Below, piece by piece: positions 1 through 34,212 of a stretch of 34,212 nt of DNA (position 1 is its first letter; every line of letters starts with the position of its first letter). Position numbers and translations under genes: made by a program. Source of the stretch: Planococcus sp. A6 (GTDB lineage: Bacteria; Bacillota; Bacilli; Bacillales_A; Planococcaceae); contig NZ_JAPEHT010000024.1 of NCBI RefSeq assembly GCF_028823615.1, positions 1 through 34,212 on the forward strand, given 5' to 3'. The notes beneath the pieces are model-generated. The model was not told the DNA's origin, made no database searches, and worked only from the letters and a program-made list of their open reading frames with translations.

Positions 1-3
1 TTT

Positions 4-1731
4 TTATTTGGCGACCCAATGGCCGGCTGATATTTCTACGAGCTGCGAGTTCAGCAAATTATACGGGTCGTCATCGGTCCGTTCCGCCATTAGGATGCGT
101 TTTTTCTGTGATTCGATTTCGGGGTCTGGGATCGGTATTGCCGACAGCAACGATTTCGTATAGGCATGTTGGGGGTTGGAATAAAGTTCTTCGCTGTCTG
201 CGAGCTCAACGATTTTTCCGCCATACATGACGGCGACGCGGTCGCTGATATGTTTGACCATCGACAAGTCGTGTGCGATGAACAAATAGGTCAAGCCGAA
301 GCGCTGCTGCAGATCTTCCAATAATTCCACGATTTGTGCCTGAATCGACACGTCGAGCGCGGACAGCGGTTCGTCGCAGACGATGAACTTCGGTTTGACA
401 GCGAGAGCGCGGGCGATGCCGATGCGCTGGCGCTGGCCGCCGGAGAATTCGTGCGGGTAGCGGAAGGCATGGGACTTGTCGAGCCCGACCAGTTCGAGCA
501 GTTCCTCGACCCTCGCTTTGCGCGCTGTTTTATTGGGGCTGAGCTTATGGAGATCCAGCGCCTGGCCGATAATATCCAGCACTTTCATCCGCGGATTGAG
601 CGATGAATACGGATCCTGGAAAATCATCTGCATGTGGCGGCGCATCGTTTTCATTTCTTTTTTCGACAAGCGGTTGACCGACATGCCTTCATACAGCACT
701 TGGCCATCCGTCGGTTCGTGAAGGCGCAGTATGGCGCGCCCGGTCGTTGATTTGCCGGAGCCCGACTCGCCGACAAGGCCGAGCGTTTCGCCCGGGCGGA
801 TAAAGAACGAGATGTCATCTACTGCTTTCACCGTGTTGCCTTTGCCCATATCGAAATGCTGCTTTAATGCTTTTACTTCCAGTAAAGGTTCGTTCGGGTT
901 GGCCACTGGCTGCAGCGGCTGCCGTTTCGGTTTTTTCTTTTCATCAAGGTGTGGCAAGGCGTTTAACAATTTTTGTGTATATGGATGTTTCGGGTTTGCG
1001 AAAATTTCTTCCGTCGTGCCCGTTTCGACGATTTCGCCTTGCTTCATGACGGCGACTCGGTCGCACATCCCGGCGACGACGCCGAGATCATGGGTGATGA
1101 GGATGATCGATGTGCCCATACGCTGTTGGATGTCTCTCATCAAGTTTAGAATTTGCGCTTGGATCGTCACGTCGAGCGCTGTCGTCGGTTCATCGGCAAT
1201 AAGCAAAGTCGGCTCGCAGGCAATAGCGATGGCAATCATCACCCGCTGGCGCATGCCGCCTGAAAATTCATGGGGGTATTGATGAAACCGCGTGTTACCG
1301 CCGCGTATGCCCACCAGTTTCAATATCTCCACCGCTTGCTTTTCGGCTTCTGCTGGGGACATGTTTTGATGCTTGATCAAGCTTTCTGCGATCTGCTGAC
1401 CAATTGAAAGGGTTGGGTTCAGCGAAGTCATCGGATCCTGAAAAATCATGCCGATGTCACGGCCGCGCACCGCTTCCATTTCTTTTTCGGTTTTATGGGC
1501 CAAGTTTTCGCCAAGGAAAGTGACGGTGCCTTGTTTGATGTATGCGGGGGGCGAAGGCAATAAACGCATGATCGAGCGGGCGGTGACGCTTTTGCCGCTG
1601 CCGGATTCCCCGACAATGCCGAGTGTCTCGCCTTTTACCAAGTCGAAGCTGATGCCACGGACAGCGTCGACTTCTCGGTCGTTGGTTTGAAAAGCGACAT
1701 GTAAATCGGATACTTCTAAAATCTTTTCCAT
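4..1731 (-). CDS. Two-domain (DppD-DppF fused) peptide/nickel-type ABC importer ATPase
   Basis: A 575-residue protein that should power import through the permeases encoded divergently from 1876. Two complete nucleotide-binding domains are seen. The first has Walker A GESGSGKS near residue 41, signature FSGGMRQRV and Walker [13 protein letters not shown]. The second has Walker [10 protein letters not shown], signature FSGGQRQRI and Walker [13 protein letters not shown]. Fusion of the two ATPases of an Opp/Dpp importer into one chain is known from GsiA-type systems. The Cys-rich C-terminal motif seen in the separate ATPases at 21-23 kb is absent. I chose the ATG at 1731 (MEKILEV) over a GTG three codons upstream because AGGTG lies six bases before it. 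The gene lies alone on the minus strand and ends just inside the window. Family assignment is certain; the substrate is unknown. Confidence 0.93.
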
Positions 1732-1792
1732 TTTCAGCACCTACTATCTATGTATGTGAATGGTTTGAACATTTTTAAGGAAAAATATCCAA

Positions 1793-1847
1793 TTGACTTA
1801 CAATATGTAATATTTTAAAGTATACTATGCCGATAGGATTAATTCAA
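1793..1847. promoter_or_regulatory. Back-to-back promoters of the left ABC importer
   Basis: Minus strand: TTGAAT (1842-1847), a 17-base spacer, then TATACT (read on the complement of 1819-1824), an excellent sigma-A promoter for the ATPase gene. Plus strand: either TTGACT (1793-1798), 17 bases, TAAAGT (1816-1821), or TTACAA (1798-1803), 17 bases, TATACT (1821-1826). The 8-base palindrome AGTATACT (1819-1826) can serve as -10 in both directions. An inverted repeat TTACA-ATA-TGTAA (1798-1810) lies within the plus-strand promoter and could be an operator. Activity is inferred. Confidence 0.6.
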
Positions 1848-1875
1848 TATAGCCGAAAGGAGGGGGTTTGTCGTT

Positions 1876-3321
1876 ATGCAGCAGCAAGCGATCGAGCAGA
1901 GAAATTTCCGTTTCACTGAACGGATTCAGTCTACGTTTATGAAAATGCAGCTTCGGCCTTTATATTACATACTGCTGCTAGTGCTCGGCCTTCCCGTCAC
2001 TGTCGCCGTATTTGTTTTGTATGTAATACGAAAAAAAGATGACCGCTCGAACCGGATCCACAACGATGTCTATACGCAATTGCGCGATTCGGATTACTAC
2101 AGGCAGCTAAGCGAGGAGTTTGCCGAGCAGATTGCGCGGAAAAACCAATTTTTCGGAACACCGGAGCAGGAGGAGTCCGTGCTCAAGCAGTCAGCCACAC
2201 AAGCGGAAGAGGAGCTGCATAAAACAGCTACGACTAGGACAGCTGAAATACTGGAAGCGCAAGGCATCCGCAAAACGACTTTTTCGCAAATGTTTCAAAC
2301 GGTGCTGGGCAACCCGCGGTTCTTGATGGTTTCTTTTGTCCCGGGATTGCTCATGTACGGATTTATTCTGTTGTTCAGCAATTTTTACATAAAATATGTA
2401 CTCGAACGCTTGGTAATGAGTGTCTTTGTCATATTGGGCGTAGTGGTCTTGGTGTTCACCATTCTCTATTTGTCGCCATTCGATCCGGCTGCCAATTTAT
2501 TGGGTGAAGCGGCCACTCAGCAGCAAATTGATGCTTTCAACCGCCTTCACGGGCTTGATCAATCATACATAGCACAATTATGGAGCGCCGTTCAGGGCAT
2601 TGCGACCTTTGATCTCGGCATGTCTTATGAAGGCAATGAAAACGTCGCGGCGACCATCGCCAACAAGTTTCCTGTTACGTTTTTGTTGACGGTGTTCGCG
2701 CTCGTCATGGCACTCGTCGTTGCGATTCCGGTCGGCATCATTTCGGCGACGCGCCCGAATTCGTTTCTCGACTATTCGCTCATGTTCATAGCATTGATCG
2801 GCTTGTCGATTCCGAACTTCTGGCAAGGCTTGATTTTCATTTTAGGGTTTTCCATCAATTTGGAATTATTGCCGGCTACCTACAGTCCGTCCAATTGGTT
2901 GTCGATGATCATGCCAGTCGTCGTGCTCGGCACCGCGCTTACGGCGTCGGTGGCCAGAATGACGCGTTCTTCGATGCTCGAAGTCATCAACGAAGATTAC
3001 ATCATTACCGCTAAGGCTAAAGGGTTGAGCCGGCGTTATGTGCTGTGGAAGCATGCGTTCACTAATGCCTTAATCCCCATACTTACTGTGATTGGCTTGC
3101 TGTTTGGCGGCATGCTCGGCGGTGCGGCGGTTACGGAAAAAGTATTCAATATTAGCGGAATCGGTTCGTATATTGTGGACAAACAATTCGTGCCGGACAT
3201 TCCGAGCATTTTGGGCGGTGTCGTCTATATCGCCATCACCATCTCTATCGTCAATGTCATCATTGATCTGTTGTATGCGTTTGTCGATCCGCGCATCCGA
3301 TCGAAGATGAAACAATATTAA
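1876..3321 (+). CDS. DppB-type ABC importer permease with N-terminal extension
   Basis: A 481-residue membrane protein. From about residue 172 on it is a standard DppB/OppB permease, opening with YVLERLVMSVFVILGVVVLV and containing the LSPFDPA loop and the cytoplasmic coupling segment around EVINEDYIITAKAKGLSRRY that docks on the ATPase. Usual family length is about 300-340 residues. Here about 170 extra residues precede the core: one transmembrane segment near residues 26-50, a hydrophilic Glu/Gln-rich stretch of about 90 residues, and a second hydrophobic segment near 147-165. The start is supported by AAAGGAGG upstream. It is followed after 13 bases by the partner permease and then by the binding protein, so the three form an operon. 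The role of the extension is unknown. Confidence 0.92.
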   Translation: MQQQAIEQRNFRFTERIQSTFMKMQLRPLYYILLLVLGLPVTVAVFVLYVIRKKDDRSNRIHNDVYTQLRDSDYYRQLSEEFAEQIARKNQFFGTPEQEESVLKQSATQAEEELHKTATTRTAEILEAQGIRKTTFSQMFQTVLGNPRFLMVSFVPGLLMYGFILLFSNFYIKYVLERLVMSVFVILGVVVLVFTILYLSPFDPAANLLGEAATQQQIDAFNRLHGLDQSYIAQLWSAVQGIATFDLGMSYEGNENVAATIANKFPVTFLLTVFALVMALVVAIPVGIISATRPNSFLDYSLMFIALIGLSIPNFWQGLIFILGFSINLELLPATYSPSNWLSMIMPVVVLGTALTASVARMTRSSMLEVINEDYIITAKAKGLSRRYVLWKHAFTNALIPILTVIGLLFGGMLGGAAVTEKVFNISGIGSYIVDKQFVPDIPSILGGVVYIAITISIVNVIIDLLYAFVDPRIRSKMKQY

Positions 3322-3334
3322 AGCAGGTGTTCCG

Positions 3335-4846
3335 ATGACTTTGAATAAGGAAATGAACAAAACAACCAATAATCGATTGCTGAAAATGTCCTCTGAATAC
3401 AAACAAGCGAGTTTCACTACCATTATTTCCTTCTTATTGACTCTTGTGTTGGCGCTCAATAGTTTCGGTTTCGGTACACAAGCGGCCAAGCCCGCGGTAC
3501 TAGCTGTGACGATCGCCTATGCGGCATTCACTGTGCTGCAGTTGTGGATCACACGACGCATCAGGCACGACGTCTTGACGGCGGACACGCTGCAGAAATC
3601 GACGCGCCGCTTTGGCTGGGTATTGTTGTTGAGCGGATTGACCGCCAATTTCTTCATGGTCAGCTTTGCCTTCAATTTGATCAAAACGAAAAAGACGCCT
3701 GAATACGTCTTTGCTGTGTATATGGTCATGGTTCAATTGTTCATCGTCGCCGTGTCTGCGTTGAACTTGTTCAAGCCGTATGTGGCGGATTTGTTTCCGC
3801 TCGGCATGCTCGTGCTGCTTTCGGTGGCATTCTTTTACCTCATCGTACTCGTGTTGATGGCGCGGTTTGTAGATGAGCATGCTGCGGACAAACGGCTGAT
3901 ATGGATTGCTATTCCGTTGATTTTGACGGCAGCGACGGGGAACTTATTTGCGCTGCTGCTCAGTGTCAGCTTGCTGCTGAAAATCCGCAGACAAAAGCAG
4001 CCCGGCATCAGCCAATGGAATCTCATCTGGACCAAAATCACCCGCAATACAACCGCCATGCTCGGCATGTTTTTCATCGTTTTTGTATTCGCCATTTCGG
4101 TCAGCAGTTATTTGACCTTCGATTACGATTTGGCTATTGCCAATAATTTTGCGGTGCTGCTGCAGCCCCCGAGCTTGGCGTATCCACTCGGAACCGATGA
4201 TTTCGGGCGGGATATGTTTTCACGGATTGTCTTTGGTGCCCGCATTTCCTTGATTGTCGGTGTGCTGTCGACAGCCATTCCGTTCATTGTTGGCGGGATG
4301 CTCGGTGCGCTGTCCGGGTATTACGGCAGAAGAACCGACAACGTCATCATGCGTTTGCTCGATATTCTTTACGCCGTGCCGGGGATCTTGTTGGCGATTG
4401 CCATCATTGCAGCGTTTGGCGCCAATACGGTGAACTTAATCATCGCATTGAGTGTCGGAGCGATTCCGACCTATGCCCGGACGATGCGCGCCAATGTTTT
4501 GATGGTGTCGAATTTGGAATACGTCGATTCGGCACGCGCACTCGGTTCTGGGGACATGGAGATTCTGTTCAAGCACATTGTGCCGAATTCATTGGCCCCG
4601 ATGATCGTGAAAGCGACATTGACCATCGGCGGTGCTGTCATTGCGACCAGCAGCTTGAGTTATTTGGGGCTGGGCGTCGAACCACATATTCCGGAATGGG
4701 GAAATATCTTGAAAATCGGCAGTACCTATCTTGAGTCTCACTCGTATTTAGCGATTTTCCCGGGGCTCGCCATTATCGCGCTAGTGTTATCGTTTAATTT
4801 CTTGGGAGATGGCTTGCGGGATGCGCTCGATCCGAAAATGGATTGA
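3335..4846 (+). CDS. DppC-type ABC importer permease with multi-spanning N-terminal extension
   Basis: A 503-residue membrane protein whose C-terminal 285 residues are a DppC/OppC permease. Visible landmarks are PLGTDDFGRDMFSRIVFGAR, the coupling loop around LEYVDSARALGSGDMEILFKH, and the C-terminal GDGLRDALDPKMD that closes most DppC proteins. The first 215 or so residues are additional and hold about six hydrophobic segments (near 26-45, 52-72, 93-113, 122-143, 150-173 and 186-210), so the protein probably has about twelve spans instead of six. DppC proteins are normally about 300 residues. The start has a moderate ribosome binding site (GCAGGTG, seven bases away). It is the second gene of the operon and pairs with the DppB-type permease to form the channel. 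Confidence 0.91.
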   Translation: MTLNKEMNKTTNNRLLKMSSEYKQASFTTIISFLLTLVLALNSFGFGTQAAKPAVLAVTIAYAAFTVLQLWITRRIRHDVLTADTLQKSTRRFGWVLLLSGLTANFFMVSFAFNLIKTKKTPEYVFAVYMVMVQLFIVAVSALNLFKPYVADLFPLGMLVLLSVAFFYLIVLVLMARFVDEHAADKRLIWIAIPLILTAATGNLFALLLSVSLLLKIRRQKQPGISQWNLIWTKITRNTTAMLGMFFIVFVFAISVSSYLTFDYDLAIANNFAVLLQPPSLAYPLGTDDFGRDMFSRIVFGARISLIVGVLSTAIPFIVGGMLGALSGYYGRRTDNVIMRLLDILYAVPGILLAIAIIAAFGANTVNLIIALSVGAIPTYARTMRANVLMVSNLEYVDSARALGSGDMEILFKHIVPNSLAPMIVKATLTIGGAVIATSSLSYLGLGVEPHIPEWGNILKIGSTYLESHSYLAIFPGLAIIALVLSFNFLGDGLRDALDPKMD

Positions 4847-4878
4847 CTACATATAAAACAACATTAGGAGGAATTGGA

Positions 4879-6690
4879 ATGAAAAAAACTATCGTGCCCG
4901 CATTGCTGGCTTTGGCATTGGTGCTGTCTGGTTGCATCAACACAAAATCGGACGTCTCAGAAGACACCGCAACTGATGGCGTATCAAATGGCGACAAGCC
5001 AGTCATCGAAATTCTCAGCATGAGCTCGAATGAAACGGACGTCAACATCGTGCGCGACCAGCTGACTAGAAACGGCTTTGACGTGGAGTTGAACCTCCAA
5101 CCAGACTACGGTAGTTTTACGGCACAAAAAGATGCCGGCAATTTTGACGTAGCGGTGTCGAGCTGGACGACGGTCACTGGTAATCCGGACTATGCGGTGC
5201 GCGCGCTCTTTAAATCGGACGGCGCCAACAGCATTATGGCCGATGAGGAAATCGACGAATTGATTGACCTGGCCAGCACGCAAGCACCAGAAGAGCATGC
5301 GGCTACTTATCAAGAATTGGAGCAATTGCTCGTGCTTGACCGCGCTTATATTGCCCCGCTTTATATTTCGTATAAAACTCAAGGCTTCAACAAAGACGTC
5401 TTGAAAGAAGACTCGGTCCGTCTGTCCAAATCCCGTGCACTTGCTTGGGAGCCGATTGATTTTGTCGATGAATCCAAACGCGAAAGTGATCCGTTTATCG
5501 TGTCGCAAGCGATCTCCTCGCTGACTTCACTGGATCCAATCAAAGGCAATGACGGATCGATCAATCAATTGAATACGAACATGTACGTGCGTTTGGTCAA
5601 CTTGACGGATGACGACGAACTGACGGCTGAAGCTTCGCTGTCCCATGCTTTCGCCATCGCGGAAGGCAACTCGGACTATTACTTCGTGCTGCGCGATGAC
5701 ATCAATTTTGCGGCAATCGAAGAAGATCAGGCGATTGATACTGGTGAACGTGTCGGAGCGGACGATGTAGTCTTCTCGCTAGACCGCGCTTCCAACCCGG
5801 ATTCTGTGCCGGATCACCGCACATACAGCTTGCATGAGCATATCGATTCGACAGAAGTGGTGACTGATATAGCGACACTGGAGTCGGCAGTCACAGCAGC
5901 GGACGACACAACTGTACTGGAGGCATTGGAAGCGGAGTTGGATACAGATATTGCAGAGCTTGTGGAAGAGAAAATGGACGCTGATAACGCGGCAGGCAAA
6001 TACCAGGTCGTGAAAATGACTACAACCGAACCGTTCCCGCAAGTATTGAATTATTTGGCGCACCAATCAGCTGGGATTGTGTCGAAGAAACAAGTGGAAA
6101 GAATCAACACGTATGATGTAGAGTCATATGATGTGAATACCGACGTTGCTTACGGCGACCAAAATACCGTAACTGAAGGGTCTAGCTATGATAACCACCT
6201 GTACGCAAGCGGACCGTATATTTTGTCGAAGAAAAACGACTACGAGGCGACGTTCCTGAAAAACCCGGCCTATATGGCGGATACGGAAAATGCTGCGAAA
6301 ATCTCAAATGTGACGGTACGTTTTATCGCTGATCCCGACAGCACTTTGTCGGCCTTGCGAAACGGTGAAATCCATTTGTATTACGGCATTCCGGAAACAA
6401 AATACGACGTTGTGGAAGAAGATTCGAAATTGGCTTTGCAGTCGATGGAAAGCAACGGCGTCAGCTATATGCTGTTTAACACAGAAGGGCGAGAAGTGGC
6501 GGAAAGTGAAGAATTGCGCAAAGCTGTGCTGTACTCGATCGATCAAGAAGAATTCATCAATTATTACCAAGGCAATAAAATCAAAGCTGTCTCGACAGTC
6601 AGCCCGTTGGTAGACACGGGGAATGAACTCGTTGCCGATCCGGCAAAAGTCGAAGAGTTTTTGGCTAATTACCAAAATAGCAAAGAATAG
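4879..6690 (+). CDS. Lipoprotein, family 5 substrate-binding protein in apparent circularly permuted order
   Basis: A 603-residue lipoprotein with signal peptide and lipobox LSGC (Cys at 19), the solute receptor of the adjacent importer. The start at 4879 follows a perfect AGGAGG; a longer reading from 4843 would overlap the permease stop and lacks such a site. The order of parts is unusual. Residues of about 40-190 resemble the C-terminal part of a family 5 binding protein: IVRDQLTRNGFDVELNL, FDVAVSSWTTVTGNPDYA, then the ELIDLA...YQELEQLL...YIAPLYISY series. Residues from about 205 on resemble the normal N-terminal part (SLTSLDPIKGNDGSINQLN, GADDVVFSLDRASNP) and middle (YASGPYILSKKNDYEATFLKNP), and the chain stops at DPAKVEEFLANY, just where the missing C-terminal part would begin. 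A terminator follows. The ligand is unknown. Confidence 0.9.
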   Translation: MKKTIVPALLALALVLSGCINTKSDVSEDTATDGVSNGDKPVIEILSMSSNETDVNIVRDQLTRNGFDVELNLQPDYGSFTAQKDAGNFDVAVSSWTTVTGNPDYAVRALFKSDGANSIMADEEIDELIDLASTQAPEEHAATYQELEQLLVLDRAYIAPLYISYKTQGFNKDVLKEDSVRLSKSRALAWEPIDFVDESKRESDPFIVSQAISSLTSLDPIKGNDGSINQLNTNMYVRLVNLTDDDELTAEASLSHAFAIAEGNSDYYFVLRDDINFAAIEEDQAIDTGERVGADDVVFSLDRASNPDSVPDHRTYSLHEHIDSTEVVTDIATLESAVTAADDTTVLEALEAELDTDIAELVEEKMDADNAAGKYQVVKMTTTEPFPQVLNYLAHQSAGIVSKKQVERINTYDVESYDVNTDVAYGDQNTVTEGSSYDNHLYASGPYILSKKNDYEATFLKNPAYMADTENAAKISNVTVRFIADPDSTLSALRNGEIHLYYGIPETKYDVVEEDSKLALQSMESNGVSYMLFNTEGREVAESEELRKAVLYSIDQEEFINYYQGNKIKAVSTVSPLVDTGNELVADPAKVEEFLANYQNSKE

Positions 6691-6696
6691 TATAAA

Positions 6697-6736
6697 GCAA
6701 AAAGGCAGCCCCTGTGCATAGGGGCTGCCTTTTTGC
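6697..6736. terminator. Bidirectional intrinsic terminator
   Basis: A perfect 16-base stem (GCAAAAAGGCAGCCCC at 6697-6712, complement at 6721-6736) with an 8-base loop. The A and T tracts at the two sides make it usable from both directions. It lies between the convergent binding-protein and ABC-2 permease genes. Confidence 0.93.
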
Positions 6737-6768
6737 TGTTCAACAGATTATGTTGATATGTCGATTCG

Positions 6769-7797
6769 TTACAGCTTGCGGAATTTCTTCAAGGCTTGTG
6801 TATTGATGACGTACAGCACGAGCGCGTAAATCGTGAGCCCGGCGAGATAGCCCCAGATGTCCGAGAACCCGTCGCCGTAGACCATGATGCCTTTGATGGC
6901 AGCTGCTCCGTAATAGATCGGCATGATATACGACAAATTGCCGAGGTGATACGGAATCAAATCCAGTGGGATAAGCCCCGAGAAGAACACTTGCGGAATG
7001 ATGGTGAACGGGATCAGTTGGACGACTTGCAGTTCAGAGCCCGCAAAAATGGAAATGGTGGCGCCGAATGACACGGCGGTGACGGCGAGCAGCACCATCG
7101 TCAGCAGCACCCAGCCGATATTCCCTTCATTGCTCAGCTGCAAAACGAATATCGCGTACAGCACGATAATGATCGCTTGGATGACGGCAAAGACACTATA
7201 GCCGAGTGTGTAGCCGGCAATGACTTCGCCGCGCCGGATCGGCGTCATCATCAGGCGTTCGAGCGTGCCGCGGCTGCGTTCCCTTACGAGTGCCATCGCG
7301 GAAATGATGAACACGAAAAAGAACGAGAACAAGGCGAGAAAGACGTAGCCGAGCGAATCGAATAAAGTCTGGTCCTGGGTGCCGTAAACATAGCTGACTT
7401 CCGCTTCGGCGGACGGGTTGATGGCCGCCATCGCTTCTTGGATTTCGCTTATCGCCGTGGCGCCTTTTGTCGACGGCTCATAAAGCGTGATGTCCATGGC
7501 GGAATTTTCCGGGAAGCGCAGAACCGCGTCGACTCCTTCGTGTTGCTGCAAATAATCGAGTGCTTGATCGGCTTCGTCGGCGGTGATGTCGACCAGCTCG
7601 AGTTCCTGCTGTTCCAGTGCATCGATGACGGGAGCGGGAACAGCGACCGGGTCGATAGCGACCGTTGCGACGTAATCCGAATCGCCGAGCAGGAAATAGA
7701 CCAAGGTCAAGATCAATAGCGGAGCGACGAGGATGAGCATGACGCTGCGCTTGTCGTTGATGGTCTGGCGGATGACGCGTTTCGCTAATTGGATCAT
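6769..7797 (-). CDS. ABC-2 type exporter permease
   Basis: A 342-residue membrane protein of the ABC-2 permease family. It has one N-terminal transmembrane helix (residues about 18-37, VMLILVAPLLILTLVYFLLG), an extracytoplasmic domain of about 120 residues, then five to six helices in the C-terminal half. The segment RERSRGTLERLMMTPIRRGEVIAGY is the typical ABC-2 cytoplasmic motif between the second and third helices, and GLIPLDLIPYHLGNLSYIMPIYY is the conserved late loop. The start ATG overlaps the stop of the ATPase gene by four bases (ATGA), so the two are translationally coupled and form one exporter. Related systems export drugs, lipids or peptides; no substrate can be read from the sequence. 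The neighbouring TetR-type gene is the likely regulator. Confidence 0.92.
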   Translation of the reverse strand: MIQLAKRVIRQTINDKRSVMLILVAPLLILTLVYFLLGDSDYVATVAIDPVAVPAPVIDALEQQELELVDITADEADQALDYLQQHEGVDAVLRFPENSAMDITLYEPSTKGATAISEIQEAMAAINPSAEAEVSYVYGTQDQTLFDSLGYVFLALFSFFFVFIISAMALVRERSRGTLERLMMTPIRRGEVIAGYTLGYSVFAVIQAIIIVLYAIFVLQLSNEGNIGWVLLTMVLLAVTAVSFGATISIFAGSELQVVQLIPFTIIPQVFFSGLIPLDLIPYHLGNLSYIMPIYYGAAAIKGIMVYGDGFSDIWGYLAGLTIYALVLYVINTQALKKFRKL

Positions 7798-8516
7798 GAG
7801 CGCGCCTCGCTTTCTGAAGCGGCAAAGAACAAGTCTTCGATGCGGCCGCTTGCGGTTTTGTCGAGCAATCGATCGACCGTGTCGTATTCAATGAGCCGGC
7901 CGTTATACAATAGCGCCCCTTTATCGCATTCGACCACTTCGTCCATGACATGCGTCGAGACGATGATTGTCGTTCCTTGTGCTTTGAGCGCTTGGAACTG
8001 CGCCCAGATCTTACGGCGCAGGACCGGATCGATGCCGGCGGTCGGTTCGTCGAGAAACAGGATATCCGGCTCGTGCAAAATCGCGATGGCGAGCGACAGC
8101 CGCTTTTTCATGCCGCCGGAAAAATCTTTCACCAGTTTGCGTTTGTGATCGGTCAGTTCGACCATATCAAGCACTTCGGCGATGCGCGCCTCACGTGTGC
8201 GTTTTGGGAGGTGGTATAATCCGCCGAAAAACGCCAGGTTGCCCTGTGCGGACAAATCTTCATACAAGGCGTCGTTTTGCGGCATGAAGCCGAGCCGTTT
8301 GAGAATCGCCATATTCGGCATTTCGGTGTCACCGAATTGGATCGTGCCGCTGTCTGCCGGCAATGCGCCGATCATCAAGCGGATCAAGGTCGTCTTGCCG
8401 GAACCGGACGGGCCGAGCAGGCAGCAGATTTCCCCCGCTGCCACGGTGAAGCTCACATCTTTGATAACGGCCGTATCCCCAAAACGTTTGTTGACGCGCG
8501 AAAGCTGGATGTCCAT
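7794..8516 (-). CDS. ABC exporter ATPase, partner of the ABC-2 permease
   Basis: A 240-residue single-domain ATPase. Walker A GPSGSGKTT lies near residues 35-43, the signature FSGGMKKRLSLA near 138, Walker B ILFLDEPTAGIDP near 157 and the switch histidine in VSTHVMDE near 193. The GGMKKR signature and TAGIDP D-loop are typical of exporters of the CcmA/DrrA type. The start is preceded by GGAGGAGG. It is the first gene of a two-gene operon with the downstream permease. The promoter about 110 bases upstream and the divergent TetR-type gene suggest repressor control. Confidence 0.94.
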   Translation of the reverse strand: MDIQLSRVNKRFGDTAVIKDVSFTVAAGEICCLLGPSGSGKTTLIRLMIGALPADSGTIQFGDTEMPNMAILKRLGFMPQNDALYEDLSAQGNLAFFGGLYHLPKRTREARIAEVLDMVELTDHKRKLVKDFSGGMKKRLSLAIAILHEPDILFLDEPTAGIDPVLRRKIWAQFQALKAQGTTIIVSTHVMDEVVECDKGALLYNGRLIEYDTVDRLLDKTASGRIEDLFFAASESEARS

Positions 8517-8608
8517 AGGGTTTCCTCCTCCGTTTGCTGGAGCCGTATGATTTCTTCCATCAAAATGAGCTGTTCTTGCTGTCTATTTGCGGCTAAGATA
8601 ATAAACAA

Positions 8609-8698
8609 ACTGTCGTTTTAGTTCTTAGCTTTAGTATAGTTTCTTGGCAATAAGGGGGCAATCATCAAAAACAGGCAATGTGTTGCCTAAACGACAGT
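8609..8698. promoter_or_regulatory. Candidate operator region of the TetR-type regulator
   Basis: Two inverted-repeat arrangements lie in the divergent gap. The first is a compact palindrome AGGCAA-TGTG-TTGCCT at 8673-8688, just upstream of the exporter -35 box. The second is a split pair, ACTGTCGTTT (8609-8618) and its exact complement AAACGACAGT (8689-8698), which bracket the exporter promoter. TetR-family dimers bind palindromes of this size beside their own gene, so these are reasonable operator candidates. Binding is inferred. Confidence 0.45.
8633..8661 (-). promoter_or_regulatory. Promoter of the ABC exporter operon
   Basis: On the minus strand TTGCCC (complement of 8656-8661), a 17-base spacer and TATACT (complement of 8633-8638). 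Transcription would begin near 8626, leaving a leader of about 110 bases before the ATPase start. Confidence 0.55.
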
Positions 8699-8737
8699 AC
8701 GGGGAGAAGTGTCGGGTAAAAATGGGGAGGAATGAAA

Positions 8738-9367
8738 ATGAACGGGAAACCAGCCGATTTGCGTGTCGTGAGGACGAAACAAGCAATCCGTGCAGCATTG
8801 ATTGCATTAATCGAAGAAAAAGGCTTTGAGGCGATGAGCGTCAAGGATATTACAGAACATGCGAACATCAACCGCGGGACATTTTACAGCCATTACGAGG
8901 ATAAATTCGATTTGATGGACAAATGCCAACAGCAATTGATCGAGGAAATGGAAATCAAGATCATCCGCAATATTCCTCAGCTCATCGAAGGCATGAAGCA
9001 AAGCCAGAATGGAACGGCCCCTTTCGCTGTGCCGGTGCCGCTCTTTGAATTCCTCCATGACAATAAAAGCTTGATGAAGGCGTTGCTGGGGCCAAGAGGC
9101 GATGCCGGCTTTCAGGTCAAGATGAAGGAATTCCTCAGTCAAGCGCTGTTTGAACGCAATAAAGATGTGTTGGTCAATGGCGGAAACGCCCTCGTGCCGC
9201 CGCATTATTTGTCATCCTATATCGCTTCTGCCCATATCGGCGTCATCCAGGAATGGCTGAACGGTGATACGAATGAGCCGCCGGAAGAAATCGCGCGCAT
9301 CATTTCCACGATGACCATCAACGGCCCGTTGTTTGCTGCGGGCTTGAAAGGCAAAGACCAGGCGTGA
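8738..9367 (+). CDS. TetR/AcrR family transcriptional regulator
   Basis: A 209-residue regulator. The N-terminal helix-turn-helix domain is clear: RTKQAIRAALIALIEEKGFEAM followed by SVKDITEHANINRGTFYSHYEDKFDL, the usual TetR recognition region. The C-terminal 140 residues should form the ligand-binding and dimer domain and are not diagnostic. I chose the ATG at 8738 rather than 8732 because GGGGAGG (8724-8730) is seven bases before the former and only one before the latter. The gene is divergent from the ABC exporter, the usual layout of a local repressor controlling an efflux pump, and palindromes lie between them. The inducer is unknown. Confidence 0.92.
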   Translation: MNGKPADLRVVRTKQAIRAALIALIEEKGFEAMSVKDITEHANINRGTFYSHYEDKFDLMDKCQQQLIEEMEIKIIRNIPQLIEGMKQSQNGTAPFAVPVPLFEFLHDNKSLMKALLGPRGDAGFQVKMKEFLSQALFERNKDVLVNGGNALVPPHYLSSYIASAHIGVIQEWLNGDTNEPPEEIARIISTMTINGPLFAAGLKGKDQA

Positions 9368-9473
9368 CAAGCGCGGGCATAAAGGGTTTGGAATTTTTGT
9401 TTGTCGAAGGGCGTTAAGCGGGTAGAGAATGACTGACAGAAAAAAACAGCTCGTTACTAGGAGGACCTTAACT

Positions 9474-10507
9474 ATGGATTATATTAACTTAGGCAAATCG
9501 GGATTGCGTGTCCCGAAATACATTCTCGGCACGATCCCGTTCAGCGGAACGAATGGGTTTGAAGCGGCTGGGAACGTTCAGGAAAACACAGCGAGCCGCA
9601 TGATTGATATGTCGATTGACGCAGGGATCAATATGTTCGATACGGCGAATCTATATTCAAAAGGGAATGCCGAAAAAGTGCTCGGTGCCGCCATCCGTGG
9701 CAAGCGCGACAAAGTGCTAATTTCGTCGAAGACTGGATTTCCGTTCGATAGCCATCCGAATGAGCGGGGAGCTTCACGCAATAACTTGATGAAATCGATC
9801 GATGAATCACTCGAACGGCTCGGCACGGATTACCTCGATTTGTATTTCGTCCACTTATGGGACGGGCAGACGCCGGTTGAAGAGACGGTCGAAACGATGA
9901 ACGATTTGATCAAGGCTGGCAAGATCCGCCATTGGGGCGTATCGAACTACAGCGGTTGGGCGCTGGCGAAGACGCATACATTCGCTGAACAGAACGGCAA
10001 AATTCCGCCCGTCACCCAGCAGATCTACTACACGCCGGAAGCGCGCGAATCGGAATATGAACTGCTGCCGGCAGGAACAGAGCTCGGCGTCAGTTCAATG
10101 ATTTGGAGCCCGCTCGGAGAAGGTTTATTGAACGGCAAGATCGGCCGTGACAAGGAAGCGCCGGAAGATACCCGTCAAGGCGGCGGCTGGCCGGAGCCTT
10201 GGATTTATGACCAGGAGCGTTTGCAAACCATAACGCCACCGTGCCTCAAATTGCTTATGCGTGGGTACGCGACCGCCCGAATGTCGGCCCGATCGTCATC
10301 GCGGCGCGCAATGAAGAGCAGCTGGAAGAAAACATTGCGTCTTACAAGATCAAGCTTAAGCGCGATGAACACGACTTGATCGAAGCGGCAGCACGGCCGG
10401 CGCCATTCTATCCGCATTGGCACCGCGCCATGAGCGGGCCGGACCAAGCGAGCCCGTCCGAACAAGTATATTTGGACGCTTATAAAAAAACGATGGGCAT
10501 TAAATAA
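9474..10507 (+). pseudogene. Aldo/keto reductase, broken by internal deletion and frameshift
   Basis: The reading frame from the ATG at 9474 (AGGAGG at 9459-9464) encodes an aldo/keto reductase: [11 protein letters not shown] holds the catalytic Asp and Tyr, VLISSKTGF the Lys, and YFVHLWDG the His. The frame is good up to DQERLQ near 10226. Family similarity then continues in another frame from about 10229 ([18 protein letters not shown]) to the stop at 10507, with the NADPH-binding [16 protein letters not shown] segment of about 12-13 residues normally between these parts is missing, so a deletion of about 37 or 40 bases (one more than a multiple of three) explains the break. Read straight through, the frame would give a protein with a wrong 50-residue tail ending at 10379. 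A draft-assembly error is possible. Confidence 0.85.
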
Positions 10508-10521
10508 TCTACGAAATCTGG

Positions 10522-10548
10522 CCGGTGCGCAAATGCGTGCCGGTTTTT
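10522..10548 (+). terminator. Intrinsic terminator after the aldo/keto reductase
   Basis: CCGGTGCGC (10522-10530), loop AAAT, GCGTGCCGG (10535-10543), then five T. In RNA the stem is nine pairs with two central G-U wobbles. A nearly identical element occurs at 30487-30513. Confidence 0.85.
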
Positions 10549-10615
10549 CTAATGCTTAATATTTCAGTTCAGACCAAACAAGTATAAATAGTTTAAAAAG
10601 TCGTATTATTTACGC

Positions 10616-10644
10616 AATTAAGTTCTCTCTCCCTTTTTTATAAT
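10616..10644 (+). promoter_or_regulatory. Candidate promoter of the ATZ-like enzyme pair
   Basis: A perfect TATAAT lies at 10639-10644, but no -35 hexamer is recognisable 16-18 bases upstream. This suggests dependence on an activator. ATTATTTAC at 10605-10613 is the complement of GTAAATAAT found upstream of the binding-protein gene at 25029-25037. Confidence 0.4.
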
Positions 10645-10688
10645 AAGTCATTAAGGTGCTTTATGGCATAACGGAGGGATGGGAGAGA

Positions 10689-12203
10689 ATGATTGATTTG
10701 CTTTTAGTGCACGGGACGACTATCACCATGGATAAGGAAAGAAGAATCATCCATGACGGGGCAGTGGCCATACATCAAGGAAAGATATTGGATGTGGGAC
10801 TGGCTAAGGACTTAAAGATGGAATACGAAGCGGCACAAACAATTGACTGTAAGCATCACTGTATATTACCTGGGCTCATCGATGTTCATGGACATGGCGG
10901 CCATTCCATGTTTAAAACGATTGCCATGGAAAACTTGGAACAGTGGATGCCTATCATGACCAATACATACAACCATTTTGTGACCGATGATTTTTGGTAT
11001 TACGAAGGAAAATTATCGGGGCTAGAAAGGTTGAAAGCGGGAATCACTACTGGCGTTTCAGTGATTGGGTCGACTCCCAGAGCAGATGATCCCATCTTTG
11101 CATTGAATCACGCCAAAGCCTATAACGAAGTCGGCGTCCGCAATATCGTCTGTACGGGGCCTGCAAATCCTGCATGGCCAAAACTGTATAGCAGGTGGAA
11201 AAACGGCAAAAGAATAACGAGAGAAATCGAATATGAAGAGGTCCTAAAAGGGGCAGAAGCGGTAATAGAAGCTTTGGATCATGCAAATGACGATCGGACA
11301 CGGGCATTTATCACCCCTTTTGTTATCGTCACTTCAATCGAAGGTTCTGGCCCGACACCGCCATCCAGATTACATCAGCTGACAGAACATGATAGATACC
11401 AAGCCCGTAAAATAAGGGAGATTGCAAAAAAGTATAAAACAAGAATTCATTCAGATGCTTTTGGCGGGATGGTTCATATGGCCATCCAGGATAAGGATTA
11501 TGCGTTATTGGGGCCGGACGTACACCTGCAACACTGCCGGGGCATTTCTTTCGACGAAGTGAAAATCCTGGCTGAAACAGGTACCAAGGTCAGCACCAGC
11601 CCAAGCGTCACGCAAATGAGTGCTAGGACCCCGATTGTTGAATTGATGGAACTTGGGGCGACAGTAGCTATTTCCACAGATGGAACCTCCCCTTCCACAA
11701 GTTTTGACATGTTTCAGGCGATGAGAAAAACCCAGCTAGTTCATCAAGCTGCCATGCGCGACGAACATTATTTGCCGCCCGGGAAACTATTGGAAATGGT
11801 CACCATAGACGCCGCTAGATGTATTGGATGGGATGATGAAATCGGCTCGATTGAAATCGGAAAAAAAGCGGATATCATCACAGTCAATTTGAAACAAGCA
11901 CATCTCACTCCTGAAACTATGCATGTCCATAGATTGGTCTATCAAGCAGTAGGAAGTGATGTGAATCACGTGATTGTAGATGGAAAGGTATTGATGAGTG
12001 AACGGAGAGTGTCAACTGTTGACGAAAATCGAATAATTGAAGAAGCGAATGCAGAAGCTTTGGAAACCATCGAACGTGCGGGGTTAGCTAAGTATATGGC
12101 GCCAACAAAGTATTTTTGGGGATCGACGCGGTCTTATGTTGACGAGAAAAGGTTTGATGAAAACGATTATTTATTCACTATTACGAAGGAGGAGCAGCTA
12201 TGA
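10689..12203 (+). CDS. ATZ/TRZ-like metal-dependent amidohydrolase
   Basis: A 504-residue amidohydrolase with the two-part composite fold typical of ATZ/TRZ, guanine deaminase and imidazolonepropionase relatives. Metal-binding signatures are visible: LPGLIDVHGHGGH (His67, His69), a later His in TRIHSDAFGG, another in VHLQHCRG, and an Asp in VAISTDGTSPS. The C-terminal IGSIEIGKKADIITVNL belongs to the beta-sandwich that closes this fold. It should hydrolyse a C-N bond of a cyclic or amide substrate, by deamination or ring opening, in the cytoplasm. The ATG at 10689 was chosen because GGAGGG and GGGAGAG precede it; a longer frame starts at 10656. Its stop overlaps the next gene by four bases, so both enzymes are coupled. 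The exact substrate cannot be read. Confidence 0.85.
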   Translation: MIDLLLVHGTTITMDKERRIIHDGAVAIHQGKILDVGLAKDLKMEYEAAQTIDCKHHCILPGLIDVHGHGGHSMFKTIAMENLEQWMPIMTNTYNHFVTDDFWYYEGKLSGLERLKAGITTGVSVIGSTPRADDPIFALNHAKAYNEVGVRNIVCTGPANPAWPKLYSRWKNGKRITREIEYEEVLKGAEAVIEALDHANDDRTRAFITPFVIVTSIEGSGPTPPSRLHQLTEHDRYQARKIREIAKKYKTRIHSDAFGGMVHMAIQDKDYALLGPDVHLQHCRGISFDEVKILAETGTKVSTSPSVTQMSARTPIVELMELGATVAISTDGTSPSTSFDMFQAMRKTQLVHQAAMRDEHYLPPGKLLEMVTIDAARCIGWDDEIGSIEIGKKADIITVNLKQAHLTPETMHVHRLVYQAVGSDVNHVIVDGKVLMSERRVSTVDENRIIEEANAEALETIERAGLAKYMAPTKYFWGSTRSYVDEKRFDENDYLFTITKEEQL

Positions 12204-13684
12204 AGACAAAACTCAAAGGACACTATGTAATAGGTTTTAACGGGAAAGATCATGTTTTATTAAAAGATGCAGAAGTGGTGTTTGAAGGCTCCGACATTAT
12301 TTATGTCGGAAAGGAATACGAAACACCTGTTGATGAAACAATTGAATGCGGAAATGCCGTGATAAGCCCTGGGTTTATCGACTTGAATGCGTTGGGAGAT
12401 ATCGACCACGATATCCTTCATATTGAAGCAGGTGAAGAAAGGTCGAAAAACCTCTTATGGTCAGAAGAATATATGAAGAACGGGCCTGAGGAAGTGATGA
12501 CTGAAGAAGAAGAGGCCTTTAAATCCTTATACGCATACACACAATTGATATTGAACGGCGTAACAACAGCCATGCCTATAACTTCCGTATTCTATAAAAA
12601 ATGGGCGGAGACTTATGGGGAATTGGCGGCAGCAGCACAGCATGCAGGGAATTTAGGGCTGAGAATATATTTGGGTCCAAGTTATCAATCGGGCATGCGC
12701 GTTGTTCAACCAGACGGTAGCATTCATGTGGAGTGGGACGAAGAACAAGGAAAACAGGGGCTAAAGCGCGCAATCGAATTTGTGGAACAGTTTGACGGGG
12801 CCTATGACGGTCTGGTGAAGGGGATGCTTGCGCCTGAACGCATAGAATGCCAAACAGAAGAAAGCTTGAAACAAACGAAAGCCTTTAGCGAAAAATTAGG
12901 CGTTCCTATAAAGCTCCATGCAGCTCAGGGTAGTTTCGAATACCATACCATGATTGAACGGCACGGCATGACCCCTATTCAATATCTTGACAGCATAGGA
13001 TTTTTAGGTCCTAATACTGGCATTCCACATGCGAATTTTATCGCTGGCTACAGTGAGACGGAAGCTGGGCAAGGGGACGATATAAAAATATTAAATGAAA
13101 CTAACACCACCGTCATTCACTGTCCAGTAATTATGGGAAGGCGTGGAAGCGGGCTCGAATCTTTTGCGAGGTACAAACGCTCAGAAGTGAATTTAGCCAT
13201 CGGCACTGACACGTTTCCTCCCGATATCTTTCAAAATATACGAGCCGGCAGCATGATTTCCAGGTTTCATGAAAAAGCTGTTGAAGATTCGTCATTCGCC
13301 GATTTTTTCCGCGCTGCGACTCTAGGTGGAGCGAACTTCTTGGGGAGGGATGACATTGGTAGGTTAGCGCCAGGAGCCAAAGCCGACATGATCGTTATTG
13401 ATTTAGATGGCTATCATATGGGCGTAAATGACGATCCGATTCGGACGATGATGATGAGTGGTTCGGGACAGGACATTAAACTCTCTATTATAAATGGAAA
13501 AATCGTCATGAAAGACAGAGTCATTCCTAATATTGATTTAAAGGAACTTCAACTTAAAAGCCAGGCTTATTTTGAAAAAATGAAAAATGGATATAGCAAG
13601 AGAGATTATCAGCAACTGGATAAGCAAGACCTATTTAAGACTTCATTTCCTCTAGTCGATTCTTTGAATATGATTTTTAAGTAA
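12200..13684 (+). CDS. ATZ/TRZ-like amidohydrolase lacking the first metal-binding HxH
   Basis: A 494-residue protein of the same superfamily as the upstream gene. Conserved blocks include IECGNAVISPGFIDL, VPIKLHAAQGSFEYH, GPNTGIPHANFIAGY, VIHCPVIMGRRGSG, VNLAIGTDTFPPD and IGRLAPGAKADMIVIDL, so the later metal-site His residues and the Asp remain. The usual first motif (PGFxxxHxH) reads PGFIDLNALGDIDHD: the two His positions are Asn63 and Leu65. Either the protein binds its metal differently (perhaps using His70), or it is a non-catalytic partner of the first enzyme, or it belongs to an amidohydrolase branch with this motif. The start ATG overlaps the preceding stop (ATGA) and GGAGGAG lies upstream. 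Translation coupling suggests a joint complex or pathway. Confidence 0.82.
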   Translation: MKTKLKGHYVIGFNGKDHVLLKDAEVVFEGSDIIYVGKEYETPVDETIECGNAVISPGFIDLNALGDIDHDILHIEAGEERSKNLLWSEEYMKNGPEEVMTEEEEAFKSLYAYTQLILNGVTTAMPITSVFYKKWAETYGELAAAAQHAGNLGLRIYLGPSYQSGMRVVQPDGSIHVEWDEEQGKQGLKRAIEFVEQFDGAYDGLVKGMLAPERIECQTEESLKQTKAFSEKLGVPIKLHAAQGSFEYHTMIERHGMTPIQYLDSIGFLGPNTGIPHANFIAGYSETEAGQGDDIKILNETNTTVIHCPVIMGRRGSGLESFARYKRSEVNLAIGTDTFPPDIFQNIRAGSMISRFHEKAVEDSSFADFFRAATLGGANFLGRDDIGRLAPGAKADMIVIDLDGYHMGVNDDPIRTMMMSGSGQDIKLSIINGKIVMKDRVIPNIDLKELQLKSQAYFEKMKNGYSKRDYQQLDKQDLFKTSFPLVDSLNMIFK

Positions 13685-13701
13685 AGATTGTGTAAAAGAT
13701 A

Positions 13702-13743
13702 GTAAAGAAATTGAAACTTAATTATCAGAATATTTCTTATAAT
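13702..13743 (+). promoter_or_regulatory. Promoter region of the first binding-protein gene
   Basis: A perfect TATAAT lies at 13738-13743 with no good -35 box (AACTTA or ACTTAA at the right distance). Upstream are GTAAAGAAA (13702-13710) and AATTATCAGAAT (13720-13731). Both words also occur upstream of the second binding-protein gene, at 25018-25026 and 24953-24964, which suggests a common activator such as the AraC-type response regulator encoded at 19417. Inferred. Confidence 0.4.
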
Positions 13744-13779
13744 TAATTCAACAAAATCGATACACAAGGGGGAAATAAG

Positions 13780-15328
13780 TTGAAAAATCTTCAAAGGATC
13801 AGAAATGGAATGGTTTTAGCTATTGTGATCATGTTTCTGGCAGGCTGCTGCAACCACAGAAGGGGGAGAAGCGAAAGCTGCGGGGGCTGAAGACACTTTG
13901 ATTATTGCCAGGTTGTCGGATGCTGAGAGTCTGGACCATCAGTTTATGTCCACGATCAATGCCGCAAGCGTGACCCATGGAAAAGTTTACGAGGGATTGG
14001 TCGGCCGTGATAAAAGCGCAGAACTTCAACCGCTGCTTGCAGAAAGCTGGGAGCAACTTGATGACACTACTTGGGAATTCAAGCTCCGTCAAGGCGTAAA
14101 GTTCCATGATGGTACTGAGTTTACAGCAGAAGCGGTAAAAGCAACTTTCGATCGCTTATTAGATCCGGAAGTCGGTTCTCCAAGAGCAGGTGTATTAGCG
14201 ATGGTTGAGGAGATAAAAATCATTGACGATCATACAGTTCAATTCCTATTGTCTGAGCCGTACTCCCCACTTCTTTCGATTCTAGCAAGCCATGAAGGCG
14301 GGATCATCAATCCGAAAGCAATCGAGGAATTCGGCGGAGATGATATTCAAAAACCGAATGGGACAGGGCCGTTCAAATTTGAATCATGGACTCCTGGGCA
14401 AGTAATCGTGTTAACTCGCAACGAAGAATATTGGGGAACGCCGGCGAAAGTCGGAAGAGTTGAATTCAAAGTTGTGCCCGAGGAAACCACCCGTACATCG
14501 ATGGTGGAGACTGGGGAAGCCCACATTGCTGAGCCGTTATCCATTTCCCAATTCGCTGCTGTAGATGCATCTCAAATTTCAGAAGTCTACCAAAGTGAAG
14601 GATTTGGAACAGAATACATTACATTTAACGTTGAAAAAGAACCTTTCGATGATGTGAAGGTAAGAAAAGCAGTAGCCCATGCCATCGAAATGGATGCTAT
14701 TCGAAAAGGTGTCTATAATAACATCGGCGGAGAAGCGAATTCTTTACTGGGCTCCAAAGTCTTCGGGTACCATGACGGTTTGGAAACCTACGAGTACAAT
14801 CTATCCGAGGCAAAGCGGCTACTTGCTGAAGCGGGGTATCCTGATGGCCTCGAGGTTAAGTTGACTACGATGGATAATAAGGAAAGAATCAGCTTAGCAG
14901 AAGTAGTGCAGTCGCAATTAAAAGGAATTGGAATCAAAGTGAATATTGAAGTGATGGAATACGGGACTTTTGTAGATACTACACATTCTGGCGATACAGA
15001 AATGATCATTACCAGCTGGAGAAACGCAACTGGAGACGCTGATTATAACCAATATAATTTGATGCATTCAAGTTCCAAGGGTGCTAATGGCAATACGTCT
15101 TTTTATGCTAACGCCGAAGTAGATGATCTGATTGAGCAAGCTCGCAAGGAATCGGATTCAGCAAAGCGTATTGAATTATATGCGAAAGCTCAAGACATTC
15201 AAATGGAAGAAGTGATTTACATTCCGGTAAGGGTTATAGAAAACGTAGCGGTGATGTCTAAAAATGTCAGCGGTTTTGGGATTAGCCCTTCTGGTTATTT
15301 GGAATTGAATAACGTCTCTATAAAATAA
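13780..15328 (+). pseudogene. Family 5 substrate-binding lipoprotein with a frameshift at the lipobox
   Basis: The body from 13898 is a normal family 5 binding protein: KVYEGLVGRDKSAELQPLLA, TWEFKLRQGVKFHDGTEFTA, GTGPFKFESWTPGQ, and a C-terminal IEVMEYGTFVDTTHSGDTE. It is a close relative of the protein at 25135. The signal peptide lies in another frame: a TTG at 13780, with AAGGGGG before it, starts MKNLQRIRNG and runs through AIVIMFLAGC to a stop after about 36 codons. The two frames meet in the repeat ctgctgc near 13845-13850. Removing one base there would give LAGC-ATTEGGEAKAAG, an ideal lipoprotein start. As written the mature protein is not exported. The lesion may be a real mutation, a sequencing indel, or, less likely, recoding. 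Confidence 0.85.
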
Positions 15329-15336
15329 TAAGGTGA

Positions 15337-15366
15337 AAAGGGATATCCGAGGAGGGTACCCTTTTT
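15337..15366 (+). terminator. Terminator between binding protein and CodA-like gene
   Basis: AAAAGGG and CCCTTTTTT enclose an inner ATCC/GGGT stem with a small internal loop. It would end or reduce transcription after the binding-protein gene. The downstream enzyme has its own AGGAGG but no obvious promoter. Confidence 0.65.
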
Positions 15367-15407
15367 TACTTGTAAGTCAATGAAGTTGAAAACTTAGGAG
15401 GTACAAA

Positions 15408-16622
15408 ATGTACATATTGAAGAATGTCTTATTGGAAACGGGCTATATCAAACAAGGGGAACGGGTCACTGCAACACAGACAGGAGTTTTTCATTTAAAG
15501 ATCGCTGAGGGTGTCATTACAGAAATACTGGATTCTGAAAGCCTAGTGCCGGAGGATATTAAAATGATTGATGGTAAGGGACTCCTTGTTTTACCTGCTT
15601 TTAAAGAAACCCATGTCCATCTTGATAAAACCTATATGGGGGAACCTTGGCGTGCGTGTGTACCGGCTTCTTCTGTCATCGAAAGAAGCACGATAGAAAA
15701 AGACATCCTTTCTACCATAGAATCCAGTACAGAACAAAGAGCAAAAAACTTATTGGATGTCCTCATTGCCAACGGATCGACTTCGGTCCGGACGCATGTC
15801 GATATCTATCCTGAGGCCGGATTGAAAAACTTAATAGGCGTTCAGGGCGCCTTGGCGGATTATGGAAATAAAGTCGACTCGGAAATTGTGGCTTTTGCCC
15901 AACATGGTCTGCTTCATGGAAATACCGCTAAATTGATGAGAGAAGCGGTGCGCAATGGAGCTGGGTTAGTGGGATCCGTAGACCCGGCAACGGTCGATTT
16001 GAATATCGAAGCATCACTTGTTGAATTGATGGATATAGCCGTTGAAGGCGGCGTTGAAATTGATTTGCATTTGCACGATCCAGGCCATCTTGGCGTATTT
16101 ACGATGAAGCGTTTAGCTGATTTGACGATAGAAGCTGGGTGGCAGGGAAAAGTAGCCATCAGTCACGCTTTTGGGTTGGGGGATGTCACGCAACCCGAAG
16201 CAAGAGCGGCCGCGGAGGTCTTGAAAGAAGCTGGAATATCGATTATTTCCAGTTTGCCTATCGGGAGAAACATTCCTCCCATCAGCCTGCTGGACGAGGT
16301 TGGAGTTCGCGTAGCGCTCGGGAACGATAATATCTATGATTCCTGGTGGCCGACGGGGAATGGCGATATCTTAGAGCGGTTGGGCAGATTATTGGAGATT
16401 AGCCGTTGGACCGATGAATTGTCCTTGTCCCAAGCTTTGCGATTCATTACTGATGGGGTGACCCCGTTAACTTTGGAGGGAGAGCGGGTATGGCCAATGC
16501 AGGGAGATTTGGCGAATTTTGTTCTAGTGGACGCCAAATGTGCAGCTGAAACCGTAGCCAGGCGGTCAAAACGGTCAGCTGTATTTCATAAAGGGGAAAT
16601 AGTAGGCGGAAAACTCGAATAA
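15408..16622 (+). CDS. CodA-like (cytosine-deaminase-like) amidohydrolase
   Basis: A 404-residue metal-dependent hydrolase resembling bacterial cytosine deaminase. LPAFKETHVHLDKT gives the HxH metal ligands (His69, His71). IVAFAQHGLL matches the IVAFPQEGIL segment of E. coli CodA, whose Gln contacts the base. VEIDLHLHDPGHLG holds the next metal His, VAISHAFGL the following His, and VALGNDNIYDSWWPTG the catalytic Asp. In E. coli CodA the segment is VHCDEID, with a Glu that shuttles protons; here the aligned residue is Asp. Deamination or amide hydrolysis of a pyrimidine-like or related heterocycle is likely, but cytosine itself is not assured. AGGAGG precedes the ATG. The gene follows the first binding-protein gene after a terminator and is convergent with the NCS1 permease gene. 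Confidence 0.86.
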   Translation: MYILKNVLLETGYIKQGERVTATQTGVFHLKIAEGVITEILDSESLVPEDIKMIDGKGLLVLPAFKETHVHLDKTYMGEPWRACVPASSVIERSTIEKDILSTIESSTEQRAKNLLDVLIANGSTSVRTHVDIYPEAGLKNLIGVQGALADYGNKVDSEIVAFAQHGLLHGNTAKLMREAVRNGAGLVGSVDPATVDLNIEASLVELMDIAVEGGVEIDLHLHDPGHLGVFTMKRLADLTIEAGWQGKVAISHAFGLGDVTQPEARAAAEVLKEAGISIISSLPIGRNIPPISLLDEVGVRVALGNDNIYDSWWPTGNGDILERLGRLLEISRWTDELSLSQALRFITDGVTPLTLEGERVWPMQGDLANFVLVDAKCAAETVARRSKRSAVFHKGEIVGGKLE

Positions 16623-16654
16623 AAAAGAGAGAATGATTTCATTCTCTCTTTTTT
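16621..16654. terminator. Bidirectional terminator with perfect 16-base stem
   Basis: AAAAAAGAGAGAATGA (16621-16636), two bases, then the exact complement at 16639-16654. It overlaps the stop of the CodA-like gene and the last codons of the convergent NCS1 gene, and serves both directions. Confidence 0.92.
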
Positions 16655-18090
16655 ATTCGGTTTTTTTCAGTGAAGATGGTTTGTATATAGTAAAAGCTTA
16701 CATATAAACATGCAGAAACCAGGATGCCCAAAAGTGATGAAGTGGTGTAAAACACTTCGAGCGCTGTTATTTTGCTTCCGAGCAGGCTAAGGCCGCCAGC
16801 GAGCAAGGTAGCCAATAAGGCGGGAACTTTGAAAGAAGCTATCGGATGCTTTCCAGGGATGCCATAAACGGCGTCCATATCGATTATTTTCTTAGAGATA
16901 AAATAATAATGTGTCAGCATAACCCCGATAACGGGACTTAGCAATGCTCCTACCATATTAAGGAACATGAAGATGCTCGTAGCATTCTCCATCAGTTTCC
17001 ACGGCAATAATATAACGCCCACTGTCGCTACTACAAATGCGCTTTTTTTGAAATTTAACTTATTTGGGAATAAAGAGGTTAATTGATTGGCTGCCGGAAT
17101 AACGTTGCCTACGATATTTACGGATAATGTAGCAAGAGCCAGTGTAGTCAGCGATAGGATAACAGCGAATACACTATCGAATTTATCGACCACTTCAAGT
17201 ACATTCCAGACCGGGACGCCAAACGCGATTTCAGAACCGATGATGATCGAGATGCTTGCTAAAGCAAACAATAGGTAAGTAGCTATAATCCCGGCAAATT
17301 GGCCGCGAGCCTGAGCTTGTTTAGACTGCGAATAACGCGTGATATCCGAAACGCTTAAAATCGGCGCTACCCACGTAGCAACAATAGCGGAGACGCAGGA
17401 AATCAATAGGAATAAATTTACGTCACCGTCACCTGACGGCTCAAAAGCTAAAATAGGGGTTATACCGCCTGCTAATTGGATTGACCATATCGACATTCCG
17501 CCAAATACTAGGAACACGAGCAAGGTTACGCTTTTCGTCAGCTTCCCCAGGGTATTGACGTCGGCAAAGATGAAAATGAGGTTGATCACCCAAAATAAGA
17601 GGAAAGACAGAAGGCTGGGCAAACTCAAGCCAAGAAATAGAAAGCCGCCGCCGAGTGTTAAATATGCAGGGAAGAAAGTTCCGATGAAAATCGAAACAGC
17701 AATACTGCCGGCATAGGTCTGGAGGCCGAACCACATAATTCCCGCTACGATTCCCCTGAAAAATCCCGGAACTACCGCACCTTTATCTCCGTAACTTGCC
17801 CTTAACAGGATGGAAAAGGGAATGCCGTATTTATTGCCCGCATGTCCATTGAGAACCAATAATAACGCTACTATCATGGCTGCACAGCATATCACCATAA
17901 ACACTTGTCCGGTCGAGAGGCCCAGTGCGAAAAAACCGCCTATAGTGACGTATGAAGGGATATTGTGTACAGAACCCATCCAAACAGAAAAATAATGGCT
18001 GAAACTCCACGTGCGGCTTTCGGAATTTGTTGGAAGTAAATCCCTGTTTATAAAAGGAAGTTGTTTTGGTTCATGATCAATTTGCGTCAT
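16639..18090 (-). CDS. NCS1 family nucleobase/hydantoin/allantoin-type permease
   Basis: A 483-residue membrane protein with about twelve transmembrane segments. The N-terminal block NRDLLPTNSESRTWSFSHYF, then SVWMGSVHNIPSYVTIGG, is the hallmark of the nucleobase:cation symporter-1 family (Mhp1, PucI, CodB, allantoin permeases), as is GIPFSILLRASYGDKGAVVP. These carriers import purines, pyrimidines, hydantoins or allantoin with Na+ or H+. This fits the amidohydrolases around it and is the strongest hint that the locus handles an N-heterocycle. GGAGG lies nine bases before the ATG. The gene overlaps the end of the SSS-type symporter gene by 14 bases and is the last gene of the minus-strand regulator/transport operon. 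Which ligand is carried cannot be told. Confidence 0.9.
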   Translation of the reverse strand: MTQIDHEPKQLPFINRDLLPTNSESRTWSFSHYFSVWMGSVHNIPSYVTIGGFFALGLSTGQVFMVICCAAMIVALLLVLNGHAGNKYGIPFSILLRASYGDKGAVVPGFFRGIVAGIMWFGLQTYAGSIAVSIFIGTFFPAYLTLGGGFLFLGLSLPSLLSFLLFWVINLIFIFADVNTLGKLTKSVTLLVFLVFGGMSIWSIQLAGGITPILAFEPSGDGDVNLFLLISCVSAIVATWVAPILSVSDITRYSQSKQAQARGQFAGIIATYLLFALASISIIIGSEIAFGVPVWNVLEVVDKFDSVFAVILSLTTLALATLSVNIVGNVIPAANQLTSLFPNKLNFKKSAFVVATVGVILLPWKLMENATSIFMFLNMVGALLSPVIGVMLTHYYFISKKIIDMDAVYGIPGKHPIASFKVPALLATLLAGGLSLLGSKITALEVFYTTSSLLGILVSACLYVSFYYIQTIFTEKNRIKKRE

Positions 18091-19420
18091 TTGGCTGGTC
18101 CTCCAATTCTATACGCGAGCGAAAATGATTTCCAAGAGTTTTTTTGATAATGAAAATCCCGATGACGATTCCCGAAAGTAAAAAGCTGGTCCATACCGAC
18201 TCGAAGTAAGTAAGAAAAGGGGAAGTCGCTAATCCAGCGATTATTCCAAACGATGATGAAAGAACCGGCGGCAATGTTTCTCTGCCATTAGTGAAAACGA
18301 TATAAAGAGTAGCGAAAATCATGGAGCTATAGATATTTCCGAAGAAAAATAACAATTGAATCGGATAAGGCGTCAGCAAGCTTGCTGCGAAAAGTAAAAC
18401 TGCGATCAACCCTAACGTAAAGATATTCTTGTATTTGAATTGTTGGTTGGTCGATAGATTCTTAAGTTCGCCCACAACATTTCGGATGAAAAGGGAGTTC
18501 AATGAATGCAGTTCAGAACTGGCGGCAGATAACACGGCAGCAAAACAGAATAGAACAAAAACGAAAATCAGTGCATTCGACTCCAGAATGTTGACCAACT
18601 CAAAAATAAGCGAATAAGGGGTGTCGAAGGGACGTCCCGAGATAGCCAATAAATAAAGTGATGTTATGGCAATGGGAATGGTAAACCAAATCAGCCCAGT
18701 CAGGATAAAGGTCATCTTCACTTTTTCTTTTTTAATGATAAATACTCTTTGCCACGTTGCGCGATCCGTTATCATTTGTCCAAAGAACACCAATAATCCC
18801 GTTGAAATAAACCAGAGCGACTCGTTATTCCTTGTAAACAACAAATAGGGATGGTAAAGCTGGATTCCTTCAAAGATGGGAGTAACGCCTTCTTGCATAT
18901 AAGAATAGACAGGAATGAGAATAATGGTTCCGAAAATCAAGATGACACTAATGCCAGCTAATTGATGGATGCGATATAATCCACCGACTCCGCCAATGAG
19001 GAAAAGAAAAAACAAGAAAAGAATCATGCCAATGAATAGCGGGAATGGAAATAAGATGTAAAGTAAGAGTCCTGCTCCCATTATCTGTATAAAAAGCGCG
19101 TAAATCCCCATGACGAAGAGAAGGGACATCATGTACCAATACCCGAATGGATTCAATTTTTGTTTTAATACATCACCAATTGTCATTTGACCTGTAAATG
19201 TATAGCTAATTTTACGAGCAACAAACCCAAAAAGAATTAAAGCGAGCCCACCCATGAAGGCATAGCCAATTCCCCCGATTAAGCCGTAGCGGATAAGGGT
19301 TTCAGGCGAAGAAAGAATGGTGTTTCCGGTAATCCATCTGGCTAGTAAACTGACGACGCCAAAGGCGATTCCCAGCTGGACAGCTCCTTGGATATAAAAT
19401 TCAAAACTTTTTTTCTTCAA
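18077..19420 (-). CDS. Sodium:solute symporter (SSS)-like membrane protein
   Basis: A 447-residue protein with about twelve to thirteen transmembrane segments. The segment GQMITDRATWQRVFIIKKEKVK matches the conserved loop of sodium/solute symporters of the SSS (SLC5) family, and FCFAAVLSAASSELHSLNSLFIRN matches their later conserved helix with small residues and Ser near the sodium site. Similarity is moderate, so the family call is likely rather than certain. The start is TTG at 19420, eight bases after AAAGGAG, and overlaps the response-regulator stop (TTGA). Tight coupling behind a kinase and regulator suggests either a regulated carrier for the inducing compound or a transporter that takes part in sensing. 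The end overlaps the NCS1 gene. Confidence 0.75.
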   Translation of the reverse strand: MKKKSFEFYIQGAVQLGIAFGVVSLLARWITGNTILSSPETLIRYGLIGGIGYAFMGGLALILFGFVARKISYTFTGQMTIGDVLKQKLNPFGYWYMMSLLFVMGIYALFIQIMGAGLLLYILFPFPLFIGMILFLFFLFLIGGVGGLYRIHQLAGISVILIFGTIILIPVYSYMQEGVTPIFEGIQLYHPYLLFTRNNESLWFISTGLLVFFGQMITDRATWQRVFIIKKEKVKMTFILTGLIWFTIPIAITSLYLLAISGRPFDTPYSLIFELVNILESNALIFVFVLFCFAAVLSAASSELHSLNSLFIRNVVGELKNLSTNQQFKYKNIFTLGLIAVLLFAASLLTPYPIQLLFFFGNIYSSMIFATLYIVFTNGRETLPPVLSSSFGIIAGLATSPFLTYFESVWTSFLLSGIVIGIFIIKKTLGNHFRSRIELEDQPNDAN

Positions 19421-20109
19421 TGACCGGTCTCCTTTAGCCTATAGTCTCGAGGCGATAATCCAGTTTCTTTTCGAAACATTTGGCTGAAATAATGTTGGCT
19501 ATTAAACCCGCATTTCTCGGAAATCTCTCCAATACTGGCTTCGGGCCGATCTGTTAACATTTTCTTAGCCATCATCAAGCGATAATTATTCACATATTCA
19601 GAAAAGCCAATTCCTACTTCTTCTTGGAATTTCCGGCTTAAATAAGCTGGATTAATGTGTATTTTCTCGGCTAAATAGTTCAGTGTGATTTTTTCTTCGT
19701 AATTTTGGTGAATCAATTTAATGGACTGCTGGATTTGATGCGAATAATGAGTAAGCTGTGAGTAGTTATTCAATACTTTGATAAGATCTTCTTCGATTAC
19801 GGGCTTGGTGATATAATCTACAACCCCTAATTTTATGGCGGTGTGAGCATATTCGAAACTTTGATAGGCCGTTACCATTACGATATCGGCATTTGAAATG
19901 TCTTTCATTTCTTTTGCTAACTCAAGTCCGGTTTTACCGGGCAATTGAATATCCAAGAAAGCTAGAAAAATCTCTTCATGATTTAAGATTTTCATTGCTT
20001 GAGAAGCATCTTGGGCTTTGAATATATTCCATCTCGGAAAATTCCGGTTAATCAAATACTCCATTTGCTCCAATTCGAGTGATTCGTCATCGACAAGTAG
20101 GATGTTCAC
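19417..20109 (-). CDS. Response regulator with AraC-type DNA-binding domain (YesN-like)
   Basis: A 230-residue two-component regulator. The receiver domain has NILLVDDES (acidic pocket), FLAFLDIQLPGKTGL (phospho-acceptor Asp), VMVTAYQ (Thr) and DYITKPV (Lys). The C-terminal 100 residues are an AraC/XylS double helix-turn-helix: ITLNYLAEKIHINPAYLSRKF and ASIGEISEKCGFNSQHYFSQ, ending in the typical FRKETGLSPRDYR. I prefer the GTG at 20109 (MNILLVDDE) because AAAGGAG abuts the earlier GTG at 20121 with no spacing. It sits between the kinase and the SSS-like gene with overlapping ends, so it forms one operon. It probably activates promoters of the surrounding uptake and hydrolase genes. Confidence 0.94.
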   Translation of the reverse strand: MNILLVDDESLELEQMEYLINRNFPRWNIFKAQDASQAMKILNHEEIFLAFLDIQLPGKTGLELAKEMKDISNADIVMVTAYQSFEYAHTAIKLGVVDYITKPVIEEDLIKVLNNYSQLTHYSHQIQQSIKLIHQNYEEKITLNYLAEKIHINPAYLSRKFQEEVGIGFSEYVNNYRLMMAKKMLTDRPEASIGEISEKCGFNSQHYFSQMFRKETGLSPRDYRLKETGH

Positions 20110-20117
20110 GGGAAGAT

Positions 20118-20873
20118 TCACTCCTTTAAATCTTTTTTGTAGACAAGTGGAAACATTACTTTTACTGTCGTGTCATCGACAGAATGTATTATTCCGACTG
20201 ACTTTTCTTCGTCAGGAAATAGCAACTCCAATCTTTTGGAGATATTGGAAAGGCCTATTCCCTTGTCTGATGAAATCTGCACCCCTTCATTGGGAAGACT
20301 GTTACTGACAACAATGCAAATCGTAGAATCTTCTCGTGAGACGGTTATTTTCAGTTCAGCCTTCCCGGCTTTTTTTTCGAAGGAATGTTTGAATGCATTT
20401 TCTACAAGTGTTTGAATCAGGAATGGCAAGGTAATTGCTTGACGAACGGAGGAATCGGCAATGATTTGATAATTTAGCCGTTCCCGGAACCGGATTTTTT
20501 GGATATCCAGATAAGAAATCACATACGATAATTCTTCGTCGATAGTAATGAATGTAGTATTGGTTTTGTATTTATGTTTCAATAGCCTCGAAAATGTTTC
20601 TATTGAATGAATCAGTTCCTGTTTTCGGTCAAGTCGGGCGAGGCTTAGGATGGAGTTCATGGTATTAAAAAAGAAGTGAGGCTGTATTTCTTGGTTCAGC
20701 TGATTATATAAGGCTTTTTGCAGTTCACTTTCCAACGCAATTTCATTCTTTTCTTTTTCGATTAAATCAATCCGTTTTTCAAAAACAAATAAGAATAATA
20801 ATGTGAAGGCACCTACCAGCGGAGCAAGTACACATATCATGATATATAGAGAAAAAGCTTCGATCGTCATCAT
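20118..20873 (-). CDS. LytS/YesM-type sensor histidine kinase with a minimal sensor
   Basis: A 251-residue kinase. A single hydrophobic segment near residues 6-30 is followed by a short coiled region and the phospho-acceptor block LNQEIQPHFFFNTMNSILSL, typical of the His_kinase (LytS/YesM) family. The N box is LVENAFKHSFEK and the G box GIGLSNISKRLELL. There is no extracellular domain, PAS, HAMP or multi-span sensor module, so it can hardly recognise an external ligand alone. AAAGGAG lies eleven bases before the ATG at 20873; a GTG at 20882 is only two bases from it. It is the first gene of the operon kinase - regulator - SSS-like - NCS1 and probably phosphorylates the AraC-type regulator encoded next. 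Confidence 0.92.
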   Translation of the reverse strand: MMTIEAFSLYIMICVLAPLVGAFTLLFLFVFEKRIDLIEKEKNEIALESELQKALYNQLNQEIQPHFFFNTMNSILSLARLDRKQELIHSIETFSRLLKHKYKTNTTFITIDEELSYVISYLDIQKIRFRERLNYQIIADSSVRQAITLPFLIQTLVENAFKHSFEKKAGKAELKITVSREDSTICIVVSNSLPNEGVQISSDKGIGLSNISKRLELLFPDEEKSVGIIHSVDDTTVKVMFPLVYKKDLKE

Positions 20874-20934
20874 CTCATGCACTGCTCCTTGCTTTACTGA
20901 GTATGGGGAGTGGTGGGGCGAATTAATGAAAGTA

Positions 20935-20991
20935 GAGCATTCTGGTCTCGGGTTCTGTCACCTAAACCTAACCCGAAAATCAGAAATGCTC
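20935..20991. repeat. Imperfect 57-base inverted repeat between ATPase and kinase genes
   Basis: Outer arms GAGCATTCTG (20935-20944) and CAGAAATGCTC (20981-20991), inner arms TCGGGTT (20948-20954) and AACCCGA (20970-20976), with a 15-base loop. No U-run follows the hairpin in the minus direction, so it is not a simple terminator. It may structure the 5' leader of the kinase mRNA or separate it from the upstream transport operon. Confidence 0.5.
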
Positions 20992-21038
20992 AATAGTTAT
21001 ATCACATTATTTTATTAGCTCGGCAAACGGTATTTTCA

Positions 21039-21992
21039 TTACGATAATTCTTCTGCATAATGGCAACTGACAAAATGATTTTCGCGCAGCTCCCGTAATG
21101 CGGGTTCTTCAGTTTTGCAGCGATCCGTAGCGAATGGGCAGCGCGTATGAAAACGGCATCCTGTTGGTGGATTGATAGGAGATGGAACATCGCCCTTCAG
21201 TAAAATCCGCTCAATTTTTTCAGAGGGGTTCGGCACTGGAATTGAAGACAGAAGAGCCTTTGTATAAGGGTGCAAGGGCACTTCGAATAGATCCTTTTTA
21301 TCGGAAATCTCTACGATTTTTCCTAAATACATAACCATAACTCGATCGGAAATATAACGAACAACGCTCAAATCATGGGAAATAAATAAAAAAGTAAGCT
21401 GAAATTGTTTTTGCAACTTTTTCAATAGGTTCAGGATTTGGGCTTGAATAGAAACATCAACTACCGCCAGTGCACGGGCGATTCCAATGCGTTGACGCTG
21501 CCCTCCACTGAATTCGTGGGGATAGCGATCTAAAGCTTCAGCTGGTAGTCCTACCAAGTTCAATAATTCAATCATCCGCTCCCGCTGCAACGGTTTTGCT
21601 ACAGATTTTTGGATAGTCATGGCTTCGCCTAAAATTTGCTTGATTTTCTGTCTCGGATTAAGCGAAGCAAAAGGATCTTGGAAAATGACCTGTAAATCGC
21701 CACGCAAGTCGCGCATTTCTTTCTTGCTCAAGTCTACTAGGTTCTTTCCGGCATAGAGAACTTTTCCATCTGTCGGTTCATCAAGTTTCAAGATAGAGCG
21801 GCCAGTTGTTGATTTCCCACAACCTGATTCTCCCACTATGCTGAGTGTTTCCCCTTCGTTGACTACAAAAGAGATGTCATCGACTGCTTTGACATATGCT
21901 TTCGGTTGGAAGATGGAATCCTTTTTTACAGTAAAGTATTGTTTTAAGCCGGAAACTTCCAACAATATCTTTTTTTCCTCAGTAATCTTCAT
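21039..21992 (-). CDS. OppF/DppF-type ABC ATPase lacking Walker B
   Basis: A 317-residue ATPase of the peptide-importer type. Walker A (GESGCGKST, near 55-63), Q-loop ([12 protein letters not shown]), signature ([17 protein letters not shown]) and the switch His ([12 protein letters not shown]) are present, as is the Cys-containing C-terminal motif CRFHTRCPF. Directly after ARALAV the chain continues with VDVSIQAQ. In relatives, including the second domain of the protein at 4-1731, about 14 residues ([14 protein letters not shown] in that protein) lie here, with the Walker B Asp, the catalytic Glu and the D-loop. The gap is in frame (net about 39 bases) near 21462. The protein should therefore bind but not properly hydrolyse ATP. 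Its start overlaps the stop of the partner ATPase gene (ATGA). Deletion, functional specialisation and assembly error are the alternatives. Confidence 0.88.
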
Positions 21993-23011
21993 GAACTGAG
22001 CACCTCCTTATGCGGTTTTGCAGCGGTCCATTCATCTGAATACATCCAGCAACGTACTTTGGAACCGTCTTGTTGTTCAAGCAGTTCCGGCTTTTTTTGT
22101 TCGCAAATGCTTTCAGCGAAAGGACATCTAGAGGAAAAGCGGCACCCTGCAGGCATATTGTAAGAACTCGGAACACTGCCCTCAATTGTATATAATTCAT
22201 CTTTATCCTCATCGATCTTCGGAAGGGAGTCCAAAAGGCCACGTGTATATGGATGCTTTGGGTCATCAAAAAGATTTTGGGTGGGAGCATGCTCCACGAT
22301 ATTTCCGGCGTACATAACAGCTACTTTATTGCATGTTTCAGCAACTACTCCAAGATCATGGGTAATCAAGACAACACCCATGCCAAGTTTCACCTGTAGA
22401 TCTTTGATCAGCTCTAAAATTTGAGCTTGGATTGTGACATCCAAAGCAGTTGTCGGTTCATCGGCAATTAAAACTTCAGGGTTGCAGGAAAGGGCCATAG
22501 CGATCATGACACGCTGGCGCATGCCGCCACTCAATTGAAACGGCTCTTGTTTCGCTCTCTTTTCAGGAGAGGGAATGCCAACCAATTTCAGCATATCAAC
22601 GGCTTTAGCACGTGCTTCTTTTTTGTTCATTTTTTGATGCAGGCGAATTGCTTCTGCAATTTGCTCGCCGACGGGAATGACCGGGTTGAGGGAAGTCATG
22701 GGCTCTTGGAAAATCATCGAGATTTCATTCCCCCGGATTTTGCGCATCTCACTGTCCGGAAGAGATACCAGGTCTCTACCTTTAAACAGCACTTCGCCGC
22801 CTTCAATTTTCCCTGGAGGGGTAGGAATCAGGCGAAGAATTGACAAAGATGTAATACTCTTGCCGCAGCCCGATTCTCCCACAATTCCTAAGGTCTCGCC
22901 TTTCTTTAGTGAAAAATCGATTCCATCGACAGCTTTACTGACGCCGCGTTTCGTATAGAAATAAGTCTTTAAGTCTTTGACTTCTAGAATGGTTTCTTGC
23001 ATTTCAGTCAT
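21989..23011 (-). CDS. OppD/DppD-type ABC importer ATPase
   Basis: A 340-residue ATPase with all motifs intact: Walker A GESGCGKS near 45, Q-loop [12 protein letters not shown], signature [14 protein letters not shown], Walker [13 protein letters not shown], switch His in [11 protein letters not shown], and the C-terminal CRFSSRCPF Cys motif shared by OppD and DppD proteins. It pairs with the OppF-type protein encoded downstream and with the two permeases encoded upstream on the same strand. It starts 16 bases after the DppB-type permease stop; the ribosome binding site is modest (GGCGGTG). The substrate is unknown, but the nearby binding proteins and amidohydrolases suggest a small nitrogenous compound rather than ordinary peptides. 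Confidence 0.94.
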
Positions 23012-23027
23012 CTTCGAGCACCGCCTT

Positions 23028-23948
23028 TTAGTTTAGTTCAATCCGTTTGTTGAAGAACCTGTACAGAATATCCACTAGCAAATTGACCGCTACAAAAACT
23101 AAGGATGCAACCAAGACGCCCCCTTGAACCATTGGCAGATCGCGCATTCTAATCGAATCCACAATCATTCTTCCGAGGCCGTTGATGGCGAATATCGATT
23201 CGACCAACACGGTTCCCCCAAGCAATGCCCCAAACTGGAGACCAACCACTGTAATGACGGGGATCAATGCATTACGGAGAGCATGTTTATAAACGATTAC
23301 ACGTTCTTTTACTCCTTTTGCACGGGCGGTCCGTATATAATCTTGACGAATCACCTCAAGCATGCTGGAGCGTGTCATCCGAGCAACAATGGCTGCACCA
23401 CCGGCCCCTAGCGTAAAGGCAGGCAAGACGATATGAGCCATGCTGTCCCAGCCTGCAACGGGAAAGATTTGTAATTTTACTGAGAATCCGTACATCAGCA
23501 TCAAACCGAACCAAAAGCTCGGCAGTGAAATTCCGAGAAGTGCAATGACCATCACAACCGTATCGATGATTGAGTAAGGTTTAACTGCTGAAATAATGCC
23601 GGCAGCCATCCCAAGAACAATTGTGATTAATGTACTGAAGATTGCCAGTTCGAGAGTAATGGGCAGGCGAACCAGGATTTCATCAAGAACAGGCTGGTCG
23701 TTCTTTAATGAGTTTCCTAAATCACCACGGAAAATATTTGTGACATAGTCAATGTACTGAGCATATAACGGTTGATTCAGGCCGAGTTGTACTCGAAGAG
23801 CTTCAATCGTTTCTTTTGTTGCCCCTTCACCTGCCAAGAGAACCGCTGGATCACCGGGCACGAGCTGCATGATGATAAATACCACAATCGTCACCCCAAA
23901 AATAACGGGGACCGTTTGAATGAGACGCCGTACGATGAACATAAGCAT
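23028..23948 (-). CDS. DppB-type ABC importer permease
   Basis: A 306-residue permease of standard length with six transmembrane helices. It opens with [20 protein letters not shown] and has [18 protein letters not shown], the first-loop [11 protein letters not shown], and the ATPase-contact loop [28 protein letters not shown] is eight bases before the ATG. It forms the channel with the DppC-type permease encoded 24 bases upstream. Unlike the DppB-type protein at 1876 it has no N-terminal extension, so the two importers in this window are clearly of different lineages. Confidence 0.95.
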
Positions 23949-23972
23949 TGAAAGAACCTCCTTTGTTAAAAA

Positions 23973-24875
23973 TTATTTTTTCATGCGGGGATCGAATGCA
24001 TCACGCAGGCCATCACCGAAAATATTAAATCCAAGTACCAGAAATGCAATTGCGAGACCAGGGAAAATCGCGATATAGGGCGCGGTGAATAAGAAATCTC
24101 TTCCGCTGCTCAGCATTGTCCCCCATTCCGAAGAGGGAGGCTGAGCGCCTAGCCCTAAGAAAGATAATCCAGCTGCTGAGAGAATGGCAGTTGCGACCCT
24201 TAATGTTCCTTGAACAATAATTGGCGAGAGAATGTTCGGGAGAATGTGCTTGAAAATGATGGTTCCATCCTTTGCTCCAAGTGAGCGGATGGCATCAATG
24301 TATTCAAGCTGCTTTACTTCCAACGTCGATCCTCTAACAATCCGGGCAAATAGTGGAACGGAAAACGCCCCGACAGCAATTGTTACATTGACTAGGCTTG
24401 GTCCTAATGCACTGACGATTGCTAGTGCCAATAGAATTCCTGGGAATGCTAGAAGAACATCCATGCAGCGCATAATGACAGAATCAAGCCACTTACCATA
24501 GTAGCCGGCGATTAAGCCAAGCGTGATGCCGAATACAGCACCGAAAATGACAGCAGCAAAACCAACACCCATCGATAGTCTGGATCCGTAAAGGATTCGG
24601 CTAAGGATATCTCGTCCTTTATCATCGGTTCCCATCCAATGTTCAGCAGATGGCGGCATGAGTTTGTTGCTCAGGTTTATTTCGTGAGGATGATATGGAG
24701 CTAAAATTGGTGCGAAAACGGCAATGAAGACATAGAACAAGATGATGAGGCCTCCCACTACGGCTGCTTTATTTTCTAGAAAAACGGAAAAGAAGCTGCC
24801 GATTACTGATTGCCTCGGATGATCAATTGTCTGAGTGACGACTAAAGGCTTTTCCTTATTCAATTCGACTGTCAT
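23973..24875 (-). CDS. DppC-type ABC importer permease
   Basis: A 300-residue permease of normal length. Landmarks are the N-terminal helix AAVVGGLIILFYVFIAVFAPI, HWMGTDDKGRDILSRILYGSR, the coupling loop LEYIDAIRSLGAKDGTIIFKH and the terminal GDGLRDAFDPRMKK. GGAGGG precedes the ATG. It is the first gene of the minus-strand transport operon (DppC - DppB - DppD - DppF). The gene is divergent from the binding-protein gene at 25135, which very probably encodes its receptor, with a 259-base regulatory gap between them. Confidence 0.95.
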   Translation of the reverse strand: MTVELNKEKPLVVTQTIDHPRQSVIGSFFSVFLENKAAVVGGLIILFYVFIAVFAPILAPYHPHEINLSNKLMPPSAEHWMGTDDKGRDILSRILYGSRLSMGVGFAAVIFGAVFGITLGLIAGYYGKWLDSVIMRCMDVLLAFPGILLALAIVSALGPSLVNVTIAVGAFSVPLFARIVRGSTLEVKQLEYIDAIRSLGAKDGTIIFKHILPNILSPIIVQGTLRVATAILSAAGLSFLGLGAQPPSSEWGTMLSSGRDFLFTAPYIAIFPGLAIAFLVLGFNIFGDGLRDAFDPRMKK

Positions 24876-25134
24876 GTTATCCCTCCAAAACTGATTATTT
24901 TAAAAGAAAAGCTGCTGCTTGTTCATTAGAAGAAGCAGTGCGATTTATTTCAAATTATCAGAATCTCTATAAAAGTAAATGCTATTAGGAATAGTAGTCG
25001 AAATAGTGAAATTATTTGTAAAGAAAGTGTAAATAATCTTCTAACTATTCTCTTATCATTAGGGATGAGCTCGACACATCATCATCACTGCTCATCTGCA
25101 GGCAAGAAAATAACAAAAAGGAAGAGGGATTTAA
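24876..25134. promoter_or_regulatory. Divergent regulatory region of the central importer
   Basis: This 259-base AT-rich gap drives the permease/ATPase operon leftward and the binding-protein gene rightward. Rightward, TATCAT (25054-25059) is a possible -10 with a poor -35; a second candidate is TATAAA (24968-24973). AATTATCAGAAT (24953-24964) and GTAAAGAAA (25018-25026) are shared with the region before 13780. A hairpin with arms CTGCTT and AAGCAG (within about 24911-24938) lies in the leader of the leftward transcript. These are candidates for binding of the AraC-type response regulator. Confidence 0.45.
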
Positions 25135-26706
25135 ATGATGAGAAAAAGCGGAAACCGAGTTATTTTAGGATTTACATTAGTATTGGTCTTTCTACTGCTC
25201 GCGGCATGTTCTACAAATTCTGCCCAATCACCCGAACAGGAAGCTGCTGCCAATGAAAATTCAACAGGGGGCACGTTGAATGTAGTCCGACTTTCAGATG
25301 CTACCAATTTAGATCCGCATTTTATTACAGATATCCCATCAGCAAATATCAACTATCAGAAAGTCTATGAAGGGTTAGTTAAACCTGATGAAAATTTTGT
25401 TCTTCAGCCCTCCCTCGCTAAAGAGTGGGAGATAGTCGATGATACGACCTGGGAATTCAAGCTAAATGAAGGAATTACGTTCCATGATGGAGCAGCTTTT
25501 GACGCAGAAGCAGTCAAAGCGACTTTTGACCGTTTGTTGGACCCGGAAACAGGATCGCCGCAGCGTGAAAAGTTTTCGATGATCAAGGAAGTAAAAGTAG
25601 TGGATCCGATGACAGTTCAATTGCTTCTGGAATATCCCTACGCACCGCTCTTGTCTATCTTGGCTAGTCAGGAAGGTAGTATCTTGAGTCCGAAAGTGTT
25701 GGCTGAAGATCCGGATTCTCTAAAAGAAAAGCCGGTAGGAACCGGACCATTCATATTTGAAGAATGGAAAAGTGGACAAGAACTATCTTTAACTAGAAAC
25801 GAAGAGTACTGGGGTGAAAAACCAAGCATCGATCGAGTGGTTTTTAAAGTTGTTCCTGAAGATGCAACTAGACTTGCAATGATTGAAACAGGAGAGGCGC
25901 ATATCAATGACCAAGTTCCTGTTACCGAAATTGAACGTATTGAAGCTTCTGACACAATGGGACTTACACGCACAGAAGGGCTTGCAGTCGAATTTCTCGG
26001 CTTCAATACACAGAAAGCACCATTGGATGATGTACGAGTGCGTAAAGCGATCAGTCATGCGATCGAGCGGGAATCAATTATTTCAGGTGTTTACAACAAT
26101 GCAGGTACATTGGCGAACTCGGCTATGAGTCCGAAAGTATTTGGGCATAGTGAAAATACAAAGCCTGCAGAATACGATTTAAATGAAGCGAAAAAGTTAT
26201 TGGAAGAAGCAGGAGCAGAGAATTTGAAAATTTCATTATTGACAAGCGACAGAAAAGAACGCATTAACATGGCTGAAGTTATACAGTCCCAGTTAAAAGG
26301 AATTGGCGTAGAAGTAGAGATTCAAGTAGTTGAATACGGGACATTTATTGAGATGACAAATAGTGGAGAACATCAAATGTTCATCAGCGGCTGGGGAAAT
26401 GCAACAGGGGATGGGGACTATAATCAATACAACTTATTCCATTCAGCTTCGCACGGACCGGCCGGTAATTCTTTCTACTATAGTAATCCTGAAGCAGACA
26501 AATTAATTGAAGCTGCGCGGGAAGAAACGGATGAAAACAAACGTTTGGAAATCTATGAAGAACTTGCACAAATTGAGATTGACGATGCAGTTTATGTGCC
26601 GATTCGCAATTACGAACACATGGCTGCCCATAATGAAAGCGTAAGTGGATATTGGTTAAACGCTGCCAACTACTTGATGCTCGATGAAGTCGAAATAGCT
26701 AAATAG
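25135..26706 (+). CDS. Family 5 substrate-binding lipoprotein of the central importer
   Basis: A 523-residue lipoprotein in the normal domain order. The signal peptide ends in the lipobox LAAC (Cys near 25). Then come TLNVVRLSDATNLDPHFITD, KVYEGLVKPDENFVLQPSLA, the HDGAAFDAEAVKATFDRLLD block that is the family signature, GTGPFIFEEWKSGQ, and at the C-terminus VVEYGTFIEMTNSGEHQMF and WGNATGDGDYNQYNLFHSAS. It is paralogous to the frameshifted protein at 13780, with long shared stretches. Two adjacent ATGs (25135, 25138) follow AGGAAGAGGG; either may be used. As the receptor for the divergent permeases it should deliver the substrate of the locus, probably the same or a related compound to that bound by its paralogue. 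Confidence 0.94.
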   Translation: MMRKSGNRVILGFTLVLVFLLLAACSTNSAQSPEQEAAANENSTGGTLNVVRLSDATNLDPHFITDIPSANINYQKVYEGLVKPDENFVLQPSLAKEWEIVDDTTWEFKLNEGITFHDGAAFDAEAVKATFDRLLDPETGSPQREKFSMIKEVKVVDPMTVQLLLEYPYAPLLSILASQEGSILSPKVLAEDPDSLKEKPVGTGPFIFEEWKSGQELSLTRNEEYWGEKPSIDRVVFKVVPEDATRLAMIETGEAHINDQVPVTEIERIEASDTMGLTRTEGLAVEFLGFNTQKAPLDDVRVRKAISHAIERESIISGVYNNAGTLANSAMSPKVFGHSENTKPAEYDLNEAKKLLEEAGAENLKISLLTSDRKERINMAEVIQSQLKGIGVEVEIQVVEYGTFIEMTNSGEHQMFISGWGNATGDGDYNQYNLFHSASHGPAGNSFYYSNPEADKLIEAAREETDENKRLEIYEELAQIEIDDAVYVPIRNYEHMAAHNESVSGYWLNAANYLMLDEVEIAK

Positions 26707-26718
26707 GATGTGTAAAAA

Positions 26719-26745
26719 GAAAAGGCACTGCCCCAGTGCCTTTTC
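26719..26745 (+). terminator. Terminator between binding protein and CodA-like genes
   Basis: GAAAAGGCACTG (26719-26730), loop CCC, CAGTGCCTTTTC (26734-26745). A strong 12-base stem; the T-run is short and interrupted, so read-through into the downstream enzymes is likely, lowering their expression relative to the binding protein. Confidence 0.8.
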
Positions 26746-26766
26746 TATTTCAATGGAGGGATGAAA

Positions 26767-27993
26767 ATGAGAAATCATTGGCTAATCAATGTACGTCTGG
26801 AAAAAGGCTTCAAAAAAGCCGATAACCAAGTTACAGGAACAGAAACCGAAATTGTGCATCTGGAAATCGAAGATGGAAAAATCAAATCCATCACTCAGGA
26901 TATGCCGAACGATTCAGCAACAAAATATGATGCTGAAAATCAGCTTTTACTGCCTTCTTTGCGTGAAATGCATATTCACGTCGATAAAACGTATTACAGC
27001 GGGCCGTGGAAAGCATGCACGCCAATAACCAAAGGCATATTTACGCGGTTAGAAGAGGAGAAGGAATTATTGCCTAAACTCTTGCCAACTGCACAGGAAC
27101 GCGCAGAAAATATGATTGAATTGTTAATCCGTAATGGCCATACGCATATTCGCACCCATTGCAATGTAGATCCGGTCATTGGGTTGAAAAACCTTGAAGC
27201 TACTATGCGAGCGATTGAAAATTATAAAGATGCCATCACTTACGATATTGTTGCATTTCCGCAACACGGATTATTGAGAAGTGATTCGGTAGATTTGGTT
27301 AGGGAAGCAATGAAAAATGGGGCGACTTTGGTGGGAGGAGTAGATCCTGCTACAGTTGATCGTCATATCGAACGCTCTTTATCCACCGTCTTTGATATTG
27401 CTGCAGAATGTAACAAAGGAGTCGACCTGCATCTCCATGATCCAAATACACTCGGAGCTTTCACATTTAGCCGGCTTGCTGATTATACAAAACAAGCACA
27501 TATGCAAGGGCGCGTCACAATTAGCCATGCCATGGCACTTGCTGACTTGGAAGGTGATGCTCTTGAAACTACGCTAAACGAATTAAAGGATAACCGGATT
27601 GACGTCACTACAACCATCCCGATTAACCGCCCGACCATCCCGGTCGTAGAAATCGATCGCGCAGGCATAGTCGTTTCGCTGGGCCATGATAGCATTACGG
27701 ATCATTGGTCTCCTTTTGGCACAGGAAATACCATTCAAAAACTTGGGGTTCTTGCAGAGCGATTTAAATACATTGATGAATATTCATTGAATCGCCTTCT
27801 GAAATACGCGACAGGCGGAGTGACTCCGCTCAACGAAGCAGGGGAGAGGGTATGGCCTGAAATTGGAGATGATGCGTCAATGATATTAGTCAATGCAAGT
27901 TGCACAGCAGAAGCAATTGCTAGGAGAGCAGAAGTAAAAACTGTGTTTTTCAATGGTCAAGAACTCAAAAGCAAACTGCCTCAAATGCAGTGA
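26767..27993 (+). CDS. CodA-like amidohydrolase, first of a tandem pair
   Basis: A 408-residue enzyme of the cytosine-deaminase-like group. LPSLREMHIHVDKTYYSGPW carries the HxH metal ligands, IVAFPQHGLL the substrate-contact Gln segment, VDLHLHDPNTLG the next metal His with Asp in place of the CodA Glu, VTISHAMAL the next His, and VSLGHDSITDHWSPFG the catalytic Asp. I chose ATG 26767, six bases after GGAGGG, because the ATG at 26761 directly abuts that site. It is paralogous to the proteins at 15408 and 28014 but not nearly identical, so the three probably act on different intermediates or form mixed oligomers. The stop is 20 bases before the next gene's start. Confidence 0.87.
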   Translation: MRNHWLINVRLEKGFKKADNQVTGTETEIVHLEIEDGKIKSITQDMPNDSATKYDAENQLLLPSLREMHIHVDKTYYSGPWKACTPITKGIFTRLEEEKELLPKLLPTAQERAENMIELLIRNGHTHIRTHCNVDPVIGLKNLEATMRAIENYKDAITYDIVAFPQHGLLRSDSVDLVREAMKNGATLVGGVDPATVDRHIERSLSTVFDIAAECNKGVDLHLHDPNTLGAFTFSRLADYTKQAHMQGRVTISHAMALADLEGDALETTLNELKDNRIDVTTTIPINRPTIPVVEIDRAGIVVSLGHDSITDHWSPFGTGNTIQKLGVLAERFKYIDEYSLNRLLKYATGGVTPLNEAGERVWPEIGDDASMILVNASCTAEAIARRAEVKTVFFNGQELKSKLPQMQ

Positions 27994-28013
27994 AGAGTTT
28001 AGGAGGAGATGTA

Positions 28014-29240
28014 GTGAATACAACGATGTGGATCAAAAATGTTCTTTTAGAAGAAAGTTTGACTTTGAACTCGGAACAAGCGATAGAGACTCAGACAGGA
28101 CTTTATCACCTGGAAATTGAAAATGGGCGAATCAAACAAAAGAAAGAGGCGAAAGAAACGATTGAACCAGGTCTACGGACAATCGATGCAAAAGGAATGC
28201 TGGGCTTGCCATCTTTTAAAGAAATGCATAACCATTTGGATAAAACATACCTGTCGCTTGATTGGAAAGCTTGCCAACCTGTTTCAAATCTTAAGCAGCG
28301 ATTGGAACTGGAAGCACTCGAATTGAATGAGCTTGCCGGCACTGCTGAACAACGGGCCACGGCAATGATTCAATTATTACAGTCAAAGGGCGCAACACAT
28401 ATCCGCACGCATGTAAATATCGACCCTTATGTCGGCCTCAAAAACCTCGAAGGGATAAAGGCGGCACTAGAAGCCCATTCTAAGCAACTCAGTTATGACA
28501 TTGTCGCTTTCCCTCAACATGGCCTACTGAACAGCAAAAGCGATATCCCGAAGATGATGAAGGAAGCCATGCGCTCAGGTGCAACAATGGTAGGTGGGCT
28601 CGATCCGGCCGGTATTGACAGAAATATTGAAAGATCGTTAGACACTACGGTAGAAATCGCTACTGAATTTGATTCAGATATCGATATTCATTTGCACGAC
28701 AGTGGCCAGGTGGGATTCTATACGATAGAAAAGTTGATCGAGTTAACGAAAGAAGCGGAGTGGAAAAATCGAGTGGCGGTCAGCCACGCGTTTAATCTGG
28801 GGGAAGCGCCTAATGCCCAACAGGAGAAAATTGCGAGTGAGCTGGCTGAAACAGGAATAGATATCATGTCAACGATTCCCCTCACAAAAACCATGCCGCC
28901 GATAGCTTTGCTTGAACGAAAAGGAGTGAATGTTCATTTTGGCTGTGATGGCTTTTATGATTCCTGGTCTCCCTATGGCACAGGTGATCTCCTTGAAAAA
29001 GTCTCCCGCTACTGTGAAGTGCATCGTAAAAGCAGTGAACGTGAATTGGCTAAATCCTTGAAATTCATCACCGGTGGAATAATTCCATTATCTGATAACG
29101 GCGATTTGTTATGGCCAAGGGTAGGGGATGCGGCGGATTTAGTTTTTGTTGAAGCTTCGTGTTCCGCTGAAGCAGTTGCTCGAACGCCGAAACGAAAAGC
29201 TGTGATGTTCCAAGGGAATTTGGTGTACGGAGAACTATAG
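28014..29240 (+). CDS. CodA-like amidohydrolase, second of the tandem pair
   Basis: A 408-residue paralogue of the gene before it. LPSFKEMHNHLDKTYLSLDW carries HxH (here HNH), IVAFPQHGLL the conserved Gln segment, IDIHLHDSGQVG the metal His with Asp at the CodA Glu position, VAVSHAFNL the next His and VHFGCDGFYDSWSPYG the catalytic Asp, with Cys before the Asp where E. coli CodA has His. GTG at 28014 was chosen because AGGAGG lies seven bases before it; an earlier GTG at 27990 overlaps the preceding stop. The identical length and head-to-tail position point to an old tandem duplication. The ankyrin/TPR gene follows after 18 bases in the same operon. Confidence 0.87.
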   Translation: MNTTMWIKNVLLEESLTLNSEQAIETQTGLYHLEIENGRIKQKKEAKETIEPGLRTIDAKGMLGLPSFKEMHNHLDKTYLSLDWKACQPVSNLKQRLELEALELNELAGTAEQRATAMIQLLQSKGATHIRTHVNIDPYVGLKNLEGIKAALEAHSKQLSYDIVAFPQHGLLNSKSDIPKMMKEAMRSGATMVGGLDPAGIDRNIERSLDTTVEIATEFDSDIDIHLHDSGQVGFYTIEKLIELTKEAEWKNRVAVSHAFNLGEAPNAQQEKIASELAETGIDIMSTIPLTKTMPPIALLERKGVNVHFGCDGFYDSWSPYGTGDLLEKVSRYCEVHRKSSERELAKSLKFITGGIIPLSDNGDLLWPRVGDAADLVFVEASCSAEAVARTPKRKAVMFQGNLVYGEL

Positions 29241-29258
29241 CAGAGGGGAGGCGAGGCA

Positions 29259-30458
29259 GTGAAAACAGAGTTTCATGGTCAATCTCTTTTAACGGCGAGT
29301 TCCTCTGGGGATTTAGAAGCTGTAATAGAGTTGCTGCAGAAAAAGGCCGATATCCATTATGAAAACGAACTTGGGCAAACTCCATTAATGTGTTCAGTAC
29401 TGGGCAATCATTTTAGAGTAACTGAACTTCTCTTGAACGGCGGAAGCGATCCAAACCATAAGGATCGAAACGAATTAAGCCCCTTTATTGCGGCAGCGGC
29501 AGGAGGGTTTTCCGATTTAGTGTATTTAATGCAGAAGTATGGAGCAGATAAAAATAGCATCAATCGCTTTGGGGGAACTGCTTTATTGCCTTCAAGTGAG
29601 AAAGGGTATGTAAAGACGGTCCAGTATTGCTTGGATTTCGGCGTACCTGTAAACCATGTCAATAAACTGGGGTGGACAGCATTGCATGAGGCAGTCATTT
29701 TAGGGGATGGGCAATATTTATATACATTAATAACTCGTTTATTGCTAGAATCCGGTGCTGATGCTCATCTGAAGGATCGACATGGCATAAGTCCGCTCGA
29801 ATATGCACATTTAACCCATCAGGAAAATCTCATCGATTGTTTTGAAAAAAGGAAAAATGCCGACGACAAGCTGGAAGAGGATTTGCTAACTAACTTTAAA
29901 AAAGGAAATTATGACAAAGGCTTAAAAATCATAAAGAGTTCCACGGGTATCCGCGGAAGTGACGATTTACTTTGTTTTTGGAAAGGCCTATTTCTTCAGG
30001 AGAAAAAGCACTATAAAGAAGCTATTGATGCTTACCATGAAGGACTGAAATTACAAACGGGACGAAGCCAGTTTTATTTTTATATCGCCAACTGTTATCG
30101 GTTGATGAAATATCCGGAAAAATCCTTGGAAATAATGGACTATGCCATTTCCGATAGTATAGATCCTTCGTTTTTCTTGTATCACAAATCCAATTTTTTG
30201 CGAGAACTAAATCGGCACGAAGAAGCGATAGCGGTTATGAATCGACTCCTTAAGTTATCACCTGAGCGCCCTGATTATTTATTTCATAAAGCAAACAGTT
30301 TACGCAGCATTCATAGGCACGCCGAAGCGATAATTGCAATGAATCAGGCAAGCGCTTTAGACGAAGGAAATGAGTTATTCATTCAGCACAGGGAAGATTC
30401 AGCTAAACTGCTGGATAGAAATCATTTGCAGACCGCCTCAAGGATTAGGATAAGATGA
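29259..30458 (+). CDS. Ankyrin-repeat plus TPR-repeat protein
   Basis: A 399-residue soluble protein without signal peptide or membrane segment. Residues of about 8-190 form about five ankyrin repeats, recognisable from ELGQTPLMCSVLGNHFRVTELLLNGG, SPFIAAAAGGFSDLVYLM and LGWTALHEAVILGDGQYLYT (each quoted in part). Residues of about 210-385 look like tetratricopeptide repeats: KHYKEAIDAYHEGLKL, MKYPEKSLEIMDYAI, NRHEEAIAVMNRLLKL, HRHAEAIIAMNQASAL. Both repeat types mediate protein contacts and no catalytic motif is seen. The GTG start is preceded by GGGGAGGCGAGG. As last gene of the binding-protein/amidohydrolase operon it may be a scaffold or regulator of these enzymes. Function is unknown. Confidence 0.85.
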   Translation: MKTEFHGQSLLTASSSGDLEAVIELLQKKADIHYENELGQTPLMCSVLGNHFRVTELLLNGGSDPNHKDRNELSPFIAAAAGGFSDLVYLMQKYGADKNSINRFGGTALLPSSEKGYVKTVQYCLDFGVPVNHVNKLGWTALHEAVILGDGQYLYTLITRLLLESGADAHLKDRHGISPLEYAHLTHQENLIDCFEKRKNADDKLEEDLLTNFKKGNYDKGLKIIKSSTGIRGSDDLLCFWKGLFLQEKKHYKEAIDAYHEGLKLQTGRSQFYFYIANCYRLMKYPEKSLEIMDYAISDSIDPSFFLYHKSNFLRELNRHEEAIAVMNRLLKLSPERPDYLFHKANSLRSIHRHAEAIIAMNQASALDEGNELFIQHREDSAKLLDRNHLQTASRIRIR

Positions 30459-30486
30459 GTTTGGAATATAATAAGAGAAGAATTAA

Positions 30487-30513
30487 CCGGTGCGCCATTG
30501 CGTGCCGGTTTTT
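30487..30513 (+). terminator. Terminator after the ankyrin/TPR gene
   Basis: CCGGTGCGC (30487-30495), loop CATT, GCGTGCCGG (30500-30508), then five T. The arms are identical to those of the terminator at 10522-10548; only the loop differs. Two flanking A and T bases extend the stem. Confidence 0.85.
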
Positions 30514-30560
30514 AAAATATATTCAAAATCAAACGCTGGGATATACATTGATTCAAAATA

Positions 30561-30591
30561 AAAAAATGCACCCACGAAGGGCGCACTTTTT
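30561..30591 (-). terminator. Terminator for the minus-strand channel gene or an older gene
   Basis: Read on the minus strand: AAAAAGTGCGCCC, loop TTCGT, GGGTGCATTTTTT. The stem is continuous when G-U pairs are allowed, and it ends in a U-run, so it works best in the minus direction. Confidence 0.75.
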
Positions 30592-30596
30592 ATCAT

Positions 30597-30716
30597 TTAT
30601 ACAGCTTGAAAGTTTTGCGGTTGTGCAGGGGCACTAGATTGTAATTTCACTTGCTGGATTGCTTCTGGTTCTAAACGTTCGTTATAAGCCTCTAGGCGTT
30701 TTTGATTTATATTGTT
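30597..30716 (-). pseudogene. Possible 3' remnant of an unidentified gene
   Basis: Between the channel stop and its terminator there is an open minus-strand frame of 39 codons ending at TAA (30597-30599). It reads like a real C-terminus: NQKRLEAYNERLEPEAIQQ, then VKLQSSAPAQPQNFQAV. No ATG or ribosome binding site precedes it; the frame begins after a TGA inside the channel gene's last codons. I do not recognise the parent. It may be the tail of a gene whose body was lost when the channel gene, or the inserted central block, arrived, or chance coding-like sequence. Confidence 0.35.
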
Positions 30717-31483
30717 TCAGTAAAGATGGAATTGACGGCCATTTTGGCAATGGTGCCGTTGGACATGATGAACTTATCGACCTTGACGTGAGAGAAGTTC
30801 GGCAAATGCTCTTCGCGCTCGACTTCGACGGTCGTGTAGACGCCCGGGGACATCCGTTCGACAGCGGTCGCGATCAATAGCGATTTTCCGTCTGTCAGCA
30901 TTTGGTCTTCGATGCGGTCATCCGCAAAAATCAAAACTGCTTTCGCCTGCTGGACATTCGCTTGCCTCAATACTTCTTCGTGGGTGGCATTTCCCCTGAC
31001 GTAATGAACCCTTGAATTGAGCTCTTTTGCTTTTTCCAACCGGTCGATGACGACGACTTCTGTCTGCGGGTCTTGCTTCAAAATTTCAGCAATGGCATTT
31101 TCCGCTTTATATGACCAGTCAATGATGACGATATGGTTGCGCCCCTTGTACATCAACTCACCTCTTTCTTTCATTCTTCTATGTAAGGACAGGCTTTCGA
31201 TCGCTTTTCCGATAAACGAAGCGAACAAACCGATGCCGACGATGTATAAAAACAGCACAGTGAAAACTCTTCCGCCAAACGTCACGGGATAGAGGTCGCC
31301 ATAGCCGACGGTCAAAATCGTCGTCATGGTGAACCATAAGGCGTCTGCATAGCTGGTGAACGTCGCAGGTTCGATGGCTGGCATCATGAATGTGCTGAAG
31401 GCAATCAAAACAATGGTACTGATGGTGAGCACGAGCCAGGACAAGCTGGTCACTTGCAAATAAAGCCGGCGAAGGATAATCAA
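30707..31483 (-). CDS. Potassium channel with RCK/TrkA-N domain (YugO-like)
   Basis: A 258-residue protein. Two transmembrane helices (near 15-37 and 72-95) flank a pore loop with the selectivity filter TTILTVGYGDLYP. The C-terminal part is a Rossmann-type RCK (TrkA-N) domain: NHIVIIDWSYKAENAIAEIL, VVVIDRL, VRGNATHEEVLRQANV, AVLIFADD. The Gly-rich nucleotide loop reads DWSYKA, as in channels of the YugO/MthK type that are gated by ions or nucleotides. The start is TTG at 31483, seven bases after AGGAGG; the frame is open further upstream but lacks any such site. It is divergent from the HAD gene, with a terminator about 115 bases downstream. Confidence 0.9.
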   Translation of the reverse strand: MIILRRLYLQVTSLSWLVLTISTIVLIAFSTFMMPAIEPATFTSYADALWFTMTTILTVGYGDLYPVTFGGRVFTVLFLYIVGIGLFASFIGKAIESLSLHRRMKERGELMYKGRNHIVIIDWSYKAENAIAEILKQDPQTEVVVIDRLEKAKELNSRVHYVRGNATHEEVLRQANVQQAKAVLIFADDRIEDQMLTDGKSLLIATAVERMSPGVYTTVEVEREEHLPNFSHVKVDKFIMSNGTIAKMAVNSIFTETI

Positions 31484-31579
31484 GTGTTTCCCTCCTTTTT
31501 TCTTCAGTATACATGGAGTATGCAACGCAGTGGGCATCTTTTTCGTTATACAAGGAATAACGGAAATGGGGGAGTGTTA

Positions 31580-32242
31580 ATGAAAGCAGTCATTTTTGAT
31601 ATGGATGGCACTTTGTTCCAGACCGGTACGGTTTTGGAGCAATCCTTGGAAGAAGCGTTCGCAGTTCTGCGTGAGCGGGGCCATTGGCAAGGTGCGGCGC
31701 CGATCAAAGCGTACCAAAACATCATGGGGGTGCCGCTGACCGCGGTATGGGAAGCGCTGTTGCCGGGGAAATCTGACAAAACCAAGCGCGAGATGGATGC
31801 ATATTTTCTCGAGCGCTTGATCGCAAATATCAGCGAAGGCAAAGGGAGACTTTACCCAGACGTTAGAAGAGTGTTCGCTGAATTAAGTGAACAAGGCTAC
31901 CGAATTTTCATTGCGAGTAATGGTCTTGTGCGCTATCTGGCCGCAATCGTCGAGTATTACGATTTGGATGAGTGGGTAACGGAAACGTTCAGCATCGAAC
32001 AAGCAGCGACACTCGATAAAGGAGAACTCGTGCGCATGATCATCGAGAAATACGGCGTGACGGAAGGGGCGGTTGTCGGAGACCGTCTGTCCGATATCCG
32101 TGCGGCGAAAGCGAACGGCCTGTTTGCGGTTGGCTGCCGCTTTGATTTTGCGCAGGAACAGGAACTAAAAGAAGCGGATTTGGTGATTGATGGCTTAGTG
32201 GATCTGAGAAGGGTTTTGGCGCAGGTGCAGGTCAAAGGATAA
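31580..32242 (+). CDS. HAD superfamily hydrolase (phosphoglycolate phosphatase-like)
   Basis: A 220-residue cytoplasmic phosphatase. Motif I is VIFDMDGTLFQTG (nucleophile Asp and DxD acid/base), followed by a helical cap of about 70 residues. Motif II is FIASNG, motif III the Lys in TLDKGELV, and motif IV VVGDRLSDIRAAKANGL. The arrangement is that of Gph/PpaX-type enzymes that remove phosphate from small metabolites; the true substrate is unknown. ATG 31580 follows GGGGGAG; the frame extends further upstream without a start site. The next gene downstream is the ABC-F leader, which has its own promoter. Confidence 0.9.
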   Translation: MKAVIFDMDGTLFQTGTVLEQSLEEAFAVLRERGHWQGAAPIKAYQNIMGVPLTAVWEALLPGKSDKTKREMDAYFLERLIANISEGKGRLYPDVRRVFAELSEQGYRIFIASNGLVRYLAAIVEYYDLDEWVTETFSIEQAATLDKGELVRMIIEKYGVTEGAVVGDRLSDIRAAKANGLFAVGCRFDFAQEQELKEADLVIDGLVDLRRVLAQVQVKG

Positions 32243-32275
32243 TCAACGAATTAGCGGAAACGGTGCATTTGGATA

Positions 32276-32304
32276 TTCCCTTCCACGAAGAGATGTGGTA
32301 ATAT
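32276..32304 (+). promoter_or_regulatory. Extended -10 promoter of the leader/ABC-F transcript
   Basis: TTCCCT (32276-32281), 17 bases, then TAATAT (32299-32304) preceded by TGG, an extended -10. Transcription from about 32311 would give a leader RNA of about 255 bases before the ABC-F start. Confidence 0.45.
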
Positions 32305-32336
32305 TGAGACAATTAAACGAAACGGAGGTGAAAAGA

Positions 32337-32471
32337 ATGGAGAAATGTGCTGCGGTGATGGGTGTGAAAATGGAGGAAGCTTTGTATTTTACACGTGTCA
32401 TTACGTTTGATTTGACGCCGACGGGAGAAGTCTGCCCTTTTTTAGTCAATTTCAAAATCACGCGCAGCTGA
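32337..32471 (+). CDS. 44-residue leader peptide upstream of the ABC-F gene
   Basis: A short ORF from ATG 32337 to TGA 32469-32471 with an excellent ribosome binding site (GGAGGTG, 32324-32330, seven bases away). The product begins MEKCAAVMGVKMEEALYF and ends FLVNFKITRS; it has no recognisable domain or signal. Its 3' end contains GGG...AGTCT (32423-32433), which can pair with the left arm of the terminator that follows. Short ORFs followed by a terminator in front of an ABC-F gene are the usual layout of antibiotic-sensing attenuators. It may therefore act in cis by its translation rather than as a protein. Confidence 0.65.
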   Translation: MEKCAAVMGVKMEEALYFTRVITFDLTPTGEVCPFLVNFKITRS

Positions 32472-32496
32472 TATCTGACATTCTTTTCACCAGTAG

Positions 32497-32529
32497 AAAA
32501 GACTGCCCGATACGGGGCGGTCTTTTTTT
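32497..32529 (+). terminator. Intrinsic terminator (candidate attenuator) before the ABC-F gene
   Basis: AAAAGACTGCCC (32497-32508), a six-base loop, GGGCGGTCTTTT (32515-32526) and a T-run to 32529. Twelve pairs with one G-U wobble. It stands 37 bases before the ABC-F start, so the promoter upstream of the leader can only serve the ABC-F gene by read-through. Confidence 0.85.
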
Positions 32530-32566
32530 GTACCGATTTTTTAGCTGCGCCCTGGAGGCGTAAAAT

Positions 32567-34189
32567 ATGCAAATCACAGCACAACAACTAACGAAATCCA
32601 TCGGCGGAAATGAAATCTTCGCCAATCTATCACTCGAAATCAATGAAAAAGACCGGATCGCCATCGTCGGCCGCAACGGTTCGGGCAAAACGACTTTGTT
32701 CCAGCTGCTGGCGGGACTGGAAGAGCCGGATGCCGGTACCATCGTCCGGACGAAGAACACGCAAATCGGCTATTTGCACCAAATCCCGGATTATCCGGGA
32801 TACAGCGTGTACGAAGTCTTGAACGAAAGCTTTAGCGAATTGCACGGAATGGAGAGACGTCTCAGTGAACTGGAAATCCAGCTGTCGGACGGGGCGGACG
32901 AACGCGTGCTACGTCAATACGGCGAGCTGCAGGAGCAGTTTATGAAAGCCGGCGGTTATGAAACGGAATCCAAGATCGCAGCCGTTTCGAACGGCCTTGG
33001 CGTCGCGCATCTGACGGGCCAGCGTTTTGATTCGCTTAGCGGGGGCGAGAAGACGAAAGTGATGCTCGCGCAGCTCATTTTGCGCAAGCCGTCTGTCTTG
33101 TTGCTCGATGAACCGACCAACCATTTGGATCTGTCGGCGATTGAATGGCTCGAACATTATTTGGAATATTACAGCGGTACGGTCGTCGTCATTTCCCATG
33201 ACCGACAGTTCCTCAACAACGTCGTGCATAAAGTCTATGAAATCGAAGGCGGCGAGATCTGGGAAAGCAAAGGCGATTACGATGCCTATTTGCGCAACAA
33301 GCAGGCGAAGATGGAACAGCAATTTGCGGCGTATAAAGAACAGCAGAAGAAAATCCAGAAGATCAAGGAATCCATACGCCGCTTGCGCCAGTGGGCGAAC
33401 GAAGCCTCGCCGCCGAATCCGGATTTGTTCCGCAAAGCGAAAATGATGGAGAAGATGCTCGAGCGTATGGAAAAAGTGAAGCGACCAGCAGCGGAAAAGG
33501 CGATGAAGTTGAAGCTGCAAGCCAACGACCGCAGCGGCAAGCGGGTATTTGAGCTGCAGGATGTGTTCCATGGCTCCGGCGATGAAGTGCTGTTTGCCGA
33601 TGTCGAGCTGTCCGTTTACTGGCGGGACCGCTTGGCGATCGTCGGCGACAACGGCACCGGCAAATCGACTTTGCTGAAGATTTTACTCGGCGAGATTGAA
33701 CCGGTCGGCGGGGAAGTACGCCGCGGCAGCAATGTCAAAATCGGCTACCTGGCCCAGCAGTTTGAGGCGTTCGACGGAGAGGCGCGCGTCATTGAAGCCT
33801 TCCGTGACAAGTTGTCGATAACAGAAGGCGATGCCCGCCATTTGCTCGCGCAATTCCTGTTCTACGGCCACGACGTCTTCAAGCGCGTCAAGGATCTCAG
33901 CGGAGGCGAGAAGATGCGTTTGCGTCTCGCGCAGCTTATGCAGGAAGACTGCAATGTGCTCGTGTTAGATGAGCCGACCAACCACCTCGACATCGAATCG
34001 CGCGAAGTGCTTGAGGAAACCTTGAAAGAGTTCAACGGCACGATCATCGCGATCAGCCACGACCGTTATTTCCTGCAGAAGCTGTTCACGAAAGTTGCTT
34101 GGATTGAACAACAAACACTGACCTTACATGAAGGTTCGTATGACTGGGCTTCGGAAAAACAGAAAAATGCTGATGGCATCTTGCAATGA
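32567..34189 (+). CDS. ABC-F family ATPase (ribosome-associated translation or antibiotic-protection factor)
   Basis: A 540-residue protein with two ATPase domains and no membrane segments. Domain one: Walker A GRNGSGKTT near 36-44, signature LSGGEKTKV, Walker B LLLDEPTNHLD. A basic, coiled linker of about 80 residues (about 235-320; RLRQWANEAS, FRKAKMMEKMLERMEKVKRP) corresponds to the P-site tRNA-interaction motif. Domain two: Walker A GDNGTGKST, signature LSGGEKMRL, Walker B LVLDEPTNHLD. ABC-F proteins enter the ribosomal E site; some assist translation, others displace ribosome-targeting antibiotics. The leader ORF and attenuator in front argue for the inducible protective kind, but the sequence alone does not settle the subgroup. 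GGAGGCG precedes the ATG. Confidence 0.92.
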   Translation: MQITAQQLTKSIGGNEIFANLSLEINEKDRIAIVGRNGSGKTTLFQLLAGLEEPDAGTIVRTKNTQIGYLHQIPDYPGYSVYEVLNESFSELHGMERRLSELEIQLSDGADERVLRQYGELQEQFMKAGGYETESKIAAVSNGLGVAHLTGQRFDSLSGGEKTKVMLAQLILRKPSVLLLDEPTNHLDLSAIEWLEHYLEYYSGTVVVISHDRQFLNNVVHKVYEIEGGEIWESKGDYDAYLRNKQAKMEQQFAAYKEQQKKIQKIKESIRRLRQWANEASPPNPDLFRKAKMMEKMLERMEKVKRPAAEKAMKLKLQANDRSGKRVFELQDVFHGSGDEVLFADVELSVYWRDRLAIVGDNGTGKSTLLKILLGEIEPVGGEVRRGSNVKIGYLAQQFEAFDGEARVIEAFRDKLSITEGDARHLLAQFLFYGHDVFKRVKDLSGGEKMRLRLAQLMQEDCNVLVLDEPTNHLDIESREVLEETLKEFNGTIIAISHDRYFLQKLFTKVAWIEQQTLTLHEGSYDWASEKQKNADGILQ

Positions 34190-34212
34190 ATAAGTGAATT
34201 TCCACATGAAAA

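Follow-up and report, generated by a model that had tools for sequence, protein, structure and literature searches.

Judging from its sequence, P0001, the protein encoded at positions 4879-6690 of the window (the whole stretch of 34,212 nucleotides from Planococcus sp. A6 that was analysed), is a family 5 (cluster C) ABC-importer binding protein whose chain is circularly permuted. The part that completes the chain in ordinary family 5 proteins stands first, behind the lipoprotein signal, and is followed by the usual N-terminal and middle parts (Table 1). The original prediction, made from the sequence of the window, had proposed a permutation at the level of the gene in which the fold is preserved while the termini shift, and it is borne out both by the order of the parts in all 40 aligned homologues and by the rotation of profile alignments described below.

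Table 1. Coordinates of the gene for P0001, its parts and its neighbours in the window
Feature	Position	Strand	Remark
Fused OppD-OppF type ATPase (GisA-like), divergent	4..1740	-	Two ABC_tran and two oligo_HPY stretches; conserved neighbour
OppB-type permease (GisB-like), 481 aa	1876..3321	+	PF00528, PF19300; conserved neighbour
OppB-type N-terminal extension: two additional hydrophobic segments separated by a loop of ~98 aa	1876..2385	+	Hydropathy, alignment
OppC-type permease (GisC-like), 503 aa	3335..4846	+	PF00528, PF12911; conserved neighbour
OppC-type N-terminal extension: about six extra hydrophobic segments	3335..4000	+	Hydropathy; structure model
Ribosome-binding site AGGAGG	4866..4871	+	7 bases 5' of ATG; read from sequence
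Circularly permuted family 5 substrate-binding lipoprotein (cpSBP, GisD-like), P0001	4879..6690	+	603 aa
Signal peptide and lipobox (LSGC), Cys19	4879..4935	+	Cys19 invariant in 40/40 aligned
Residues 42-195, C-terminal part of ordinary family 5 proteins	5002..5463	+	ORD_C profile E 5.9e-15 at 56-174; hhalign
Seam residues 196-204, former C-terminus to former mature N-terminus	5464..5490	+	hhalign and alignment
Residues 205-598, usual N-terminal and middle parts, ending at the usual start of the C-terminal part	5491..6672	+	ORD_N profile E 1.8e-39 at 208-579; hhalign
First insert, ~45 aa absent from the ordinary profile, residues ~332-376	5872..6006	+	Gap in hhalign alignment
Second insert, ~23 aa absent from the ordinary profile, residues ~410-432	6106..6174	+	Gap in hhalign alignment
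Terminator: hairpin (ggcagcccct/aggggctgcc) and T-run just 3' of the stop codon	6705..6735	+	Read from sequence

Results

Order of the parts in P0001

P0001 matched the Pfam model SBP_bac_5 at 129.1 bits (cut-off 32.4) and thus belongs to family 5 (cluster C); the best stretch, residues 262-596, covered profile positions 14-274 of 368 only. In the two ordinary relatives in the window, the match to the same model begins at position 1 or 2 and ends at 365 or 366. In BLAST comparisons within the genome, residues 55-160 of P0001 matched the late part (26272-26601) and residues 442-580 the middle (25735-26145) of the ordinary binding-protein gene at 25135-26706. Moreover, residues 31-160 aligned to 355-488 of PDB entry 5u4o and residues 433-566 to 190-320.

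We built half-profile HMMs, ORD_C and ORD_N, from 32 ordinary family 5 rows (31 distinct, L192 and P0003 being one ORF of the window). In each of 40 distinct homologues of P0001 (40/40), the C-half came before the N-half, so that P0001 and its homologues depart from the canonical order of family 5 proteins; a search for homologues with the same order had been proposed as a check at the outset. As the 40 proteins are mutually related, this demonstrates a conserved order and not 40 separate events. None of 200 shuffles of P0001 matched the half-profiles, and the normal order was recovered in 32/32 ordinary rows, which are the same rows that were used to build the HMMs.

In a scan with hhalign, the unrotated ordinary profile scored 255.4 against P0001 over 299 columns. 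Rotation of this profile at residues 360-366 of P0002 gave a score of 355.7 (355.5 at 366), which was the sole peak of the scan with all other rotations tried scoring lower; in an ordinary-versus-ordinary control the peak was at zero rotation. The rotated alignment took up to 459 of the 479 columns once each, in a single run over P0001 residues 42-598, and the fold is accordingly complete. The boundaries originally suggested, residues 40-190 for the C-terminal part and 195-205 for the seam, were right to within a few residues. No gap interrupted the alignment across the seam, where the C-terminal tail of ordinary proteins meets their first strand, and, thus, the linker, if any, is short. Doubling the sequences of the ordinary rows increased the best-domain score with a HMMER profile of the permuted family in only 1 of the 30 rows scored (of 32); in our view, this test failed to reveal the permutation because HMMER probably splits the alignment at the two inserts.

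An AlphaFold2 model of P0001 computed with the 40 homologues had a pLDDT of 85.1 and a pTM of 0.80; values below 50 were confined to residues 1-37, and 36 residues were at 50-70. With this model as the query, the 50 Foldseek matches listed, of 100 at E <= 0.001, were all family 5 or cluster C by name. The query-normalised TM-scores of these 50 were 0.30-0.46, which fits an order-bound aligner that can use only part of a permuted chain. The names of these 50 matches also speak against a permuted sugar-binding protein of cluster Bc, for which a cluster B (type I) fold would be expected.

A lipobox-like pattern was present in 115 of the 116 ORFs longer than 560 aa and, together with the invariant Cys19, it provides the lipoprotein signal expected in a Gram-positive host. 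At the 3' end, the ORF is closed by its stop codon and the hairpin terminator, so that no C-terminal part lies downstream; a degenerate second C-terminal part after residue 603, which the original prediction had named as a way in which it could fail, is absent.

A conserved four-gene module with extended permeases

The order ATPase (on the opposite strand), OppB, OppC, permuted protein was found in 113 of 119 loci with flanks, or in 111 of 117 distinct loci when two locus pairs that share one binding-protein gene each are counted once. Two of the exceptions (L066 and L073) have the full order on inspection, a gene having been dropped by the ORF filter. In L067, split ATPases are located 3' of the permeases; L153 is without an ATPase in the stretch, L112 is cut near a contig end, and L068 is a remnant.

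The permeases of the module in the window have 481 and 503 aa, compared with 306 and 300 aa for the ordinary permeases in the window, and a simple scan detected 8 and 10 hydrophobic segments in them. Neither the OppB-type nor the OppC-type extension had a Pfam match over the cut-off, the best weak ones being DUF4168 (E 0.0083) and DUF6814 (E 0.00014). The model of the OppC-type extension (pLDDT 86.6, pTM 0.71; the other four models 59.7-76.6) had no PDB match at E <= 0.001. We used the OppC-type extension alone as a query, scoring up to 7 candidates per genome, and found it in 34 of the 398 genomes of the class sample; all 34 also have the permuted protein, on the same contig and within 2.9 kb. 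The sole permuted match without the extension in this sample was the remnant in genome G583. Within this genome sample, the OppC-type extension was thus never seen apart from the permuted protein.

Some permeases were shorter, i.e. three of the OppB type (<440 aa) and seven of the OppC type (<470 aa), with those of L063-L065 (390-403 aa) among them, and some of these may perhaps result from the choice of ORF start or from a frameshift. In the genomes of L063-L065, only the later part of the OppC-type extension was matched. Among the 14 largest clusters of flanking genes listed, no family was present in more than 20 of the 119 loci, and these loci are mostly of the Paenibacillus type; two genus-spanning clusters, in 9 and 8 loci, resemble sensor and regulator genes, as judged by their first residues. 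Rfam at gathering thresholds, applied to six sources, gave a single match, to a SAM riboswitch, and this lies far from the module, at the end of L085.

Probable relation to glutathione import

Three loci, L063-L065, encode permuted proteins that are 38-41% identical to the window protein and that also have the C-part before the N-part. Their genes are ordered gisA (on the opposite strand), gisB, gisC, cpSBP and ggt, with ggt right after the permuted gene (detected with Pfam in L063 and with BLAST in the other two). Compared with a named Staphylococcus aureus record, the ATPase of L063 is 78% identical and its permeases 76% and 71%; the permuted protein is 80% identical over 207 residues (18-224), the rest was not found in the stretch compared. 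In the S. aureus 'plasmid' record L202 (NZ_CP077929.1 16228-28845), the gis region forms an inverted repeat and the binding-protein gene reaches only ~residue 224 on both arms, so that the record appears to contain a misassembled piece of the chromosome.

In S. aureus, the locus with the order gisABCD-ggt was reported to promote uptake of oxidised glutathione (GSSG) and growth on glutathione (GSH) and GSSG, and transposon insertions in each of the five genes to impair growth on GSH and GSSG (PMC10355420). In the same report, nine TM regions are predicted for GisB and GisC, GisD is a predicted binding lipoprotein that was tested genetically, and yliABCD is given as the former name of the GsiABCD genes (PMC10355420). 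Gis has further been described as a high-affinity system for GSH, with growth on GSSG solely Gis-dependent (PMC12510641). On the basis of the S. aureus record, the gene order and the published description, the window protein can be regarded as probably GisD-like.

The best NCBIfam model for P0001 was GsiB, at 58.5 of 594 bits far below its cut-off, and the second and third matches were binding proteins of nickel transporters. YliB (1uqw) was the best Foldseek match and glutathione-bound GbpA (3m8u) the fourth; 3m8u was also second in a PDB profile search, and the top PDB sequence match was 5u4o, whose molecule name gives no ligand. GsiB and GbpA have the same cluster C fold with the ordinary chain order and are periplasmic proteins of Gram-negative bacteria. 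The matches to them may mean no more than that P0001 is, in general, close to the Dpp/Gsi branch.

DppA of Escherichia coli (1dpp, 8z1z) likewise has the same fold, in the ordinary order, and can be aligned to P0001 after rotation. Residues R383 and D436 of DppA pair with the carboxyl and amino groups of the dipeptide (PMC12136057). They are not kept in the permuted family, in which the two positions are a gap and Val in 40/40 homologues, and a DppA-like dipeptide binder was therefore ruled out; Val at the D436 position is also present in 9 of the 32 ordinary rows.

In total, the ligand of P0001 is most likely glutathione or a similar compound (GSH, GSSG or a related gamma-glutamyl or cysteinyl peptide), as suggested by relatives of ~40% identity. 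That only the staphylococcal branch is fitted to glutathione, and that P0001 takes up a longer peptide, an opine or a metal chelate instead, has in our estimate a chance not far short of even. The low identity to L063-L065 and the nickel-transporter matches speak for such a ligand, as does the position of ggt, which adjoins the module in no more than 3 of the 119 loci (L063-L065). Against it, the best matches by profile and by fold include glutathione binders, and the module order and partners are common to gisABCD-type loci. At the level of the genome, ggt does not track the module: 8 of the 20 ggt-less genomes listed (there are 41 more) carry the module, and G000, the genome of the window, has one ggt match, on another contig than the module.

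Origin and distribution

In a tree with 33 ordinary rows, 11 permuted representatives formed one clade on a long stem (100/100 support), and a single origin of the permuted clade is therefore likely. An alternative to permutation in the strict sense is domain replacement, i.e. the fusion of a block from another family 5 gene upstream of the N-terminal part, with loss of the original C-terminal part. A quick tree of the old C-terminal part is in line with this, because in it, but not in the tree of the remaining sequence, the clade falls close to two ordinary rows with long branches, and the authors of the report on TpMglB-2 voiced a similar doubt about their protein (PMC4990184). However, joins with long rows were flagged as possibly false, and the old C-terminal part is short and its tree quick. 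Moreover, both blocks form one clade each on similar stems (1.54 and 1.76 changes per column), and in the hhalign alignment they tile the fold once, with no overlap. We consider domain replacement unlikely; its outcome would equally be a permuted protein.

An unrelated domain added as residues 42-195, combined with simple loss of the C-terminal part, was a possibility already raised with the original prediction; the only hint of it is that the best Pfam stretch stops at position 274. It is extremely improbable, because this block matches the ordinary C-terminal part by profile (40/40), by BLAST and in the PDB profile search, and because rotation lifts the alignment score by 100.

The circularly permuted gene recurs across genomes. 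In the window's genus, 5 of 46 genomes had a match at E <= 1e-30, and in its family 108 of 261 at E <= 1e-25, of which 107 were near full length and one (G179) was a fragment only; in two genomes (G175 and G165) the full-length match contains one stop. The search at the level of the order involved the same 261 genomes and gave the same tally. The class sample, in which as in the phylum sample up to 3 candidates per genome were scored, gave matches in 35 of 398 genomes from four families, including a 3' remnant (G583) with neither of the two permease genes, OppB and OppC, in its stretch. In the phylum sample, 4 of 398 genomes had matches, all in the window's class. Finally, a pattern scan of a named genome collection with the 40-row alignment returned 358 stretches, of which 330 were confirmed as relatives. 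The best 80 of these 330 came from Planomicrobium, Psychrobacillus, Sporosarcina, Cytobacillus, Niallia, Lederbergia, Neobacillus, Rossellomorea, Paenibacillus, Bacillus and others, and the closest to the window protein among these 80 was from Planomicrobium (81%). Thus, despite an assembly of 265 contigs, two remnants among the relatives (G179 and G583) and two others that carry a stop, the near full-length matches in the family and the same-length relatives in Paenibacillus, Cytobacillus, Sporosarcina and others leave hardly any room for an assembly or annotation artefact or a pseudogene.

The remnants of the permuted gene are located at 8025-8672 in L068 (from G583) and at 7998-8180 in L055 (from G179); neither stretch has OppB or OppC, which indicates that the module is lost now and then. 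L203 (NZ_OK052578.1), a 362 kb Metabacillus plasmid predicted to be non-mobilizable, carries a four-gene module, with the gene at 78% identity. Relatives of the gene with 69% and 68% identity are present in L133 (titled Arthrobacter) and L138 (titled Bacillus subtilis), respectively; the match coordinates in L133 are those of G166, which the genome search placed in the window's family, and at least the Arthrobacter title is probably wrong.

Discussion

We are fairly confident in an account in which a self-contained, GisABCD-like ABC importer of type I has P0001 as its substrate-binding lipoprotein, with a permuted fold, a lipid anchor on the C-lobe, extended permeases and a glutathione-type ligand. 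The former termini would be joined by the seam of at most about ten residues, and the new termini would lie in a C-lobe loop between the helix DPxKAxxLL and the next strand. Because all parts of the fold are present once, the protein should close on its ligand like an ordinary Venus-flytrap protein. It would then hand the ligand to two permeases with extra N-terminal membrane segments, and transport would be powered by the fused two-domain ATPase.

The chain of P0001 ends after the helix DPAKVEEFL and starts at the strand that normally comes next, and the alignment places this cut at about residue 370 of the DppA precursor. Given the domain limits of DppA, the loop at this site would be in domain III, in the C-lobe, and the ordinary termini in domain I. 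From this mapping, the lipid anchor of P0001 appears to have moved to the C-lobe; since bacterial lipidation is N-terminal, the membrane anchor would hold this lobe and not the other one. A further step, which we put forward tentatively and consider rather doubtful, is that the architecture co-evolved, i.e. that the tether on the C-lobe fixes the orientation of the binding protein against permeases that have gained membrane segments, about six in one and two with an external loop in the other, and that this tethered delivery spread in Bacilli and is represented by GisD in S. aureus.

The module resembles GisABCD-Ggt of S. aureus in its gene order (gisA on the opposite strand, then gisB, gisC and gisD), fused ATPase and lipoprotein binding protein, and the permeases of both appear to have more than six TM helices, with nine predicted in the published system (PMC10355420) and 8 and 10 hydrophobic segments in the scan of the window. 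The relatives L063-L065, which are near the S. aureus record, belong to the permuted family. The module differs from GisABCD-Ggt in that 116 of the 119 loci have no adjoining ggt and in that the window protein is only ~40% identical to the proteins of L063-L065. No word beginning with 'permut' is present in the main text of PMC10355420 or in the other Gis paper. A survey limited to Ggt-bearing genomes described complete Gis homologues only in a cluster related to S. aureus, and nearly complete ones in a few bacilli (PMC10355420). The transporter module is common in Bacilli and nearly always without an adjoining ggt, suggesting that GisABCD-like modules of this kind are much more widespread than in that ggt-first survey.

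A natural permutation of a lipid-anchored binding protein of an ABC importer has likewise been described for TpMglB-2 (Tp0684) of Treponema pallidum, classified as 'Type Ic / Cluster Bc' (PMC4990184). In TpMglB-2, however, the fold is that of a cluster B sugar-binding protein and the N lobe is rearranged, which makes it an independent event; its authors suggest that the permutation is linked to membrane tethering (PMC4990184). The original prediction knew of no described family of this type. For family 5 this still stands, as we found no report of a permuted protein in the open-access literature by title or abstract; more generally it does not, as the natural permutation in cluster B and GisD itself are published (PMC4990184, PMC10355420).

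Family 5 binding proteins are usually treated as fixed in order, and the best Pfam stretch in P0001 takes in a portion of the family model only. The widespread permuted clade with extended permeases of its own is a natural experiment on the placement of termini and lipid anchor, and it bears on which lobe must stay free when the binding protein docks. A further suggestion is that models of GisD, with which S. aureus scavenges glutathione, should not assume the order of the chain in ordinary family 5 proteins.

Other features of the window

Downstream of the permuted gene, at 29259-30458 (+), the window encodes a 399 aa protein with weak TPR and other NCBIfam matches, all below cut-offs. A 447 aa ORF at 18077-19420 (-) without a Pfam or NCBIfam match at E <= 0.001 adjoins a response-regulator/AraC-like gene (19417-20121) and a 254 aa ORF (20118-20882) without an NCBIfam match. 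The region 10656-29240 forms an island that includes the two ordinary family 5 binding proteins together with a second Opp-type transporter (21039-24875), five amidohydrolase- or deaminase-like genes, and a nucleobase-permease gene (16639-18090) with an allantoin permease as its best NCBIfam match, under the cut-off. The island looks like a system for the uptake and breakdown of a nitrogen heterocycle.
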